A stretch of 64,000 bases of DNA from Deefgea piscis. GTDB taxonomy: Bacteria > Pseudomonadota > Gammaproteobacteria > Burkholderiales > Chitinibacteraceae. The notes beneath the pieces are model-generated. The model worked only from the letters and a program-made list of their open reading frames with translations, did no database searches and was not told where the DNA came from. The DNA lies in contig NZ_CP054143.1 in assembly GCF_013284055.1 (NCBI RefSeq), positions 1,550,001-1,614,000 on the forward strand, in the 5' to 3' direction. Below, in pieces: positions 1-64,000 of this stretch. A program made the position numbers and the translations under genes. The stretch's first letter is position 1. The number at the start of each line of letters is the position of its first letter.

Positions 1-1
1 T

Positions 2-340
2 GAGCAAGCAGCACGGCTGTTTCATACCATACACGATCGAGATCCGCAGCAAGGCACCGCTTTTGCTAGCTTGGTGCTGAAGGCTTATTTTGTTGAAAAC
101 AAAAACATCGCCATCTTAGAAGAGCTGCAAGCGCTGGCAAGCCAAGTGGATATCTCTGCAGAAGAATTCCACGAGGCTTGCAGTAATCCAAGTAGCCGTG
201 CTCGGGTGAAGGCTGAAGTCGATATGGCTGAGGCGCGCGGCGTATTTGGCTCGCCATTTTTTATGGTGGGGGGCGAGCGCTTTTGGGGCAATGATCGTTT
301 GCCGCAACTTGAGCGCTGGCTGGCCACTGGACCATATTAA
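2..340 (+). CDS. 2-hydroxychromene-2-carboxylate isomerase-like (DsbA family) protein, 3' part
   Basis: The frame is open from the first bases of the window, so the gene starts upstream and only about 112 C-terminal residues are seen. The end of the protein carries GVFGSPFFMV followed by GERFWGNDRL, the C-terminal thioredoxin-fold signature of the HCCA isomerase / DsbA-like glutathione transferase (kappa) family, in which the cis-Pro of GSPFF lies near the glutathione site. Members isomerise aromatic catabolic intermediates or act as general GSH-dependent oxidoreductases. The active-site N-terminus is outside the window, so the exact substrate cannot be judged. It converges on the FKBP gene on the other strand, 20 bases away. 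Confidence 0.8.
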   Translation, partial: EQAARLFHTIHDRDPQQGTAFASLVLKAYFVENKNIAILEELQALASQVDISAEEFHEACSNPSSRARVKAEVDMAEARGVFGSPFFMVGGERFWGNDRLPQLERWLATGPY

Positions 341-360
341 CGCGCTGTCGCCAACGCGAC

Positions 361-699
361 TTAGTCGCGGGTTAATACTTCTAATAATTCAATTTCAAAA
401 TACAAATCCGAATTGGGTTTGATATGCTCGCCAATTTGCCGCTCGCCATAGGCCAAATGCGCGGGGACGAATAACTTTCGCTTGCCACCGACTTGCATCC
501 CCATCAGCCCTTGATCCCAGCCTTTAATGACTCGGCCTGTGCCAATAACGCATTGAAATGGCCGACCTTTAAGGTGTGAAGAATCAAACACCGTGCCGTC
601 AAGCAAAGTGCCGGTGTAATGGGTGGTAATCAACGCGCCTTTGACTGCGGCCTTGCCATCGCCGACGACGAGGTCTTCGATAATGAGTTCTGTGGTCAT
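361..699 (-). CDS. FKBP-type peptidyl-prolyl cis-trans isomerase
   Basis: A 112-residue single-domain FKBP. It shows the family core: HYTGTLLDGTVFDSS (residues ~27-41), the VIKGWDQGLMGMQVGGKRKL segment and the PAHLAYGER loop, ending in the usual beta strand LYFEIELLEV. There is no signal peptide, so it is a cytoplasmic prolyl isomerase/folding helper of the short FkpB/FKBP12-like kind. The LysE gene upstream on the same strand ends 29 bases before this start, so the two may be cotranscribed. No strong Shine-Dalgarno is visible before the ATG. Confidence 0.93.
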   Translation of the reverse strand: MTTELIIEDLVVGDGKAAVKGALITTHYTGTLLDGTVFDSSHLKGRPFQCVIGTGRVIKGWDQGLMGMQVGGKRKLFVPAHLAYGERQIGEHIKPNSDLYFEIELLEVLTRD

Positions 700-728
700 C
701 GTTTTGGAATCAAAAAGTGGATCAATAA

Positions 729-1343
729 TTAGCGTTTGGCGAATGCTAAAGCACCACCTACAGCAAAAAAAGCCAGTGCGCAGCTGCGATTAAACGCTTT
801 AATTCTTTGGCCGCTGGCTAACCAGCGAGCCAGCGACATGCCACCCAAGGCATAAATCAGTTGCCAACTGAGCTCAATCACAAAAAAGCTACTGAGTAAA
901 ATCAGCCATTGTGGGGCTTGCGGCAAACTGGGGTTAATAAATTGCGGCAAAAAAGCACCGGCAAATAAAATGGCTTTGGGGTTAGATAAGGCGATAGTCA
1001 GGCCGGTGCGAAAGCGGGCACGCGGCGTATCGGCGTTGGCACTCGGTAGCGACAGTTGGCTGCCAGCATTCCAGCATTGATAGCCTAAATACAGTAAATA
1101 CAAGGCACCGATGATTTTTAGCGCAGTAAATAGCAGCGCTGAAGTCGCTAAAATCGTGCTGACGCCCATCGCCGAAGCCCCCAGTAGCAAGGCCAAACCG
1201 ACAATGGTGCCTGCCATCGTCGCTGTTGTCGCTCGCCAGCCATAGCGAGCGCCATGGCTAATCATCAGCAACATATTTGGCCCGGGCGTTGCCGAGATAA
1301 AACAAGTGGTGGCAATAAAAGCCAACCAAATCTGCAAAGACAT
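729..1343 (-). CDS. LysE/RhtB family amino-acid exporter
   Basis: A 204-residue inner-membrane protein with about six hydrophobic segments. The N-terminus has the family signature ISATPGPNMLLMISHGARYG (residues ~17-36), and ALSNPKAILFAGAFLPQF (~118-135) is the second conserved block. The family exports amino acids and related metabolites such as homoserine or threonine; the substrate cannot be told from sequence. The start is well supported by an AGGAG ribosome site seven bases before the ATG. Upstream lies a 427-base gap that holds a repeat element (1489-1756). Confidence 0.92.
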   Translation of the reverse strand: MSLQIWLAFIATTCFISATPGPNMLLMISHGARYGWRATTATMAGTIVGLALLLGASAMGVSTILATSALLFTALKIIGALYLLYLGYQCWNAGSQLSLPSANADTPRARFRTGLTIALSNPKAILFAGAFLPQFINPSLPQAPQWLILLSSFFVIELSWQLIYALGGMSLARWLASGQRIKAFNRSCALAFFAVGGALAFAKR

Positions 1344-1488
1344 TTTTTATCTCCTGAGGCGCTGTTGGCCTGGGCTTGCCTGAACTACCAACACCAAAAG
1401 GCACGCCAAGACCTGCAGACTATAGGGTATTGCTATGGGGCTTTTTTTGCATAAAGGCTGTAGTCAGATACCCTTCTAAGACTGGTAA

Positions 1489-1756
1489 TATTCAGATTTG
1501 GTGTTGATGCTGTGCCGCGCTCGTCGAGCTGGGGCTTAAAATCCCGTTTAAGCGCACCGAGTGCGGAGAGAGACAAACGGTTTTATCGTTTGGCTCACGA
1601 CAATCGAGGGCACAGCGGAGCTGGGCGCGCTCGGGTCGCCTTTCTTTTCCCCCATTTTCTTTGGCGAGTCAAAGAAAATGGGGTCCCCGTCGCGGACTGC
1701 GACTGTAAAACAATGTGCCGCAGGCACTTAAAATCATCAACACGTAATCTGGACAT
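1489..1756 (+). repeat. 268-bp TIR repeat (MITE-like), copy 1
   Basis: First of three near-identical copies in this window, all in the same orientation (others at 24532-26109, split, and 55819-56087). It starts (A)TATTCAGATTTGGTGTTGA and ends with the approximate reverse complement (ATCAACACGTAATCTGGACAT), giving imperfect terminal inverted repeats of about 20 bases. Inside is a perfect 14-bp stem (CCCCATTTTCTTTG / CAAAGAAAATGGGG, loop GCGAGT) near 1650-1683. It fills most of the 427-base gap between the LysE gene and the 3' end of the gene that stops at 1771. No transposase is encoded, so this looks like a non-autonomous element. Confidence 0.8.
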
Positions 1757-1770
1757 CGCCCTAATGGTAT

Positions 1771-2976
1771 TTAGCTGCGGCCTTTCCAAGTGGTGTTGCA
1801 GTTGTTTTGCAGATATTTAAATGCCCGTTCCATATAGAGATCCGGAAACTCTGGGTCTTTATTAGCAAGAGCGGTGTCTGCGTCTTCTTTTAAATCGTTG
1901 AGCCAAAAATCAGTCAGTTCTTCACGTAATTCAACCGGCACATGGTGCTCGATAAATTCAATCACCGCGGCGTCGTTCAGGCCATGCTCACGCAGCGCTT
2001 GCACCATGGCGCTGGCTTCGCGTTTGAGCATGGCAGATTTAACTGGTTGACCAGTGGCGACCAATAAAAACAACGTGGCAATCACGCTATTGTCATCGTT
2101 ATGGCTAATGCGCTGCCAGTTTTTGGCAATGGCTTCATCGTATTCGCTAATCGCATCAATGCCGCCTTTCAAATAATAATGGGCAAGATTGAAACTATTA
2201 TTGCGAATTTTTGGCCATTCTTGGGCGATAAATCGCGCCATTTCTTTTTGGGCGATTTGCTCGATTTTTTTCGGTGCATCGCTAAAAAATAATGCAAAAC
2301 GCTCAGGATTTTCGCTGACTTTTTTCGGTTTGACCGCCTTAATCAAAGCATCAAACTCACTGCGTTTGGGCAGTTTAATCGCGGCTTTAGGCGCTAAAAT
2401 CAACAGCATCGCGGTGTTGATCAGTTGCTCGGCATCGCAAATTTCTTCGCTAGCTAATTGCAGTTTCTTGGCTAGCCAAAAGCCTAAATCCAGCAGGTTT
2501 TGAATCGCTTGCCCACGCGCTAATTGAGCTTGGTAGTCAGGCCATGAAATTTGCGTTTCACCGCTCATTTCATTTAAAAATGATTGCTGCTCGTCGCTAG
2601 ACGCTGGGCCATGCTGCAATAGCAAGGTCTCTTTGGGCATGGCGTGTAGGCGGCGCAGCATATCGGCGCCTTGTTTCGAGTGCGAAAGAAGCGAGTTATT
2701 TTGCAACGACTGCGCGCCAATTTGTACATCACCTTGAGCATGGTCTTCGAGGTAAATGCTGATTAAATTGGTGATGCGGATAATCGCTAGCTCTAGATCG
2801 GGGCGCAGGTAAGCAGTGCCAAAATAATTGGCAATCTGCACCATGCCTTTGGCTAAATCGGTTTGAATCGTCGTTTGCCGTTCAGCACTGATGATGCCGT
2901 GCTGAACGCCATACACAAAGGCTTTATCAAAAAAGCGGCGCGAGTCAAACGCGGTGAGGGTCGTGCTTATTGTCAT
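1771..2976 (-). CDS. uncharacterised protein, last gene of J-domain operon
   Basis: I do not recognise this ~401-residue protein. It has no signal peptide, no clear membrane segment and reads as mostly helical, with several acidic and lysine-rich stretches (for example around KAVKPKKVSENPERF). The annotated start is the ATG at 2976: the previous gene's TAA lies at 2980-2978, one base before it, so the two are almost certainly translationally coupled, with GAGGAA about 15 bases upstream. A longer frame begins at 3003 but would overlap the upstream gene. It is the fourth gene in an operon beginning with a J-domain protein, which suggests a cytoplasmic role together with the next two genes. The stop is 15 bases from repeat copy 1. 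Confidence 0.8.
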   Translation of the reverse strand: MTISTTLTAFDSRRFFDKAFVYGVQHGIISAERQTTIQTDLAKGMVQIANYFGTAYLRPDLELAIIRITNLISIYLEDHAQGDVQIGAQSLQNNSLLSHSKQGADMLRRLHAMPKETLLLQHGPASSDEQQSFLNEMSGETQISWPDYQAQLARGQAIQNLLDLGFWLAKKLQLASEEICDAEQLINTAMLLILAPKAAIKLPKRSEFDALIKAVKPKKVSENPERFALFFSDAPKKIEQIAQKEMARFIAQEWPKIRNNSFNLAHYYLKGGIDAISEYDEAIAKNWQRISHNDDNSVIATLFLLVATGQPVKSAMLKREASAMVQALREHGLNDAAVIEFIEHHVPVELREELTDFWLNDLKEDADTALANKDPEFPDLYMERAFKYLQNNCNTTWKGRS

Positions 2977-2977
2977 A

Positions 2978-3745
2978 TTAAATTGCCGATTCCTCAGCAT
3001 CATCCGTTTTGCTAATTGCCTGCATCAGGCTTTCGAGTGCGCTATCACTAATCGGTTTGCTGCGGCGCTCATTGTGCATCGCTTGCATCAAAACACGGCC
3101 TTGTAATTCGCCGATGAGTAATTCAAATTCATCGGGTAGCTCGTGAAATAGCAACCAAATGGTTTCTTTCCAGTCGTTGTCTGCGACTTCTGAGCGGGTA
3201 TAGCTCCAGTTGGTTTTATCCAAAATATGTTCCAAGGAATGAAACACATTAAAGAACTCGCGAATTTCATCGCTGGTGCTATCGCCATCATCCGACAAAA
3301 ATGGCAGCGGTGTCGTGGTATTGCTGGCGTGCATCACAAAATTGAGCACATCTTCTAAACGGCCATAAAAATAATCCGCCATCGTCTCAACGCCACCGGC
3401 TTCTTTAAAGATCGGCTCGAGATATTCGCTGGTTAAATCGGGATTTTTATAGATCACCGCATTAATCATGCCGCGCATTTTGTCTTTATTGCGCTCGCCA
3501 TATTGCTTATCAAGCACCACTGCGCGGGCAAATTGCTCGGGGGTGACCATCATGCTCAGTAAAGATTCTTTGGATGAATCATATTCGCGCATAATCGCCA
3601 GCAAATCTTTGGGCGCAACATCCCCTAGAATTTGCATCAGCGCCGTATCGCCGTGTTGATCGGCAATATCGGACAGCACTTTTTCGGCGCCTAAAATATC
3701 GCCGACCAAAATAAGTTGTGAGGCATTGATAATTGCTGGATGCAT
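2978..3745 (-). CDS. uncharacterised protein, third gene of J-domain operon
   Basis: A 255-residue soluble protein of unknown function. The sequence is largely helical and acidic, with no transmembrane segment, signal peptide or catalytic motif that I recognise. The start is supported by AAAGGA eight bases before the ATG. The 80-base gap after the previous gene contains a small hairpin (3795-3810). Its stop nearly touches the start of the next gene, so expression is coupled. Its constant neighbours here are the J-domain protein and two other unknowns, so a joint complex or a client/adaptor role is a reasonable but untested inference. Confidence 0.8.
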   Translation of the reverse strand: MHPAIINASQLILVGDILGAEKVLSDIADQHGDTALMQILGDVAPKDLLAIMREYDSSKESLLSMMVTPEQFARAVVLDKQYGERNKDKMRGMINAVIYKNPDLTSEYLEPIFKEAGGVETMADYFYGRLEDVLNFVMHASNTTTPLPFLSDDGDSTSDEIREFFNVFHSLEHILDKTNWSYTRSEVADNDWKETIWLLFHELPDEFELLIGELQGRVLMQAMHNERRSKPISDSALESLMQAISKTDDAEESAI

Positions 3746-3794
3746 GATCAGTCCTTTTGCAGCGTTGAATTTCGGTAGTAAGAGCCAATGGTCA

Positions 3795-3810
3795 ACCGAC
3801 TCTCGTCGGT
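3795..3810 (-). promoter_or_regulatory. small intercistronic hairpin with GAGA loop
   Basis: ACCGAC-GAGA-GTCGGT on the minus strand gives a 6-bp stem closed by a GNRA-type tetraloop, in the 80-base gap between the second and third genes of the J-domain operon. No T-run follows, so it is not a classic terminator; it could stabilise or process the mRNA. Confidence 0.35.
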
Positions 3811-3825
3811 ACCCATCGCGGCCAC

Positions 3826-4389
3826 TTATTTACTCTCTGATTCGTGCGATTCAAAACCTTGTTCTGATAACCAAGATGCACCTGATGCGTCTAAATCACC
3901 CATCTGTCCACCATCGTCGTCTGAATTGTAAACATCATGATCATCGTCAATGGATTCAGACTCGGCATGGCTCTCTGGCGCGCTGCTGTAGTGGCCGCCT
4001 TTGATTCGCAAATATTCAAGCGCAGCGGCAATGACTAAAAATTGCTCACCACCATCGGCATCAATGGCTGCTGTCGTGTATTGCTGCGCCCAATCGGCAA
4101 TATTGAGGTTGTCTTGCAATTGATCCCAAGAGATAAAATCATCGCCATCGGGCTCGCTGGCGATCAGTGCTTTCATCATTGCGGGCGAAGTAAAGCTAAA
4201 TGCATTGTAGAAAACCACCGCCACCATTTCAGGGCTGAATTCAATCATCGGCAATAGATGCGCAAATTGTTGGCGTTTTTCATTCAGGCGTTTTTTTAGC
4301 GCTGGGCGACCTTCTGAATCGGTCATTAAGTCATCAAGTTCCGCGTCATAAACGGGCATTAATTCGGCAAAAAAGGGCGATATATTCAC
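3826..4389 (-). CDS. uncharacterised acidic protein, second gene of J-domain operon
   Basis: A 187-residue protein I cannot assign. The first ~130 residues look like a compact helical domain ([19 protein letters not shown] at the start). The last ~50 residues are low-complexity and strongly acidic ([19 protein letters not shown], then SHESESK), probably disordered. It overlaps the J-domain gene by four bases (ATGA), so it is translated by coupling and likely works with it. An acidic tail of this kind is often a protein-interaction segment, but that is inference. Confidence 0.8.
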
Positions 4390-4670
4390 TGAAACAAACC
4401 TTGTAGATATTTGGCAGTAATCTCTTGGGCAACAGCCAAAGGATCATCAATTAAGCTGCGCTGACGATAATCATCGTAAGCTTTACGTTTTTCGCTATCG
4501 GAAAGCACTTCATAGGCGACTTGGATTTCTCTAAATCGCGCAGCGGCATCAGGGGCCGGATTTCTATCGGGATGAAATTTAGTCGCATTTCTGCGGTAGG
4601 CCGATTTTATCTGCTCGATGCTGGCATTAGGCTGAACGCCAAGCCGAGCATAGTGATCATGTAAAGACAT
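4386..4670 (-). CDS. small J-domain (DnaJ-like) protein
   Basis: A 94-residue protein that is almost only a J domain: helix [21 protein letters not shown], the HPD motif at residues 33-35 (KFHPDRNP), and helix III with [21 protein letters not shown]. The HPD motif stimulates the ATPase of an Hsp70 partner. It lacks the Gly/Phe, zinc-finger and substrate domains of DnaJ, so it probably delivers one specific client or partner to DnaK. The neighbours suggest that the three unknown downstream genes are that client or complex. It is the first gene of a four-gene minus-strand operon; a possible extended -10 promoter lies at 4845-4850. Confidence 0.92.
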
Positions 4671-4714
4671 CCAGTATCCTCATTGTGAAGAGGGTGATCT
4701 TGTGAACTAGCAAA

Positions 4715-4745
4715 CAAAAAGCCCACTTCTTGCGAAGCGGACTTT
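4715..4745 (-). terminator. rho-independent terminator, minus strand
   Basis: On the minus strand AAAAGTCCGCTTC-gcaa-GAAGTGGGCTTTTT folds into a 13-bp stem followed by T residues. The two non-Watson-Crick pairs are G-U wobbles only in the minus-strand RNA (A-C mismatches on the other strand), which argues for use in the leftward direction. It may end the sugar-acid operon or a short RNA starting near 4838. Confidence 0.7.
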
Positions 4746-4844
4746 TAGCTTGATGACTGGGAGAGCTAAACGAGAGAAATAAGTCAGCTCGCCTAGGTGC
4801 TATCGAGTGAAACCCAGCTCAAAATATAGCAACAAGTGGGCGCA

Positions 4845-4850
4845 ATTATA
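4845..4850 (-). promoter_or_regulatory. extended -10 promoter element (TGCTATAAT)
   Basis: Read leftward, TGCTATAAT is a full consensus extended -10. No good -35 is found 17 bases upstream, which an extended -10 can tolerate. A start near 4838 would give either a ~165-base leader for the J-domain operon containing the terminator hairpin at 4715-4745, or a free-standing RNA of about 120 bases. Confidence 0.4.
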
Positions 4851-4914
4851 GCAGATTTTAACTCACCCCATCGCCATGAAATCAATGCCTGTTGGATTGT
4901 CTGTAACGAGCAGC

Positions 4915-6279
4915 CTATTTAGCTTGTAATACATGCAGAGGCAAAGCGAGGGGGGCCGTTGTTTTATGGTTAACAGGCTCGCCTTGATGAATGAGTCGTA
5001 CACAAGCAAATGAAATAATCCCAATGATGGCGGTGGCAATTGCGACATACCAAGGCTGACCATCATTGGCCATCAGCAGCAGGATCGCAGTGACGGGAGT
5101 CATGCCCCCGGCAATCGCTGAAACTTGATACGCCACAGATAGACCGGTATAGCGAACGCGAACATCAAAAATTTGTGAAAACATCGTAGCTTGTACGGCG
5201 AAAATCAAAGTCGGCCCAAGGTTGTAGCCCAAAATCATCGCAATAAAAACAAGCGTGGTATTTTGAGTGCCAAGTAAAAAGTAAAATGGGAACGCAAATA
5301 AAACACAAAATGCGGCGCCAAATAGGTAAATTGATTTTTGCCCATAACGATCAGAAAGCCAGCCCGCGACAGGGCAAGTGATGATCCCAATCGCTGCAGC
5401 ACAAAGGAGCGCCATTAAGGGTAGTTGTCGATCCATATTGAGCGATTGCGTCATATACACAATGGCAAATGCATAGACGATATTAAACATCACGGTTTCA
5501 ATCAATCTTGCACCCATGGCCAAAAGGAGATTGCGTTTTTGTGTGCGTAATAGCGTAATGAGTGGAAAGCGATGACTGCTATCACCGCAAGGGGTCGTTG
5601 GTGCAGGCTGTGCGGCACGCACAAAATCACTGGTTTCTTTTACGTTAAATCGGATATATAGGCCAACGAGTAATAATAAGGCTGACAGCAAGAAGGGAAT
5701 CCGCCATCCCCATGTGATGAATTGTTCATTACTTAAAGTTGCATTGCATAGGGCAAAAACAGCAGTTGCTAACACCAAGCCTGCTGATGCTGCTGCTTGA
5801 GGCAAAGAGCCGATAAAGCCGCGGCGTGATTTTGGCGCCGATTCAATGGCCATCAATGCTGCGCCGGCATATTCGCCACCTAAGCCAAATCCTTGAATTA
5901 ATCTGAGCACGGTTAATAAAATTGGTGCCCAGATGCCCACTTGCGCATAAGTCGGCAAACAACCAATTAATACGGTCGAAATACCAACAATCATAATGGT
6001 CCATAGCAATGTGGCTTTTCTGCCAAAGCGATCACCAAAATGCCCAAAAACAATGCCACCAATGGGGCGGGCCCAAAAACCAACAGCAAATGATGCAAAA
6101 GCACCGAGCATGCCAATCATTGGATCGGCATCAGGAAAAAATAATTGTCCAAAGAGTAGGCCAGAGGCCATGCCATAAATAAAAAAGTCATACCATTCCA
6201 ACAAAGCACCAGCAAAACTTCCAGAAACTACTTTGCGAATCTCTTTACTTTGAGAGGTCGTTTTATCATTCATTGCCAT
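4915..6279 (-). CDS. MFS transporter, metabolite:H+ symporter (MHS) family
   Basis: A ~454-residue, 12-segment inner-membrane carrier. MHS-family marks are SFAGALLEWYDFFIYG near the N-terminus, the loop GHFGDRFGRKATL between TM2 and TM3, and RLIQGFGLGGEYAGA in TM4. Relatives (ShiA, KgtP, ProP, CitA types) take up organic anions or zwitterions with protons. Start chosen at 6279, six bases after AGGA; in-frame ATGs also occur at 6285 and 6273. It is the last gene of the sugar-acid operon, separated from the TauE-like gene by a hairpin (6330-6380), and is the likely importer of the pathway substrate. Confidence 0.9.
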   Translation of the reverse strand: MAMNDKTTSQSKEIRKVVSGSFAGALLEWYDFFIYGMASGLLFGQLFFPDADPMIGMLGAFASFAVGFWARPIGGIVFGHFGDRFGRKATLLWTIMIVGISTVLIGCLPTYAQVGIWAPILLTVLRLIQGFGLGGEYAGAALMAIESAPKSRRGFIGSLPQAAASAGLVLATAVFALCNATLSNEQFITWGWRIPFLLSALLLLVGLYIRFNVKETSDFVRAAQPAPTTPCGDSSHRFPLITLLRTQKRNLLLAMGARLIETVMFNIVYAFAIVYMTQSLNMDRQLPLMALLCAAAIGIITCPVAGWLSDRYGQKSIYLFGAAFCVLFAFPFYFLLGTQNTTLVFIAMILGYNLGPTLIFAVQATMFSQIFDVRVRYTGLSVAYQVSAIAGGMTPVTAILLLMANDGQPWYVAIATAIIGIISFACVRLIHQGEPVNHKTTAPLALPLHVLQAK

Positions 6280-6329
6280 GACCATTCCTCACTTCCAATC
6301 AATAAATTGTTACTGTTACTGAAGTTGAG

Positions 6330-6380
6330 AAGGCAGATTAGAGGTGTTTGATTCAATCTAGGCACTCTAAAATCTGCCTT
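6330..6380 (-). promoter_or_regulatory. intercistronic hairpin between two transporter genes
   Basis: AAGGCAGATT..AGAG on one side pairs with CTCT..AATCTGCCTT on the other over about 16 bp with a 2-base bulge. There is no T-run. It sits between the TauE-like and MFS genes of one operon and may set their relative mRNA levels. Confidence 0.5.
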
Positions 6381-6402
6381 GATACGCTTGAAATCTAATT
6401 AT

Positions 6403-7275
6403 TTAAGCAGTTTGCTCAGCACGGATTGCAGCGATTTTTTTACCAAAGATCAACTGTAATAAACCCAATAATGCAAAGACAGGGCCGAGTACCGCATAAG
6501 CTGGCCAACCTGTTGCACCTTTAATGAGCATGCCGCCTGAGGCAATCAGCAAAATAAATACCAATTTGCGAAATAGAGCCACTGGCAAACGCTTGTGCAC
6601 CCATTGACCAACCAGTGAACCTAAAATCATGGTTGGAATCGCAAAAAGTACGAGTTTTACTGTTGAAACCGTCATGATGCCGCTGCTGGTTAGGCCGACG
6701 ATGATCGATATATTGCTGGCGGTAAAAAATGCATTGAGTGTGCCGCGAAAAGCTGCAGGACCTAAATTTCGCAACATGCCGTAAATCACTACCGGTGGTC
6801 CATTGGTTGAAAAGGCTGCGCCCAGTGCACCAGCAATCGTGCCCATTGGCGCGGCAATCCAACGTTTGTCATACACTGGCAAGCGAGGGATAAACAGGCT
6901 GTAGAACGAGTAAACCAAGAGGAACGTTCCCAAACCGATTTTCATCGTTGCATCAGGTAGATTCGAGAGTGCGTAAAGACCAAACGGAATCCCGAGCAAG
7001 GAAAATCCAATCAATACCGCGGCGGATTTCCAATCGGTTTCTTTTCGTGAGAGCCAAGTGGCATACAAAGCGGTCGCCGTACCGACAATGACCGACATTG
7101 GTGCCGCCATTTTGACTGGAATCAGCATTGAAACCAGCGGCATTGTGGTTAGTCCACCACCAAAGCCAGCGCAAATGCCGACAAAGGTGTACATAAACAT
7201 CAACAGCACTACCGAAATAATGGTTGCCGGCGAGAGTTGCTCCCCATCTGGGGTATTTAGATTAAAAAAGTCCAT
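6403..7275 (-). CDS. TauE/SafE (TSUP) family anion exporter
   Basis: A 290-residue membrane protein with about eight hydrophobic segments and the two TSUP repeat signatures: GICAGFGGGLTTMPLVSM near residues 33-50 and GALGAAFSTNGPPVVIYG near 148-165. The family exports sulfite, sulfonates such as sulfolactate or sulfoacetate, and other organic anions. In a sugar catabolic operon a TSUP protein is unusual outside sulfoglycolysis, where it expels the C3 sulfonate end product; this is the main contextual clue for the substrate here. It follows the SDR gene by 13 bases and precedes the MFS importer. Confidence 0.9.
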   Translation of the reverse strand: MDFFNLNTPDGEQLSPATIISVVLLMFMYTFVGICAGFGGGLTTMPLVSMLIPVKMAAPMSVIVGTATALYATWLSRKETDWKSAAVLIGFSLLGIPFGLYALSNLPDATMKIGLGTFLLVYSFYSLFIPRLPVYDKRWIAAPMGTIAGALGAAFSTNGPPVVIYGMLRNLGPAAFRGTLNAFFTASNISIIVGLTSSGIMTVSTVKLVLFAIPTMILGSLVGQWVHKRLPVALFRKLVFILLIASGGMLIKGATGWPAYAVLGPVFALLGLLQLIFGKKIAAIRAEQTA

Positions 7276-7288
7276 GCTGATTAGCTCC

Positions 7289-8056
7289 CTAATTTAGTGA
7301 TAATCCAGCATCGACGACGAAGTCTTGTCCAGTACAGCCACATGATTCGTCGGAGCCTAAAAAGAGAGCTAAGCGTGCGCAGTGTGTGCCGTCGAGACGG
7401 AATTTCAATGCTTGTAATTCAACAAACTGATTGACCGCTGCAGGGTCCATTTTGGCCCACATGGCATCTTGTTTTGCTGTACGAATCGCACCAGGCACTA
7501 AACTATTAACGCGAATATTTCGTGCGCCGAGCTCTTGCGCCAAGGTACGAGTGAAGCCATGGATGGCTGCTTTTGACAACGAATACAACACACGGCCAGG
7601 ACGGCCACGCATCCAGTTAATGGAGCCCATATTGATAATCGAACCACCACCTTTTTTGGCCATGCCATCAATGACCGATTGAATGGCAAAAATTTGGTGA
7701 CGTAAATTAACGTTGATACGATTTTCAAAATAGGCTTCAGTAATGCTTTCGATATTGTGGTGATCATCACTACCGGCGTTGTTGATCAAAATATCAATAC
7801 TGCCAAGTTGAGCTTCGATTTGTTTAAAGCTTTCTTGGAACGCCGCCAGATTGCTAACGTCGCAGAATAAAAACATACAGCCTAATTCTTGTGCTAATTG
7901 TTCACCGGCCTCGGTATTGAAATCGAGAAAAGCAACCTTGGCTCCTTGGTTGACATAAGCACGAACCAGTTCTTCACCGATTCCTGAAGCGCCACCAGTA
8001 ATGACGGCAACTTTATCTTTCAAAGAGGCATAGACAACGTGTTCTTGATAATTCAT
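7289..8056 (-). CDS. SDR family sugar dehydrogenase
   Basis: A 255-residue classical short-chain dehydrogenase. It has TGGASGIG at 20-27 (cofactor), NNAG at 92-95 and the catalytic set S145, Y158, K162. An acidic residue at the end of beta-2 (FLDFN) favours NAD+. Blocks such as NNAGSDDHH and ENRINVNLRH resemble Caulobacter D-xylose dehydrogenase XylB, so oxidation of an aldose to its lactone is likely. The substrate loop right after S145 reads WMRGRPGR, with three arginines, which would suit an anionic sugar. SD-like AAGGAG lies just before the ATG. It would supply the lactone for the SMP-30 lactonase in the same operon. Confidence 0.88.
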   Translation of the reverse strand: MNYQEHVVYASLKDKVAVITGGASGIGEELVRAYVNQGAKVAFLDFNTEAGEQLAQELGCMFLFCDVSNLAAFQESFKQIEAQLGSIDILINNAGSDDHHNIESITEAYFENRINVNLRHQIFAIQSVIDGMAKKGGGSIINMGSINWMRGRPGRVLYSLSKAAIHGFTRTLAQELGARNIRVNSLVPGAIRTAKQDAMWAKMDPAAVNQFVELQALKFRLDGTHCARLALFLGSDESCGCTGQDFVVDAGLSLN

Positions 8057-8088
8057 GACTTACTCCTTAAGGAAAATAAAAAATCACT

Positions 8089-8961
8089 TCAGTTCGCTTG
8101 GCTATTTGATTGCACAATCTTGTAAGTGGCACAAAAATCTTCACCACCCAGTCCGGTGGCTAAACCTTGTTGATAGACTTGGTTGACCAGCTCAACACCA
8201 GGAAGGCGGAGGTTTTTTTCTTGCATCATGCCCAGCATGATGTTGACGTCTTTTGCCATGTTTTGCAGTGAGAATGCCGCGTTGTAATTCTCTTCAGTGA
8301 GGCTTTTAATTTTGCTGCTGAGATAAAAATTCCCGCCGCCGCCAAACGAGATGGCTTCATTAAATTGTGGTTTGGCAATGCCATAGGCTGCTGCAGATGC
8401 CAACATTTCGTTGACACTGTTTTGAATGCCGGCAACTAAAACGTTGTGCAGCATCTTCATGACCAAGCCTGAGCCATTGTCACCAAGGTGGATTTGATTG
8501 CAGCCCATCATGGCCAGCACGGAACGAACTTGCTCATGCGCAGCGCTGTCACCACCAACATAAATGCCGAGTTCAGCATTGATCGCAGCTGGTACTGATT
8601 TCACGACGGGTGCATCAAGCATGCTGGCACCCGTGGCTTGAACTTGTTTGGCCAAGCGCTGAGAAACGGCAGGATCAATCGTTGACATGTCGATCGTGAT
8701 TTGCCCTTGATGCAAATGTGGCAATAACTCTAGGTAGACCGCTTCTACATGCTCAGACTTTGGCACCATGGTGATAATGACATCGGCGTCTTTGGCGATT
8801 TGTGCGATTGAATGCGCGGCAGTTGCGCCGCTGGCGACCAGCTTGGCCACGGCCTCGGCATTGATGTCATACACCAGTACGTCGCCATTAAATTTGTCGA
8901 TAATGTTTTTTGACATTGCCGAGCCCATAAGACCAAGACCGATAAAACCGATAGTTTTCAT
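8089..8961 (-). CDS. beta-hydroxyacid dehydrogenase family aldehyde reductase (GarR/YihU-like)
   Basis: A 290-residue two-domain NAD(P)-dependent enzyme. GLGLMG at 8-13 is the dinucleotide fold; K169 and N173 (KMLHN) match the catalytic lysine and asparagine of the family. The substrate motif that is usually DAPVSGG reads DAPVVKS at 116-122, putting a lysine where most members have glycine. E. coli YihU, the 3-sulfolactaldehyde reductase, likewise replaces this motif with basic and polar residues. In the operon it would reduce the aldehyde released by the HpcH/HpaI aldolase (tartronate semialdehyde, glycolaldehyde, lactaldehyde or sulfolactaldehyde). The substrate is not settled by sequence. 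Confidence 0.88.
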   Translation of the reverse strand: MKTIGFIGLGLMGSAMSKNIIDKFNGDVLVYDINAEAVAKLVASGATAAHSIAQIAKDADVIITMVPKSEHVEAVYLELLPHLHQGQITIDMSTIDPAVSQRLAKQVQATGASMLDAPVVKSVPAAINAELGIYVGGDSAAHEQVRSVLAMMGCNQIHLGDNGSGLVMKMLHNVLVAGIQNSVNEMLASAAAYGIAKPQFNEAISFGGGGNFYLSSKIKSLTEENYNAAFSLQNMAKDVNIMLGMMQEKNLRLPGVELVNQVYQQGLATGLGGEDFCATYKIVQSNSQAN

Positions 8962-8963
8962 GA

Positions 8964-9839
8964 TTAATTCTCTTTAAAAGTAGGTTTAACTAAGCCTGCA
9001 ACGTCAGTTCGCAGGTAAAACAAAGCGCCAGAAAGTGGACGTTCTGCTCGTTCTTCTTCACTCATGTTTTCGCGAGTGGTGGTGATAAACAGCGTTTTCA
9101 TATCCGCGCCGCCAAAACACGGCATCGTTGGGCAGCGAACAGGGAGAGGGTATTCAGCTAGCACCTCGCCGGTCGGCGACAGGCGTGCAATGCGGTGGCC
9201 ATCAAACAGCGCGGTCCAGTAGCAGCCTTCGACATCCATCGCCGCGCCATCGGGGCGACCATGGCCAGTGGGGAATATTTTTAGCGTTTCTCTGAGACCC
9301 AATTGGCCACTTTGAGGCGTTCTAGGGGTGCGATATAAACGGTGGTTGGGGGTGTCGGTGGTATACATCCATTGCCCATCTGGACTAAATGCCAAACCGT
9401 TGGCTCCGAGGATGTCGCATTGCATGACCTGTGTTTTTAAATCGGCATCAACTTGACACAGTAAGGCGCCGTTGTAGTCGCGCGGCGACCAATACGTTCC
9501 GGCATAAAAACGCCCTTCCGGATCAACGCCGCCATCATTGAAGCGGGCTAGCGCTGGGTTGTTTGGGTTGTCACACACCTTTTTCTCGATCTGCCCATCT
9601 GCAGTTGCCAGATAAACACCGCTGCGCATGGCTAAAATAAAGCCGCCTTGTTCACGTAGGGCAAAGCAACCGACTTCTTCTGGCATCGCTAACACCCGAT
9701 GGGTTTTCGTTTCAATCTGCAAACAATGCAGTTCTTTTTGCAAGATATCGGTCCAGTAGAGACTCGTCGTTTTGCTGCACCAGACGGGGCTCTCAGGAAG
9801 CTCACCGATATAGTCAAATAACACTTCAACTTTATGCAT
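8964..9839 (-). CDS. SMP-30/gluconolactonase family lactonase
   Basis: A ~291-residue six-bladed beta-propeller of the SMP-30/regucalcin/gluconolactonase family. Typical blocks are GELPESPVWC near the start (metal-binding Glu), ARFNDGGVDPEGRFYAGT in the centre, and GANGLAFSPDGQWMYTTDT (~135-153). These proteins bind one divalent metal and hydrolyse aldonolactones. The ATG at 9839 is used, with GAGGA about ten bases upstream; it overlaps the epimerase stop by eight bases. It would open the lactone made by the SDR dehydrogenase to give the aldonate for the dehydratase. Confidence 0.9.
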   Translation of the reverse strand: MHKVEVLFDYIGELPESPVWCSKTTSLYWTDILQKELHCLQIETKTHRVLAMPEEVGCFALREQGGFILAMRSGVYLATADGQIEKKVCDNPNNPALARFNDGGVDPEGRFYAGTYWSPRDYNGALLCQVDADLKTQVMQCDILGANGLAFSPDGQWMYTTDTPNHRLYRTPRTPQSGQLGLRETLKIFPTGHGRPDGAAMDVEGCYWTALFDGHRIARLSPTGEVLAEYPLPVRCPTMPCFGGADMKTLFITTTRENMSEEERAERPLSGALFYLRTDVAGLVKPTFKEN

Positions 9840-10716
9840 CACCAACAATCCTCATGGTCATTGAAATTGAGTGCGTTTCACCGCTTGCTAAGAGATACAT
9901 TGCGGCGCCATGATCTTGATTGATGGCGTTATTGCTATGGCTCACAGGTTCAAAAGCGAGGAAGTTTTTCTCTGTCGAAGGTACAAAAACGATGGCATTG
10001 CCGGCGTCGGGTGAAGTGATTTCGACGTGTAGTTTTTGTGTTGGCCAGTGAATTTGAGCTGAGCCATCCCAGCCGAGAAAACAATTGTCGATTGAATTGG
10101 GCTCAACCGGACGTACTTGTCTGAAATCCCACTGGGGCGGAATCGCTGTTCGTGCCGAAGGCAGCATATTGCTGTCGTTGATTAAGACGTTTTGCGCACA
10201 AAATTGCAGTTGCGCTTGATCGGCATTGGCAAAATACGGGTGAAAGCCAAGTCCAACAGGCACAGCATGTGCGGCGTCATTGAGATAACTCAATTCAATT
10301 TTCAGACTGTTTTCTGTCAGTGAAAACACTTGTTTTGCACGATATGGCCAAGGCCAATGGGCTGTTTGTTCGCCTTGCGCATCGTGGTTTAACTGCAAAA
10401 CGATTTGCTGCGTCGAAGTTTCAGCAACGTGCCAAATTGACTGCCAGCCATTGCCATGAATGGAATGCGGATGATCGCCAAAGTTTTTTGCCAGCGTGTA
10501 GTGCTGACCTGCAAATGAGAACTGTCCGTTTTCAATCCTATTTGAATAGGGTATTAGCGGGAAAGAACCACATTGATTCGCTTGTGAAGCCATACCGTAT
10601 GGCATTGGTCGCAAGATATCAAAACCCTGGTATTTCAAAGCGGCAATTGCCCCCCCCAATTGGGGGACTAGTATCAATTGCAAATCACCGCATTGTTTGC
10701 TTATTAGCGTCAGCAT
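9832..10716 (-). CDS. aldose 1-epimerase (mutarotase) family protein
   Basis: A 294-residue galactose-mutarotase-like beta-sandwich protein. IPYSNRIENGQF (~55-66), HSIHGNGW (~83-90), VGLGFHPYF (~174-182) and NFLAFEPVSH contain the substrate arginine, the two catalytic histidines and the catalytic glutamate of the family. It interconverts anomers of a free sugar and so feeds the anomer-specific dehydrogenase. Its start overlaps the aldolase stop (TGATG) and its end overlaps the lactonase start, so it is embedded in the operon. Similar mutarotases accompany both pentose-oxidation and sulfoquinovose clusters. Confidence 0.9.
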   Translation of the reverse strand: MLTLISKQCGDLQLILVPQLGGAIAALKYQGFDILRPMPYGMASQANQCGSFPLIPYSNRIENGQFSFAGQHYTLAKNFGDHPHSIHGNGWQSIWHVAETSTQQIVLQLNHDAQGEQTAHWPWPYRAKQVFSLTENSLKIELSYLNDAAHAVPVGLGFHPYFANADQAQLQFCAQNVLINDSNMLPSARTAIPPQWDFRQVRPVEPNSIDNCFLGWDGSAQIHWPTQKLHVEITSPDAGNAIVFVPSTEKNFLAFEPVSHSNNAINQDHGAAMYLLASGETHSISMTMRIVGDA

Positions 10717-11507
10717 CAGTACACCTCACCGCCACTGACTGTGATGTTTTCGCCACGAATTGCTGCCAGTTGTTCTTTGGCTCTGGCCATCAACATGCTC
10801 ATATCAGAACCGAGCGCGACAAAACTAAAGCCCCATTGCTGATATTTATTCACCAAATCAGGATTGCCACCCACAATGCCGCAAGGTATGCCCAGCGCTT
10901 GGCATTGCGCTAAGCCTTGTTTGATTTTGGCTTGAACTTCGGGGTGGGATGGATTGCCAATGTGGCCCATTGCGGCAGACAAATCACCAGGACCGATAAA
11001 TAATCCAGAAATACCTTCGACGGCGGCAATCGCCTCGATTTGATCAATGGCTTCTGGGGTTTCGAGCTGCAAAATTAAGCACAGATCTTCTCGTGCGGCG
11101 CGAATAAAATCAGTGTGGTGTCCGTATTGGCTTGCACGATGGACCGCGGCAAACCCGCGCTTACCCAACGGAGGGTAGTAGGCGGCTTCAACAGCTTTTT
11201 GCGCTTGGTCTGCGTTCTCAATAAATGGCACCATGACACTTGTTGCGCCGCCGTCGAGCGCTCGCTTGATGAGTACGGTGTCATTCCAAGCTAGGCGATA
11301 TAACGGCGTAACAGAACGGCCTACAGAACGAATCGCCCGATCAATCCGAATCGCATCCAGCGTGTCGACTGCAACATGCTCTTGATCGAGAACTAAAAAA
11401 TCAAAACCAACGCCAGCCATGGCTTCGGCAACGGTTTCGCTGCCCGTCATCATCCATGTACCTAATTGAGTTTTTCCGCTTTGAATGGCTGTTTTAAAGT
11501 GATTCAT
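10716..11507 (-). CDS. HpcH/HpaI family pyruvate aldolase
   Basis: A 263-residue class II (metal-dependent) aldolase. H44 (in DQEHVAVD), R71, E149 (LQLETPEA) and D175 (FIGPGDLSAAMG) line up with the catalytic His, Arg and the two metal ligands of HpaI. It should split a 2-keto-3-deoxy acid into pyruvate and an aldehyde. The start at 11507 is chosen because it has AAGGA at good spacing and lies ten bases after the dehydratase stop; a longer frame to 11582 overlaps that gene. It acts directly after the IlvD/Edd dehydratase in the proposed pathway. Confidence 0.92.
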   Translation of the reverse strand: MNHFKTAIQSGKTQLGTWMMTGSETVAEAMAGVGFDFLVLDQEHVAVDTLDAIRIDRAIRSVGRSVTPLYRLAWNDTVLIKRALDGGATSVMVPFIENADQAQKAVEAAYYPPLGKRGFAAVHRASQYGHHTDFIRAAREDLCLILQLETPEAIDQIEAIAAVEGISGLFIGPGDLSAAMGHIGNPSHPEVQAKIKQGLAQCQALGIPCGIVGGNPDLVNKYQQWGFSFVALGSDMSMLMARAKEQLAAIRGENITVSGGEVY

Positions 11508-11517
11508 TATGATGTCC

Positions 11518-13269
11518 TTAACAGATTGCCGGTTCAGGCACGTCGCTGCCTGCTTGGAGAAAGTCAAAATCGCAGCCTTCATCAGCTTGAGTTACGTGCT
11601 GTTGATACAGTGCGGCAAATGAACGCTGATAAACGCGATGGCTAGGTTGTAGTGCGGCTCGGCGCGTAGCGAGCTCCTCGTCAGACACCAACATATTGAG
11701 CGTGCCTGCGGCGATATCGAGCTCGATCATGTCGCCGGTTTTGACTAGCGCAAGTGGGCCGCCGACTGCCGCTTCTGGAGCAACGTGCAAAACGCAGGCC
11801 CCGTAATGAGTTCCTGACATTCGAGCGTCAGAAATTCGTACCATGTCGGTCACGCCTTCTTTGAGCAACTTTTTCGGGATGGGCAAATTGCCCCATTCAG
11901 GCATGCCCGGTGCGCCAACCGGCCCGGCGTTACGCAGGACAATGACCGAGTCTTTATGAATATCGAGTGCAGGATCATCGATCTGTTCAGATAGCGCTTG
12001 GGCCGAATCAAAAACCACCGCAGGGCCGCAATGTCGATGTAGTTCAGGTTTGGCTGCTGATGATTTCATCACTGCGCCATTCGGACATAAATTGCCGCGC
12101 AACACGGCTAAAGCACATCCTTGCTCGAGTGCAATAACGGGGTTGTCCATATTTCGAATCACGTTGTCGTCGTAGCAATCGGCATGCTTAATCCAGTGAG
12201 CAACCATTTGATTGGTGACGCCAATGCTTTGCGTGTGAAGGAAGGGCTCGACTTTTTTGAGTAGTGCCATCAAGCCGCCGGCAAAGAAAAACTCGTCCAT
12301 CAGTTGATCGCCAGATGGGAATAAATTGGCGAGTACTGGCACTTGGCGGGCGATTTCAGCCATGTCATCCAGCGTAATTTTGATGTTGGCGCGATTGGCC
12401 ATTGCGATTAAATGGATGGCGGCATTGGTTGATCCACCGAGCGCCATATACGCCACAATGCCATTGAGGAAGTTTTCGCGTTTTAGCCATTTTGACGGTT
12501 TGTGGTCATACCAAACCATGTCGACAATGGTTTTACCGCATTGCGCGGCCATTTGCGTATGGCGAGAATCTGCAGCAGGGATTGAGCTGGCACCCGGTAA
12601 TGTAAAGCCAATGGCATCGGCGATTGAAGTCATGGTCGACGCCGTTCCCATCGTATTGCAAGTCCCAATTGAGCGCGTCATTGCGCCTTCTAGTTCAACC
12701 CAGTCATGCTCTTTAATGGTGCCAACGCGAACTAAATCCCAGTATTTTTTGGTATGGGTGCCCGCGCCGGTAACTTGACCGCGCCATTTGCCAGTTGACA
12801 TCGGGCCCGCCGGACAAAAAATCATTGGGATGTCCATGCTCAATGCACCCATCAATAGCGCTGGGGTCGACTTGTCACACCCGCCTAAAAGCACTGCGCC
12901 ATCGATTGGGTGTTGGCGTAGCAACTCTTCGGCTTCCATCGCTAAAAAATTGCGGTAAAGCATCGTCGTTGGCTTCACCATGACTTCACCAACCGATAGC
13001 GCTGGTAGCTCGACTGGATAACCACCAGCTGCCCATACCGCCCGCTTTACGGCTTCTGCTCGATCGCGTAAATGAATATGGCAGGCACTCATTTCGCTCC
13101 AAGTATTGATGATGCCAATAACAGGTTTGCCCATGAATTCTTCACGGTTTAAGCCCATTTGCTGAGTGCGTTGGCGATGGGCAAAAGCCCGAATGGTATC
13201 TGGGGCATACCAGCGCTGACTTCGTAGCGCTGTTACATCAAGCCGATTTAAGTTTTCTTTGTTAAACAT
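11518..13269 (-). CDS. IlvD/Edd family sugar-acid dehydratase
   Basis: A 583-residue dehydratase. Cysteines C63 (MSACHIHLRD), C131 (LGGCDKSTPA) and C204 (IGTCNTMGT) are the Fe-S ligands of the family, and length and motifs match the arabonate/xylonate branch more closely than the branched-chain enzyme IlvD. It would convert an aldonate into a 2-keto-3-deoxy acid. First gene of an eight-gene minus-strand operon, preceded by a 20-bp palindromic operator at 13318-13337 and a divergent LacI regulator. The sugar is not defined by sequence: L-arabonate, D-xylonate, L-fuconate, galactonate and sulfogluconate dehydratases all belong here. Confidence 0.9.
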   Translation of the reverse strand: MFNKENLNRLDVTALRSQRWYAPDTIRAFAHRQRTQQMGLNREEFMGKPVIGIINTWSEMSACHIHLRDRAEAVKRAVWAAGGYPVELPALSVGEVMVKPTTMLYRNFLAMEAEELLRQHPIDGAVLLGGCDKSTPALLMGALSMDIPMIFCPAGPMSTGKWRGQVTGAGTHTKKYWDLVRVGTIKEHDWVELEGAMTRSIGTCNTMGTASTMTSIADAIGFTLPGASSIPAADSRHTQMAAQCGKTIVDMVWYDHKPSKWLKRENFLNGIVAYMALGGSTNAAIHLIAMANRANIKITLDDMAEIARQVPVLANLFPSGDQLMDEFFFAGGLMALLKKVEPFLHTQSIGVTNQMVAHWIKHADCYDDNVIRNMDNPVIALEQGCALAVLRGNLCPNGAVMKSSAAKPELHRHCGPAVVFDSAQALSEQIDDPALDIHKDSVIVLRNAGPVGAPGMPEWGNLPIPKKLLKEGVTDMVRISDARMSGTHYGACVLHVAPEAAVGGPLALVKTGDMIELDIAAGTLNMLVSDEELATRRAALQPSHRVYQRSFAALYQQHVTQADEGCDFDFLQAGSDVPEPAIC

Positions 13270-13317
13270 GGATTCCAGCCTGTGGTTTCAAATGTGTAGT
13301 TGATGGCAATTACTCTA

Positions 13318-13337
13318 CAATCGTAGCGCTACGATTG
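13318..13337. promoter_or_regulatory. 20-bp perfect palindrome, likely LacI-family operator O1
   Basis: CAATCGTAGCGCTACGATTG is a perfect 20-bp palindrome with the central CG-containing AGCGCT core expected for a LacI/GntR-type operator. It lies 48 bases upstream of the dehydratase ATG in the 328-base divergent region and should control the sugar-acid operon. It shares its AGCGCT core with a second palindrome at 13420-13433. Confidence 0.75.
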
Positions 13338-13419
13338 AAACAGTATTTTTAACACTACATTTTTGTGCGCAGTGGATTTTTGTGGTGTATATGAACGGTT
13401 TTTATTGTTGTGTAGGCTG

Positions 13420-13447
13420 TTGCAGCGCTGCAATTTTTTGCTAAAAT
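13420..13447 (+). promoter_or_regulatory. putative lacI promoter with overlapping operator O2
   Basis: TTGCAG (13420-13425), a 16-base spacer and TAAAAT (13442-13447) form a plausible sigma-70 promoter for the regulator gene. The -35 lies inside a perfect 14-bp palindrome TTGCAGCGCTGCAA (13420-13433), which shares AGCGCT with O1. This predicts autoregulation and perhaps looping between the two sites ~100 bases apart. Confidence 0.55.
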
Positions 13448-13597
13448 GGGTTAATGTTACATTGAGTTGAGTATTGTTTAATTTCTTGCTGACGTAGATT
13501 TTTTATGGCTTGATTTGTTTGAGTCATCTTATTGAAAGAAGGTGAATTCTCAAGAGTGTGATTTGTATCTTTAATGACTCACTAGGAAATGTTGCTT

Positions 13598-14626
13598 ATG
13601 CGCTCACGTTTTAAACCGGCAGTAAAGCTCGATGATGTGGCGGCACATTCTGGCGTTTCACCGTCAACCGTATCGTTATATATGCGACATCCAGATAAGG
13701 TTTCGGCGAAATCGGCAGAGAAAATCAGCCGCGCAATTGAAGAATTGGGCTATGTGCGAAATAAAATTGCCAGCCAATTTACTGGCGGCGCTCGCTTGTC
13801 GATGGCCGTTATTGTGCCGTCGGTGGCGAATATTATTTTTGGTGAGGCAGTTCAGTTAATTGAAAAAATTGTTAGCGAAGAAGGTTTTCAGTTATTGATT
13901 GCTTCGCATAACCACAGTCTTGAAAAAGAAGAAGCACAGGTTCGGTCGTTTTTGGAATGGTCGCCCGCAGCGATTGCTTTGGCTGGTCCAGAGCATACGG
14001 ATGCAACCATAAAGATGCTGCAGCAAAGTGGTGTACCTGTCGTGCAGATGTGGCAGGTGGAGGGGCAACGATTCCCGGCTCAAGTGGGGGTTGATCATTT
14101 CTCGATTGGCTATCATGCCACACGCTATTTATATGAAACGGGCTGTCAGAAAGTGGCGTTTTTTACGACGCGATTTGAAGAAGATGTACGAGCAGGGAAG
14201 CGCTACACCGGCTATCTAAAGGCAGTAGCCGAACAAGATCAGTTGCCGATCGTGGTTAATGTTCCGCAGTCGGACAATATATATACGGCAACACGTCCTT
14301 TGCTGTTGAAGACCATGATTAAAGAACGTGGGCTTGATGGCATTGTTGCGTCCAATGATGGAATTGGAGCCGCGCTATTAATTGAAGCTGCAGACAAGGG
14401 AATCGCAGTGCCAGATAAGCTTAGTGTGCTCGGGTTTGGTGATTTTCCGATTAGCGCGCATCTTGCACCTGCCAGTCTAAGTACGATCAATATCAACGCG
14501 CCTTGCATCGCAGAAACTACTGGAAAAATGATGCTGAGAATGAATCGTGATATTGATTATCAAGGGGATATTGTCGATGTTGGTTATGAAATAATTCCTC
14601 GTGGTAGTACACGCTTGGTGATTTAG
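13598..14626 (+). CDS. LacI family transcriptional regulator
   Basis: A ~342-residue repressor. The N-terminal helix-turn-helix is KLDDVAAHSGVSPSTVSLYM, followed by the hinge region and a periplasmic-binding-protein-like sensor domain ending in GFGDFPISAHLAPASLSTIN. The overall type resembles GntR (gluconate) within the family. The ATG at 13598 is chosen because AGGA lies ten bases before it; an ATG at 13589 is too close to that site. Divergent from the dehydratase operon with two AGCGCT-core palindromes between, so it almost certainly represses that operon until a sugar or sugar acid binds. Confidence 0.92.
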   Translation: MRSRFKPAVKLDDVAAHSGVSPSTVSLYMRHPDKVSAKSAEKISRAIEELGYVRNKIASQFTGGARLSMAVIVPSVANIIFGEAVQLIEKIVSEEGFQLLIASHNHSLEKEEAQVRSFLEWSPAAIALAGPEHTDATIKMLQQSGVPVVQMWQVEGQRFPAQVGVDHFSIGYHATRYLYETGCQKVAFFTTRFEEDVRAGKRYTGYLKAVAEQDQLPIVVNVPQSDNIYTATRPLLLKTMIKERGLDGIVASNDGIGAALLIEAADKGIAVPDKLSVLGFGDFPISAHLAPASLSTININAPCIAETTGKMMLRMNRDIDYQGDIVDVGYEIIPRGSTRLVI

Positions 14627-14646
14627 TTTTTCTGTATTGACGCCTC

Positions 14647-15423
14647 TTAAGGCTGCCAATCTTGGTAGGGTTTATGGACTTTGGCGTAGGCTTTTTCAAG
14701 CTCACCGCTTTCGCGGGCAGCTTTGATGGCTTTGCTGATGGCGTCATTCACGAAATCGCCGCGTTCATTGCAAGAAAAAAACAAGACATCGGGGTAGTCG
14801 TCAAAGTGCGCGCGGTGGATTTGGTGTAGTTTTAATTTTTTGATCAGATAGTCGCTTTCTTCTTGTGCCCACAGCACGCCAGCAATTCGGCCCGCATTGA
14901 GCTTTTTGAGTGACTGCTCAAGATTGATGACGCTGCGAGTTGGAAAGCCCCAATCAGCCGGTGGCGCTTCAATCAGCGTGCTGGTGTCTGGGCTGGCTTG
15001 AATGACTTGCTGTTTGGTGACAATTTGTTTTTTGTTGGTGTAAAGCACGAAGGTGACTTTACCGAGCATTTCTTTGGAATATTGATAGGGCGCTGCATTT
15101 TTTGCGCCATCTTTGATCTTCATCGTTGGAAAGCGAAAATCGGCATTTTTGTTATTAATGTCGAGATAAACTCGCTTGACTGGCTCAAGGCTAAATTTGA
15201 TCTTGCCAGCAGGATAAAACTGATTGATGACGGCGATGAGCTCAGGGAAAGGCCCGGTTTTACTGTTTTCTAAAATCCCCGGTAATTCAATTGCGACACC
15301 GTGAAAGTCGGGTGCATTAATTGGAAAGGTGTAATTGGTGGTCTTGATGCCATTGCAATCATCGGCGTGGCTGGTTGTGAGGTAACTCATGCCAAGTAGC
15401 AATGCCAGTAATATTTTGCGCAT
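14647..15423 (-). CDS. periplasmic substrate-binding protein (SBP_bac_3-like)
   Basis: A 258-residue protein with a clear Sec signal peptide (MRKILLALLLGMSYLTTSHA, cleavage after HA). The mature part resembles the amino-acid-type periplasmic binding proteins (two-lobe fold, NLEQSLKKLNAGRIAGVLWA near residue 167 and AISKAIKAARESGELEKAYA near the end). There are no transporter genes beside it, so it may be an orphan sensor or a remnant of a transport system. It converges with the lacI gene, 20 bases away, with no obvious terminator between. Confidence 0.8.
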   Translation of the reverse strand: MRKILLALLLGMSYLTTSHADDCNGIKTTNYTFPINAPDFHGVAIELPGILENSKTGPFPELIAVINQFYPAGKIKFSLEPVKRVYLDINNKNADFRFPTMKIKDGAKNAAPYQYSKEMLGKVTFVLYTNKKQIVTKQQVIQASPDTSTLIEAPPADWGFPTRSVINLEQSLKKLNAGRIAGVLWAQEESDYLIKKLKLHQIHRAHFDDYPDVLFFSCNERGDFVNDAISKAIKAARESGELEKAYAKVHKPYQDWQP

Positions 15424-15656
15424 GTTGACTTGTTTCCAAACAAATTGTCGTCATTAAGCATACAAAATTAGCAATGAAATAGACAGTTTTTGCTTGGCTT
15501 TCCATATGTTGGATTGCTTTACCGGGCGGCTGAAATTGATTTTCGATATAAAAAAACTAACGAGTCGATGTAAATATTTCATTTTAACTATCGATGCATT
15601 GTGGCTAGAATAGCTCCTGTCAATTACACACAACGCTGTTCACAAGGAGTTACACC

Positions 15657-16220
15657 ATGGCCATTATCAATACTGTTATCAAACCTTTCAAAGCAACTGC
15701 TTACCACGAAGGCAAATTTGTTCCTGTTAGCGATGAAGCGCTAAAAGGTAAGTGGTCAGTGGTTTTCTTTTACCCAGCTGACTTTACTTTTGTTTGCCCA
15801 ACTGAGTTAGGCGATTTGGCTGATGTATACCCAGAATTCCAAAAAATGGGTGTTGAAGTGTACTCAGTATCTACTGATACCCACTTCACTCACAAAGCTT
15901 GGCACGATGCGTCTGACACCATCAAAAAAATCAACTACCCAATGATCGGTGATCCAACAGGTACGATTACTCGTAACTTTGACGTGATGATCGAAGAAGA
16001 AGGCTTGGCATTGCGCGGTACTTTCGTGATCAACCCAGAAGGCGAGATCAAAGTGGCTGAAATTCATGACTTGGGTATCGGTCGTGATGCCAAAGAATTG
16101 CTCCGCAAAGTACAAGCAGCGCAATACGTTGCCAGCCATCCGGGTGAAGTTTGCCCAGCTAAATGGACACCAGGCGAAGACACTTTGAAGCCGTCTTTGG
16201 ATTTGGTTGGCAAGATCTAA
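15657..16220 (+). CDS. ahpC: alkyl hydroperoxide reductase AhpC (typical 2-Cys peroxiredoxin)
   Basis: A 187-residue peroxiredoxin. The peroxidatic cysteine is C47 in [10 protein letters not shown] and the resolving cysteine is C166 in [10 protein letters not shown]. It reduces H2O2, organic peroxides and peroxynitrite and is recycled by AhpF, encoded next. A strong AAGGAG site precedes the ATG. A possible -10 (TAGAAT, 15606-15611) lies about 45 bases upstream. OxyR control is common for the family, but I could not define an OxyR box by eye. Confidence 0.97.
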
Positions 16221-16353
16221 GTCCTGCGCTGTAAACCCTCTGCTTTAGCGATCTAAGTATTTAGATCAGTCTGTTAATCCGTGCCGCCACTGGCGGCATG
16301 GATTTCAGTGATCAAGCTTCACTTGATCAGTGAAATTCAACCGGAGAATCCCC

Positions 16354-17901
16354 ATGCTCGATGCTCAAATTAGCGCCCAATTGCAGGGCTATCTCGAAAA
16401 ACTACAATATCCGATCGAATTGATTGCTTCATTAGATCAAACTGCTGCTGCCAATGAAATGGCCACTTTGTTGCAAGAAATTGCGGCATTAAATTCTAAA
16501 GTTACTGTTCGTATGGATGGCGTTGCCGCATTGCGCCCATCGTTTGCCATTGCTCGCCTTGGCGATGCGCCGCGGGTGCATTTTGCCGGTATTCCATTGG
16601 GGCATGAATTTACTTCTTTGGTCTTGGCTTTATTGCAGGTCGGAGGCCATCCGCCACGGGTAGATGAGGCAACGATTGCATCGATCAAATCATTGCCAGG
16701 TCCATTGAATTTTGTGTCGTTTATTTCTTTGTCTTGCCACAACTGCCCTGATGTTGTGCAAGCCTTGAATTTAATGGCGGTGCTCAACCCGGCGATTACC
16801 CACACCATGGTCGATGGTGCTTTGTATCAAGATTATGTTGCTGAGCAGCGCGTGATGGCGGTACCAACCGTGTTGCTGAACGATCAGCCTTTTGGTCAAG
16901 GTCGGATGACGGTTGAAGAAATCGTGGCCAAGCTCGATACCGGCAGTGGTGAGCGTGCCGCGCAAGACATCAACGCCAAAGCACCATTTGATGTGTTGGT
17001 CGTGGGTGGTGGCCCAGCGGGTGCTTCTGCTGCAGTGTACGCCGCCCGTAAAGGGATTCGTACTGGCGTGGTTGCTGAGCGTTTTGGCGGTCAAGTGCTC
17101 GATACCATGGGCATTGAGAATTTTATTTCGGTTAAAGCCACCGAAGGCCCGAAATTGGCCAGCGCCTTAGAAAACCATGTTCGCGAATACGAAGTGGACA
17201 TTATGAATTTGCAACGCGCTAGCAAATTAACCCCAGGCGATTTGATTGAGATTGAATTGGCCAACGGCGCAAAATTGCAAAGTCGCAGCGTGATTTTGTC
17301 GACAGGTGCGCGCTGGCGTGAAATGAACGTGCCGGGCGAACAAGAATACCGTGGTCGTGGTGTGGCGTACTGCCCGCATTGCGATGGCCCATTGTTTAAA
17401 GGCAAGCGCGTTGCCGTTATTGGTGGCGGCAATTCCGGCGTCGAAGCGGCGATTGATTTGGCGGGGATTGTGAGTCATGTGACCTTGCTTGAGTTTGGCG
17501 AGCAAATGCGTGCTGATGCGGTATTGCAAAACAAATTGCGTAGCCTGCCGAATGTAACGATTTTGACGCAAGCGCAAACCACGGCCGTGATCGGCAATGG
17601 CGAAAAAGTCACTGCGCTCAATTACACCGATCGTGCGTCTGGTGAAGCGCGTAGCATTGAGTTGGAAGGTATCTTTGTACAGATTGGTTTGTTGCCTAAT
17701 ACCGATTGGTTAAAAGGTGTGGTCGATTTAAGCCCTAGCGGTGAAATCATCGTTGATGCGCGCGGCCAGACTTCGGTGCCAGGGGTGTTTGCCGCCGGTG
17801 ATGTGACCACCGTGCCGTTTAAACAAATCATTATCGCCATGGGCGAAGGCGCCAAAGCCTCGTTATCAGCGTTTGATCACCTGATTCGCAGCGGGCATTA
17901 A
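16354..17901 (+). CDS. ahpF: alkyl hydroperoxide reductase subunit F
   Basis: A 515-residue flavoprotein disulfide reductase that passes electrons from NADH to AhpC. The N-terminal double-thioredoxin domain has C128 and C131 (SCHNCPD). The FAD motif [19 protein letters not shown] starts near 216, and the thioredoxin-reductase-like centre is C340/C343 (YCPHCDG), followed by the NADH motif [14 protein letters not shown]. The ATG at 16354 is used, with CGGAGAA just upstream; an in-frame GTG at 16330 would add residues absent from the family. It lies 133 bases after ahpC and ends at a terminator. Confidence 0.97.
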
Positions 17902-17921
17902 TCGCGAGATTAAAATGACGT

Positions 17922-17950
17922 AAAAAACGAGGCCAAGCGCCTCGTTTTTT
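17922..17950 (+). terminator. rho-independent terminator after ahpF
   Basis: AAAAAACGAGGC-caagc-GCCTCGTTTTTT: a 12-bp perfect stem with T-run, 20 bases past the ahpF stop. Confidence 0.9.
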
Positions 17951-18217
17951 TATGGGCAGATGAAAGTTAGCTGGTAAAACTTGCTGGTATGGCTGTTTGA
18001 CTTAGTGGTGTGGCGGGCACGGTTTGCGGTGTAAATGCTTTGCCAATAGTCGTTGCTTACTTAATGGTATATGGCTGTAGGCTTTTATTTAAAAGCGATA
18101 GCTGGTAATACACTAAGATTGTGAGAAAGCAGAGCAAGCTGTTCGCACGCTCAAACCACTCAAACTTGCGCGATTTTGTTCTGAGCTTTAGCCAATGCGT
18201 GAATCGGGTTGGCTGGT
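17951..18217. other. intergenic region without recognisable gene
   Basis: Between the ahpF terminator and the amidotransferase stop. I see no coding frame of quality. A stretch at ~18066-18118 (GGTATATGGCTG ... GCTGGTAATACA) resembles 20868-20913, a possible degenerate short repeat. Confidence 0.4.
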
Positions 18218-18919
18218 TTATTCAGTCAACCCAATCTGGCGCAACCATTGGCGGAGCATGTTTTTTCCGGCGGAGGCTTTGCTGAGTGCATTGTGTTTTC
18301 CATTTGCACGTAACTTTGGAATATCAACGCCAGCAAGGTGTAGCTCGACGGTATGGCCAATGAGCCATGGCTCCATTTTATCGCCATGCGCTTCAGCATG
18401 AAATTGCAATGCCAAGGTATGCGCGCCATAAGAAAACGCCTGATGCGGTGTGAGCGCTGTTGACGCCAGCAAGGTGGCGCCAAGGGGCAAATCAAAGGTG
18501 TCGCCGTGCCAATGCAGCACATCGACGTGCGCTAACGCGCTCAGAAATGAATTTTCTGCCGCCTGAGCCAATTGCAATGGCGACCAAGCAATTTCTTTCG
18601 CTTTGCCGGGATAAACCGCCGCCCCAAGTGCTGCGGCAATGATTTGCGCGCCCAAGCAAATACCAAGCACCGGCAAGTTCTGGCGTATTCGCTGCGCTAC
18701 ATACTCAATTTCGGTGGTGAGCCACGGATATATTGAGGCCTCATAGACGCCAATTGGTCCGCCTAAGATAATCACGAGGTCTGCGGCATGGCATGTGCTG
18801 AGATCAAATTGCGCCATTCCCGCGTCGATGTATGTGATGTCAAAACCTTGCTCGATTAAAACCTCAGCAAAGATGCCAAGGTCTTCAAACTGCAGGTGTC
18901 GTATGGCAATACATTGCAT
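18218..18919 (-). CDS. class I glutamine amidotransferase, GMP synthase-like
   Basis: A ~233-residue stand-alone GATase1 domain. The nucleophile is C88 in VLGICLGAQ, and the catalytic His/Glu pair lies in LQFHAEAHGD (~183-192). The oxyanion-strand block VIILGGPIGVYE (49-60) is typical of the GMP-synthase-like group that also includes glutamine hydrolases of unknown acceptor. The start at 18919 has GGAG nine bases upstream and matches the family N-terminus; the frame can be extended to 19033. It follows the AhpD-like gene on the same strand. Confidence 0.88.
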   Translation of the reverse strand: MQCIAIRHLQFEDLGIFAEVLIEQGFDITYIDAGMAQFDLSTCHAADLVIILGGPIGVYEASIYPWLTTEIEYVAQRIRQNLPVLGICLGAQIIAAALGAAVYPGKAKEIAWSPLQLAQAAENSFLSALAHVDVLHWHGDTFDLPLGATLLASTALTPHQAFSYGAHTLALQFHAEAHGDKMEPWLIGHTVELHLAGVDIPKLRANGKHNALSKASAGKNMLRQWLRQIGLTE

Positions 18920-19036
18920 AGGATGCTCCGCTCGCTTGTTGCTAGTGCACTGTTGTTGATGCTCATTACCCAGTATCGCGCATTCGCTAATGCTTGCGAG
19001 GCGTTGGGTCGTGTTGCACCAAACGCCTCGCATCGA

Positions 19037-19582
19037 TCAATCGATAGGATTTAACGCCACTAGCGGGAAGTCCACCGGCACCTCAAAAGCGACATTTACA
19101 TAATTAGTGAAAATATTCAGCGCAATATGCGCGAGGATTTCGACGATATGTTCATCGTCAAAACCCACTGCACGTAATTCGCTGATATCTTGATTAGACA
19201 CCTGCGCTCGGTTTTTGACGACCTTTAAGGCAAACGCCAATGCCGCTGCGGTTTTCGGGTCGCTTGATTGGCCAGCTTGGGCGGCCCGTAATTCATCGGC
19301 GCTCACGCCGGCGTTTTTGCCCAATACCGTATGCGCCGCTAAGCAGTATTCACAACGATTCTGGTTGGCAATCGCGACGGCAATCTGCTCGCCGAGTTTT
19401 GCTCCCAATACACCGGCCCCTAAGGCCGCAAATGAACCCCACATACTGGTGAGTGCTGCGGGCGAGTTGGCAACGGCTTTAAACATATTGGGTGTGGCAC
19501 CAAAAGCCTGCTGAATCTGCGCTAACAAAACTTGGCGGTTGGCGGTGGTTTCGGCGGCGTTAATAAGTTGTACACGGGGCAT
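19037..19582 (-). CDS. AhpD-like carboxymuconolactone decarboxylase family protein
   Basis: A 181-residue helical protein of the AhpD/CMD superfamily. The redox motif is C77-E-Y-C80 followed by LAAH (H84), as in AhpD-type peroxidase-related proteins in which the two cysteines and histidine form the active site. AAAGGAAA precedes the ATG. It is divergent from an AraC-family regulator, a frequent pairing for this family, and is followed by the amidotransferase gene. It probably reduces peroxides or acts as a stress-induced hydratase-like enzyme; the electron donor is unknown. Confidence 0.9.
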   Translation of the reverse strand: MPRVQLINAAETTANRQVLLAQIQQAFGATPNMFKAVANSPAALTSMWGSFAALGAGVLGAKLGEQIAVAIANQNRCEYCLAAHTVLGKNAGVSADELRAAQAGQSSDPKTAAALAFALKVVKNRAQVSNQDISELRAVGFDDEHIVEILAHIALNIFTNYVNVAFEVPVDFPLVALNPID

Positions 19583-19777
19583 GATGATTTCCTTTTCGTA
19601 AATCGAGAATCAATTGATATCGACGAGCTAATAATTGGCCTGATCCGCTTGTGCTTAGTTGAGGGGCCACGTGTCTGCTAGTTCGTCAAACGGTGCAAAG
19701 ATGCACTGAGGGCAGTTTGCTCCGTTACCGTGTACTATTGGTATCTAACCGTATCAACAATATATCTATTCGTACAC

Positions 19778-20656
19778 ATGCCGATTGATTCACGACCCAC
19801 TTTAGATCGACTGTCCTCGCTGCTGGAGCGTTTTCAGGTTTCTGCTAGCCTTTTTCATACCGGAATGCTGTGTGGCGTTCATCGTTTTGAGGCGCAGACT
19901 GGGCGAGGTTTTTTTCATGTGCTGCGCAAAGGTGGCGTGGTGGTGACGCACCACAAAAATTCAGGAGTGCAATCGCGCATTGAGATTGTTGAACCTACGC
20001 TGCTGTTTTATCCTCAGCCATTGGCGCATCAGTTTCACAATGCGCCGCAAGATGGCGCTGATTTCACCTGCGCGACAGTGTCTTTTGAGGGTGGAGTGAC
20101 GCATCCTTTGGTGCGGGCATTGCCAGCACTCATTGTGCTACCGCTATCCAAGGTGCCGAGTTTGGCTGGGGCGCTCGAGCTATTGTTTCAGGAGGTCGAT
20201 CAAGTGCGGTGCGGGCAGAAATTGATTGCAGATCGTCTATTTGACGTTGTGCTGCTGCAGTTGCTGCGCTGGCTACTCGATCATGGTGAAGAAGGGGGTG
20301 TGGCGATTGGTTTGGCATCGGGCTTGGCCGATCCACAATTGGCGTACGCACTCACTGCCATTCATGAAAATCCACAGTTGCCTTGGACGCTAGCAGAGCT
20401 GGCTGAGCGAGCCAGCTTGTCTCGCAGTGCATTTGCCAGTCGCTTTAAAAGGGTTGTCGGGGTGGCGCCAGCTGAATACCTCACTGACTGGCGCATGGCG
20501 CTGGCAAAGAAGCAGCTGCGGCAAGGCTATGCGGTGAAATTGATTGCATCCAATTTGGGTTATGCCAATTCGTCGGCGCTGTCACGGGTTTTTGCGCAAC
20601 GAATTGGTTTGTCGCCAAGGGCTTGGCTGTCGCAGCATCAGAGTCCAGAGGTTTGA
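19778..20656 (+). CDS. AraC family transcriptional regulator
   Basis: A ~292-residue regulator. The N-terminal half is an AraC-type cupin (RPTLDRLSSLLERFQV onward, LRKGGVVVT, LLFYPQPLAHQF), and the C-terminus has the two helix-turn-helix motifs (WTLAELAERASLSRSAFASR and VKLIASNLGYANSSALSRVF). The start at 19778 is preferred from the family N-terminus; a GTG at 19730 is in frame. Neither has a good ribosome site. It is divergent from the AhpD-like gene, 195 bases apart, and is its likely regulator. Confidence 0.92.
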   Translation: MPIDSRPTLDRLSSLLERFQVSASLFHTGMLCGVHRFEAQTGRGFFHVLRKGGVVVTHHKNSGVQSRIEIVEPTLLFYPQPLAHQFHNAPQDGADFTCATVSFEGGVTHPLVRALPALIVLPLSKVPSLAGALELLFQEVDQVRCGQKLIADRLFDVVLLQLLRWLLDHGEEGGVAIGLASGLADPQLAYALTAIHENPQLPWTLAELAERASLSRSAFASRFKRVVGVAPAEYLTDWRMALAKKQLRQGYAVKLIASNLGYANSSALSRVFAQRIGLSPRAWLSQHQSPEV

Positions 20657-20933
20657 GATAGATTTGAATGTTGGATGCACGAAATGCCGAGCGATAGTTC
20701 AGAGCGAATGTATTCAAGCTCTAAGCTGGCTATGAGTGAATGGATTTTTCGCTAATTCGTTTGGCAAGCGATCAATGTGGGGTTTGCTGTGCTTGGCGTG
20801 ATTTGCAAGTCTTGGTCCGAGCGCGAGGCCAAGTACAGTGTTTAATCTGGACTTGGCTGCAGGTATATGGCTGCAATCAGCTTTTATATTGGTTTGGCTG
20901 GCAATACATCGGTAATCAATATCGAGCAGACAA
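20657..20933. other. intergenic region, no convincing gene
   Basis: A frame from 20740 to 20997 is open but Trp/Cys-rich, without ribosome site, and runs through the tRNA terminator, so I do not call it. The segment 20868-20913 resembles 18066-18118. Confidence 0.4.
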
Positions 20934-20965
20934 CAAAAAACCCCGTAATCCTAAGATTGACGGGG
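20934..20965 (-). terminator. rho-independent terminator of tRNA-Met
   Basis: On the minus strand CCCCGT-N13-ACGGGG followed by TTTTTTGTT; it lies 37 bases downstream of the tRNA 3' end. Confidence 0.8.
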
Positions 20966-21001
20966 CTTTTGAATTCTCTGTGCTAGCCAGAGAATGATAA
21001 C

Positions 21002-21078
21002 TGGTGGCTATGGCGGGACTCGAACCTGCGACCCCAGCATTATGAGTGCTGTGCTCTAACCAACTGAGCTACATAGCC
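21002..21078 (-). tRNA. tRNA-Met (CAT), elongator
   Basis: The minus strand reads GGCTATGTAGCTCAGTTGG, anticodon stem-loop with CTCATAA (anticodon CAU), TTCGAGTCC in the T loop and CATAGCC-A plus an encoded CCA. The 7-bp acceptor stem pairs fully, and the body is very close to E. coli elongator tRNA-Met. An isoleucine tRNA (lysidine-modified CAU) is less likely because of this match. Confidence 0.95.
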
Positions 21079-21158
21079 AAGAGAGGGCGCTATTATCACC
21101 GATGAATTTAATCTTGGCAAGCCCTTTTTTATAAATAATCAGATAAAACGCAAAATAT

Positions 21159-22490
21159 TTATAAAACCATCACCGCAACCCAACCAAAAGCCATTAATGG
21201 CAGGTTGAAATGCAAGAAAGTCGGTACTGAAGTATCCCAAATATGGTTGTGCTGACCATCCACATTCAAACCGGCGGTCGGGCCTAGCGTTGAATCTGAT
21301 GCAGGCGAACCAGCGTCACCCAATGCGCCTGCTGTACCGACTAAGCAAACAATTGCTTCTGGGCTAAAGCCGAGCTGCATCGCGAGTGGTACGTAGATGG
21401 TGGCGAGGATAGGTACCGTCGAGAATGAAGAACCGATGCCCAAGGTCACGATCAAACCGACCAACAACATCAAAAACGCTGCCAGTGCTTTGCTATTGCC
21501 GATTAAATCCGCCGATTGCGTCACCAAGCTGGCCACATCGCCCGTAGCTTTCAGGACTTCGGCCATGCCCGAAGCCGCAATCATAATCAGGCCAATGCCG
21601 GCCATCATTTTCATGCCTTCGCTAAAGACACTATCAGCTTGTCGCCAAGGCACTGCGCCACCGAGTACACAGACGGTAAAGCCTGCCAGCGCGCCGAGCA
21701 GCATCGAATCAACACACAGTTGCACGATAAAGGTCGTCACCATTGCCAGCAGCGCCACGCTCAATGAGCGACGCGTGTAGCGACTGTCTTCGCGCTCAAC
21801 GGCTTTGAGTACGTCCATATTGTATTGGCGCGGTTTACGGTAAGTGACAAACACGGCAGTGAGCAAACCAAACAACATCCCGAGTGCGGGCAGCGCCATC
21901 GCGTGCATCACATTCACGTGGGTGACATCTAAGCCTGATTTGGTAATGCTGCCCAATAAAATTTGAGTTAAGAAAATCTCACCAAAGCCAACAGGGAACA
22001 ACATATACGGCGTAATCAAACCAAAAGTCATCACGCATGCCAATAAACGGCGGTCGACTTTAAATGTCGCCAGCGTAAAGAGCAGCGGCGGAATTACCAA
22101 AGGAATAAACGCGATATGAATCGGTAAAATATTTTGCGACGAAATTGCCAGCGCCAAAACAGCCAGCACAATGCCCCATTTAACACGCTGGGTATTGCTG
22201 CTCTTGGCACTTAATTTGGCCAAGCCATCGGCCATCGCGTGTGGTAAACCTGATTCGGCCAGCGCCAAGGCAAAAGCGCCCAACAGCGCGTAAGACAGCG
22301 CAATCCCTGCGCCACCACCGAGGCCACTATTGAATGCGGCGATGGTTTTACTCAGCTCTAAACCGCCAACCAAACCCCCGACCACAGCACTGATTAGGAT
22401 ACTGACCACCACATGAATGCGGCTCAATGAGAGCGCGAGCATCAGTGTTACTGCAATTAAAACGGCATTCATAAGTAAAAACTTGGTCAA
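21159..22490 (-). CDS. Na+/H+ antiporter family membrane protein
   Basis: A 443-residue membrane protein with about 11-12 hydrophobic segments, of the ion-transporter superfamily with NhaC-like repeats. The conserved region GTAGALGDAGSPASDSTLGP near residues 389-408 and an equivalent SSQNILPIHIAFIPLVIPPL in the first half are typical of the YuiF-like putative antiporters. It may exchange Na+ with protons or an amino acid; the substrate is not provable here. An in-frame ATG at residue 7 is an alternative start. It is a single gene, 80 bases upstream of tRNA-Met on the same strand. Confidence 0.85.
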   Translation of the reverse strand: MTKFLLMNAVLIAVTLMLALSLSRIHVVVSILISAVVGGLVGGLELSKTIAAFNSGLGGGAGIALSYALLGAFALALAESGLPHAMADGLAKLSAKSSNTQRVKWGIVLAVLALAISSQNILPIHIAFIPLVIPPLLFTLATFKVDRRLLACVMTFGLITPYMLFPVGFGEIFLTQILLGSITKSGLDVTHVNVMHAMALPALGMLFGLLTAVFVTYRKPRQYNMDVLKAVEREDSRYTRRSLSVALLAMVTTFIVQLCVDSMLLGALAGFTVCVLGGAVPWRQADSVFSEGMKMMAGIGLIMIAASGMAEVLKATGDVASLVTQSADLIGNSKALAAFLMLLVGLIVTLGIGSSFSTVPILATIYVPLAMQLGFSPEAIVCLVGTAGALGDAGSPASDSTLGPTAGLNVDGQHNHIWDTSVPTFLHFNLPLMAFGWVAVMVL

Positions 22491-22604
22491 AAAGATGCCA
22501 CTTTACCTGTAGATGAGGGTAATTGTTTAGAGATAAATCATTAATTGATGTTTCGCTTGATTGCGTATATGGGATTTTATGGGTATTAGGAATCGATCTG
22601 AACT

Positions 22605-22658
22605 GATACCATCTTGTCCCCTTGGGGGTGAAGATTGGTTTTGCTCCCCCGTTTTATG
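22605..22658 (+). promoter_or_regulatory. possible leader hairpins before amino-acid permease
   Basis: CCCC-TT-GGGG and GGGGG-N17-CCCCC-GTTTT use the same G-tract in the 60 bases before the permease ribosome site, so two mutually exclusive hairpins are possible, the second being terminator-like. This is suggestive of attenuation only; no known riboswitch core was recognised. Confidence 0.3.
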
Positions 22659-22673
22659 TTCAAAGGATTTAGC

Positions 22674-24137
22674 ATGATCGCAGAGGAAGCACAGACGGCA
22701 CCCCACCTCAAACGCAATTTGCGTGTTCGTCATCTTTCCATGATTGCCATTGGTGGCTCGATTGGAACTGGATTATTTGTTGCCTCGGGCGCGACGGTGG
22801 CCCAAGCGGGCGCTGGTGGCGCTTTGGCTGCTTACGCCGTGATTGGGTTGATGGTGTATTTTTTGATGACCAGCTTGGCCGAAATGGCTGCCTATATGCC
22901 GGTTTCAGGTTCGTTTTCAACTTACGGGGCTAAATTTGTTGAGCCCGGTTTTGGCTTTGCCCTTGGTTGGAACTACTGGTACAACTGGGCGGTGACCATC
23001 GCCGTTGAATTGGCCGCCGCCAGCATGGTGATGAAATTTTGGTTTCCAGAAAGCTCAGGCCTGATGTGGAGTGCCTTATTTTTGGCGCTGATGTTTTCGC
23101 TCAATTACCTCTCGGTAAAAGGCTTTGGTGAGGCGGAATTTTGGTTCTCGCTGATTAAAGTCGTCACCGTGGTGATTTTTATTGTCACCGGTGTGTTGAT
23201 GATTTTTGGCATCTTAAGCGGCACGCACAGCGTTGGTTTTGAAAACTTCACTATGGGCGACGGTCCTTTTGTCGGTGGTTTCCCCGCCATGCTCGGGGTG
23301 GCGATGATTGCCGGGTTCTCATTCCAAGGCACTGAATTAGTTGGTATTGCCGCTGGCGAATCAGAAAACCCGCAAAAAAACATTCCGCGTGCGATCAAGC
23401 AAGTGTTTTGGCGCATTCTGTTGTTTTATGTATTGGCGATTTTCGTCATCGGCATGTTGATTCCCTACACTGATCCGAATTTGCTTAAAAGCGATTTGGC
23501 CAATGTTGGCGTTAGCCCATTTACCTTGGTGTTTCAAAATGCCGGCATTGCCTTTGCTGCTAGCGTGATGAATGCGGTGATTTTAACGGCGATTTTATCG
23601 GCCGGTAACTCAGGCATGTATGCCTCAAGCCGCATGTTGTATTCATTGGCTTCGGAAGGCAAAGCGCCAAAAATGTTCGCTAAATTGTCGAGCAATGGCG
23701 TGCCACGCAATGCTTTATACGCGACGACTTTGGTGGCCATGTTGTGCTTTTTTGCCTCGGTATTCGGTGAAAAAACCGTGTATTTATGGCTATTGAGCAC
23801 CTCAGGGATGACCGGCTTTATTGCTTGGCTCGGGATTGCGATTTGCCATTATCGCTTCCGTAAAGCGTATATCTTGCAAGGCCGTGACATCAACGATTTG
23901 CCATATCGCTCGAAGTTTTACCCCTTTGGCCCGATGTTTGCTTTTGCCTTGTGTATGGTGATTATGCTCGGTCAAAACTACCAAGCCTTTATGGCCGGCA
24001 CCATTGATTGGGGTAGTGTAGTTGCTACTTATATCGGTATTCCACTGTTTTTGTTGATTTGGCTTAGCTATCGCTACAAAAACAAAACGCAATTTATCAC
24101 GTATGAAAAAATGGATTTAGACAGCCAGCGCGATTAA
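22674..24137 (+). CDS. amino acid permease, APC/AAT family (LysP-like)
   Basis: A 487-residue, 12-segment permease. The N-terminal block HLKRNLRVRHLSMIAIGGSI-GTGLFVASG and the region GFSFQGTELVGIAAGES are characteristic of the amino-acid transporter family that includes LysP, GabP, ProY and AroP. The size and pattern seem closest to the lysine-specific type, but this needs comparison. Start chosen at 22674, with AAAGGA eight bases upstream; the frame opens earlier with a TTG at 22635. It ends at a strong terminator (24160-24189). Confidence 0.9.
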   Translation: MIAEEAQTAPHLKRNLRVRHLSMIAIGGSIGTGLFVASGATVAQAGAGGALAAYAVIGLMVYFLMTSLAEMAAYMPVSGSFSTYGAKFVEPGFGFALGWNYWYNWAVTIAVELAAASMVMKFWFPESSGLMWSALFLALMFSLNYLSVKGFGEAEFWFSLIKVVTVVIFIVTGVLMIFGILSGTHSVGFENFTMGDGPFVGGFPAMLGVAMIAGFSFQGTELVGIAAGESENPQKNIPRAIKQVFWRILLFYVLAIFVIGMLIPYTDPNLLKSDLANVGVSPFTLVFQNAGIAFAASVMNAVILTAILSAGNSGMYASSRMLYSLASEGKAPKMFAKLSSNGVPRNALYATTLVAMLCFFASVFGEKTVYLWLLSTSGMTGFIAWLGIAICHYRFRKAYILQGRDINDLPYRSKFYPFGPMFAFALCMVIMLGQNYQAFMAGTIDWGSVVATYIGIPLFLLIWLSYRYKNKTQFITYEKMDLDSQRD

Positions 24138-24159
24138 TCTCGCCAGCAAATGCAGAAAT

Positions 24160-24189
24160 AGCCCCGCAGCGTCGGGGCTTTTTTTTTGC
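24160..24189 (+). terminator. rho-independent terminator after permease
   Basis: AGCCCCG-cagcgt-CGGGGCT followed by nine T, 23 bases past the stop codon. Confidence 0.92.
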
Positions 24190-24286
24190 AGAAAAAACAA
24201 GGCGCAATATCTGAATCATGTGGGTATGGGTATTGCCTGTAACGGTATGTAGCTTGTGGGCTGCAATTAAATACGTTGTCTTTGTG

Positions 24287-24361
24287 TGGTGGAATAAGCT
24301 CTGCGCATTCCACCGGATCGTTGTGGCCTAGGTGGAATGCACTTCGTTTATTTCACCCTAC
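24287..24361. repeat. paired palindromic repeat (GGTGGAAT type)
   Basis: Two imperfect inverted repeats in tandem: GGTGGAATAAGCTC..GCGCATTCCACC, then GGTGGAATGC..TTCGTTTATTTCACCC. The whole unit is itself roughly palindromic. The architecture matches the repeat at 60518-60593, which has a different stem sequence. Such units are common extragenic palindromes in proteobacteria. Confidence 0.6.
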
Positions 24362-24531
24362 CGCTGTGCGTAAATTTTTGCACACGAAAGGGAATGGGGC
24401 TGCTAATTTTATCGCGACTGATTCAAATTGGCGGTTATGCCTAAAGGCTAACCCGCCCGATGATGGTGGTGTATTTGCTTGCAGCCCCTGATCTAAAAAG
24501 CCCCGCCAGCCATACCCAACAACTATCGGCA

Positions 24532-24680
24532 ATGTTCAGATTTGGTGTTGATGCTGTGCCGCGCTCGTCGGTCTGGGGCTTAAAAACCCGTTTAAGCGCA
24601 CCGAGTGAGGAGAGAGACAAACGGTTTTATCGTTTGGCTCACGACAATCGAGGGCACAGCGGAGCTGGGCGCGCTCGGGT
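24532..24680 (+). repeat. 268-bp TIR repeat copy 2, left part (interrupted)
   Basis: Left 149 bases of the second copy of the repeat seen at 1489 and 55819. It starts ATGTTCAGATTTGGTGTTGA and stops at CTCGGGT, where an insertion sequence begins. The right part resumes at 25987-26109; together they give 269 bases, the same as the uninterrupted copies. Confidence 0.85.
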
Positions 24681-25986
24681 TGAAAGATCAAGGACATAGG
24701 TAACACTTTAATTCAACGACATGGGTGACACTTTTAGCGTTAAATAATCGTTTTTGGTCCCTTTCACTTCTCGCTCGTCCAACGAGCCTAGTCGAATCGG
24801 ACCAAAATAAACGTCCCAAATACCCTCACCGACCAACTCCAAACCGACCCATTCGCCACGCAATAAATAGCCAATGTAAACTCGTAAACTACGCCAATAA
24901 ATCAGTCCACTTTGACAGACTCGTCCACGCTCAAAGTAGTCAGGGTAAACCAACTCTGGCAGCGACTCTGGATAGCGGCGCGATGAGCTCTGATACACCG
25001 ATTTAGGCACACACTGCCCCAAACTCTCATGCAAACGATCCTCGTTATAGTGGCGCAAGAACTCATCCAAAATCACTTGTTGCTGCGTTAAGTCGGCCGC
25101 ACCGGGCTGACCAATGCGTAATTTCAACGTCCGATGCATCCGTTCATGTCGACCATTTTGCTGTGGTTGCCCTGGCGTAATTCGCTCTGGAATAATCCCT
25201 AGCCGAATCCACCAAATCGATAGTTTCGATAACCCTCCGACACCCACACTGGCAAATGGTGTGCCGTTGTCGCTCCTAATCCGCTCCGGCAAACCATATT
25301 GGCGAAACAATTGCTCAAACACCGCCTTGGCCTCTGCCCCTGTCGTACCGCTAAACCCTTGGCAACTCAGCAAATAACGACTGGCGTGATCCATGATCGT
25401 TAACGGATAGCACCACTGCCCATTACCTAACTTGAACTGCCCTTTGTAATCCACACTCCACAGCTGATTGACCTGTGTTGCTGTCTTGAGCGGTTGAATC
25501 GAACGCAGCGTGCGATTAATCCGCCTTCGACTTTTTACGCAACCCGCCGCTTTCAAAATATTGTAAATCGTCGTTTGCGACGGAATCAGCGACTCGATAA
25601 ATCGCGCAGCCAGCAGCGGCTGGATTTTCTTTGGCCCCAGCACATCGCCCTTGTGATTACGCAATTCCAGTATCGCCTGCCGCACGACATAGGGGGTGAC
25701 AGCCGAATCATGCGGACGACGACTTTGCGCTTGCAAACCTTCGAGCCCCATCGCGTGATAACGCCGTACCCATTTGTAACCCGTCTTGCGGCTAATCCCA
25801 TACAGAGCACACAAGGCCTTGAACGCCAGCTCGCCACGCAAGTAATCGGCGATAAATTTTACTTTTTCGTCCATCGGTTTCACCTCATTCCACGGCATAG
25901 CGTGCTCCGGTTGCGCGTATCACAAACCAGAGAAGTGTTACCTATGTCTTTGAACTAATGTGTTACCTATGAGTGTGAACCATACC
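24681..25986 (-). mobile_element. IS481-family insertion sequence inside repeat copy 2
   Basis: A ~1.3 kb element with one transposase gene, precisely splitting repeat copy 2; GGT is present at both junctions (24678-24680 and 25987-25989), consistent with a 3-base target duplication. Each end carries two iterations of a motif like ACATAGGTAACACTT (left 24694-24708 and 24719-24733; right near 25934-25948 and 25960-25974, inverted), the probable transposase-binding sites. The outermost bases at the two ends match poorly, so the exact termini are uncertain by several bases. The intact reading frame suggests a recent insertion. Confidence 0.85.
24708..25898 (-). CDS. IS481-family transposase
   Basis: A 396-residue DDE transposase. 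The N-terminus has a helix-turn-helix (LCALYGISRKTGYKWVRRY, residues ~29-47). The rve catalytic core shows D150 (LWSVDYKGQF), D210 (RIRSDNGTPFAS) and E252 (QQNGRHERMHRTLK), the spacing and motif of the IS481 family. The frame is complete, without frameshift, so it may be active. Its stop codon lies within the left-end repeat. An ATG eight codons further in is an alternative start, but the longer N-terminus MPWNEV resembles other family members. Confidence 0.95.
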   Translation of the reverse strand: MPWNEVKPMDEKVKFIADYLRGELAFKALCALYGISRKTGYKWVRRYHAMGLEGLQAQSRRPHDSAVTPYVVRQAILELRNHKGDVLGPKKIQPLLAARFIESLIPSQTTIYNILKAAGCVKSRRRINRTLRSIQPLKTATQVNQLWSVDYKGQFKLGNGQWCYPLTIMDHASRYLLSCQGFSGTTGAEAKAVFEQLFRQYGLPERIRSDNGTPFASVGVGGLSKLSIWWIRLGIIPERITPGQPQQNGRHERMHRTLKLRIGQPGAADLTQQQVILDEFLRHYNEDRLHESLGQCVPKSVYQSSSRRYPESLPELVYPDYFERGRVCQSGLIYWRSLRVYIGYLLRGEWVGLELVGEGIWDVYFGPIRLGSLDEREVKGTKNDYLTLKVSPMSLN

Positions 25987-26109
25987 GGTCGCCTTTCTTT
26001 TCCCCCATTTTCTTTGGCGAGTCAAAGAAAATGGGGTCCCCGTCGCGGACTGCGACTGTAAAACAATGTGCCGCAGGCACTTAAAATCATCAACACGTAA
26101 TCTGAACAT
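25987..26109 (+). repeat. 268-bp TIR repeat copy 2, right part
   Basis: Right part of the interrupted repeat, from GGTCGCC through the 14-bp hairpin to the terminal inverted repeat AATCTGAACAT. It ends 15 bases from the stop codon of the acyltransferase at 26124, the same distance that copy 1 keeps from the gene ending at 1771. Confidence 0.85.
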
Positions 26110-26123
26110 TACCTAACTATCCC

Positions 26124-26939
26124 TCACATCGTCGAGGTCACCGCCTCATCCACACCTTGCGCGCAGGCGGGTTGCTGCAAAGCGCCAGTCGCCTGCAAGC
26201 TGTCATGTTTAGCGCGGATCATGGCTTCGACTTCTTTATTGAGGCTGCGTCGGTCTCGTCCTTCGGGCTTTAATGGCGCTAGAAAATGGAGTTCGATACA
26301 GAGGTGCTGCGCGCCGGTGATTTGCCACAGCGAGTCGGCGATGCTCATGTCGTCGATATACGCCGCATCGCTGACGTATTGGCCGGCGGCGTTGGTGTAG
26401 CGCAGGTAGATCGGTTGGATGGTAGCGTTGGTTTCAAAAGCGCTTTGGATGAGCGAGGCTTTGAATGGGCGGATTGCTTGGCCGTCGCTGGTGGTGCCTT
26501 CGGGGAAAAAAGCGATGCATTCTTGATTATTGAGCGCGGTGCTGATGCTGGCGTTGACGCGTTGCGTGTCGCGGGTTTTGCTGCGATCAATAAACACCGT
26601 GCCAGCGCCTTGGCACAACATGCCGATGACTGGCCAAGTTTGTACGTCGGCGCGGGCGACAAAGCGGGCGACGGTAATGCTATTGATGGCAAAAATATCA
26701 AACCATGAAATGTGATTGGCCAGCAGTAGATGATTAGCCGGGTGTAGCGGGGTGGCTTGGCCAAAGACTTTGATGGTGAAGCCGAGTTTTTGCGCTAATT
26801 GTTGCGACCAAACTTGGGTTTTATTCAGCCGCGCCGCGTGATTGAGCCGAGGAAACTGAAAGCGCACCAGCAGCATGCCGTAAATCACATGCCGGACAAA
26901 TTGCTGCAATCGATGGATTCTCAACCAAGTTCTCATCAC
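26124..26939 (-). CDS. 1-acyl-sn-glycerol-3-phosphate acyltransferase (PlsC-like)
   Basis: A 271-residue membrane-associated lysophospholipid acyltransferase. The NHX4D motif is H76/D81 (NHISWFD); GTVFIDRSKTRDT (~112-124) and FPEGTTSDG (~144-152) are the second and third conserved blocks, and the N-terminus has a hydrophobic segment. It would acylate lysophosphatidic acid or a related lipid such as ornithine lipid precursors. The last ~25 residues are not conserved in type. It is a single gene, followed by repeat copy 2. Confidence 0.9.
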   Translation of the reverse strand: MMRTWLRIHRLQQFVRHVIYGMLLVRFQFPRLNHAARLNKTQVWSQQLAQKLGFTIKVFGQATPLHPANHLLLANHISWFDIFAINSITVARFVARADVQTWPVIGMLCQGAGTVFIDRSKTRDTQRVNASISTALNNQECIAFFPEGTTSDGQAIRPFKASLIQSAFETNATIQPIYLRYTNAAGQYVSDAAYIDDMSIADSLWQITGAQHLCIELHFLAPLKPEGRDRRSLNKEVEAMIRAKHDSLQATGALQQPACAQGVDEAVTSTM

Positions 26940-27145
26940 GACTTACCCTTGTTCAATTGGCGTGGCATTGGTGTTTGCGGCGCGTATTGCTTACGCGGGC
27001 ATCAACATACACCAACTGCGTGAGATTCAGTATTGTGCTGGGGAGTAAAGCGGATTTATCTGATTTTGTGTATGGTTTTGGCTGCGGTTTAGCGATAGCA
27101 AGCGCCGCAAGCTACGCCCCACGCTGCGGTGGGGCGTGCGGATTT

Positions 27146-28312
27146 TTATAGCTCGCCAGAGCGATCGCGCCCGCGTAAACCGGGGGCGGTGTCGCCAGTG
27201 AGGCCTTTAGAAAAAGCGATGACTTTAAAAATCTCGCCCATTTCGGCATGGGTGGTGAGTTTTTGAATCGCTGCGACGCTTTTCATATAGTCGATGCTGG
27301 TGGTGGGCAGTTGTTGGGCGAAGTCGAGAATGCCTGCGTCGAGCAAATAGCTAGCCTGAGTGGTATAGCCCTCTAGGCTAAGCCCGCTAGCATCTGCAGC
27401 GGTATACATAGCAGTAAAATCAATATGACAGGTAATGTCGGTGAGGCCAGGGTAAAAGAACGGGTCGTGAATGGTGTGGTGGCGATAATGGCCAATCAGC
27501 GTGCCCATACTGCGTTCTGGATGGTAATACTCGCGCTGCGGGAACCCATAATCAATCAATATGATCATACCGCGCTGTAAGCTTTGCCCGAGTGCGGCGA
27601 TAAAGCCTTGCGCTTCGAGGTGAATTTCGCTGGTGTAGTTGGCAATGGTGGGCAAAGGCTCGCAAGCGGCGGCCAGCTGCGCGGATTGAATCGGCCGATT
27701 TTGCATGGCAAAGCCTTGCTCGCCGAGGATGACGCCGCGTTGTTGCCATTGCCCATCGGCCAGTTGCACTAGCTCGCATGGCATGGCGTCGAGCACCTCA
27801 TTGCCGATCATCACGCCAACAAAATCCTCGGGCAGCGCATCAAGCCACTGCACGCGATCGATTAAATGTGGTACTAAAGTAAGCAAAGTTTGACGCTGAC
27901 GCTCGCGTAATTGGCCAGAAAGCTCCAAGATGGCATAGTGTACGGGTAAGGCGTTGCGGCGCTCGAGTTCTTGCAAAATTTGGCCGGCCAGTTGGCCGGT
28001 GCCAGCGCCGACTTCCAAAATACTGGCGGACTCTTGGCCGAGTTCATCGAGCACATGCGCCAAAGTCGCCGCCACCGTGGCGCCAAAAAAAGGCGAAATT
28101 TCCGGTGCGGTGACAAAGTCGCCGGCGCCACCAAATTTGGTCGCGCCGCCGCTGTAATAACCCAGCGCCGGGGTGTACATCGCCAAGCGCATAAAGTCGG
28201 CAAAAGAAATCCAGCCGCCGTGGGCGTTAATCGCTTCGGCAATATGCTGACACAAGGCTTGGCTGGCTTCGAGCGCGTCGCTCGATGGCACGGGTAATTG
28301 CAATTGATTCAT
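27146..28312 (-). CDS. SAM-dependent methyltransferase, MidA/NDUFAF7 family
   Basis: A ~388-residue class I methyltransferase of the MidA/NDUFAF7 type. The N-terminus has GGWISFADFMRLAMYTPALG and FGGAGDFVTAPEISPFFG, and the SAM site is ILEVGAGTGQLAGQIL, followed by GNEVLDAMPCE. The mitochondrial homologue methylates an arginine of a complex I subunit; the bacterial target is unknown. The ATG at 28312 fits the family N-terminus, but there is no clear ribosome site and the frame continues to 28390. It is divergent from an FAD oxidoreductase gene. Confidence 0.88.
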   Translation of the reverse strand: MNQLQLPVPSSDALEASQALCQHIAEAINAHGGWISFADFMRLAMYTPALGYYSGGATKFGGAGDFVTAPEISPFFGATVAATLAHVLDELGQESASILEVGAGTGQLAGQILQELERRNALPVHYAILELSGQLRERQRQTLLTLVPHLIDRVQWLDALPEDFVGVMIGNEVLDAMPCELVQLADGQWQQRGVILGEQGFAMQNRPIQSAQLAAACEPLPTIANYTSEIHLEAQGFIAALGQSLQRGMIILIDYGFPQREYYHPERSMGTLIGHYRHHTIHDPFFYPGLTDITCHIDFTAMYTAADASGLSLEGYTTQASYLLDAGILDFAQQLPTTSIDYMKSVAAIQKLTTHAEMGEIFKVIAFSKGLTGDTAPGLRGRDRSGEL

Positions 28313-28459
28313 GGCGAAGTCGATCAAATAGAAAGGTGTCGCCAATTTTAGCATTGTTGCTGCATGGCGTACCGAGGCAATCGTCGGCACGAAACAGCGC
28401 TAGTGTGGGCATGAATGGCCGTTAATAAAAGCATAAGCACATGGAGAAAAATTTAAACC

Positions 28460-29320
28460 GTGATGACTGATCACTGCGTAGATGTATTGATTATTGGTGG
28501 CGGCGTTGGCGGGCTAACGTTGGCGCAATGGCTCACTGGGCTGGGGCGCAGTTGGCGCATTGTTGAGCGCGAAGCTTATTTGGGCGGCCCCTTGGCGCAC
28601 AGCCAATATGTTTTGAAATGGATTCCGGGCTGGCCCGCAGTGTCGGGGCGCGACTATATGGCCGCCATTGTGGCGGGGATTGAGACGGCGCATTGCGAGC
28701 TTGCTTGTGAATTAACGCAGATTCAGCGAAATCAGATTGATCCAGCTTGGCGCTGTCAGCTCAGTAATGGGCGCGCTATGGTGGCCAAAAAGCTGGTGTT
28801 TGCCTGTGGCGCAGCGCCGGTTTCGCCGTTTGCTCCGGCTGAGCGGGTGATTGTTGGGCCGGGATTACAAAAAATTGCCCATCTACAAACCGGAGATCGG
28901 GTGTTGGTGTTAGGCGGTGGCGATAATGCCGCAGAGCACGCGCTGATATTGCAAGAGATGGGCTGCTCGGTGGTGATGCTGGTACGGCACGCATTACGCG
29001 CATCGTCGGTATTAGCGCAGCAATTGCGCGCCTCGCAGATTGATTTTCGAGTGTATGGCGATGCTTTGCCTTTGAATGTCAGCGCCAGCGGGATCGAATT
29101 ATTCGGCGAGTCTTACGATTATGCCGCGGTGTATTATGGCTATCAGCCATCAACAGTCGTCACGGACTTTCCGGTGTTGTATGGGCCAGAGCAGCAAATC
29201 AGCCGCGATGTGTTTATTCTGGGCGATATGACTGGCCCAACTTATCCCAATATTTTACTCACCCAAGGGCAAGCCGCAGTGGTGGCCAAGCAAATCGATC
29301 ACGCGTTATCGGGCGACTGA
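28460..29320 (+). CDS. FAD/NAD(P)-binding oxidoreductase, thioredoxin-reductase-like fold
   Basis: A 286-residue flavoprotein with the FAD motif IIGGGVGGLTLAQWL at 11-25, the NAD(P) motif VLVLGGGDNAAEHAL in the middle and the C-terminal FAD motif DVFILGDMTGPTYPNI. It resembles thioredoxin/ferredoxin reductases but has no CxxC centre, so it cannot reduce thioredoxin and more likely acts like ferredoxin-NADP+ reductase or on an unknown acceptor. A GGAG site is nine to twelve bases before a GTG/ATG pair (28460/28463). It is divergent from the MidA-type gene. Confidence 0.85.
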   Translation: MMTDHCVDVLIIGGGVGGLTLAQWLTGLGRSWRIVEREAYLGGPLAHSQYVLKWIPGWPAVSGRDYMAAIVAGIETAHCELACELTQIQRNQIDPAWRCQLSNGRAMVAKKLVFACGAAPVSPFAPAERVIVGPGLQKIAHLQTGDRVLVLGGGDNAAEHALILQEMGCSVVMLVRHALRASSVLAQQLRASQIDFRVYGDALPLNVSASGIELFGESYDYAAVYYGYQPSTVVTDFPVLYGPEQQISRDVFILGDMTGPTYPNILLTQGQAAVVAKQIDHALSGD

Positions 29321-29378
29321 AGGCGCAGTAGACATTGCACCGATTTAGTCTTGGTTAGCTGTGCTTGAGTTGTTTTTT

Positions 29379-29432
29379 ATAGGTATATTTATGTAGGCCT
29401 TGCATCATAAAGTCTGTATTAATATACCCATC
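29379..29432. repeat. degenerate palindromic segment
   Basis: GGTATATT near 29381 faces AATATACC near 29421, an inverted repeat about 50 bases across in a 360-base region (29321-29680) without genes. It is one of several GGTAT(A)-rich pieces in the window. Confidence 0.3.
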
Positions 29433-29440
29433 TCATTGAT

Positions 29441-29567
29441 TAAAAAACTTTTGACGCAGAGACGCAGAGAAAAGCAAAAACAGTTATTTCAGATGACCTC
29501 GGTTTAAAAATCCGTTGCATTGACTCGTTATTTCTTGGCATCTTTGCGTTAGGTTTTGATTTTTAAA
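29441..29567. repeat. GACGCAGAGA-type inverted repeat, copy A
   Basis: AAAAAACTTTTGACGCAGAG and CGCAGAGAAAAGC at the left face TTTCTTGGCATCTTTGCG and GATTTTTAAA at the right. It resembles the unit at 54725-54841 in its A-rich ends and CGCAGAG-type stems. These are known widespread intergenic repeats; no coding content. Confidence 0.5.
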
Positions 29568-29680
29568 GCTGTATTGGTATGAAGATATCTCGCTTTATTT
29601 TTTGATAGGCCCTTGGTTAAAGCGTGCCAGATGGCGTTTGCTGGCGAAGACAATACCAGCTCCTCGTTGGCCAACAGCGT

Positions 29681-30022
29681 TCACGCATCATGCTCAGTGG
29701 CAACAACACTATCCGAATCACAGCCTAGCCCAGCCGCAATTGAGCGCTGCGCCCAGCGGCTAATGCGTCGATTAAGCCAAGGCCAATTGATTGGTAAATA
29801 GCGAGCGGGTTCCAGTAGCATGCCGCACCAATACCGATTTTGCCCCTCATCCCAAACCAAAGCCACACACCGCCCGCGCCGTTTGCGACTAATCAACACC
29901 CCCACCGGACAAGGCTCCGCCGCACAACACACCCCGCAACCATTACACACCGCACCCATAGTGGGTTTGGCGGGAGCGAGTGGGTGGAGGTGGATGGTTT
30001 GCATGGCGATATGGAAATTCAC
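29681..30022 (-). CDS. YkgJ-family cysteine cluster protein
   Basis: A 113-residue protein with the CxxCxxCC-type cluster VCNGCGVCCAAEPCPVG (~25-41), a further Cys at ~52 in KRRGRCVAL and another in RYWCGMLL. This pattern defines the YkgJ/FliB-like zinc- or iron-chelating family. The function is not established. An in-frame ATG at residue 7 is an alternative start, and no strong ribosome site distinguishes them. Just upstream lies a 19-bp perfect palindrome (30028-30068). Confidence 0.85.
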   Translation of the reverse strand: MNFHIAMQTIHLHPLAPAKPTMGAVCNGCGVCCAAEPCPVGVLISRKRRGRCVALVWDEGQNRYWCGMLLEPARYLPINWPWLNRRISRWAQRSIAAGLGCDSDSVVATEHDA

Positions 30023-30027
30023 TGATG

Positions 30028-30068
30028 GATAATTACTTAAGTTAACTTCGTTAACTTAAGTAATTATC
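30028..30068. repeat. 19-bp perfect inverted repeat with 3-base loop
   Basis: GATAATTACTTAAGTTAAC and its exact reverse complement flank TTC. It lies just 5' of the YkgJ-type gene, so it is not that gene's terminator; it might be an operator or a mobile palindrome. It has no T-run. Confidence 0.75.
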
Positions 30069-30114
30069 TGATTTTAGTAATTAGATCGGGCGAGAAATTC
30101 AGGCTTGGTTGGTA

Positions 30115-30202
30115 TAAAAAAACTGCCACATATGAACTGCACCCCAAAAATATGGACGGGTGTCCAATTTTGGGGGTGCAGTTCACATATAGGGCGGTTT
30201 TT
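30115..30202 (-). terminator. terminator of the Ig-domain lipoprotein gene, split by an IS-end element
   Basis: AAAAAACTGCC before and GGGCGGTTTTTT after the element at 30133-30185 are near reverse complements and would form a T-tailed terminator hairpin if the element plus one CATA copy were removed. In its present form the element simply lengthens the stem, so termination may still work. Confidence 0.5.
30133..30185. mobile_element. 53-bp near-palindrome made of two IS150-like ends, with 4-bp target duplication
   Basis: TGAACTGCACCCCAAAAATA..GGAC faces GTCC..AATTTTGGGGGTGCAGTTCA. Both outer arms read TGAACTGCACCCC inward, like the terminal repeats of IS3/IS150-group elements. CATA lies directly on both sides (30129-30132 and 30186-30189), a 4-base duplication in the range made by that family. 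There is no transposase between the ends. Confidence 0.7.
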
Positions 30203-30218
30203 TGAGCGGTATTGAGTG

Positions 30219-32372
30219 TTAATTAATATTGTAGTTGTAATTAAAGGATGTTTTCTTGGCTGCTTGGCCGCCCCCTGCTGGGGTGTCTACGGTAATTGTC
30301 AAGACCCCTGTGCTGGCTGCTGGGCAAGGCGTTGCTGCGGCACCAAACTGGAACTGGAATTGGAATAGTGTTTGGTTCAGAACTTGCGCACCAACAAGCG
30401 GAGTTGCAGAGCCGATTGTTTGGCTTGCTCCTGTAACAACCGAACCTGTTCCGTTGGTGCTTGCAACACTAATTTTGGTTCCTGCTGGCAGAATGTTGCC
30501 TTTTATATCGGGTATGTAAGCAGTGAAATCACGCAATGTACCGCAGGTGCCCACGAGTGATGTGGGTAATGCAGGTGTAATTAATGGGGTTTTAGGATCG
30601 TCACTGGAGAAAATAAATGTTGCTTGTTGGAAAATATTAAGCGTTCTGTTGGTTGAGCATTTGGCAAATCCAGTTGCGCACAATGTACCGCTATAAAGCC
30701 CATCGGGGCCGTTATACTTACCGTCGCTGTTAAAGTCGATCAGATGATCGACGCCTTGATCATAAAAACCATTTTCATTTGTATCGTTGAAAGCTTCGCC
30801 AATGTCACTGCCTACGCCGATACAACCACTACCCGCTTTGGTGGTACACGTTTTATCAATTGGCTCACCGCCACCGCCGCCGCCGACATTACCGTTAATG
30901 TCGACGAGTTCGCTATTCTGATCAGCAATAATATTATTATTTTTATCAACAAAGCTTTCTTCACCAAGGGCATAAGCCAGTACATGAACTCGACCATTGC
31001 TTGGGCGTGGGTTTTGCGAAGTTAAAGTGATTTGGCAGCTGCTATCCACCGTAGTGCAACTACCTTGGGTTCCCGTGCCAATACGGCCACCGTCGGTAAT
31101 AAAGTTAATCGCGGTGCCATCGGGTACTGGGTTATTAAAGTGGTCGGCAAAGCGCATGGTAATTTTGGCTTCGGTGCCATCATAGTTCCAGCCATTGATA
31201 TTGTATTTATCCGCAGCCAATGAAGTCGAATCTTGGTCAGGGAAGCCAGAACTAATCGCCAGTTTTCGAGAAGTACTGCTTAATGCTCCAGATGCGGCAG
31301 TCACGAGGATTGAGGCTGGTTGATTGCCAGAAATCACCGTGGCATTTGCAACGCCATTGTTATCGGTGGTTACGGTGACTTTACCTGATACCGCATTGAG
31401 TAAAGTAACGCCACCGACGGCTGTGTTTAAGCTAAAAGTGACCGCTTGACCGGGAATTGGCGCGCCGGTGGCATCCACCACTTTGAATTGTACTTGGGCA
31501 GTATCAGGGCGGGTTGCGCTGGCATAGCCTTTGAGGGTGATTACGCCATCGGTCGGGGTAATTGCATTAAATGAGAGTGAGGCAGCGGTGGGCGGCGCAA
31601 TGGTAACTTGAACGTTTTGGCTTTGTCCGTTCGATAGTGTTGCAGTAATCGTGTCGGTGTTGGCGCAGCCTTTATCGGTAAATGAAGCAATCGCTTTACC
31701 GCTGGCATTGGTGAGCGCTGTTGCGTCGATGGTGGCTTTGCCGGCTTGCGCGCATTGTGATGAAAAATTAACGGTTTGTCCGGAAATTGGCTTGCCATTG
31801 GCGCTGACCTGCACTTCTACGCTGGTATTGGCATTGGCACTGATACTGGCTAAGCCTGCTTGCATGCTATCAATTTTTAATGTGGAAGAGCCAATTTGAT
31901 ACGCCATCGAATTGGTAATGGTTTGATCGGTGCCGCTAGCGTCTTTATATTTGGCGCTGGCAATGAGTTCACCCACTTTGCCACTAGCGCTGATATTGGC
32001 CACACTGAGTGTGGTCGTCATTTGACCAGCGGAGTTAGTTAGACCGGCATTCGGGCTTAGTAAACCTAATGTTGTATCGGTTGTAAAATTCACTACCGCG
32101 CCAGCAATCGGGCTGTTATTGGCATCGACGACCAACGCAGTGACTTGAATGGTTTCGCCAAGGGCAAGGCTGGCTTGCGTTGGTGTCAGAACGATTTTAG
32201 CAACCGCAGGAATTGGCGTTGGCGTTGCGCCACCTCCGCCGCTGCCACCACCACTACCTCCCGCAATCAGATCGGCACCGCCAGGGCCGCCGCCGCCGCA
32301 GGCGGTGAGTGTGCTGGCGATTGCGCCGACAATGGCCAGATGAATAAGGGCTTTGCGAGGGGTTGAGTGCAT
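30219..32372 (-). CDS. large lipoprotein with bacterial Ig-like (Big-1/invasin type) domains
   Basis: A 717-residue secreted protein. The lipobox is STLTAC with lipidated C25, followed by a Gly-rich linker (25-50). At least three Ig-like repeats follow, each with the pattern VLTPTQASLALGETIQVTAL... VVDANNSPIAGAVVNF (~60-95), VSANGKPISGQTVNF (~190) and VVDATGAPIPGQAVTF (~300), as in Big-1 domains. The second half holds Asp/Asn-rich loops (DKNNNIIADQ, DTNENGFYDQ, DFNSDGKYNG) that look like calcium sites. Probably surface-exposed on the outer membrane, with an adhesion or structural role inferred. It ends near a modified terminator (30115-30202). Confidence 0.85.
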   Translation of the reverse strand: MHSTPRKALIHLAIVGAIASTLTACGGGGPGGADLIAGGSGGGSGGGGATPTPIPAVAKIVLTPTQASLALGETIQVTALVVDANNSPIAGAVVNFTTDTTLGLLSPNAGLTNSAGQMTTTLSVANISASGKVGELIASAKYKDASGTDQTITNSMAYQIGSSTLKIDSMQAGLASISANANTSVEVQVSANGKPISGQTVNFSSQCAQAGKATIDATALTNASGKAIASFTDKGCANTDTITATLSNGQSQNVQVTIAPPTAASLSFNAITPTDGVITLKGYASATRPDTAQVQFKVVDATGAPIPGQAVTFSLNTAVGGVTLLNAVSGKVTVTTDNNGVANATVISGNQPASILVTAASGALSSTSRKLAISSGFPDQDSTSLAADKYNINGWNYDGTEAKITMRFADHFNNPVPDGTAINFITDGGRIGTGTQGSCTTVDSSCQITLTSQNPRPSNGRVHVLAYALGEESFVDKNNNIIADQNSELVDINGNVGGGGGGEPIDKTCTTKAGSGCIGVGSDIGEAFNDTNENGFYDQGVDHLIDFNSDGKYNGPDGLYSGTLCATGFAKCSTNRTLNIFQQATFIFSSDDPKTPLITPALPTSLVGTCGTLRDFTAYIPDIKGNILPAGTKISVASTNGTGSVVTGASQTIGSATPLVGAQVLNQTLFQFQFQFGAAATPCPAASTGVLTITVDTPAGGGQAAKKTSFNYNYNIN

Positions 32373-32687
32373 TTTGTCTTGCCTTTTACGATTTATTTAC
32401 AAGCAAATCAGTGTTTTCTTTCTACTGATTTTTTAATTTATGTATTTTAAGCAAGATATGCTGTTTGAATGTTGCTTTTCGCTTACTTTTACTAAAAGTG
32501 ACACCTATTTGTCATGCGGGTTTGGCTGCCGATTGCGGTATGAGATTGCGGTGAAAAATCAAACGCTCAGCAGCGTGTTGTTGTTGGCAAATGGCTTTGT
32601 GCGTACGAGTAGGGGTTTTTCAGGTAAAATCACTGCCAATTCAATTACCTATAGCGGGGCGTCCTTTGGGCGTCCCGTATTTATTCT
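32373..32687. other. divergent intergenic region
   Basis: A 315-base region between the lipoprotein gene and ttcA. It holds no convincing gene. Just before ttcA, GGGGCGTCC-ttt-GGGCGTCCC (32656-32676) can form a 9-bp hairpin with two G-U pairs, 11 bases ahead of the ATG and in place of a ribosome site. Confidence 0.5.
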
Positions 32688-33638
32688 ATGAACGCAATGA
32701 CCGAACAGCCGCAAGAGAAACCGCAACTGACCGAGGCGGAACAAAAGCAGAAATATAATTTCAATAAGTTGGTGAAACGCTTGCGCCATAACGTGGGCGA
32801 CGCGATTAACGATTTTAATATGATCGAAGATGGCGATCGGGTGATGGTGTGTTTGTCAGGCGGCAAAGACAGTTACACCATGCTGGATATTTTGCTGAGT
32901 TTGCAAAAATCAGCGCCGATTAATTTTTCGATTGTTGCGGTGAATTTGGACCAAAAACAACCAGGTTTTCCTGAGCATATTTTGCCAACGTATCTGGCCG
33001 AAATCGGCGTTGAACACCGAATTATCGAAGAAGATACTTATTCGATTGTGACGCGAGTGATCGAAGAGGGCAAAACCACCTGTGGTTTGTGCAGCCGTTT
33101 GCGTCGTGGCATTTTGTACCGCGTGGCGGATGAATTGGGCGCGACCAAGATTGCGTTGGGTCATCATCGGGATGACATTTTAGAAACGCTGTTTTTGAAT
33201 ATGTTTTACGGTGGCAAGCTCAAAGGCATGCCACCCAAATTGGTATCGGACGATGGCAAACATATGGTGATTCGCCCGTTGGCGTATTGCCGTGAAAAAG
33301 ACATTGAAAAATACAGCGCCGCGCGTGAATTTCCGATTATTCCGTGTAATTTATGCGGCTCGCAGCCCAATTTACAGCGCCAAGTGATTGGCGATATGTT
33401 GCGTGATTGGGATAAACGTTTCCCTGGTCGTTTGGAAACGATGTTTACCGCGATGTGTAATGTGGTGCCATCACATTTGGCTGATCCAAAACGCTATGAT
33501 TTCGTGAACGCTAAGGCCGATGGCACACCACGCGCCGATGGTGATAAAGCGTTTGATCGTGAAACGTTTAGCGATCCGAGCCGGATTTCGATTTTGTCGA
33601 GCAAGCCTGCGGCGAGCGCGTGTGGAGATGCGTCATGA
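32688..33638 (+). CDS. ttcA: tRNA 2-thiocytidine(32) synthetase TtcA
   Basis: A 316-residue PP-loop ATPase. The PP-loop is S57-GGKDS, and the two cysteine pairs CGLC and CNLC ligate the Fe-S cluster needed for sulfur insertion at cytidine 32 of certain tRNAs. The conserved [20 protein letters not shown] block confirms the TtcA/TtuA group. There is no Shine-Dalgarno before the ATG at 32688; a second in-frame ATG is three codons later, and a hairpin lies just upstream. It overlaps the next gene by four bases (ATGA). Confidence 0.96.
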
Positions 33639-34426
33639 TGTTATCTCGCACGCGGCGTCGCCCGAGAAATTTTGATGATGAGCTGATGATCGATGTCTCA
33701 GAGGAGGGCGGTGTTCGTAAGCTGCACTTTGGTAGTGATGACACGCAAAGCGCCATGAAGATCAATGCGCCCAATGAATTGCTACTGGCGTATTCGCGGT
33801 GTGTTTTTGCCAGCTTATTGTTTTTAGAACCGCCGCAAAAAATGTTGTTGATTGGTTTGGGCGGCGGCTCGATTGCCAAATGGGTGCATGAGTATTTGCC
33901 GACGACGCATTTGACGTGCGTTGAGCTATTTCAGCAGGTGGTGAATGTGGCGCGCTCGATGTTTTTTTTGCCACCAGATGATGAGCGTTTGGAGGTGATT
34001 ACCGGCGATGGCGCGGCGCATGTTTACAATATGGCCGACGAATCGGTCGATATGATTATGATGGACGCATATTCGGCAACCGGCATTGCTGCGCCATTGG
34101 CGAGTACCGACTTTTTTACCGCGTGCAAACATAAGCTGACCGATGATGGCGTTTTGGCGGTGAATTTATGGAGTATTGATCGCCGGTTCGAGCAGTATTG
34201 TGAGCAATTGGCGAGCGTATTTGATGGCCGTTTAATTTGTTTGCCAGCAAGACAAAAAGGCAATGTCATCGCTTTTGCTTTTATGCGTGGACAAAACAAT
34301 CCGCAGTGGGAGCGATTAGCCGATAAAGCCAAAAAACTCGAAGCTGAGTATGGTCTTGAATTTAATGAATTTGTCAGTGATTTAGCGCGAATGAATCCAC
34401 ATAACGATCGACGTTTGTTTCTCTGA
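33635..34426 (+). CDS. spermidine synthase-like methyltransferase-fold protein
   Basis: A ~263-residue protein of the spermidine synthase/SAM-dependent Rossmann class. [19 protein letters not shown] with [12 protein letters not shown] is the nucleotide-binding core, and ITGDGAAHV ... [14 protein letters not shown] is the following block. The usual polyamine-synthase N-terminal domain is reduced, so polyamine synthesis is not certain; many such proteins lack a known substrate. The start at 33635 overlaps the ttcA stop and has GGAG seven bases upstream, so it is cotranscribed with ttcA. Confidence 0.85.
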
Positions 34427-34435
34427 TTAGGGCGG

Positions 34436-34519
34436 GGAATGGGGAATGGGGAGTAGGGAGTCAAAGCGGTGCGATATGGTGTTTTGACTACACCCCAATC
34501 CCGACTCCCGACTCCCCAT
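34436..34519. repeat. imperfect inverted repeat (GGGGAGTAGGGAGTC type)
   Basis: GGGGAGTAGGGAGTC at the left pairs with GACTCCCGACTCCCC at the right, ~40 bases apart, in the gap between the spermidine-synthase-like gene and rppH. It looks like a common intergenic palindrome rather than a terminator, as no T-run follows. Confidence 0.55.
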
Positions 34520-34595
34520 ACGAATAAAGGTTTTCAAGTGCTCGCGAATGTGAAAAAATCAGGGTAATCAACGAAATCTTAAATAGGTCGTACTT

Positions 34596-35090
34596 ATGCT
34601 CGATCGTGATGGCTATCGGCCAAACGTCGGCATCATTATCATTAATCAACAGAACCAAGTGTTTTGGGGGAAACGCGTGCGAGAGCATTCGTGGCAGTTT
34701 CCGCAAGGCGGCATTAAGCAGGGGGAAACTCCTGAGCAGGCGATGTTTCGAGAGCTGGCCGAAGAAGTTGGTCTGCTGCCGGAACATGTAGAAATTGTGG
34801 GCCGCACGCGGGACTGGATGAAATATGATGTGCCGACCAATTGGGTGCGCCGTGAATGGCGCGGTACTTATAGAGGACAAAAACAAATTTGGTTTATGCT
34901 CAGGCTAGTCGGGAAAGATTCTGACGTTTGCTTGCGTAAAACCACGCATCCCGAGTTTGATGCATGGCGCTGGAATGAATATTGGTCGCCGCTTGAGGCA
35001 GTGATTGATTTCAAACGTGGCGTATATGAAGCAGCTTTGGGTGAGTTAGCGCGATTGATTGGTCAACATCCGCCTTCAGTCGTCAACTAA
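34596..35090 (+). CDS. rppH: RNA pyrophosphohydrolase RppH
   Basis: A 164-residue Nudix enzyme. The Nudix box begins at G38 (GGIKQGET, then [12 protein letters not shown] ending at residue 60) with the GX5EX7REUXEEXGU pattern complete. The N-terminus [15 protein letters not shown] and HSWQFPQGG are diagnostic for RppH/NudH, which removes pyrophosphate from the 5' end of mRNAs and so starts RNase E decay. Length matches the family. It ends at a strong terminator (35102-35130). Confidence 0.96.
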
Positions 35091-35101
35091 AACAGCATTA
35101 G

Positions 35102-35130
35102 AACGGGCGGCTTGGGTCGCCCGTTTTTTT
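35102..35130 (+). terminator. rho-independent terminator after rppH
   Basis: AACGGGCG-gcttgggt-CGCCCGTT followed by T residues, 12 bases past the stop. Confidence 0.9.
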
Positions 35131-35141
35131 ATTTGGATCTT

Positions 35142-36728
35142 ATGTCCGATTTCAATCGCTCATCGAGTGAGCATCTATGGCAATCGCTATCCCTATTTAA
35201 TATTTTCCGGCTATTAATCGTGATCGGCTTGATGGTGGGGGCGTTTTTACTCACCGGTGAGAGCTTGTTAGAGCGCGATCATTTTTGGGTGGTGATTTGG
35301 ATTTTAGGGTGTTACACCCTGTGCGGGATTATTTTTGCCTTTGGCATTGCCAAAAAATGGCCGCGTTTTGACGTGCAATTGTCGATTCATGTGTTGATTG
35401 ATGTGATTTTTATTGTGGCGTTGATGCATCTCGGTGGCGGGATTAAAAGCGGATTTGGGATTTTATTATTGCCGTATTTAGCTGGCGCCGGTTTGATTGC
35501 CCGTGGGCGAATGACGATCTTTCATGCGGCGATTGCCAGCATTGCTTTACTGGCTGAAATGCTGTGGAGCGCGATTCACGGTGATTTAGAGTCAACGATA
35601 CCAATGTCGACGGTATTTCTCTGTATCGCTTCATTTGCGGTGGCTTGGCTAGCATACCGCCTCTCTCGGTATGCCGAAGAAAACCGCGAATTAGCGGAGC
35701 GACGTAGTGTCGATATTGCAAATTTAGGTCAGCTCAATACGCGGATTTTACAAGACGTGTCTGACGGTGTGCTGGTGGTGGATAGCCGTAATTTAATTCA
35801 GCAATTTAATGAGCAAGCCGTTCGAGTCACCGGGGTTCGTACTGATTTAGGTAGCCCATTGGCGGCGGATTTTCCTGAATTGGCGGCGCCGTTACACCGC
35901 TGGCGCGAGTTTCCAGAGCTGGGCAGTAGTGAATTAGTGCAAACGGCGGGTGGGCGCAATACTTTACGAGCGCGTTTTGTGTCTTTAACGCATGATTCGA
36001 GCGGGAATGTGCTGATTTATCTCGAAGATATGGCGCGCTTACGCCGAGAATCACAGCAATTAAAACTCGCAGCGCTGGGGCGTTTAACCGCCAATCTGGC
36101 GCATGAGATTCGCAATCCTTTAGGTGCAATTAGCCATGCGGCTGAGCTGATGCGTGAAGAAGCGAATGATGATCCCTTATTGCAAAAATTGACGCGAATT
36201 ATTAACGACAATAGCCAACGCCTTGAGCGAATGGTGAAAGACGTTTTAGAGCTTAATCGTCGTGATCGTGTTGAGCGTATCGATATTCACTTGGCCGATT
36301 GGCTGGCCAATTTTGTCGATGAATTTCGCCAGCAAGAAAAAATACCGGTGCAGCTCGCTATTATTTGCCCGCCGGATGCGACGGTACGGTTTGATGTGGG
36401 GCATTTGCATCAAGTGCTATGGAATTTATCGCGCAATGGTTGGCGCTATTGCTTAAAGCAAGATCATAGTCTGCGTTTTACCGTGAGTGAATTTCGCTCT
36501 GGCTGGATGCTCAGTGTCATTAACGATGGACCTAGGGTACCGAGCGACGCGCAGAGCCAGCTGTTTGAGCCTTTTTTTACCACTGAAAGTAAAGGCACCG
36601 GTTTAGGTTTGTATATTGCGCGGGAGATTTGCGCCGCCAATGCCGCTTTACTGGAGTATCAATCCCCGCCTGAGAGCGGCGCTTGTTTTCGAATTTTATT
36701 TGGATATACCGATGGCGAAAAAATCTAA
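35142..36728 (+). CDS. pilS: two-component sensor histidine kinase PilS
   Basis: A ~528-residue membrane kinase. Residues ~20-180 hold about six transmembrane segments, then a PAS-like domain (LQDVSDGVLVVDSRN), the H-box LAHEIRNPLGAISHA, and the ATPase G-boxes FFTTESKGTGLGLYI. In relatives PilS senses PilA pilin in the membrane and phosphorylates PilR. The ATG at 35142 is chosen; the frame can be opened 10 codons earlier without a ribosome site. pilR follows with a 17-base overlap. Confidence 0.93.
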   Translation: MSDFNRSSSEHLWQSLSLFNIFRLLIVIGLMVGAFLLTGESLLERDHFWVVIWILGCYTLCGIIFAFGIAKKWPRFDVQLSIHVLIDVIFIVALMHLGGGIKSGFGILLLPYLAGAGLIARGRMTIFHAAIASIALLAEMLWSAIHGDLESTIPMSTVFLCIASFAVAWLAYRLSRYAEENRELAERRSVDIANLGQLNTRILQDVSDGVLVVDSRNLIQQFNEQAVRVTGVRTDLGSPLAADFPELAAPLHRWREFPELGSSELVQTAGGRNTLRARFVSLTHDSSGNVLIYLEDMARLRRESQQLKLAALGRLTANLAHEIRNPLGAISHAAELMREEANDDPLLQKLTRIINDNSQRLERMVKDVLELNRRDRVERIDIHLADWLANFVDEFRQQEKIPVQLAIICPPDATVRFDVGHLHQVLWNLSRNGWRYCLKQDHSLRFTVSEFRSGWMLSVINDGPRVPSDAQSQLFEPFFTTESKGTGLGLYIAREICAANAALLEYQSPPESGACFRILFGYTDGEKI

Positions 36729-38079
36729 AGTATTACCCCGAGTTTTGGTGGTGGATGATGAGCCTGATTTGGCCGATTTACTCGAATTAACTTTGCTCAA
36801 AATGGGGCTGGCGGTTGAAACCGCCAATGGGGTGATTGCCGCGAAAGCTTTGATTGATAAGCAGCATTTTGATTTGTGTTTAACCGATATGCGTATGCCC
36901 GATGGTGAGGGCTTGGATCTAGTTCGGTATATCCAAAGTAAAGGTTTAGATTTACCGATTGCGGTGATTACGGCATATGGCAATACCGAGAATGCCGTAG
37001 CGGCACTAAAAGCGGGCGCGTTTGATTATCTGGCCAAGCCCGTGGCGTTGGAGCAATTGCGGGCTTTAGTCAAATCGGCACTGAAAATTGAAGCTACGCC
37101 AGCGGTAAAAGCCGCGCGACGAGATCGTCCGTTGTTGGGCGATTCGCCAGCTTTGCAACACGCTTTGGTGTTAATTGAAAAACTAGCGCGCAATCAAGCG
37201 CCTGTGTATGTCACCGGAGAATCGGGCTCGGGTAAAGAGCGGGCGGCGCGAACGATTCATAGCTGTTCTAGCCGTGCGGATCAGCCATTTATTGCGGTGA
37301 ACTGTGGTGCGATTCCAGAAAACTTAATGGAAAGTGAGTTTTTTGGTTACCGCAAAGGGGCATTTACCGGCGCGCAAGAAGATCGCGAAGGTTTTTTTCA
37401 AGCCGCGCATGGCGGTACGCTATTTTTGGATGAAGTTGCCGATTTGCCCTTGCTGATGCAAGTTAAATTGCTGCGCGCCATTCAAGAGCGCAAAGTACGC
37501 AAAGTGGGCGGCGTGCAAGAAGAAGACGTGGATGTGCGGATTATTTCGGCAACGCATCAAAATCTATCCCGCTGCGTTGAGGCTGGGCGTTTTCGACAAG
37601 ATTTGTATTATCGATTGAATGTGATCGAGCTGAAAATGCCGGCGCTGCGCGAAATGGGCAACGATGTACTATTAATCGCTCAGTTTTTGGTCGAAGACAT
37701 CGCCGCGCGACATGGTATGCCGGTATTGGCTTTTACCGCGGCTGCTAAAGATGCGTTATGTCGTTATGATTTTCCTGGCAATGTGCGTGAATTAGAAAAC
37801 CTACTTGAGCGCGCAATGGCTTTGGCCGATGGCCAGCAGATCGATATTGATGATCTGCAATTGCAGCATGCCTCTGGTGACAAAGCCGAAGCGGTTGCGG
37901 CCAATTTAGGCGACACCTATCCATTGCAAGATTATCTGGACCGAGTCGAAAAAGTCGCCATTATCGCCGCTTTGGATAAAACCGGCTTTAATCGAACGCA
38001 GGCCGCTAAACTACTCGGTGTGACCTTTCGTAGTTTGCGCTATCGCTTAGAAAGATTGGGAATTACGCAAGATGAGTAA
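36712..38079 (+). CDS. pilR: sigma-54-dependent response regulator PilR
   Basis: A 455-residue NtrC-type regulator with three parts: a receiver domain with phospho-acceptor D59 (CLTDMRMP), an AAA+ sigma-54 activation domain (GESGSGKE Walker A, GAFTGA loop, GGTLFLDEVADL), and a C-terminal Fis-type helix-turn-helix (NRTQAAKLLGVTFRSLRYRL). It normally activates pilA from a sigma-54 promoter; no pilA is in this window. The start MAKKSKV at 36712 overlaps the pilS stop. Confidence 0.95.
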   Translation: MAKKSKVLPRVLVVDDEPDLADLLELTLLKMGLAVETANGVIAAKALIDKQHFDLCLTDMRMPDGEGLDLVRYIQSKGLDLPIAVITAYGNTENAVAALKAGAFDYLAKPVALEQLRALVKSALKIEATPAVKAARRDRPLLGDSPALQHALVLIEKLARNQAPVYVTGESGSGKERAARTIHSCSSRADQPFIAVNCGAIPENLMESEFFGYRKGAFTGAQEDREGFFQAAHGGTLFLDEVADLPLLMQVKLLRAIQERKVRKVGGVQEEDVDVRIISATHQNLSRCVEAGRFRQDLYYRLNVIELKMPALREMGNDVLLIAQFLVEDIAARHGMPVLAFTAAAKDALCRYDFPGNVRELENLLERAMALADGQQIDIDDLQLQHASGDKAEAVAANLGDTYPLQDYLDRVEKVAIIAALDKTGFNRTQAAKLLGVTFRSLRYRLERLGITQDE

Positions 38080-38719
38080 GTCGCTTGAGCAGCTTGAATC
38101 CGCAACAATCAAATCGAGTGAGCCAATGCTGCAATTTGAAATTGATGAATTGGGCTGGTGCAATGCGGCTAAGCGGATCCCTAGCCCCAATTGTGATGCT
38201 CGCCCAGCAGGGCAAGCACCCGATATGCTGGTGATTCACAATATTCATTTGCCACCGCAACCTGCTGGCGCGCTTGAATTTACTGGTTCGGATATTGAGC
38301 GGCTATTTACCAATACGCTGGAGGTGGCGGATCACGCTTGTTATGCTGAGTTGGCGCAATTGCGGGTGTCGGCGCATTTTTTGATTCGCCGCAGCGGTGA
38401 AATCTTGCAATTTGTACCGTGCGAGCTGCGCGCTTGGCATGCGGGCGTTTCACGCTGGCAAGCGCGTGAGCGTTGTAATGATTTTTCGATTGGCATTGAA
38501 ATGGAAGGCTCAGATTTTGTGCCCTTTATGCCGGCGCAATATACAGCGTTAAATTCTCTAGCTGCAGCATTGCAGCGCCGCTACCCGCTGGCTTTTTTAC
38601 TCGGGCATAGCGAGATTGCACCGGAAAGAAAAACCGATCCCGGGCCTTATTTTAACTGGAATGCGCTTGCAGCGCCGATTTTGGAATTACGCCAAACTGG
38701 CAACATCAGCCAAAGCTAA
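38072..38719 (+). CDS. ampD: 1,6-anhydro-N-acetylmuramyl-L-alanine amidase AmpD
   Basis: A 215-residue cytoplasmic zinc amidase of the N-acetylmuramoyl-L-alanine amidase type. Zinc ligands appear as H56 (VIHNIHLP), a His in GHSEIAPERKTDPGP and the Asp in the same block; SAHFLIRRSGEI is the usual middle segment. AmpD cleaves the peptide from anhydro-muropeptides during wall recycling and so influences beta-lactamase induction. The ORF overlaps pilR by eight bases; the ATG at residue 19 fits the usual AmpD N-terminus and may be the real start. Confidence 0.93.
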   Translation: MSKSLEQLESATIKSSEPMLQFEIDELGWCNAAKRIPSPNCDARPAGQAPDMLVIHNIHLPPQPAGALEFTGSDIERLFTNTLEVADHACYAELAQLRVSAHFLIRRSGEILQFVPCELRAWHAGVSRWQARERCNDFSIGIEMEGSDFVPFMPAQYTALNSLAAALQRRYPLAFLLGHSEIAPERKTDPGPYFNWNALAAPILELRQTGNISQS

Positions 38720-38821
38720 TATTTCTGCTGCGTTGCCGCAACGATTGTCGTTTATTCATGCCCCTGCAGTGTATCGCAGGACTATAATCCGCAACCTCTA
38801 CTTGGTTTGATAGAAATATAC

Positions 38822-40714
38822 ATGTCGACTTCTCAAGCGCAGGATCCAAAAAAGCTGGCTGGACTGATCGTTGGTGCGATTGGTGTGGTCTATGGCGATA
38901 TTGGTACTAGCCCGCTGTACACTCTGAAAGAATGTTTTAACGGCCATGTGGCCCTTGATTTAAATCCAGCGAATATTTTAGGGGTTTTATCGCTGATTTT
39001 TTGGAGCCTGATGATCGTCGTTTCGACGAAATACATCATGTTCATTATGCGCGCAGATAATCGCGGCGAAGGCGGCATTTTGGCCTTGATGGCCTTGGCC
39101 GCGCGTAATGCCACACCTGGTTCTCGCAAGGCCATGTGGATTACCATTATTGGTCTATTTGGCGCAGCCTTGTTTTATGGCGACTCGATCATTACCCCGG
39201 CGATTTCTGTGCTTTCGGCATTAGAGGGGATTAGCATTGTTTCGCATACCTTTGATCCCTACATTATTCCAATTGCTATTGCGGTGATGGTGGCGCTGTT
39301 TTGGATTCAAGCGCGCGGTACGGCCAGTATGGGCAAGTTATTTGGCCCGATTACCATTGCTTGGTTTTTGGCATTGGCGGGCTTAGGCATTGCACAAATT
39401 ATTCAAGCGCCTGAAGTTTTAAAAGCGCTTAACCCTTTGTATGCGATTGAGTTTTTTATCGGCAGTCCAAAAATTGCCTTTATTTTACTCGGTGCGGTGG
39501 TGTTGGCTTTAACCGGTGCTGAGGCTTTATATGCCGATATGGGGCACTTTGGTCGTCCGGCGATTCGCTATGCGTGGTTTGGCTTGGTATTGCCTGCTTT
39601 GATGCTTAATTATCTCGGCCAGGGCGCGCTATTGTTGACCACCCCCGAAGCGATTAAAAATCCATTTTATATGATGGCACCGGGATGGATGGTCATGCCG
39701 CTGGTGGTATTGGCCACTTGTGCGTCGATTATTGCTTCGCAAGCGGTGATTTCTGGGGCGTATTCGGTCACTAGCCAAGCGATTCAGCTCGGCTTTGTGC
39801 CGAGGATGGATATCCAGCATACGTCTGAGCGTGAAATTGGTCAGATTTATATGCCGGGGATTAATTGGTTTTTATTGGCCTCGGTGATTTTATTGGTCAT
39901 TGGTTTTAAAACATCGAGTAATTTGGCGGCCGCGTATGGTTTTGCGGTGACCTGCACCATGGTGATGACCACTTTGTTGGCGTTTATGGTCTTGGGACGT
40001 GGTTTGGCCGGTTGGAAAAAGTACGGCTTATATGCCATGTTGAGCTTATTTTTAGTCGTTGATTTGGCGTTGTTTGCTTCAAACTCGCTCAAAATCCATG
40101 AGGGTGGCTGGTTCCCATTGGTGATTGGTTTAGTGGCCTTTATCTTGATGACGACTTGGAAACGCGGTCGTAAGATGCTTTCGGCGAAATTGCTTGAAGG
40201 TGAAATGCCATTAACTGGCTTTGTGGAAAGCCTTGAAGCGCATCCGCCGCAGCGCGTGGAAGGGATTTCAATCTTTATGACCGCCAATACCGATACGGTG
40301 CCGCATGCTTTATTACATAATTTAAAACACAATAAAGTGCTGCATGAGCAAGTGGTGTTTTTGACGGTGCAAACCAATGATATTCCCTATGTGCCACTGA
40401 AAGAGCGCGTCACAGTGCGGCGATTGGGGGAAAGTTTTTACCAAATTGTGGCGACGTTTGGCTTTAAAGAAGAACCCAATATTCCTGCTGTTTTGTTGCA
40501 AGTGACCCAGTTGCAGCCGGAGTTGGTATTTGATGAAATGAATACCTCGTTCTTCTTGTCGCGTGAAACGATTGTTGAGGCGAAATATCCATCAATGAGC
40601 TGGTGGCGTCGCCGCTTGTTTAGCTTGATGAGTCGCAATGCAACGCGGGTAACGAACTTCTTTAAAATCCCACCGAACCGTGTGGTTGAAATGGGGATGC
40701 AGGTAGAGCTATAG
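38822..40714 (+). CDS. kup: Kup-family potassium uptake protein
   Basis: A 630-residue KUP/HAK/KT transporter. The N-terminus has AIGVVYGDIGTSPLYTLKE, typical of K+ importers of this family, followed by about 12 hydrophobic segments and a cytosolic C-terminal domain. It brings in K+ with protons, mainly at low pH. The ATG at 38822 is chosen; a TTG at 38807 is in frame. A TATAAT at 38783-38788 could be its -10. It ends at a terminator shared with the convergent HAD gene. Confidence 0.95.
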   Translation: MSTSQAQDPKKLAGLIVGAIGVVYGDIGTSPLYTLKECFNGHVALDLNPANILGVLSLIFWSLMIVVSTKYIMFIMRADNRGEGGILALMALAARNATPGSRKAMWITIIGLFGAALFYGDSIITPAISVLSALEGISIVSHTFDPYIIPIAIAVMVALFWIQARGTASMGKLFGPITIAWFLALAGLGIAQIIQAPEVLKALNPLYAIEFFIGSPKIAFILLGAVVLALTGAEALYADMGHFGRPAIRYAWFGLVLPALMLNYLGQGALLLTTPEAIKNPFYMMAPGWMVMPLVVLATCASIIASQAVISGAYSVTSQAIQLGFVPRMDIQHTSEREIGQIYMPGINWFLLASVILLVIGFKTSSNLAAAYGFAVTCTMVMTTLLAFMVLGRGLAGWKKYGLYAMLSLFLVVDLALFASNSLKIHEGGWFPLVIGLVAFILMTTWKRGRKMLSAKLLEGEMPLTGFVESLEAHPPQRVEGISIFMTANTDTVPHALLHNLKHNKVLHEQVVFLTVQTNDIPYVPLKERVTVRRLGESFYQIVATFGFKEEPNIPAVLLQVTQLQPELVFDEMNTSFFLSRETIVEAKYPSMSWWRRRLFSLMSRNATRVTNFFKIPPNRVVEMGMQVEL

Positions 40715-40762
40715 GTATATTGCTCCAAGCATTATGAATTAAGGTTTATCGACCTATACATC

Positions 40763-40790
40763 AACGCAGCCTACGGGCTGCGTTTTTTTA
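40763..40790 (+). terminator. rho-independent terminator after kup
   Basis: AACGCAGCC-tac-GGGCTGCGTT with T-run. The T-run overlaps the stop region of the convergent HAD gene at 40788. Confidence 0.88.
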
Positions 40791-41408
40791 TAACTGTTTC
40801 AGTTGCGTAATGCAGCGATCGGCTGCGGGATGATTTTTATTGCCGTGGCGCAACCAGACCGTTTGCATGCCTAATTTTTTGGCAGTAATTAGATTGTCGA
40901 TGCTGTCTTCAACCATGATGCAATCGCTGGCTTGAAGTTTAAATTGGCGTAGCATTTGATGATAAGCCTTGGGTATTGGCTTAGGGGTAAGGTTAAGCGT
41001 ATCGATGGCCGCTATACCCATAAAATATCGCTCAATATCGAGTGCCGCGAGCATGGCTCTGGCGTAAGCAATGGGGCCATTGGTAAATAAAATCTTGTTG
41101 CCGTTGAGTCGGGCCAGTGTGGATTTAAGCTGTGGCATTGGATGCACTTGGCTCAGTAGTTGCGGCAAGGGGTGGCAAGCAGCTAAAAAATGATGCGGGT
41201 TTAGGTGGGGATGGTGGCGAACTAAGCCTAATAAAGTCGCCCCATAGCGCCGCCAATAATCTTGGCGCAGCTGATTGGCCGCCGATTGCTGCAGCTGTAA
41301 TTCACTTTGTAGCCAAGCGGTCATTGCCGAATCGATAACGGGAAATGCATGCCGACTGGCGTGATGCAGCGTATTGTCGAGATCAAAAATCCAAGTGGGT
41401 TGGGGCAT
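40788..41408 (-). CDS. HAD-superfamily pyrimidine 5'-nucleotidase-like hydrolase
   Basis: A 206-residue HAD hydrolase. Motif I is FDLDNTLH with nucleophile D9 and D11, motif II ILFTNGP, and motifs III/IV KPIPKAY and MVEDSIDNLITAKKLGM. The helical cap and the DLDNTLHHAS start match the pyrimidine 5'-nucleotidase/SDT1 group, which removes phosphate from UMP/CMP or damaged nucleotides. Its stop meets the kup terminator. Confidence 0.88.
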   Translation of the reverse strand: MPQPTWIFDLDNTLHHASRHAFPVIDSAMTAWLQSELQLQQSAANQLRQDYWRRYGATLLGLVRHHPHLNPHHFLAACHPLPQLLSQVHPMPQLKSTLARLNGNKILFTNGPIAYARAMLAALDIERYFMGIAAIDTLNLTPKPIPKAYHQMLRQFKLQASDCIMVEDSIDNLITAKKLGMQTVWLRHGNKNHPAADRCITQLKQL

Positions 41409-41471
41409 AGCAGAGAAAATGGCCGATGAGATCGGCCATTGTGTCGAGTTTATTCAAGATAAACAATGTGT

Positions 41472-41903
41472 TTAGCTGTAAATATATTGCTCAAGTTGCT
41501 CAATGGTGAATTCTTGCTCGGCCATTTTTTCATGCACCAAATCACCGATCGATAACACGCCCAGTACGGTATCGCCGTCCAGTACCGGTAGGTGACGAAT
41601 ACGTTTTTCAGTCATGAGCCCCATACATTCATTGGTAGTGGCATTGGGGGGAACGCACAGTAATTTATGCGTCATGATTTCGGCAACCGGTGTGCCAGAT
41701 GAGGTTTTTCCCATCAGAACGACTTTGCGCGCGTAATCTCGCTCGGAGAAAATCCCGACGAGTTTGTCGTTTTCCATCACTAAAATGGCACCGATATTGG
41801 CATCGGCCATCATTTGTAAGGCTTGATAGACTGTTGCATTTGGAGAGACTGCGATGGTCTCGTGTTTGTTTTTGGCGGCGAGCATTTGACGTGCGGTTGT
41901 CAT
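41472..41903 (-). CDS. CBS-domain pair protein
   Basis: A 143-residue protein made of two CBS domains (first ~8-65: VSPNATVYQALQMMADANIG; second ~75-130: MTEKRIRHLPVLDGDTVLGV). Such stand-alone pairs bind adenosine nucleotides and may regulate partners; no partner is evident here. It lies downstream of argB across a terminator at 41965-41993, so it is probably transcribed on its own. Confidence 0.9.
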   Translation of the reverse strand: MTTARQMLAAKNKHETIAVSPNATVYQALQMMADANIGAILVMENDKLVGIFSERDYARKVVLMGKTSSGTPVAEIMTHKLLCVPPNATTNECMGLMTEKRIRHLPVLDGDTVLGVLSIGDLVHEKMAEQEFTIEQLEQYIYS

Positions 41904-41964
41904 TGTTGGTTTTCCCTTGGCTAAGCAGTGTTTTTACTGTAGCTGACAGGGTTTAACATGCAAG

Positions 41965-41993
41965 AAAAAAGGGCGACTTCAGTCGCCCTTTTT
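41965..41993 (-). terminator. rho-independent terminator after argB
   Basis: GGGCGAC-ttca-GTCGCCC with A-run on one side and T-run on the other, so it can act in both directions; it ends argB on the minus strand. Confidence 0.9.
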
Positions 41994-42010
41994 ATCATAT
42001 TGCTAGCGGT

Positions 42011-42940
<930 letters not shown>

Positions 42941-43025
42941 TCAGAAATCTGGGGGTGGATTGTGTCGCAAAATAAATAGTAGATGAATCACCTTGAATGA
43001 TTGACGTTGAAATTGGGAGTGTAGA

Positions 43026-43049
43026 TAATAAATGAACGTTCATTTATTA
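43026..43049. promoter_or_regulatory. 24-bp perfect palindrome, TetR-family operator
   Basis: The centre TGAACGTTCA extends symmetrically to 24 bases (43026-43049), ending just 10 bases before the TetR start at 43060. Position and symmetry are those of a self-regulating TetR-family operator controlling the efflux operon. Confidence 0.8.
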
Positions 43050-43059
43050 GCGAAATGTC

Positions 43060-43704
43060 ATGTGCCCCATCAAATGTTGGTCGCGACGGAAAGAAGCGCG
43101 GCCACAGGAAATTCTCGAGGCGGCTTTAGCCTTGTTTGTCGAAAAAGGCTATGCCGCCACCAAGATCGAAGACATTGCCCGTGCCGCCGGCGTAACCCGT
43201 GGCACGCCTTATTTGTACTTTGCCAATAAAGAAGAAATCTTCAAATCGGTGATTCGTTCCTTGCTGTTACCGCAACTGGCGATTGGTGCAACGCTATTAC
43301 AAGACTGGCAAGGCAATGCCCGGGATTTGCTGCAAGAGCTATTTCATTTGTGGTGGCGTAATGTTGGCGCTACATCGCTATCGGCATTGCCCAAATTGAT
43401 GATTGCTGAAGGGGGTAATTTCCCTGAGGTGATGCAGCTTTACAATGAAGAAGTGATTGCGCCGGGACAGGCAATGTTGCGGCATGTGCTAGCGCTGGGC
43501 GTGGCACGTGGCGAATTTGTGGTTAACGATATCGACTACGCTGCGCATATTTTATCTAGTCCGATGGTCATGGCCATGCTGCTGCAAAACACCCCTTTAT
43601 ATTGTTTACCCGCTGATTTTTCAGCCCAGCGTTACGTGCAATGCACGGTGGATTTATTTTTAACCGGCCTTCTGGCCCGTCCTATGGATGCCTCTCATGC
43701 TTAA
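43060..43704 (+). CDS. TetR/AcrR family transcriptional regulator
   Basis: A 214-residue repressor. The N-terminal helix-turn-helix is in ILEAALALFVEKGYAATKIE-DIARAAGVTRGTPYLYFANK; the rest is an all-helical ligand domain. It is the first gene of an operon with an RND efflux pump and is preceded by a 24-bp perfect palindrome, so it very likely represses itself and the pump until a toxic ligand binds. The ATG at 43060 lacks a clear ribosome site, and because the operator is so close the leader would be very short. Its stop overlaps the adaptor gene. Confidence 0.92.
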   Translation: MCPIKCWSRRKEARPQEILEAALALFVEKGYAATKIEDIARAAGVTRGTPYLYFANKEEIFKSVIRSLLLPQLAIGATLLQDWQGNARDLLQELFHLWWRNVGATSLSALPKLMIAEGGNFPEVMQLYNEEVIAPGQAMLRHVLALGVARGEFVVNDIDYAAHILSSPMVMAMLLQNTPLYCLPADFSAQRYVQCTVDLFLTGLLARPMDASHA

Positions 43705-44782
43705 TAAATGGTCAGTGACACTACTTGCTGCGATGCTAGTTTTAGCCGGTTGTAAATCAGAACAAAAACCGGTCGAAGAAATTCGTCCGGTGCGCACCAT
43801 GGTGGTGGGTGGGGCCTTACCTGCGGCGGCTGAGGTGTATAGCGGCGAGGTGAAAGCGCAGCATGAAGTCCCGTTGGGATTTCGCATTCCCGGCAAAATA
43901 ATTTCTCGCGCGGTGAGCGTGGGCGATACGGTGAAAAAAGGTCAGGTGTTAGCGCAACTCGATGCTGGCGATGTGGCGCTCAACGCCACGGCGGCGCGCG
44001 CGGCTTTGTCTTCAGCACAGGCGCAGTTAGCGCAAGCCAAGCTCGATTATCAGCGCTCGCAAGATTTGCACGCACAGAATTTTGTTAGCCAGGCCGAGGT
44101 GGATAAGCGACAAACGGCACTGATTTCAGCGCAAAAACTTACTGAGCAAGCCAAGGCGCAAGTGGATTTGGCGAATAATCAGGCGAGCTATACCCAGCTC
44201 ACTGCCGATGGTGATGGCGTGATTACGCAAACCTTGGCCGAACCGGGGGCGGTGGTGGCTGCTGGGCAATCGGTGCTGATGTTGGCTAAAGCTGGGCAGT
44301 ATGAGGCGGTGATTGATGTGCCAGAAAATCGCGTTCAAGCGTGGCAGCCAGGGCAAAAAGTGGCGGTGCAGCTGTGGGCCGATGCCAACCGTGAATTGGT
44401 CGGTACGGTGAGCGAAGTCGCACCCGCGGCCGATAGTAAAACCCGCACGTTTCGAGTTAAGGTCGCGCTACCAGAAAAAAATGCCGCAGCACTGGGTATG
44501 ACGATACAGGTGAGTCAAGTATTTGCCTCTAAAGAGATACCTAATGAAATATCGGTACCCATGTCGGCGGTGTTTGGTAAAGAGCAAATGATGCGAGTGT
44601 GGTTAGTTGATGATAAAAACACCGTGCATAGCCAAGCCATTACCGTGTTGGGTCATCAAGGTCAGCAAGTTCGAATTCAAGGTATTCCAGCCAAATCGAT
44701 CGTGGTGACTGCTGGGGTGCATTTATTGCGTGAAGGGCAAAAAATCAAAGTCTTGCCATCAACGCAAGGAGCGCAGCAATGA
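43688..44782 (+). CDS. RND efflux periplasmic adaptor (membrane fusion protein), lipoprotein
   Basis: A 364-residue HlyD/AcrA-type adaptor. The lipobox is VLAGC with C22 lipidated. Lipoyl-like halves (GFRIPGKIISRAVSVGDTVK, ~60-79), a helical hairpin (~100-160) and a beta-barrel domain follow. It bridges the pump 1021-residue RND protein and an outer membrane channel. It overlaps the TetR stop and the pump start by four bases (ATGA). An ATG at residue 4 is an alternative start. Confidence 0.93.
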   Translation: MPLMLNKWSVTLLAAMLVLAGCKSEQKPVEEIRPVRTMVVGGALPAAAEVYSGEVKAQHEVPLGFRIPGKIISRAVSVGDTVKKGQVLAQLDAGDVALNATAARAALSSAQAQLAQAKLDYQRSQDLHAQNFVSQAEVDKRQTALISAQKLTEQAKAQVDLANNQASYTQLTADGDGVITQTLAEPGAVVAAGQSVLMLAKAGQYEAVIDVPENRVQAWQPGQKVAVQLWADANRELVGTVSEVAPAADSKTRTFRVKVALPEKNAAALGMTIQVSQVFASKEIPNEISVPMSAVFGKEQMMRVWLVDDKNTVHSQAITVLGHQGQQVRIQGIPAKSIVVTAGVHLLREGQKIKVLPSTQGAQQ

Positions 44783-47700
44783 ACGAACAACGACAGTCGT
44801 TTAATCTATCTGCGTGGGCGCTCACGCATCAGTCTTTAGTGCTGTATCTGATAGTGATCCTTTCTGTAGCTGGTATTCTGGCATATACCCAGCTAGGGCA
44901 AAAAGAAGACCCAGAATTTACCTTTAAAGCGATGGTGGTGCGCAGTTTTTGGCCTGGCGCTTCTGCCGCCGAGGTTGAGCAGCAAGTGACGGATAAACTG
45001 GAGGAAGCACTGCAAGGTATTCCTGAGGTCGACTTTACCAAGAGCTATTCGCGCTCGGGTGAGGCACTCATTACCGTGATGCTCAAAGAAAGCATTCGTG
45101 GCAAAGAAGTCAACGACGTGTGGTATCAAGTCCGTAAGCGCATTAACGACGCCAAGGGCAAAATGCCACCCGGCGTGGTGGGGCCATTTTTTAATGATGA
45201 ATTTGGTGAAACCTACGGTAGTTTGTACGCCTTTACTCGCGACGGTTTTAGCGATGCGGAGTTAAAAAAATACGTCGAGAATGTTCGAACCGAGTTGCTG
45301 CGGATTCCGGACATTAATAAAGCCACGTTAATCGCTCCGCAAGACGAAAAAATCTACGTTGAATATCGCAGCGCCAAGTTGGCCACGCTCGGCATTACCC
45401 CCTTGCAAATTAATCAAGTGCTGGCCGCGACCAATACGGTGACGCCGGCAGGGGTGGTTGAAGGGGCTGAGGAGCGAGTGTTTTTACGCGTGAGTGGCGA
45501 GTTTGACGCCATCGCCGCGATTAAAGCCACGCCAATTACCGTCAATGGCAAAACCTTTCGTGTGAATGATGTGGCGGATGTCTATCGCGCTTCGCTCAAT
45601 CCGGCGGAAACGCGGATGTATTACCAAGGTCAGCCGGCGATTGGCTTAGGGATTTCAATGCGTAAAGGCGGCAATGTGCTCAAAATGGGCGAGCAAATTG
45701 ACGCTGTACTGCATCAAGCCAAGCAAAATTTACCGGTCGGTATCGAAATACAAGCGGTTTCTGATCAGCCCGCTGTGGTGAAATCCGCGGTACATATCTT
45801 TATGAAATCCTTGCTTGAAGCGGTGGTGATTGTGCTGGCGGTGAGCTTTTTGGCGCTGGGGTTTCGGATGGGGATTGTGGTGGCTCTGTCGATTCCGCTG
45901 GTGCTGGCGCTGACCTTTTTATGCATGAAAATCTTTAATTTGGAATTACAGCGCATCTCGCTGGGGGCGCTAGTGATTGCCCTCGGGCTATTGGTTGACG
46001 ACGCGATTATTGCGGTTGAAATGATGGCGTTGAAATTAGAACAAGGCTGGGATCGCTTTAGTGCCGCTACTTTTGCCTATAGCTCGACAGCGTTTCCAAT
46101 GCTGACCGGTACTTTAATTACCGCAGCGGGGTTTTTGCCGGTAGGCCTTGCTAAATCGAATGCCGGTGAATATACCTTCTCGATTTTTGCTGTGGTTGGC
46201 ATTGCATTGATTATGTCGTGGATTGTTGCGGTGCTGTTTACGCCGTATATGGGCTATCACTTGTTGCCAGAAAACCTCAAAGAGCATCCGCATGATGCGC
46301 ATGGTGGCAAGTTTTACACCGCGTTTCGCCGCTGGGTGACCTGGTGTATCACTTGGCGCAAGACCACGATTGCGCTGACTTTAGGTGCGTTTGTGCTATC
46401 GGTGATTTTATTTGCCATTGCCGTACCTAAGCAGTTTTTCCCGGCTTCAAGTCGGCCAGAATTGATGGTGGATTTATGGCTGCCGTATACCGCGTCATTT
46501 AACGCCACTGAGCAAGAAGTCAAAAAAATCGAAGCGATTTTAATGCAAGACCCCGATGTCGCTAGCGTGACTAGCTATGTGGGCGTCGGCTCGCCGCGTT
46601 ATTACATGCCGCTTGATGAGCAAATGCCCAACTTAAATTTTGGCCAGCTAACGGTGATGACCAAAGACGAGCACGTGCGCGAGAATGTCTATAAGCGCGT
46701 GAAGCAGTTATTTGACACTGATTTTCCCAATGTTCGTGGTCGAGTCACTCGTTTAGAAAACGGCCCGCCAGTGGGTTATCCGGTGCAGTTTCGGGTGATT
46801 GGTGCTGATCAGCGCGAGCTGAAAAAGATTGCCAATGACGTTGCTCATCTCATGCGGCAGAATCCAAATCTGCGCCAAGTGCACACCGATTGGGGCGAGC
46901 AAGTTAAAGTGCTGCGTTTGGATGTGAATCAAGATAAATTGCGAGCGGCGGGATTAACGTCGCAGCAATTGGCGCAATCACTGCAGATGGCCGTTTCCGG
47001 CGTCACCGCAACGGCGCTGCGTGAAGATAACCTGCAAATTGAAGTCATTAGTCGTTTGGCACCCGATGAGCGCACACGGCTCGATTACTTGGCCAACTTG
47101 CCGATTCCTTTGCCATCAGGGTCAAGCGTGCCCTTGTCGCAGCTGGCAAAAATCAAGTTAGAAAGCGAAGAGAGTATTATCTGGCATCGCAACCGCGTAC
47201 CGGCGTTAACGGTGCGGGCTGATGTGATTGGCAAAGCACAAGCGCCTGATGTTTCCAATGCTTTGTGGCCAAAAATGCAAGAGATTCAAGCCAAACTACC
47301 GGTGGGTTACCATATCGAAGCCGGTGGCACGGTAGAAGCGTCGAAAATATCGCAAGACTCCATTGCAGCAGTGATGCCTTTAATGCTGATTGTGGTCATG
47401 ACCTTATTAATGATCCAACTGCAAAGCATTCAAAGAATGATTATGGTGTTGCTGACCGCGCCATTGGGGATGATTGGGGTAACGATTGCGTTGTTATTAT
47501 TCCAAGCGCCATTTGGCTTTGTTGCGACCTTGGGGGTGATCGCGCTTTCGGGGATGATTATGCGCAATTCGGTGATTTTAATGGACCAGATTGAGCAAGA
47601 TATTCATCACGGTAGTGCCCCATGGGATGCGGTGATTGATTCGGCAGTGCGGCGTTTTAGGCCGATTATGCTCACTGCGCTGGCGGCGATTTTGGCGATG

Positions 47701-47844
47701 ATTCCACTGACTCGCGATACATTTTGGGGGCCGATGGCGATTGCGATTATGGGCGGATTGTTTGTCGCCACGATTTTAACGCTGCTGTTTTTACCTGCGC
47801 TATATGCCGCGTGGTTTAAATTAAAGCCCGCTCAATCGGTATAA
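44779..47844 (+). CDS. RND efflux transporter permease
   Basis: A 1021-residue HAE1-type inner-membrane pump. Twelve transmembrane segments are arranged as TM1, a periplasmic loop, TM2-6, then the same again. TM4 carries the proton-relay acidic pair (GLLVDDAIIAVE near residues 405-416). The second half has LGVIALSGMIMRNSVILMDQ. The overall type resembles drug/solvent RND pumps rather than metal pumps. It is translated by coupling to the adaptor (ATGA overlap); the outer membrane channel is probably the TolC gene that follows. Confidence 0.93.
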   Translation: MNEQRQSFNLSAWALTHQSLVLYLIVILSVAGILAYTQLGQKEDPEFTFKAMVVRSFWPGASAAEVEQQVTDKLEEALQGIPEVDFTKSYSRSGEALITVMLKESIRGKEVNDVWYQVRKRINDAKGKMPPGVVGPFFNDEFGETYGSLYAFTRDGFSDAELKKYVENVRTELLRIPDINKATLIAPQDEKIYVEYRSAKLATLGITPLQINQVLAATNTVTPAGVVEGAEERVFLRVSGEFDAIAAIKATPITVNGKTFRVNDVADVYRASLNPAETRMYYQGQPAIGLGISMRKGGNVLKMGEQIDAVLHQAKQNLPVGIEIQAVSDQPAVVKSAVHIFMKSLLEAVVIVLAVSFLALGFRMGIVVALSIPLVLALTFLCMKIFNLELQRISLGALVIALGLLVDDAIIAVEMMALKLEQGWDRFSAATFAYSSTAFPMLTGTLITAAGFLPVGLAKSNAGEYTFSIFAVVGIALIMSWIVAVLFTPYMGYHLLPENLKEHPHDAHGGKFYTAFRRWVTWCITWRKTTIALTLGAFVLSVILFAIAVPKQFFPASSRPELMVDLWLPYTASFNATEQEVKKIEAILMQDPDVASVTSYVGVGSPRYYMPLDEQMPNLNFGQLTVMTKDEHVRENVYKRVKQLFDTDFPNVRGRVTRLENGPPVGYPVQFRVIGADQRELKKIANDVAHLMRQNPNLRQVHTDWGEQVKVLRLDVNQDKLRAAGLTSQQLAQSLQMAVSGVTATALREDNLQIEVISRLAPDERTRLDYLANLPIPLPSGSSVPLSQLAKIKLESEESIIWHRNRVPALTVRADVIGKAQAPDVSNALWPKMQEIQAKLPVGYHIEAGGTVEASKISQDSIAAVMPLMLIVVMTLLMIQLQSIQRMIMVLLTAPLGMIGVTIALLLFQAPFGFVATLGVIALSGMIMRNSVILMDQIEQDIHHGSAPWDAVIDSAVRRFRPIMLTALAAILAMIPLTRDTFWGPMAIAIMGGLFVATILTLLFLPALYAAWFKLKPAQSV

Positions 47845-47973
47845 CGTCATCCAAAGTTGCACTTAATACGTTATGTATTGCTGTACTCGTTCATTGTGCC
47901 GCGAAATTGTCTTTATCGCGGCGCAAACCCTGCGTTAACAGACCCTGTTTACGAATTGATAATTGGATTAAAA

Positions 47974-49302
47974 ATGAAAAAAAACGTATTGATATTGAGC
48001 CTTGCTTTATTCAGTACGCCCAGTTTTGCCGCTGATTTATTGGCAGCTTGGCGGGCCGCTCAGCAATATGACCCGAGTTTTTCTGCTGCACGTTATGCGC
48101 AGATTGCGGGTAGTGAAAAAAAGCAGCAGGGCCAATCTTTATTGTTGCCAACAGTGACACTCGGCGCCAATGTAGCGCATTCGGACAATGAATATTTACC
48201 CGGCAATGCCAATTCTAGTATTTCGAGTACCCAAAGTGGCCATGGATATAACTATGGTGTCACGGCAACTCAGCCGATTTATCGTGTTGATGCCTTTGCT
48301 TCGGCAGATCAATTAAAAACGCAAGCTAAATTGGCTGATGTGGCATTTAAAGCGGCCGAACAAGATCTGATTTTACGCGTGGCTAAAACGTATTTTGAGG
48401 TTTTGGCCGCCGATGAAAAAGTCGCTTTAGCGATAGCAGAAAAAAAAGCCATTGGTGAACAATTGGCATTTGCTAAAAAAGCGTTTGAAGTCGGCGTAGC
48501 AACCATTGCTGACACCGATGAAGCGCAAGCGAGTTATGACAGTATCTTGGCCGAAGAAGTCGTCGCAAAAAATGACTTAGTGGTAAAGCAAAATGCATTT
48601 ACTTTACTGACCGGTCTAAATGCCCAATCGATTGCACGTTTACGGGAAAATATCGCACCGACTTTAGCTGAGCCCAATGATATTTCGGTCTGGTTGAAAA
48701 AATCGAGTGATACCAGTTTGAATATTGGTAGCCAATTATTGCAATTAGATATTGCCAAGCGTGAAGTCGATAAATATCGATTTGAAAGCAGCCCGCAAGT
48801 TAATTTAGTGGCTAATTATGGACAGAATTGGGAGGCAAGCGGTATATCTCGATCTGGCGGCTTAGATCAAACCAACAAAGGCGCAATTACGTTACAGCTA
48901 TCTATTCCACTCTATACCGGTGGTCGTCGTTCATCTGAATTACGCGAAGCAGCGGCCAAAGAATCAGAACAAAGACAAACATTAGAAGCGACTCGGCGCA
49001 GTACCGAACAATCCACCACGCAAGCCTTTTTAGGGGTTAATGCCGGTGCGGCACAAATTAATGCTTTGGAACAGGTATTAAAGTCGAGCCAGAGTTTATT
49101 AGCTTCGAGTAAATTAGGCCGTGATGTTGGCGTAAGAACAACAGTGGATGTTTTGAATGCAGAACAAAAACTTTATAATACGCGTTATGCATTAACCGTT
49201 GCCCGATATACCTATCTTTACACTAGATTGCAGCTCGCTGCCGTTGTTGGTGATTTAGATGAAAAACAGTTGTATGCAGTAAATCAATGGTTGGTCCAAT
49301 AA
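47974..49302 (+). CDS. tolC: TolC-family outer membrane efflux channel
   Basis: A 442-residue protein. The signal peptide MKKNVLILSLALFSTPSFA is clear, and the mature part starts ADLLAAWRAAQQYDPSFSAA, typical of TolC. Two repeats contain long helices such as VAFKAAEQDLILRVAKTYFE and the later YLYTRLQLAAVVGDL. The start at 47974 is used; the frame can be extended to 47857, but that part has no signal peptide. It follows the RND pump by 129 bases and is probably its outer membrane partner. The sequence looks more AT-rich than the pump genes. Confidence 0.92.
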   Translation: MKKNVLILSLALFSTPSFAADLLAAWRAAQQYDPSFSAARYAQIAGSEKKQQGQSLLLPTVTLGANVAHSDNEYLPGNANSSISSTQSGHGYNYGVTATQPIYRVDAFASADQLKTQAKLADVAFKAAEQDLILRVAKTYFEVLAADEKVALAIAEKKAIGEQLAFAKKAFEVGVATIADTDEAQASYDSILAEEVVAKNDLVVKQNAFTLLTGLNAQSIARLRENIAPTLAEPNDISVWLKKSSDTSLNIGSQLLQLDIAKREVDKYRFESSPQVNLVANYGQNWEASGISRSGGLDQTNKGAITLQLSIPLYTGGRRSSELREAAAKESEQRQTLEATRRSTEQSTTQAFLGVNAGAAQINALEQVLKSSQSLLASSKLGRDVGVRTTVDVLNAEQKLYNTRYALTVARYTYLYTRLQLAAVVGDLDEKQLYAVNQWLVQ

Positions 49303-49395
49303 ATATTGAATGCAATATTCGCCTTGAATTATTAGAATTGAGGCCGCATAATCAATTGGTATTGATCAAACATAGCATTATACGAGGAGTAACAA

Positions 49396-49713
49396 ATGGA
49401 TTTATCAACTTTAGGTTACCAAGAATTAGTTGAGTTACGTGCACAACTTGATGGTGAATTAGTTCGTCGTAAAGAACAAGAAAAAAGCCGTATTTTGAGC
49501 CAATTGCAAAGCGCAGCTGCGGCTAGCGGTTTTACTATTGCTGAATTATTGGGTGAAGTATCTGGCAAAAAAGGCGCAAAGAAAGCGCCAGCAGCAGCTG
49601 CTTATATCAATCCAGCTGATGCTAGCCAAACTTGGTCTGGCCGTGGTCGTAAACCACAATGGGTTCACGATGCAATCGCTAATGGCGCAACATTGGACAC
49701 ATTAAAAATCTAA
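49396..49713 (+). CDS. H-NS family DNA-binding protein
   Basis: A 105-residue nucleoid protein. The N-terminal ~60 residues form the coiled-coil oligomerisation part (ELVELRAQLDGELVRRKEQE), a Lys/Ala linker follows, and the C-terminus has the H-NS DNA-binding block TWSGRGRKPQWVHDAI. It binds AT-rich DNA and silences accessory genes. A strong GAGGAG ribosome site precedes the ATG, and a terminator follows at 49741. Confidence 0.95.
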   Translation: MDLSTLGYQELVELRAQLDGELVRRKEQEKSRILSQLQSAAAASGFTIAELLGEVSGKKGAKKAPAAAAYINPADASQTWSGRGRKPQWVHDAIANGATLDTLKI

Positions 49714-49740
49714 GTATTGATTTGTATGTAAAGTAAATAA

Positions 49741-49768
49741 AACAGGGCGCATGGTCGCCCTGTTTTTA
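49741..49768 (+). terminator. rho-independent terminator after the H-NS gene
   Basis: AACAGGGCG-catggt-CGCCCTGTT followed by T residues. Confidence 0.9.
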
Positions 49769-49815
49769 TTTCTGAAGTTGTAATTATTTACCATTGATTA
49801 TTGTCGAGCCAAGCT

Positions 49816-51972
49816 ATGTCCCATGCTTTAACTGCTAAATTAAATCCTCAACAAGCGGCTGCGGTTGAATTACCTGCTGAACACGCTTTAATTTTAGCTG
49901 GGGCAGGCAGTGGTAAAACCAGTGTATTAACCACACGAATTGCATGGCTATTATCTACCGGACAAATAAGCCCATCAGGTTTATTAGCGGTGACATTTAC
50001 CAATAAATCAGCCAAAGAAATGTTGTCGCGAATTACTGCAATGTTGCCATTAAATCCGCGTGGATTATGGGTGGGCACATTTCATGGTTTATGTAATCGA
50101 ATGTTACGTTTGCATCACCGTGATGCAGGCTTGCCCGAAGCTTTTGCGATTTTGGATCAATCTGAGCAATTGGGCGCGATTAAGCGTGTATTAAAATTAC
50201 TGACTTTAGATGACGATAAATATCCACCGCGTACCGTGCAGCATTACATTAATGGCCATAAAGAAAATGGTCGTCGTGCTGCTGACGTTGAGGCGTGGGA
50301 TGATTATTCTCGCCAATTGAAATTGGCGTATGAAGAATACGAAAAACAATGCAATCGAGAAGGTGTGGCTGACTTTTCCGAGCTACTCCTTCGGTGTTAT
50401 GAATTGTTGTCTTATAAACCCGAAATTCGAGCGCATTACCAACAGCGTTTTTCGCATATTTTAGTCGATGAGTTTCAAGACACGAATCGATTGCAATACG
50501 CTTGGCTTAAATTATTAGCTGGGCAAAATTCAGCTATTTTTGCTGTTGGCGATGATGATCAATCTATTTATGCATTTCGCGGTGCGAATGTGGGCAATAT
50601 GATTGATTTTCAATCTGATTTTTTAGTCAAACATGTGATTCGTTTAGAGCAAAACTATCGCAGCCACGGCAATATCCTTGACGCCGCCAATGCGGTGATT
50701 AGCCATAATACCCAGCGCTTGGGGAAAGAATTATGGACTCAGGCCAGTGCCGGTGAATTGATTCGCGTTTTTGAGGCCAGCTCGGACTTTGAAGAATCGC
50801 AATTTATTGTTGAAGAAGCACAGGCCTTAATTCGCGATGGCATGGCGGCTAGCGAAATTGCGATTTTATATCGTAGTAATGCACAATCGCGGATTATTGA
50901 GCATGCACTGTTTTCAGCGGGTGTGGCTTATCGCGTGTATGGCGGTTTACGCTTTTTTGAGCGACAAGAAATTAAACACGCTTTGGCGTATTTGCGCTTA
51001 ATGGCCAATCCTAGCGATGACAATGCCTTGCTGCGGGTGATTAATTTCCCCACTCGCGGAATTGGCGCACGCAGCGTTGAGGCGTTGATAGAAAAAGCGC
51101 GTTTAGAAGGTTGCTCACTGTGGCAGGCCGCGTGTATGGGCGCTTCAGGGCGTGGTGCGGCGGCTTTAGGCCAGTTTGTTCAGATCATTGATGGCATGCA
51201 AAATCGGATGGCCGGTTTGGCAATGACCGACGTAGTGCGAGTCATGCTTGAGTTGTCTGGCCTGCTGGCGCATTACCAAAAAGACAAAGATGGCGAAGAG
51301 CGGGTTGCCAACTTGGAAGAGCTGGTCAATGCCGCTGCGACGTTTATTAGTGAAGATGAAAACAATCTGATCGCCTTTTTATCGCACGCCAGTTTAGAAG
51401 CGGGCGACCATCAAGCGGGGGCGCATGAAGACGCGCTGCAATTGATGACGGTGCATGCGGCCAAAGGCTTGGAGTTTAACGCGGTGTTTTTGTCTGGCCT
51501 TGAAGAAGGCTTGTTTCCACATGAAAACAGCAGTAAAGATCAGGCCAGCGTCGAAGAAGAGCGGCGCTTAATGTATGTGGCGATTACTCGCGCTCGCCAG
51601 CGCTTATATCTGACGTTAGCGCAAAGCCGCATGCTGCATGGGCAAACGCGCTACGGTGTTGCCAGCCGCTTTTTGGATGAGATTCCACAGACTTTATTAA
51701 AATATTTAAATCGTGGTTATGCGCCCAGTAGCTATAGTTCGGCTGCGCCGAGTAGTTTTAACTCGGCAGCGGCAGCAAAACCGGTGGCTGCGCCTAAAAA
51801 AGCCACCCCCGAGCATGGCTTGGCGATTGGTTGCAAGGTGGAGCATCCTAAATTTGGTCTTGGCGTGGTGACGGATCACGAAGGCGGGGCGACGGGAAAT
51901 GTGCAGGTGAACTTTGCCCTGCATGGCAGTAAATGGTTGGCGGTTGCCTACGCTAAATTGAAAGTTGTGTGA
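49816..51972 (+). CDS. uvrD: DNA helicase II UvrD
   Basis: A 718-residue superfamily 1A helicase. Motif Ia/I is LAGAGSGKTSVLTTR (ATP), with VDEFQDTNRLQ (motif II), GDDDQSIYAFRGA (III), and motifs IV-VI ending LMYVAITRARQRLYLTLA. The C-terminal ~50 residues form the small UvrD/PcrA tail that binds RNA polymerase (KVEHPKFGLGVVTDHEGG). It acts in nucleotide-excision and mismatch repair. The ATG at 49816 is used; a TTG at 49801 is in frame. By eye the first ~800 bases are more AT-rich than the rest. Confidence 0.95.
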   Translation: MSHALTAKLNPQQAAAVELPAEHALILAGAGSGKTSVLTTRIAWLLSTGQISPSGLLAVTFTNKSAKEMLSRITAMLPLNPRGLWVGTFHGLCNRMLRLHHRDAGLPEAFAILDQSEQLGAIKRVLKLLTLDDDKYPPRTVQHYINGHKENGRRAADVEAWDDYSRQLKLAYEEYEKQCNREGVADFSELLLRCYELLSYKPEIRAHYQQRFSHILVDEFQDTNRLQYAWLKLLAGQNSAIFAVGDDDQSIYAFRGANVGNMIDFQSDFLVKHVIRLEQNYRSHGNILDAANAVISHNTQRLGKELWTQASAGELIRVFEASSDFEESQFIVEEAQALIRDGMAASEIAILYRSNAQSRIIEHALFSAGVAYRVYGGLRFFERQEIKHALAYLRLMANPSDDNALLRVINFPTRGIGARSVEALIEKARLEGCSLWQAACMGASGRGAAALGQFVQIIDGMQNRMAGLAMTDVVRVMLELSGLLAHYQKDKDGEERVANLEELVNAAATFISEDENNLIAFLSHASLEAGDHQAGAHEDALQLMTVHAAKGLEFNAVFLSGLEEGLFPHENSSKDQASVEEERRLMYVAITRARQRLYLTLAQSRMLHGQTRYGVASRFLDEIPQTLLKYLNRGYAPSSYSSAAPSSFNSAAAAKPVAAPKKATPEHGLAIGCKVEHPKFGLGVVTDHEGGATGNVQVNFALHGSKWLAVAYAKLKVV

Positions 51973-52037
51973 TGGTATTGCGCTGCAGCTATTGTTCAGT
52001 AAGTGCTTCCTATAAATACCTATCGTAAAGAGTCAGC

Positions 52038-53717
52038 ATGAGCAAAGTTCGTCCTTATTCGTTTACTCAGCGAGCGGCTATCGATGAACCGGTGGCGACG
52101 AGCGGTGTTCGTGATTTTTCGCAATATAAAATTTTGGTGATTGATCACGTCAGCGCAATGCGGATGACGTTGGGCATGATGCTCGGACAATTTGGCGCCA
52201 AAGAGATTGAATACGCCAGCCGCAGCGATGAGGCGTTAGCGCAAATGCGTGGCTGTGCTTACGATATTATTTTGTGTGCTTATGATTTGGGCCATGGTTT
52301 TGATGGTCTGTATGTATTTGAAGCCGCGCGTCGCTATGGCGCGTTAAAAGCCAGTAGCGTGTTTATCTTGCTCACCGCCGAGCGGCAAAGTGGCAAAGTG
52401 ATTGGCGCTGCTGAATTAGCGCCCGATGCGATTTTGCTCAAGCCCTTTACCGGTGAAGTACTCTACGCGCGGATTGAGCGAGCCTTGCATAAAAAATCAC
52501 CGTTTCAGCCGATTGATGCGGCGTATATTGCCAATGATTTTTTACGTGCAATTCAATTGTGTGAGTTTGCGAGCAAAGAAAACCCAGCTCAAGCCATCGA
52601 TTTTCTGCGTATGAAAGTGCATCTTTTATTGCGGATTGGCGATTGGAAAACCGTACGTGATTTAGCGCGCACCGAGCTAGTTGAGCACGATTGGCCTTGG
52701 CTTAAAATGGCCTTGGGCAAGGCGCTATTGCAGTTAAAAGAATATACCGAAGCGCAGCAGATTTTTCAGCAGCTGATCAATCAATATCCGCTGATTTTGG
52801 CGGCCTACGATGGCTTGGCGCAAACCTTTAGTGCCACGCATGATTTAGCTGCCGCCAAACAAACCTTGCAAGCCGCTTGTGAGCGCTCGCCGATGCTGGC
52901 GCGGCGACGAGAGCTGGGTGAGGTGGCGATTGCCGCCGAAGATTGGCCTTTGGCTGAGACCGCGTTGAGTGACAGCATTCGGATGGCGCGCTTTTCATTT
53001 GTGCCACAGGTGAGCGATTACGCTGCGCTGGCCGAAGTGCAGCTACGCCGTGGTGATGTAGCTGCCGCACGGCAAACCGCTGGGCAAATTCGCCAAGATT
53101 TCCCTCGTAGCGATGACCGCATCTTGGCCGATGTATTGGAATCGAACGTCGCATTAAAGCTGGGCGAGACCAGCAAAGCCCGCACTTTGCTCGATACGGC
53201 ACTTAAGGCCGCTAGTAGCGCACCTTCCGCGACGCTGGGTTTGGCTTTGGCGCAGTCTTGTTTGGGGCTCAATCGCATGGCCGAGGCGCAAACATTAACC
53301 CGTGCCGTGCTACAAAATCGGCACGATGACCCTAAGCTTGCGGCGCAAGTGGCGCGGGTATTTAAATCACAAGGCCAAGAAGCGGAAGCACTGCGTTTAA
53401 TCGAAGCCACGGCGGCGGATATTGTGCAGCTTAATAATGAAGCGGTGGCGTTGGCACAAGCAGGTGATTTAACTGCGGCAGCGGAGCGATTTTTAGCCGC
53501 CTTGCAAGACATGCCAAATAATTTGCAAATCTTACTCAATACCGTCAATGCTTTGTTGGCCTTGGTGAATCAGCTCGGTGGTCACGCGGGCTATTTGCAG
53601 CAAGCGGGGGAGTTATTAATTCGAGTTCAGGCGCTGGATCCCACTTCGGGGCGTGCGCTGCAGTTGGCAGAGATTTATCGCAAAACTCAGCGGCGATTTG
53701 CATTGAGCTCGACTTAA
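52038..53717 (+). CDS. receiver-domain protein with C-terminal TPR repeats
   Basis: A 559-residue protein: receiver domain at ~30-150, then roughly ten tetratricopeptide repeats. In the receiver, the usual phospho-acceptor position at the end of beta-3 (DIILCAYDLG) is alanine (A81), with an Asp two residues later (D83). The switch Thr (LLTAE) and Lys (LLKPF) are kept. So it may be a pseudo-receiver that binds without phosphorylation, or it may use D83. Related response regulator-TPR proteins exist in Gammaproteobacteria and Neisseriales; their role is little known. It stands alone, just after uvrD. Confidence 0.88.
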   Translation: MSKVRPYSFTQRAAIDEPVATSGVRDFSQYKILVIDHVSAMRMTLGMMLGQFGAKEIEYASRSDEALAQMRGCAYDIILCAYDLGHGFDGLYVFEAARRYGALKASSVFILLTAERQSGKVIGAAELAPDAILLKPFTGEVLYARIERALHKKSPFQPIDAAYIANDFLRAIQLCEFASKENPAQAIDFLRMKVHLLLRIGDWKTVRDLARTELVEHDWPWLKMALGKALLQLKEYTEAQQIFQQLINQYPLILAAYDGLAQTFSATHDLAAAKQTLQAACERSPMLARRRELGEVAIAAEDWPLAETALSDSIRMARFSFVPQVSDYAALAEVQLRRGDVAAARQTAGQIRQDFPRSDDRILADVLESNVALKLGETSKARTLLDTALKAASSAPSATLGLALAQSCLGLNRMAEAQTLTRAVLQNRHDDPKLAAQVARVFKSQGQEAEALRLIEATAADIVQLNNEAVALAQAGDLTAAAERFLAALQDMPNNLQILLNTVNALLALVNQLGGHAGYLQQAGELLIRVQALDPTSGRALQLAEIYRKTQRRFALSST

Positions 53718-53764
53718 TCTTGCCCGATTGGGTGGCGGACTGGGCAGCAAGTTAAATCGCTGAG

Positions 53765-53789
53765 GCTACGGTATCGTGGCTTTTTTTTT
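53765..53789 (+). terminator. rho-independent terminator after receiver-TPR gene
   Basis: GCTACG-gtat-CGTGGC with nine T; one G-U pair in the stem. Confidence 0.75.
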
Positions 53790-53880
53790 GTCGCCAAATG
53801 CAACTGACTTGCACCAAGGGCGGTTTTTTGTATATCCTTGCCGCTAATTGCAGCGACTTTGGCCTGCGTGGAGTGGTGTT

Positions 53881-54009
53881 TTGAAGCGTTTGTTGTCTCG
53901 ATTTAATCTATTTGGCTTTTTTGCCATGGCCGGTTGGCAGCGATTATTGTGTATCGCGCCGCTATTGGCCGCGTTGTGGGCGTTTACTTTTTGGGCGATG
54001 CAATCGTGA
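53881..54009 (+). CDS. small hydrophobic ORF (42 residues) upstream of znuC
   Basis: A short reading frame begins TTG at 53881, with GGAG seven bases upstream, and ends TGA at 54007-54009, overlapping the znuC GTG start (GTGA). It would encode KRLLSRFNLFGFFAMAGWQR and then a hydrophobic segment LLCIAPLLAALWAFTFWAMQ. So it is a 42-residue protein with a basic N-terminus and one membrane span, coupled to the ABC transporter. It is absent from ordinary length-filtered gene calls. No homologue is known to me. Confidence 0.6.
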   Translation: MKRLLSRFNLFGFFAMAGWQRLLCIAPLLAALWAFTFWAMQS

Positions 54010-54722
54010 TCGAAGTAGAACACCTGACTTTATGCTACCGCGATCGCGCTGCAGTGCATGCGTTGACGGGGCGTTTTGTAGCGGGTAGCCATACCGCCGT
54101 GGTCGGCCCCAATGGCGCAGGTAAGTCCACGCTTTTGGCGGCGCTCGCTGGCGTCAAGCAGCCTGATGAAGGGCATATTCATCGGCATGGCGCGATTGCC
54201 TATTTGGCGCAGCTCTCGACGTTGGACAAGCAGTTTCCACTCACGGTGCGCGAATTGGCCTTGGCAGGAACATGGCAGCGGCGCGGCGCATGGCGCGGGT
54301 TAGCTAAAGCGGATTGCTTGCGTGCTGATGCGGCGTTGGATCGGGTGGGCTTGAGTGATTTTACTCAAGCACCGATTAGTAATTTATCCGGCGGACAATT
54401 ACAGCGCGCCCGTTTTGCCCGTTTGATTGTTGAAGACGCCGATGTGTTGCTGCTCGACGAGCCTTTTGCCAATGTGGATACCGAAACCATCGCCAATTTA
54501 TTGGCGGTGCAAGACGATTGGCATCGGGCCGGAAAAACGCAAATTACCGTATTGCACGATATGAGCCAAGTGCGCGCGCACTATCCACAAACTTTATTGT
54601 TGGCGCAGTCGGCTTTGGCGTGGGGCGATACCCCAGAAGTATTAACGCCGGAAAATCTACAAGAAGCCAATCGCCGAGCGCAACATTGGCGCAATGATGC
54701 GACATGGTGCCAAGAGTGTTAA
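54006..54722 (+). CDS. znuC: metal ABC transporter ATP-binding protein (ZnuC-like)
   Basis: A ~238-residue ABC ATPase. Walker A is VGPNGAGKSTL, the signature is LSGGQLQRARFARLIVEDAD, Walker B is VLLLDEPFAN and the switch His is in TVLHDMS. The next genes encode a ZnuB-like permease and a ZnuA-like binding protein with a His-rich loop, so the substrate is zinc or manganese. GTG at 54006 overlaps the stop of a small upstream ORF; longer frames begin at 53934. No Zur box was found. Confidence 0.9.
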   Translation: MIEVEHLTLCYRDRAAVHALTGRFVAGSHTAVVGPNGAGKSTLLAALAGVKQPDEGHIHRHGAIAYLAQLSTLDKQFPLTVRELALAGTWQRRGAWRGLAKADCLRADAALDRVGLSDFTQAPISNLSGGQLQRARFARLIVEDADVLLLDEPFANVDTETIANLLAVQDDWHRAGKTQITVLHDMSQVRAHYPQTLLLAQSALAWGDTPEVLTPENLQEANRRAQHWRNDATWCQEC

Positions 54723-54724
54723 AT

Positions 54725-54841
54725 CAAAAACTTTCACCTCAGAGGCACAGAAGCACAGAGACCCGCGCTGAGCTTGAGTCCCTGACTCGTGTGCCTGTTG
54801 TTTTTCCTCGGTGTCTCTGCGCCTCTGTGGTCGCTTTTAAA
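54725..54841. repeat. CAGAGGCACAGAG-type inverted repeat, copy B
   Basis: AAAAACTTTCACCTCAGAGG and CACAGAAGCACAGAGAC face GTGTCTCTGCGCCTCTGTGG and GCTTTTAAAA. This is a near-palindrome of about 117 bases, related to 29441-29567, sitting between znuC and znuB. The znuB start at 54853 lies 11 bases after it. Confidence 0.65.
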
Positions 54842-54852
54842 ATGGGCGAGTC

Positions 54853-55728
54853 ATGCTAATTCCCGATATTGAATTATTTAACGCCTTAGGCGAATTTGCT
54901 TTTATGCGCCGCGCCTTGGTGGGTAGCTTGGCTTTGGCAGTGGGTTGTGCGCCAGTGGGGGTATTGCTCTTACTGCGGCGGATGTCCTTGTTTGGCGACG
55001 CACTCTCCCATGCGGTATTGCCCGGTGCGGCGATTGGTTTTTTGCTTGGCGGCTTGTCTTTGCCGTGGCTCGCGGGCGGTGGTTTGGTCGCTGGTTTGCT
55101 GGTGGCGCTGGCCGCTGGCTTTGCGGCGCGCAAAACGCGGCTCAATGAAGACGCGAGTTTTGCTGGATTTTATTTACTGGCCTTGGCCATCGGTGTACTG
55201 ATCGTCTCGAAATGGGGTAGTAGCGTTGATTTGATTCATTTGCTATTTGGCTCGGTGCTGGCGATTGATGATCCATCGCTGTTGATTGTGAGTTCAGTGG
55301 CGTCGATTACCTTGATTTGGCTGGCACTGGAATACCGCGGCATTGTGCTCGAATGCGCGGATTCAGGTTTTATTGCGGCAACCACCGGCAATGGGGCGCG
55401 GTTTCATATTGGCTTTGTCATTATCGCGGTACTGAATTTTGTCGCCGCGTTTCAAGCCATGGGCACCTTAATGGCAGTGGGCTTGATGATGTTACCCGCA
55501 GCAACGGCGCGTTTATGGGCTGAGCGTTTGTCGATGTTGTTTGTGGCCGCGTGGATTGTGGCTCTTGCGTCGTGTCTGTTTGGCTTGATGGCGTCGTATC
55601 AATGGGATTTGCCTTCCGGGCCGGCGATTGTGCTGGTGGCGGGCGGCTTGTATTGTTTTTCTTTAGTCTTTGCGCCGTTTGGTTTGTGGGCGCAGCGCCG
55701 TAAAGCGCGCCGTCATCATGCGATTTAA
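54853..55728 (+). CDS. znuB: metal ABC transporter permease (ZnuB-like)
   Basis: A 291-residue inner-membrane protein of the ABC-3 family with about eight transmembrane segments. MSLFGDALSHAVLPGAAIGF is the family signature near residues 44-63, and AFQAMGTLMAVGLMMLPAAT contains the conserved Gly region for coupling to ZnuC. It forms the membrane channel for Zn2+ or Mn2+. It lies after znuC across a 130-base repeat (copy B above) and before a 268-bp repeat and znuA. Confidence 0.92.
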   Translation: MLIPDIELFNALGEFAFMRRALVGSLALAVGCAPVGVLLLLRRMSLFGDALSHAVLPGAAIGFLLGGLSLPWLAGGGLVAGLLVALAAGFAARKTRLNEDASFAGFYLLALAIGVLIVSKWGSSVDLIHLLFGSVLAIDDPSLLIVSSVASITLIWLALEYRGIVLECADSGFIAATTGNGARFHIGFVIIAVLNFVAAFQAMGTLMAVGLMMLPAATARLWAERLSMLFVAAWIVALASCLFGLMASYQWDLPSGPAIVLVAGGLYCFSLVFAPFGLWAQRRKARRHHAI

Positions 55729-55818
55729 TGGTAATGCCATGCGAGCTCGATGTGTGGGTATAGAGTGATAAGCTTTTTTGGTTAAGCGCTTGCTGCATAT
55801 ACATCGAGTTTTTGATGA

Positions 55819-56087
55819 TGTTCAGATTTGGTGTTGATGCAGTGCCGCTATCGTTGAGCTGGGGCTTAAAATCCCGTCCAAGCGCACCGAGTGCGGAGAG
55901 AGACAAACGGTTTTATCGTTTGGCTCACGACAATCGAGGGCACAGCGGAGCTGGGCGCGCTCGGGTCGCCTTTCTTTTCCCCCATTTTCTTTGGCGAGTC
56001 AAAGAAAATGGGGTCCCCGTCGCGGACTGCGACTGTAAAACAATGTGCCGTAGGCACTTAAATATCATCAACACGCAATCTGAACAT
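55819..56087 (+). repeat. 268-bp TIR repeat (MITE-like), copy 3
   Basis: Third copy, 269 bases, the one with the best ends: TGATGATGTTCAGATT at the left and its exact reverse complement at the right (55813-56093), so the terminal inverted repeat extends at least 16 bases perfectly and ~27 with two mismatches. It separates znuB from znuA inside a 478-base gap. The internal 14-bp hairpin (about 55980-56013) is intact. There is no transposase or terminator T-run. Confidence 0.85.
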
Positions 56088-56206
56088 CATCAGTTTTTTT
56101 TGTGTCGTCATCGGCGGCACTGATCTCTAGTTCAAAATGCAGCACGTCGATGTGCTTTGTTGCTTAACGTGGGTGTCTATGGACACGCTGATTAAATGGA
56201 AATGTT

Positions 56207-57082
56207 ATGCGCTCAATCTTTGCTGTGATGTGTTTGTTGCTGAGTTCGCTCAGCTTTGCCGCGCCGCTTAAAGTCGTTGCCAGCTTTAGTATTTTGGGCA
56301 ATCTAGTGCAAGAAGTGGGTGGGGATCACGTGCAAGTGACTACGCTGGTTGGGCCGGGCGAGGATGCGCATGTGTGGCAGGCCAAACCCGCCGATCTGAA
56401 AAAACTGTCGGGCGCTTCGCTGTTTTTTGTTAATGGGCTGGGTTTTGAAGGCTGGCTAAAACGCGTTGAACAAGCTGCGGCCTACAAAGGTAAAGTCATT
56501 ACGGTGACCAAAGGTTTTAAACCCTTGGCACTGGAGGATGATCATGGACACAGTCATGGCAAAACCGATCCACATGCTTGGCATGATCCGCGCGCCGTAT
56601 TGCTGATGGTCGATCAAATTAGCGCTGCGTTGCAAGCGGCCGACGCCAGCCATGCGGCGGCTTATCAAGCCAATGCGGCGGCGTTTAAAGCCAAAATCAC
56701 GCAGTTGGATCAACGTACCGCAGCGGCGTTTGCGGCGATTCCAAGTGGCAAAAAGAAAGTGGTCACCTCCCACGATGCCTTGGGCTATTTAGGCCATCGT
56801 TACGCCATTGAGTTTTTCCCTTTGCAGGGCATTTCAACCGAAGCTGAGCCAAGCGCCAAAGAAATGGCGGTGTTAATTCGCCAAATGCGCAAAAGCCAAA
56901 TCAAAGCGGTGTTTGCCGAAAATATCAGTAACCCAAAATTGATTGAGCAAATCGCCCGCGAAACTGGCGCTAAAGTCGGGCCGGCAATTTACTCTGATGC
57001 TTTGGCCAAACAAGCGCCAGCCAATAGCTGGATGGGCTTATTTGAATACAATACCCAAGCTATTTTGCGCGCTTTACAGTAA
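56207..57082 (+). CDS. znuA: zinc/manganese ABC transporter substrate-binding protein (ZnuA-like)
   Basis: A 291-residue periplasmic cluster 9 binding protein. Signal peptide MRSIFAVMCLLLSSLSFA. Metal ligands include H55 (GPGEDAHVWQ), H123 in TDPHAWHDP, a His later in HRYAIEFF and a C-terminal Asp. A His-rich loop DDHGHSHGK at 111-119 is typical of zinc-binding members. The TDPHAWHDP form also occurs in manganese transporters, so metal specificity is open. It is the third gene of the ZnuCBA set. Confidence 0.92.
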   Translation: MRSIFAVMCLLLSSLSFAAPLKVVASFSILGNLVQEVGGDHVQVTTLVGPGEDAHVWQAKPADLKKLSGASLFFVNGLGFEGWLKRVEQAAAYKGKVITVTKGFKPLALEDDHGHSHGKTDPHAWHDPRAVLLMVDQISAALQAADASHAAAYQANAAAFKAKITQLDQRTAAAFAAIPSGKKKVVTSHDALGYLGHRYAIEFFPLQGISTEAEPSAKEMAVLIRQMRKSQIKAVFAENISNPKLIEQIARETGAKVGPAIYSDALAKQAPANSWMGLFEYNTQAILRALQ

Positions 57083-57152
57083 GCTGCGGCGCTGATCGCG
57101 GGGCAAGGCGCGGGTTTGATTTTTGCGCGCTGACTTGTTTTTTTAATGCTAA

Positions 57153-57177
57153 CGCCGGCAATCGCCGGCGATTTTTT
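57153..57177 (+). terminator. rho-independent terminator after znuA
   Basis: CGCCGGC-aatc-GCCGGCG-A followed by six T, 70 bases past the znuA stop. Confidence 0.9.
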
Positions 57178-57187
57178 GTGTAATCGT

Positions 57188-58267
57188 ATGACGCATCCCA
57201 GCCCTAGGCATAAACATCGTTTCATTGTTTTAGATAGCTTTCGTGGCCTTTGTGCCTTGAGTGTGGTCGTGTTTCATCTGCATTTATGGCAAGGCTTTAG
57301 CGAATGGGACTTTTTTCGCTCGGCCGGCTTAATGGTGGAGTTTTTCTTTACCCTCAGTGGCTTTGTGCTGGCTTATCGCTATCAGCAAGAAGCGATGAAT
57401 GGCCGTGGGTTTGCGCGCTATATGGTGAGCCGGTTTTTTCGGATTTATCCGCTGCATCTGGTGATGTTGCTGCTGTTTACCGTGTTGCTGTTGCTGCAAG
57501 TGGGCCATAACGCATGGGCGATGACTGGGCAGTGGCTGTACCAAATTGTCTTGCTGCAAGCGTGGTTGCCAACGGCAGATCCGTTTGCCTTTAATGGCCC
57601 GGCATGGAGTATCAGCGTGGAGTTCTATCTCTATGTGCTGTTCGGGCTGATACTCTGGGCTAGCGGTCGTTTTCAGCGTTGGGCTTTTGCGCTGGTGCTG
57701 CTCGGCTGCTCGGCGTGTGTGTATTTGCAAGCCGATTTTGTTGGCAGCGGCGGGTTTCGCGGTATCACGTGTTTTTTCTTAGGCGCTTTGGCGTATCACG
57801 GCTTTGATGTGATCCATCGTTGGTATATTGGCCGTGTTCTGGGCAGTGTGATTGAGGTATTGCTCTTAATCGCTTTGTATGTGGTCATTACCGCGCAATA
57901 CCCAATGAAGAGCTTTTTTGCTGCGTGGGCATTTGCTGTGGCCATCATCGGTTTTGCGTTTGAAAGCGGTATGATTTCTCGCGTCCTGCGGCAAGCGTGG
58001 TGGGTGAATCTGGGTAAATGGTCGTTTTCAATTTACCTCACGCATTACGCCGTGGTGCATTTGATTCAAGCCGGATTTGAAACCTTTCTCTCGCAATGGT
58101 TACGCGTGGGCAATGGCTTGGTGTATCTCAGTAGCGGCAGTGCTTGGGGCGATAATTTAATCGGCTTGGCGATTTTGGCCTTGGTGTTATGGCTGTCACG
58201 CTGGAGCTATCACGCGATTGAATTGCGCGGCATTCGTTGGGGCAAGCAAGTTTTGGCACGCGCTTAA
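57188..58267 (+). CDS. acyltransferase family 3 (OafA/YrhL-like) membrane protein
   Basis: A ~359-residue membrane protein with about ten hydrophobic segments. The family signature is IVLDSFRGLCALSVVVFHLH (~15-34), with the catalytic His likely in VVFH, and EFFFTLSGFVLAYRYQ. These enzymes add acyl groups to surface sugars such as lipopolysaccharide O-antigen or other glycans. The frame opens at 57146 inside the znuA terminator; ATG at 57188 is used. No neighbour indicates the target. Confidence 0.9.
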   Translation: MTHPSPRHKHRFIVLDSFRGLCALSVVVFHLHLWQGFSEWDFFRSAGLMVEFFFTLSGFVLAYRYQQEAMNGRGFARYMVSRFFRIYPLHLVMLLLFTVLLLLQVGHNAWAMTGQWLYQIVLLQAWLPTADPFAFNGPAWSISVEFYLYVLFGLILWASGRFQRWAFALVLLGCSACVYLQADFVGSGGFRGITCFFLGALAYHGFDVIHRWYIGRVLGSVIEVLLLIALYVVITAQYPMKSFFAAWAFAVAIIGFAFESGMISRVLRQAWWVNLGKWSFSIYLTHYAVVHLIQAGFETFLSQWLRVGNGLVYLSSGSAWGDNLIGLAILALVLWLSRWSYHAIELRGIRWGKQVLARA

Positions 58268-58358
58268 GCCGCGTGTGTAATGCGACCGATAGTCGCTTAC
58301 CCCGTCGATGGCAGGCTTCAGGTAAAATCGAACATTATTTGACGTGAACAAGACAGCC

Positions 58359-58814
58359 ATGTGGAAACCCAATGCCACCGTTTGCGCGGTGATCGAAAAA
58401 GACGGTCGATTTTTGCTGGTTGAAGAGCGCATTGAGGGTGAGTTAAAACTCAATCAACCGGCGGGCCATATTGAATTTGGTGAATCGATTGTCGCCGCTT
58501 GCCAGCGTGAGACACGTGAAGAAACCGCATATACATTCACGCCAACCGCGTTTCAGGGCCTCTATCAATGGACGGTGCCGGGCAGTGAGCGAACCTATTT
58601 GCGCTTTGCGTTTACAGGCGTTTTGGGCGAATGCGATTCGACGCTGTCGCTCGATGACGGCATTGAAGCGGCGCTGTGGTTGACGCGTGACGAGATTGTG
58701 GCGCGAGCCGATCAGCATCGCAGCCCGTTATTATTGGCGTGTGTTGATGATTATTTGGCGGGGCAGTCGTACCCGCTGGCGGTACTGAAAGATTTTGATA
58801 GGTTAGCGAAATGA
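58359..58814 (+). CDS. nudJ: Nudix hydrolase NudJ-like
   Basis: A 151-residue Nudix enzyme. [20 protein letters not shown] begins the protein and the Nudix box is [20 protein letters not shown], with the catalytic glutamates complete. It is directly upstream of mnmA with a four-base overlap, the same arrangement as E. coli nudJ-mnmA, where NudJ hydrolyses nucleoside di/triphosphates and HMP-PP. ATG at 58359 is preferred to a GTG at 58344. Confidence 0.9.
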
Positions 58815-59875
58815 CAAAAATTGTGATTGGATTATCCGGCGGCGTGGATTCGTCGGTGGCGGCGCATTTACTCAAAGCGGCGGGGCATGAAGTGCACGGC
58901 GTGTTTATGCAAAACTGGGAAGACGACAATAGCGACGAATATTGCTCGATCAAAGAAGACAGCATGGATGCGATTGCGGTGGCCGATTTGCTCGGCATCG
59001 ATATCGAGCTAGTCAATTTTGCCGCGGAATACAAAGACCGCGTATTTGCGCATTTCTTGGCTGAATACTCAGCAGGCCGCACGCCGAATCCCGATATTTT
59101 GTGTAATAGCGAAATCAAATTTAAATCGTTTTTAGAATTTGCCATCAAACTCGGCGGCGCAAAATTGGCTACCGGCCACTACGCAAAGACTCGTTTGCGA
59201 TCCGACGGCCGTACCGAAATGCTGCGCGCAGCCGATCAAAGCAAAGATCAAACGTATTTCTTGTATCGCCTAAGCCAAGAGCAGATCTCGCACGCGGTGT
59301 TTCCGCTCGGCGATTTGCAAAAAACTGAAGTGCGCGTGATTGCCGAGCAAATTAATTTGCCGAATGCTAAGAAAAAAGACTCTACCGGCATTTGCTTTAT
59401 CGGCGAGCGGCCATTCCGTGAGTTTTTAAATCGCTACCTGCCCAAAACACCGGGCAAAATGGTCACGCCGGAAGGCAAAGTGATGGGCGAGCATCAAGGC
59501 CTGATGTACCACACGCTCGGTCAGCGCGGCGGCCTGGGCATCGGCGGCACCAAAGGCAATACCGAGCCATGGTTTGTCGCGGGCAAAAATCTCGAGACCA
59601 ATGAGCTACTAGTGGTGCAGGGTCACGATCATCCGCTGCTACTGAATACCACCATGATCGCCAAAGATTGCTCATGGATTTTGGGTGAAACCCCGCTTGA
59701 GGGTCGCTACACCGCTAAAACCCGTTATCGCCAACAAGACGCTGCGTGTACGCTGAGCTACGTCGACGGCGGCGTGCAGCTGGTGTTCGACGAACCCCAA
59801 TGGGCGATGACGCCGGGGCAGTCGATGGTGCTGTATAAAGATGAAGTTTGCTTGGGTGGTGGGATTATTCAGTAA
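58811..59875 (+). CDS. mnmA: tRNA-specific 2-thiouridylase MnmA
   Basis: A 354-residue PP-loop enzyme that thiolates uridine 34 of Lys, Glu and Gln tRNAs. The PP-loop is SGGVDSSV at 9-16; the catalytic cysteines are in [11 protein letters not shown] (~100) and [13 protein letters not shown] (~200). Sulfur comes from the IscS-Tus pathway in relatives. It overlaps nudJ by four bases (ATGA), so the two form an operon. Confidence 0.97.
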
Positions 59876-59998
59876 GCCATCAAAACAGGGTGCGTAAAAT
59901 TGTGGAATATATGTTTCATTTCATTTAGCGATAATGCACTTCTGAATCGACTGAGTTAGGCTGAAGTCGGCTAATTCGTTGATATTTAAGGAAGGGAA

Positions 59999-60529
59999 AT
60001 GGATCAGATAAAAAGCAAAGTTCATATTGAATCGACTCGGCTTTTGATTAAACCTTTTTCCGCCAGTGATGCTGACGAGGTCTTTGCTTGCATTACACCC
60101 ACGCTTACTCGTTTTATGTCATGGGATCCTCCCGATAGCCGAGATGATTTTGACTTGGTTTGGTGCTCTTGGTTAACAGCTATCGATGATGGAACTGACT
60201 ATGTTTTCGCGATACGTCATATCAGTGACTGTAGTTTCCTGGGTTTGGTTGGCCTCCATCACTTACGAAGCATTACTCCAGAGCTGGGAATATGGATTAG
60301 AGAGGATCGTCATCTGCAAGGATTTGGTCGTGAAGCGGTGGGCTTAATTGCGCAATGGGCTTCGCAGGACATGGGTGTTACAAGTTTCATTTATCCTGTT
60401 GCAATAGACAATCATCCGAGCCGCCTCATCGCTAAGTCACTGAATGGGGTAATTGTTGATCGCTGTGTAACACGGAAATACAACTCTGTTATTTATCGTA
60501 TACCTAGCCAGTACGGTAGGTTGGGCTAA
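59999..60529 (+). CDS. GNAT family N-acetyltransferase (RimJ/RimL-like)
   Basis: A 176-residue acetyltransferase of the Acetyltransf_3 type. STRLLIKPFSASDADEVFAC is the typical N-terminus; the acetyl-CoA region is in LGIWIREDRHLQGFGREAVG (Q/R-x-x-G-x-G/A) followed by YPVAIDNHPSRLIAKSLNG. The target (ribosomal protein, antibiotic or small molecule) is not clear. GGAAGGGAA precedes the ATG at 59999. The palindromic repeat at 60518 overlaps the last 12 bases, including the stop codon. Confidence 0.85.
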   Translation: MDQIKSKVHIESTRLLIKPFSASDADEVFACITPTLTRFMSWDPPDSRDDFDLVWCSWLTAIDDGTDYVFAIRHISDCSFLGLVGLHHLRSITPELGIWIREDRHLQGFGREAVGLIAQWASQDMGVTSFIYPVAIDNHPSRLIAKSLNGVIVDRCVTRKYNSVIYRIPSQYGRLG

Positions 60530-60593
60530 ACGAAGTGCAGCCCAACGTTTACCGCGAATGTTGGGCTTCGCAAGCTCAGCGCCAACCTACAAA
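60518..60593. repeat. paired palindromic repeat (GTTGGGCT type)
   Basis: GGTTGGGCT..AGCCCAAC followed by GTTGGGCTTCGC..AGCGCCAACC, with outer ends GTAGG / CCTAC; two inverted repeats in a larger palindrome of ~76 bases. It overlaps the end of the GNAT gene. It is the same design as 24287-24361 and a frequent extragenic type. Confidence 0.7.
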
Positions 60594-60627
60594 AATGCTT
60601 GCTTTGGTGTGCGTTTATCGTTGAATT

Positions 60628-60657
60628 AAAAAAAGCCACTCAATCGAGTGGCTTTTT
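60628..60657. terminator. bidirectional terminator between GNAT gene and gpsA
   Basis: AAAAAGCCACTC-aatc-GAGTGGCTTTTT, symmetrical A- and T-runs; it serves convergent genes. Confidence 0.9.
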
Positions 60658-60709
60658 CGTGGGTATTGTTATGCAGCCATTATCTGTAAATGACTAGCGT
60701 TAAATACCC

Positions 60710-61702
60710 CTATTGTAGCGTTTCCATTTTCGGGCTGCGGCCCATTAGGTCGGTAATGATTTCACTGACTGGCACGTTTTCAAACAGCACTTGGCAAACG
60801 GCGCGGCTGATGGGCATTTCGATATTTAGCGCCGCAGCTTGGCTCACTACTTCACGCGCAGTCGGTACACCTTCGGCGACGTGACCAAGGTTTTTTAACA
60901 CTTCGTCTAAATTCAAGCCTTGCGCCAACAACAGTCCAACACGGCGGTTACGCGATAAATCACCCGTTGCGGTCAGCATCAAATCGCCAATCCCGGCCAA
61001 GCCCATCATCGTTTCGGCCTTGCCGCCCAGTGCGGTGGAGAAACGCGCCATTTCCGCTAGACCGCGAGTGAGTAGTGCGGCTCGGGCATTCAGGCCCAGG
61101 TTCAAACCATCGGCAACACCAGCGGCAATCGCCATCACGTTTTTAACTGCGGCGCCGATTTCAACGCCGATTAAATCGTCGCTGGCATAGAGGCGCAGCA
61201 CGCTGGTATTTAAGTCTTGCACCACTTGTTGAGCAAAAGCGGCATCACTCGAGGCGATAGTGACTGCGGCTGGCAGACCTTTGGCAACTTCTTGCGCAAA
61301 ACTAGGGCCAGATAACATGCCGCGTGGAATGGTATCGTCCATTTCTTCCTGCGCAACTTGATGCGGTAATTTCATGGTTCCGGCTTCAAGGCCTTTACAC
61401 GCCCACAGTACCGGCGCAGTGCTGCCCAGTTCGCGCAGCGCTTTGAGCGTGCTGCGTAATCCTGACATCGGCGTCACGATGAGGATCAAGCCAGCATCAG
61501 CAATGGCGTCGGCGAGTGTTGCGGTCACGCTGAGATTGTCAGGGAAGGGGGCGTCGGCGAGGTAGCGCTGATTGCAGCGTTCTGCCTGCATTTGTGTTAC
61601 TTGTTCGGCCTCACGCGACCACAGGCTGACGGTTTGGCGGTCAGCAAATCGAATGGCAAGGGCGGTGCCCCAAGCGCCAGCGCCTAAAACAGCTAGTTTC
61701 AA
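60710..61702 (-). CDS. gpsA: glycerol-3-phosphate dehydrogenase [NAD(P)+] GpsA
   Basis: A 330-residue enzyme making sn-glycerol-3-phosphate for phospholipids. [10 protein letters not shown] near residues 7-16 is the dinucleotide fold; [20 protein letters not shown] contains the substrate region, and [20 protein letters not shown] the helix with the catalytic Lys/Arg area. It is the last gene of a minus-strand cluster grxC-secB-SH3 protein-gpsA, a common betaproteobacterial order. Confidence 0.96.
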
Positions 61703-61738
61703 TGGGTATTCCTCTTGATTGCGCGGAGAATCGACGCC

Positions 61739-62215
61739 TTAAGCGCCCCAAACATCTTCAATACGAATGAAGCCAATTGGACCGTCGCGATGTTTGACTT
61801 TTAGCCAGCCTGAGCCCGCAGAGTCGAGTAGTTCAAGTAGTACATTACGTTCTACTTTATAGATGGTCGCCGATGATTTATTCGCCGCTTGGTGAACGGC
61901 ACTCATTCGGCTGACTTGGACGTAGCGACGGGCGACTACATCGGATTTTTTAATCCAGCTTAGCGTGCCATCACGATCACGAACGCGAATCCAGTCGCCT
62001 TGCTCGCTGAGCATTTCGAGTGGAATGTTAGCGCTGAGAATAAAACGTTTGCTGGCTGTGTCGGCAGGGGCATCATAAACAATGACGCCGTGGCGTGCGG
62101 TTGATCGGTAATCAACCGCCTGAGCGCCACTTGCCAAAACGGCAAGTAGGCTCATGACGCACACTCGATTTAATAACGCAGATCGCGTTACCAAATTAAT
62201 GTGTGATTTGTTCAT
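61739..62215 (-). CDS. SH3-domain periplasmic protein
   Basis: A ~158-residue exported protein: signal peptide MNKSHINLVTRSALLNRVCV then LLAVLASGAQA, followed by two SH3-like segments (STARHGVIVYDAPADTASKR and VERNVLLELLDSAGSGWLKV). Bacterial SH3 domains of this type bind the cell wall or proteins. The start at 62215 overlaps the secB stop by 20 bases. The same gene is often found between secB and gpsA in related bacteria. Confidence 0.85.
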   Translation of the reverse strand: MNKSHINLVTRSALLNRVCVMSLLAVLASGAQAVDYRSTARHGVIVYDAPADTASKRFILSANIPLEMLSEQGDWIRVRDRDGTLSWIKKSDVVARRYVQVSRMSAVHQAANKSSATIYKVERNVLLELLDSAGSGWLKVKHRDGPIGFIRIEDVWGA

Positions 62216-62675
62216 TGGCTTCTTGTGCTGCAGCTTCAGCTTGTTGGCGTTGTTGCATATAAATGCCTTCAAAGTTGATTGGCTGTAAAAGCAGTGGTGG
62301 GAAGCCTGCACGAGTCGTTAAGTCAGAAACGGCTTCACGTAGGTAAGGGAATAAAATACTTGGGCAGCCAATACCGAGTAATGGATCAAGTTCAGTTTCT
62401 GGCACGTTTTCGATTTGGAATAAACCGGCTTGAGTAATCTCAACCAAGAAAATAGTCCGATCTTCAGCGGTTGCAGTGGCGGTCACTGTTAAGCTGGCTT
62501 CAAAAAAGCCATTGTCAAAGCTACGCGCTTGATTGCGGAACTGAATGTTAAATTCTGGCTGTTCTTGTTCCATAAATGCATTCGGTGCACTTGGAGATTC
62601 AAGAGAGATATCTTTTACATAAAGTTTTTGTACGGCAAAAATCGGTTGTTGTACTTCTTGAGTTTCTTCGCTCAT
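62196..62675 (-). CDS. secB: protein-export chaperone SecB
   Basis: A ~159-residue chaperone. IFAVQKLYVKDISLESPSAP at the N-terminus and GIGCPSILFPYLREAVSDLT near 105-124 are family marks. It keeps preproteins unfolded and hands them to SecA. The ATG at 62675 has AAGGGA eight bases upstream; an ATG two codons earlier is possible. It is between grxC and the SH3 protein. Confidence 0.96.
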   Translation of the reverse strand: MSEETQEVQQPIFAVQKLYVKDISLESPSAPNAFMEQEQPEFNIQFRNQARSFDNGFFEASLTVTATATAEDRTIFLVEITQAGLFQIENVPETELDPLLGIGCPSILFPYLREAVSDLTTRAGFPPLLLQPINFEGIYMQQRQQAEAAAQEANEQITH

Positions 62676-62778
62676 GATCATCCCTTAAAAACGGTTGCGT
62701 ATTATATAAAAAAGAATTTTACGATGCTTCAATGGAAATCATCGCATAGTTTGCGATGCCGATGCCATCGAGACGATA

Positions 62779-63033
62779 CTATTTATTCAGTAATGGGTCG
62801 AGCTTACCGGCGCGATCTAGCGCAGCGAGGTCATCAAAGCCGCCCACATGAAAATCGTCGATATAAATTTGCGGCACAGTGCGCTGACCACGCTCTACCA
62901 TGACTTGTCTTTGGCTTGGGTCGAGATCCACCCGGATCTTAACTAAATCAGTAATCCCTTTATGCTGTAATAAGCGCTCAGCGCGGTCGCAGTATGGGCA
63001 AGTACCGGTGCTATACATTGTTACTTTCGCCAT
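62779..63033 (-). CDS. grxC: glutaredoxin GrxC
   Basis: An 84-residue glutaredoxin 3 with the redox centre C12-P-Y-C15 (TGTCPYCDRAE), the cis-Pro block RTVPQIYID and GGFDDLAAL. It reduces disulfides with glutathione. Start 63033 is used: AGGAA is eight bases before the ATG, whereas the TTG at 63048 overlaps that site. It is the first gene of the grxC-secB-gpsA cluster, reading away from the rRNA operon. Confidence 0.95.
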   Translation of the reverse strand: MAKVTMYSTGTCPYCDRAERLLQHKGITDLVKIRVDLDPSQRQVMVERGQRTVPQIYIDDFHVGGFDDLAALDRAGKLDPLLNK

Positions 63034-63327
63034 CAATTTATTCCTCAAACGGTATATCGCTTATTTAATCTTGTTAAGAACATAGGGGCAAATGAAGCGG
63101 AAACAAGATCTAGAATGGTTTTTTCATGATTAAAATGCATGACATATAACTTAATTGCTCCGCTTGCATGTCATTTGCGTAGTTTTGATGCTCATCTCAA
63201 TAATATATAAGTGACTAAATTTAATAGTGATGAGCACTCTAGCTTTAAATAGTTAAAATGCTTTAAATTTGATTCTATATAAATCAACGGCTTATCACCT
63301 TGCCTCGGTTTTCTTTGCAACTAGGTG

Positions 63328-63356
63328 TTGACGGACTTTAGGTGGGTGGGTATAGT
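63328..63356 (+). promoter_or_regulatory. rRNA operon promoter
   Basis: TTGACG (63328-63333), 17-base spacer, TATAGT (63351-63356). The start lies about 220 bases ahead of the 16S gene. AT-rich sequence upstream (63060-63300) may act as UP element. The region 63034-63327 has no gene. Confidence 0.8.
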
Positions 63357-63424
63357 TCGGCCTCTCTGCTGCTGACACAGTAAGCGAAACAAGCGGTTTT
63401 CCAGCTGGTTTCGGTGTCTAAGCC

Positions 63425-63540
63425 ACTGATCTTTAACAAAATACAGCCGATGAGTGTGAGTGCTTGGTTTGCCAGTCAAACAAGTGCTTACACTCAAGAT
63501 TTAAAAGAAATCTTGGTTTTTAACCAAGTGTTTCTTTGAG
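63425..63540 (+). promoter_or_regulatory. rRNA leader: boxA-like antiterminator and processing hairpins
   Basis: GATCTTTAACAAA (about 63428-63440) resembles boxA. It is followed by a long hairpin (GAGTGTGAGTGCTTG with CAAGTGCTTACACTC) and two small ones (AAGATTT/AAATCTT and CTTGGTT/AACCAAG). These are expected in an rrn leader, where NusB/S10 bind boxA and RNase III cuts. Confidence 0.6.
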
Positions 63541-63579
63541 TAATGAGTACTAAGCCAAGTATGTAAATTCAGCTAGATT

Positions 63580-64000
<421 letters not shown>

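Follow-up and report, generated by a model that had tools for sequence, protein, structure and literature searches.

What substrate does the nine-gene locus at positions 4915–14626 of the window (the whole stretch of 64,000 nucleotides of Deefgea piscis DNA that was analysed) serve, and with what product does its pathway end? The preliminary description had suggested an operon that might degrade sulfoquinovose (SQ) by a sulfo-Entner–Doudoroff (sulfo-ED) route, with dihydroxypropane sulfonate (DHPS) as the product. All nine genes were found to be intact open reading frames in the places and families given there, and the six enzymes and the TauE carrier share one gene order across 10 of the 12 related loci, fetched by SDR similarity. 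The best explanation, with a probability of about 0.8, is a LacI-controlled, variably present SQ cassette whose sulfo-ED route with a reductive end would convert SQ, the sugar of a plant sulfolipid, to pyruvate and DHPS.

The catalytic role of each product is predicted from its family, and the genes of the route all lie on the minus strand. SQ would enter through an MFS carrier of the metabolite/H+ symporter (ShiA-like) family (4915–6285), for which the best models score below their cut-offs, and its anomers would be interconverted by a putative SQ mutarotase of the aldose 1-epimerase family (9832–10716; PF01263, 146 bits). The SDR (7289–8056), a proposed NAD-dependent SQ 1-dehydrogenase, would then yield 6-deoxy-6-sulfogluconolactone, to be opened by a candidate lactonase of the SMP-30/gluconolactonase family (8964–9848; PF08450, 263 bits). 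Dehydration of 6-deoxy-6-sulfogluconate to KDSG is assigned to an IlvD/Edd dehydratase (11518–13269; PF00920 and PF24877), and cleavage of KDSG to pyruvate and 3-sulfolactaldehyde (SLA) to an HpcH/HpaI aldolase (10716–11507; PF03328), whose start is most likely at 11507 rather than 11582, giving 263 amino acids as in most relatives. Finally, a reductase of the beta-hydroxyacid dehydrogenase type (8089–8961; PF03446 and PF14833) would reduce SLA to DHPS, spending the NADH from the SDR step, and a TauE/SafE carrier (6403–7275; PF01925, 114 bits) would export the DHPS. Half of the SQ carbon would thus be kept as pyruvate, with the remainder leaving as DHPS. Such a conversion would be redox-neutral as far as pyruvate and therefore usable without oxygen; a pyruvate formate-lyase is encoded in the genome (TIGR01255, 1144 bits).

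The boundaries of the cassette are given by two of the seven genomes of the genus (G020 and G022), which lack exactly the stretch from the MFS gene to the LacI gene; in G020, window position 4898 is followed by 8 bases and then by position 14650. Since just that stretch is absent, MFS through LacI is one gain-or-loss cassette, variably present within the genus, and the organic-anion type MFS carrier that had been described as joined to the operon lies within it. A terminator-like hairpin was picked up by consensus scan 3' of the operon (4717–4746, minus strand). The host lineage is betaproteobacterial by a 421-base piece of its 16S gene, which is 80–81% identical to E. coli and about 88% to Burkholderia and Cupriavidus.

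The SDR supports a sulfonate substrate. Its best PDB match was the SQ 1-dehydrogenase 9gwu, with 303.7 bits, about 95 bits ahead of the next solved relative (208.2 bits), and it is 56% identical to the SQ dehydrogenase of Pseudomonas putida (PpSQDH). An SQ dehydrogenase-type SDR with sulfonate-site arginines, as a reductase-ended sulfo-ED route demands, is therefore present: R150 and R152 align with Arg152 and Arg154 of PpSQDH, and these are kept in 14/14 and 13/14 SDRs of the operon clade, respectively. In a class-wide sample of 369 genomes, an SDR at E ≤ 1e-72 was found only in the Deefgea genome itself. SDR similarity alone is not decisive, because the closer SDRs of genomes G036 and G037 (62% to PpSQDH, Arg152 kept) stand without this operon.

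The same route also demands that a lactonase, a PF00920 dehydratase and a PF03328 aldolase be encoded in the cluster, and all three were found there. The 18 best plasmid matches of the dehydratase (69.6–71.8% identity) come from the same 18 records as matches of SQ-dehydrogenase-like SDRs; below these follow matches at 66% (two), about 61% (four, H51–H54) and about 57%. In the three loci opened among these lower matches, H51–H54 apart, the dehydratases are annotated as araD, are 57–66% identical and have contexts other than sulfo-ED. In the dehydratase tree, one Rhizobium sequence not from sulfo-ED stands on a long branch beside the operon clade (80/83), a point against the SQ reading. The best solved matches of the aldolase were HpaI-type aldolases, and the epimerase, 26% identical to E. 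coli YihR, shows 44–53% identity across the 10 operon loci.

The TauE protein is 74% identical to a TauE encoded between yihR and yihQ in the E. coli SQ cassette; of 5426 E. coli genomes, 1256 have this arrangement. For the MFS carrier, the nearest relative seen beyond the genus is 60% identical and belongs to a yih-like cluster of Citrobacter amalonaticus. Import of SQ by the MFS carrier and export of DHPS by TauE are proposals as to both cargo and direction. The TauE that many E. coli strains have in their SQ cassettes would thereby be tied to the same product, and a DHPS exporter becomes directly testable.

The reductive end was assigned from the reductase and from the genes around it. This enzyme, earlier designated YihU/GarR-type, is of the beta-hydroxyacid dehydrogenase type; membership in the YihU family was ruled out, with 148.4 bits against a curated cut-off of 348 for the YihU SLA reductase family (NF012005), in which the Aeromonas cavernicola reductase scores 132.7 and E. 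coli YihU 602.9. The Deefgea enzyme is 33% identical to YihU. Arg123 of YihU reportedly binds the sulfonate, and GarR-type enzymes have SGG at the loop that holds this residue; in the operon reductases an APVVKSV loop is invariant (12/12). The AlphaFold model of the reductase was poor (mean pLDDT of 68.9, with residues 121–123 and 171–181 below 50). An SLA reductase homologue is thus present, and no SLA dehydrogenase was found among the nine genes, as had been noted of the usual aldehyde dehydrogenase; the nearest candidate for the clustered SLA dehydrogenase of the P. putida SQ1 type is an unlinked gabD.

Comparison with known systems supports both ends of the pathway. A. cavernicola has been named as a carrier of an SLA reductase homologue, with DHPS as its expected product (PMC12133307). 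Its operon matches the Deefgea gene order for all six enzymes and TauE, at 72–84% identity apart from the epimerase (49%). That operon has in addition an SQase homologue, two YihP-like carriers (54% and 52%) and an OmpL-like porin (53%), whereas the Deefgea cassette has a single metabolite/H+ symporter-type carrier, no GH31 SQase, and a LacI gene, for which no match was found within the A. cavernicola locus. Vibrio splendidus JLJ25, of a different lineage from Deefgea, was reported in 2026 to combine sulfo-ED with an SLA reductase, to form DHPS near-stoichiometrically and to require its SQDH (PMC13372026). Its cluster is described as comprising SQDH, lactonase, aldolase, dehydratase and an SLA reductase with 31.2% similarity to YihU, with no SLA dehydrogenase; the gaps between the locus tags given there (07095 SQDH, 07105 lactonase, 07115 aldolase, 07120 dehydratase) appear to fall where the reductase and epimerase lie in Deefgea. 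The DHPS-forming variant of sulfo-ED is therefore not a new pathway, being already published as predicted in A. cavernicola and as shown in V. splendidus JLJ25; the Deefgea cassette would add a betaproteobacterial lineage to the Vibrio and Aeromonas found in print. Together with the SDR, its sulfonate-site arginines, the dehydratase and TauE, the A. cavernicola operon, with its SQase, YihP and OmpL relatives, and the V. splendidus growth data support the suggested substrate and product.

The sulfolactate-forming sulfo-ED of P. putida SQ1 and Rhizobium shares the front half. The SDR is 52% identical to that of Rhizobium sp. WSM4643, whose cluster was used as a stand-in for this type, and the lactonase, aldolase and dehydratase are 44%, 49% and 70% identical, respectively. 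The Rhizobium cluster differs in having genes for a GabD-type dehydrogenase and an ABC importer together with an SQase-like gene, and its TauE shares only 26% identity with that of Deefgea. With the E. coli sulfo-EMP cassette it is the DHPS end that is shared, and TauE where E. coli has one, whereas the front half differs: no YihS, YihV or YihT was found among the nine operon genes.

It is unlikely that the same pathway serves a different sulfosugar (sulfofucose, for example, or some other 6-deoxy-6-sulfo-aldose), whether instead of SQ or in addition to it. Arg101 of PpSQDH, which contacts O3 of SQ, is replaced by His in 14/14 clade SDRs, and among the genomes of the ten relatives only two yielded a YihQ-like SQase. 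The window had been described as lacking a sulfoquinovosidase, in agreement with the absence of GH31 from the nine operon genes; a search of the Deefgea genome for GH31 also found no SQase of that family, the sole GH31 protein over the cut-off resembling alpha-glucosidases. Moreover, three of the ten operon loci adjoin yih genes, an association that equally counts in favour of SQ; since sulfo-EMP-like genes are carried by at least three of the ten relatives, counted within the loci, SQ may not be the main substrate of the operon there. Against another sulfosugar stand the SQase homologue beside the A. cavernicola copy, the need for a like cluster in SQ growth of V. splendidus (PMC13372026), and the sulfofucose pathway described in Paracoccus wurundjeri, which uses an enolase-superfamily dehydratase and not PF00920 (PMC12421959); no such dehydratase (PF13378/PF02746) was found among the nine genes, where PF00920 occurs instead. 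In a rather unlikely extension, the operon clade would be a module for scavenging free sulfosugars, with an SDR drifted by the Arg101 to His change towards a non-SQ sulfosugar or a wider range, in a redox-closed, DHPS-releasing fermentation. Such a drift would explain why the SQase is missing from most of the carriers examined and why, in some Enterobacteriaceae, the operon has a complete or incomplete sulfo-EMP set as its neighbour.

Non-phosphorylative oxidation of a neutral sugar (L-arabinose, D-xylose, L-fucose or a hexose), in which the aldolase would give pyruvate and a small aldehyde and the reductase a diol, is highly improbable and was rejected despite the automatic labels. The dehydratase passes the L-arabinonate dehydratase cut-off (NF009559; 889.5 vs. 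882), and the best NCBIfam model of the SDR is D-xylose 1-dehydrogenase, though below its cut-off (292 vs. 400). Nevertheless, the same labels are given to proteins whose clusters contain TauE and an SQase-like gene; among them, two dehydratases pass NF009559 (922.2 and 932.7) and one SDR scores 304.7 with the xylose model. In the similarity check proposed for neutral sugars, the SDR and dehydratase proved closest to sulfonate-linked relatives instead, as did TauE, while the aldolase pointed to neither side, and Arg152 is absent in six of eight SDRs outside both the clade and known sulfo-ED clusters. The preferred SQ reading is a well-supported assignment for genes that automatic models label as arabinonate dehydratase, xylose dehydrogenase and tartronate semialdehyde reductase. 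Least probable of all is that SLA goes mainly to sulfolactate by the unlinked GabD (C1:1838519–1839970), 58% identical to the aldehyde dehydrogenase of the Rhizobium cluster, with the reductase serving another aldehyde: a gabT-type transaminase gene adjoins gabD, which makes a dedicated SLA dehydrogenase unlikely, the reductase is present in 10/10 operon loci, and no open reading frame of these loci matched the Rhizobium enzyme.

Control of the SQ cassette is proposed to lie with the divergent LacI-family regulator (13589–14626, plus strand), recognised by profile matches and by its similarity across the operon loci (49–62% in 9/10). The dehydratase start is preceded, at a distance of about 50 bp, by a perfect 20-bp palindrome, CAATCGTAGCGCTACGATTG (13318–13337), which is a candidate LacI-type operator, and a 14-bp palindrome, TTGCAGCGCTGCAA (13420–13433), may be a second one; the pairing of regulator and operator is likewise proposed from sequence. 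In a scan that left out locus L031, the palindrome before the dehydratase recurred with 0–1 mismatch in 10/10 operon loci. As proof of SQ control it is weakened by 22 control loci (305,142 bases), where the 14-mer occurred with up to two mismatches in three loci, at six places; in two of these loci (L056 and L057) it directly precedes a dehydratase gene that is annotated as araD and lies outside sulfo-ED clusters. The recurring palindrome offers a handle for finding more such operons.

The nine genes at 4915-14626, which the preliminary description had tentatively read as an operon of the sulfo-ED pathway converting sulfoquinovose (SQ) to dihydroxypropanesulfonate (DHPS) with a reductase at its end, were all found as intact open reading frames in the families proposed for them, and the pathway reading is supported by the SDR, the dehydratase, TauE and the relatives of the operon. 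The minus-strand order is dehydratase, aldolase, epimerase, lactonase, reductase, SDR, TauE and MFS carrier, with the LacI gene divergent from the dehydratase. Up to TauE, adjacent genes overlap or are spaced by at most about 32 bases, the gap between TauE and MFS is 117 bases, and comparison with relatives places the aldolase start better at 11507. A terminator-like hairpin was noted on the minus strand at 4746-4717 by consensus scan only.

The closest solved relative of the SDR, the proposed SQ dehydrogenase, was found to be the SQ 1-dehydrogenase of Pseudomonas putida (PpSQDH; 9gwu, 303.7 bits, 56% identity), followed by a structure at 208.2 bits, and the resemblance is thus to a sulfo-ED rather than a neutral-sugar enzyme. 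In PpSQDH, the sulfonate is bound by a salt bridge to Arg152 and through water by Arg154, the sugar by Asp99 (O2) and by Arg101 and Gln198 (O3), the catalytic residues are Asn119-Ser147-Tyr160-Lys164, and Asp45 serves NAD binding (PMC12133307). In an alignment of 27 rows, Asp99, Gln198, the catalytic tetrad, Asp45 and Arg152 were conserved in all 14 SDRs of the operon clade (window, G021 of the same genus and 12 loci from elsewhere), and Arg154 in 13, with Lys in Vibrio xiamenensis. The alphaproteobacterial sulfo-ED SDRs kept Arg152 (4/4) and mostly Arg154 (3/4). Arg152 was absent from six of the eight other rows (an Acinetobacter plasmid, genomes G001, G039 and G042, 7wwx and 4lvu), and the remaining two, from G036 and G037 of the same family, had Arg152 with Asn at 154. 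Position 101 is His in 14/14 clade SDRs and Arg in P. putida, the four alphaproteobacteria and the eight other rows, a change that speaks against a simple equivalence of the clade SDRs with PpSQDH. The lone SDRs of G037 (L035:9603-10493) and G036 (L036:9626-10486) are 62% identical to PpSQDH, and no match to sulfo-ED genes was found around them.

The dehydratase carries the NCBIfam label L-arabinonate dehydratase (889.5, cut-off 882), and the same label is given to the dehydratases of Rhizobium and Microvirga clusters with an SQase-like gene and TauE (922.2 and 932.7) and to that of Aeromonas cavernicola (885.5). Dehydratase matches were found in 423 plasmid records, 24 of them at 60-80% identity. 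The 18 records that hold the top matches (69.6-71.8%) are also those of the non-Acinetobacter SDR matches (20 records in total, Acinetobacter included), at close coordinates. Identity then drops to 66% (two matches), about 61% (four) and about 57% (many); the contexts of both 66% matches and of one at 57% contained mandelate-racemase-type genes with tripartite tricarboxylate carriers or 5-dehydro-4-deoxyglucarate dehydratase. When checked against neutral-sugar enzymes, the dehydratase was found to have its nearest plasmid relatives in the company of SQ-dehydrogenase-like SDRs. Among the four annotated sulfo-ED clusters examined, those of WSM4643, Shinella and Ensifer comprised dehydratase, aldolase, SMP-30, SDR, an alpha-glucosidase-type gene, TauE and a semialdehyde dehydrogenase, and that of Microvirga ossetica the same set without an adjacent aldehyde dehydrogenase. 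The operon rows were grouped in both trees (12 dehydratases, 98/99; 14 SDRs, 100/99), with deeper forks open or weak; a 57% Rhizobium dehydratase of other context fell beside the operon clade (80/83, long branch), not outside the sulfo-ED rows.

A contig scan by SDR similarity gave 12 loci, ten of which present the six enzymes and TauE in the window's order on one strand: Mixta tenebrionis, two Buttiauxella, Vibrio owensii, two Enterobacter, Edwardsiella anguillarum, Citrobacter amalonaticus, Leminorella grimontii and A. cavernicola, where reductase and SDR are separated by a porin gene. Of the others, L012 has the SDR alone and L016 showed no operon on the readable side, its sequence ending 245 bases past the SDR match. 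Identities to the window in the ten loci were 80-84% (dehydratase), 73-81% (aldolase), 67-72% (lactonase), 67-74% (reductase), 78-82% (SDR) and 75-80% (TauE), and only 44-53% for the epimerase. A LacI gene (49-62%) is near nine of the ten operons, with an ORF of 582-623 aa between it and the dehydratase; the two versions scanned (L006 and L008) are sodium:solute symporters. Genes of the yih type adjoin the operon in three loci: csqR, yihV, U, T, S, Q and the start of yihP in L010; yihT, U, V and csqR in L014 (C. amalonaticus); and yihV and csqR on one side with ompL (88%) on the other in L011. In A. cavernicola, an SQase homologue (49%) accompanies two YihP-like carriers (54% and 52%) and the OmpL-like porin (53%). 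The yih-like cluster of C. amalonaticus (L014:11720-20314; yihT 68%, yihU 74%, yihV 65%, csqR 72%) also includes two MFS carriers and a 336-aa zinc alcohol dehydrogenase; neither yihS nor yihQ was matched in L014, its genome gave no YihQ hit at E ≤ 1e-60, and the cluster is possibly a sulfo-EMP variant entered from a sulfo-polyol or other sulfosugar.

The proposed YihU/GarR-type reductase proved to be of the beta-hydroxyacid dehydrogenase type, but its scores fell short of both the YihU (148.4 bits, cut-off 348) and GarR (184, cut-off 397) models, with 33% identity to YihU. The YihU loop VPVGRTS, presumably binding the acid group, reads APVVKSV in 12/12 aligned operon reductases, with Lys at the position of Arg. 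Since L010 and L014 carry a true YihU (550 and 566 bits) in addition to the operon reductase, the latter is a line separate from YihU, as is also suggested by the sulfolactaldehyde (SLA) reductase of Vibrio splendidus, with 31.2% similarity to YihU (PMC13372026).

The window TauE is 74% identical to that of E. coli and only 26% to that of the Rhizobium cluster. In both E. coli records examined, TauE/SafE lies between yihR and yihQ (L025:8003-8935; L026:8003-8878), and a 2001-base yihR-TauE-yihQ query reached 80% coverage or more in 1256 of 5426 E. coli genomes. Among the E. coli matches listed for a Citrobacter lactonase-to-TauE DNA query (1273/5426 genomes), TauE alone was matched, and none of the 1273 genomes had 80% of the query. 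Because E. coli forms DHPS (PMC9594981, PMC12608037), TauE is proposed as a putative DHPS exporter. The long cassette is given in PMC12608037 as ompL-yihOPQRSTUVW, without a TauE gene, and its main text uses neither 'exporter' nor 'TSUP'.

A DHPS-forming sulfo-ED variant is already known from V. splendidus JLJ25, with near-stoichiometric DHPS and no growth on SQ after SQDH knockout (PMC13372026), and some sulfo-ED bacteria, such as A. cavernicola, are described as having an SLA reductase homologue and perhaps making DHPS (PMC12133307, citing Liu et al. 2021); all 81 Vibrio sulfo-ED genomes were predicted to form DHPS (PMC13372026). A literature search for sulfoquinovose and Chitinibacteraceae found no paper. 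Points that may interest specialists are the precisely placed boundary of the cassette, the palindrome shared across operon loci, the link of TauE to E. coli and the non-YihU reductase, as well as the clade-wide Arg101 to His change with the missing SQase.

With the SDR on NAD+ and the reductase on NADH, the conversion of SQ to pyruvate and DHPS would be redox-balanced. DHPS formation was suggested to suit facultative anaerobes (PMC9594981), and the genome encodes pyruvate formate-lyase (TIGR01255, 1144 bits, cut-off 994). The single GH31 protein over cut-off in the genome was nearest to alpha-glucosidases (259 bits; YihQ 103) and was rejected as SQase, so the likely food is free SQ set free by others; whole-genome searches for YihQ found none at E ≤ 1e-60 in 8/10 operon relatives. 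The missing GH31-type SQase and the Arg101 to His change together leave a modest chance that the substrate is a different sulfosugar. Sulfofucose ED uses an enolase-type dehydratase (PMC12421959), an enzyme type absent from the nine genes.

Within the genus, the proposed sulfo-ED cassette occurs in some genomes only. All seven carry the flank gene at 2978-3745, and two of them the SDR (the window's own genome and G021; 98% identical), G021 having all nine genes at 93-99% identity. Both flanks are retained at about 90% in G020 and G022, without the cassette: window 4898-14650 is absent from G020, with 8 bases in place, and 4859-14648 from G022, with about 45 bases. Since the missing stretch spans MFS to LacI, both belong to the same unit as the enzymes. 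In G018, G019 and G023, the sequence from about 4750 to tRNA-Met at 21002 is absent at the same place; the operon thus sits in a variable region next to a tRNA gene. The variable stretch (4750-21002), ending at tRNA-Met (21002-21078), is thus absent in 3/7 genomes, partly absent in 2/7, present in the window's genome and, over the part covered (to 17676), present in G021. GC3 of the nine genes is 0.405-0.526, compared with a mean of 0.516 (sd 0.059) for 39 mechanical ORFs of at least 250 aa, and base composition is therefore no strong pointer to where the cassette came from. By a 421-base piece of the 16S rRNA gene start, cut by the window end (63580-64000), the host looks betaproteobacterial (about 88% identity to Burkholderia and Cupriavidus, 80-81% to E. 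coli).

The candidate LacI-type operator at 13318-13337 is a perfect 20-bp palindrome with the core TCGTAGCGCTACGA. When up to 2 mismatches are allowed, the 64 kb contains this core a single time, about 50 bp ahead of the dehydratase. It was also found, with 0-1 mismatch, in G021 and 10/10 operon loci, 32-49 bp before the dehydratase in nine (start codons partly chosen by hand); in A. cavernicola the first carrier follows it directly. With 2 mismatches it precedes an ABC-importer operon by 46-56 bp in 3/4 alphaproteobacterial sulfo-ED clusters. The core is not unique to SQ: it appeared in 3/22 control loci (305,142 bases), twice just before araD-annotated dehydratases. These two are plasmid clusters of Paracoccus (L056:4763-9068) and Salipiger (L057:5971-9698), in which the araD-type dehydratase behind the operator-like 14-mer is accompanied by a mandelate-racemase-type enzyme, with LacI genes near and, in Salipiger, an aldolase/citrate lyase family gene.
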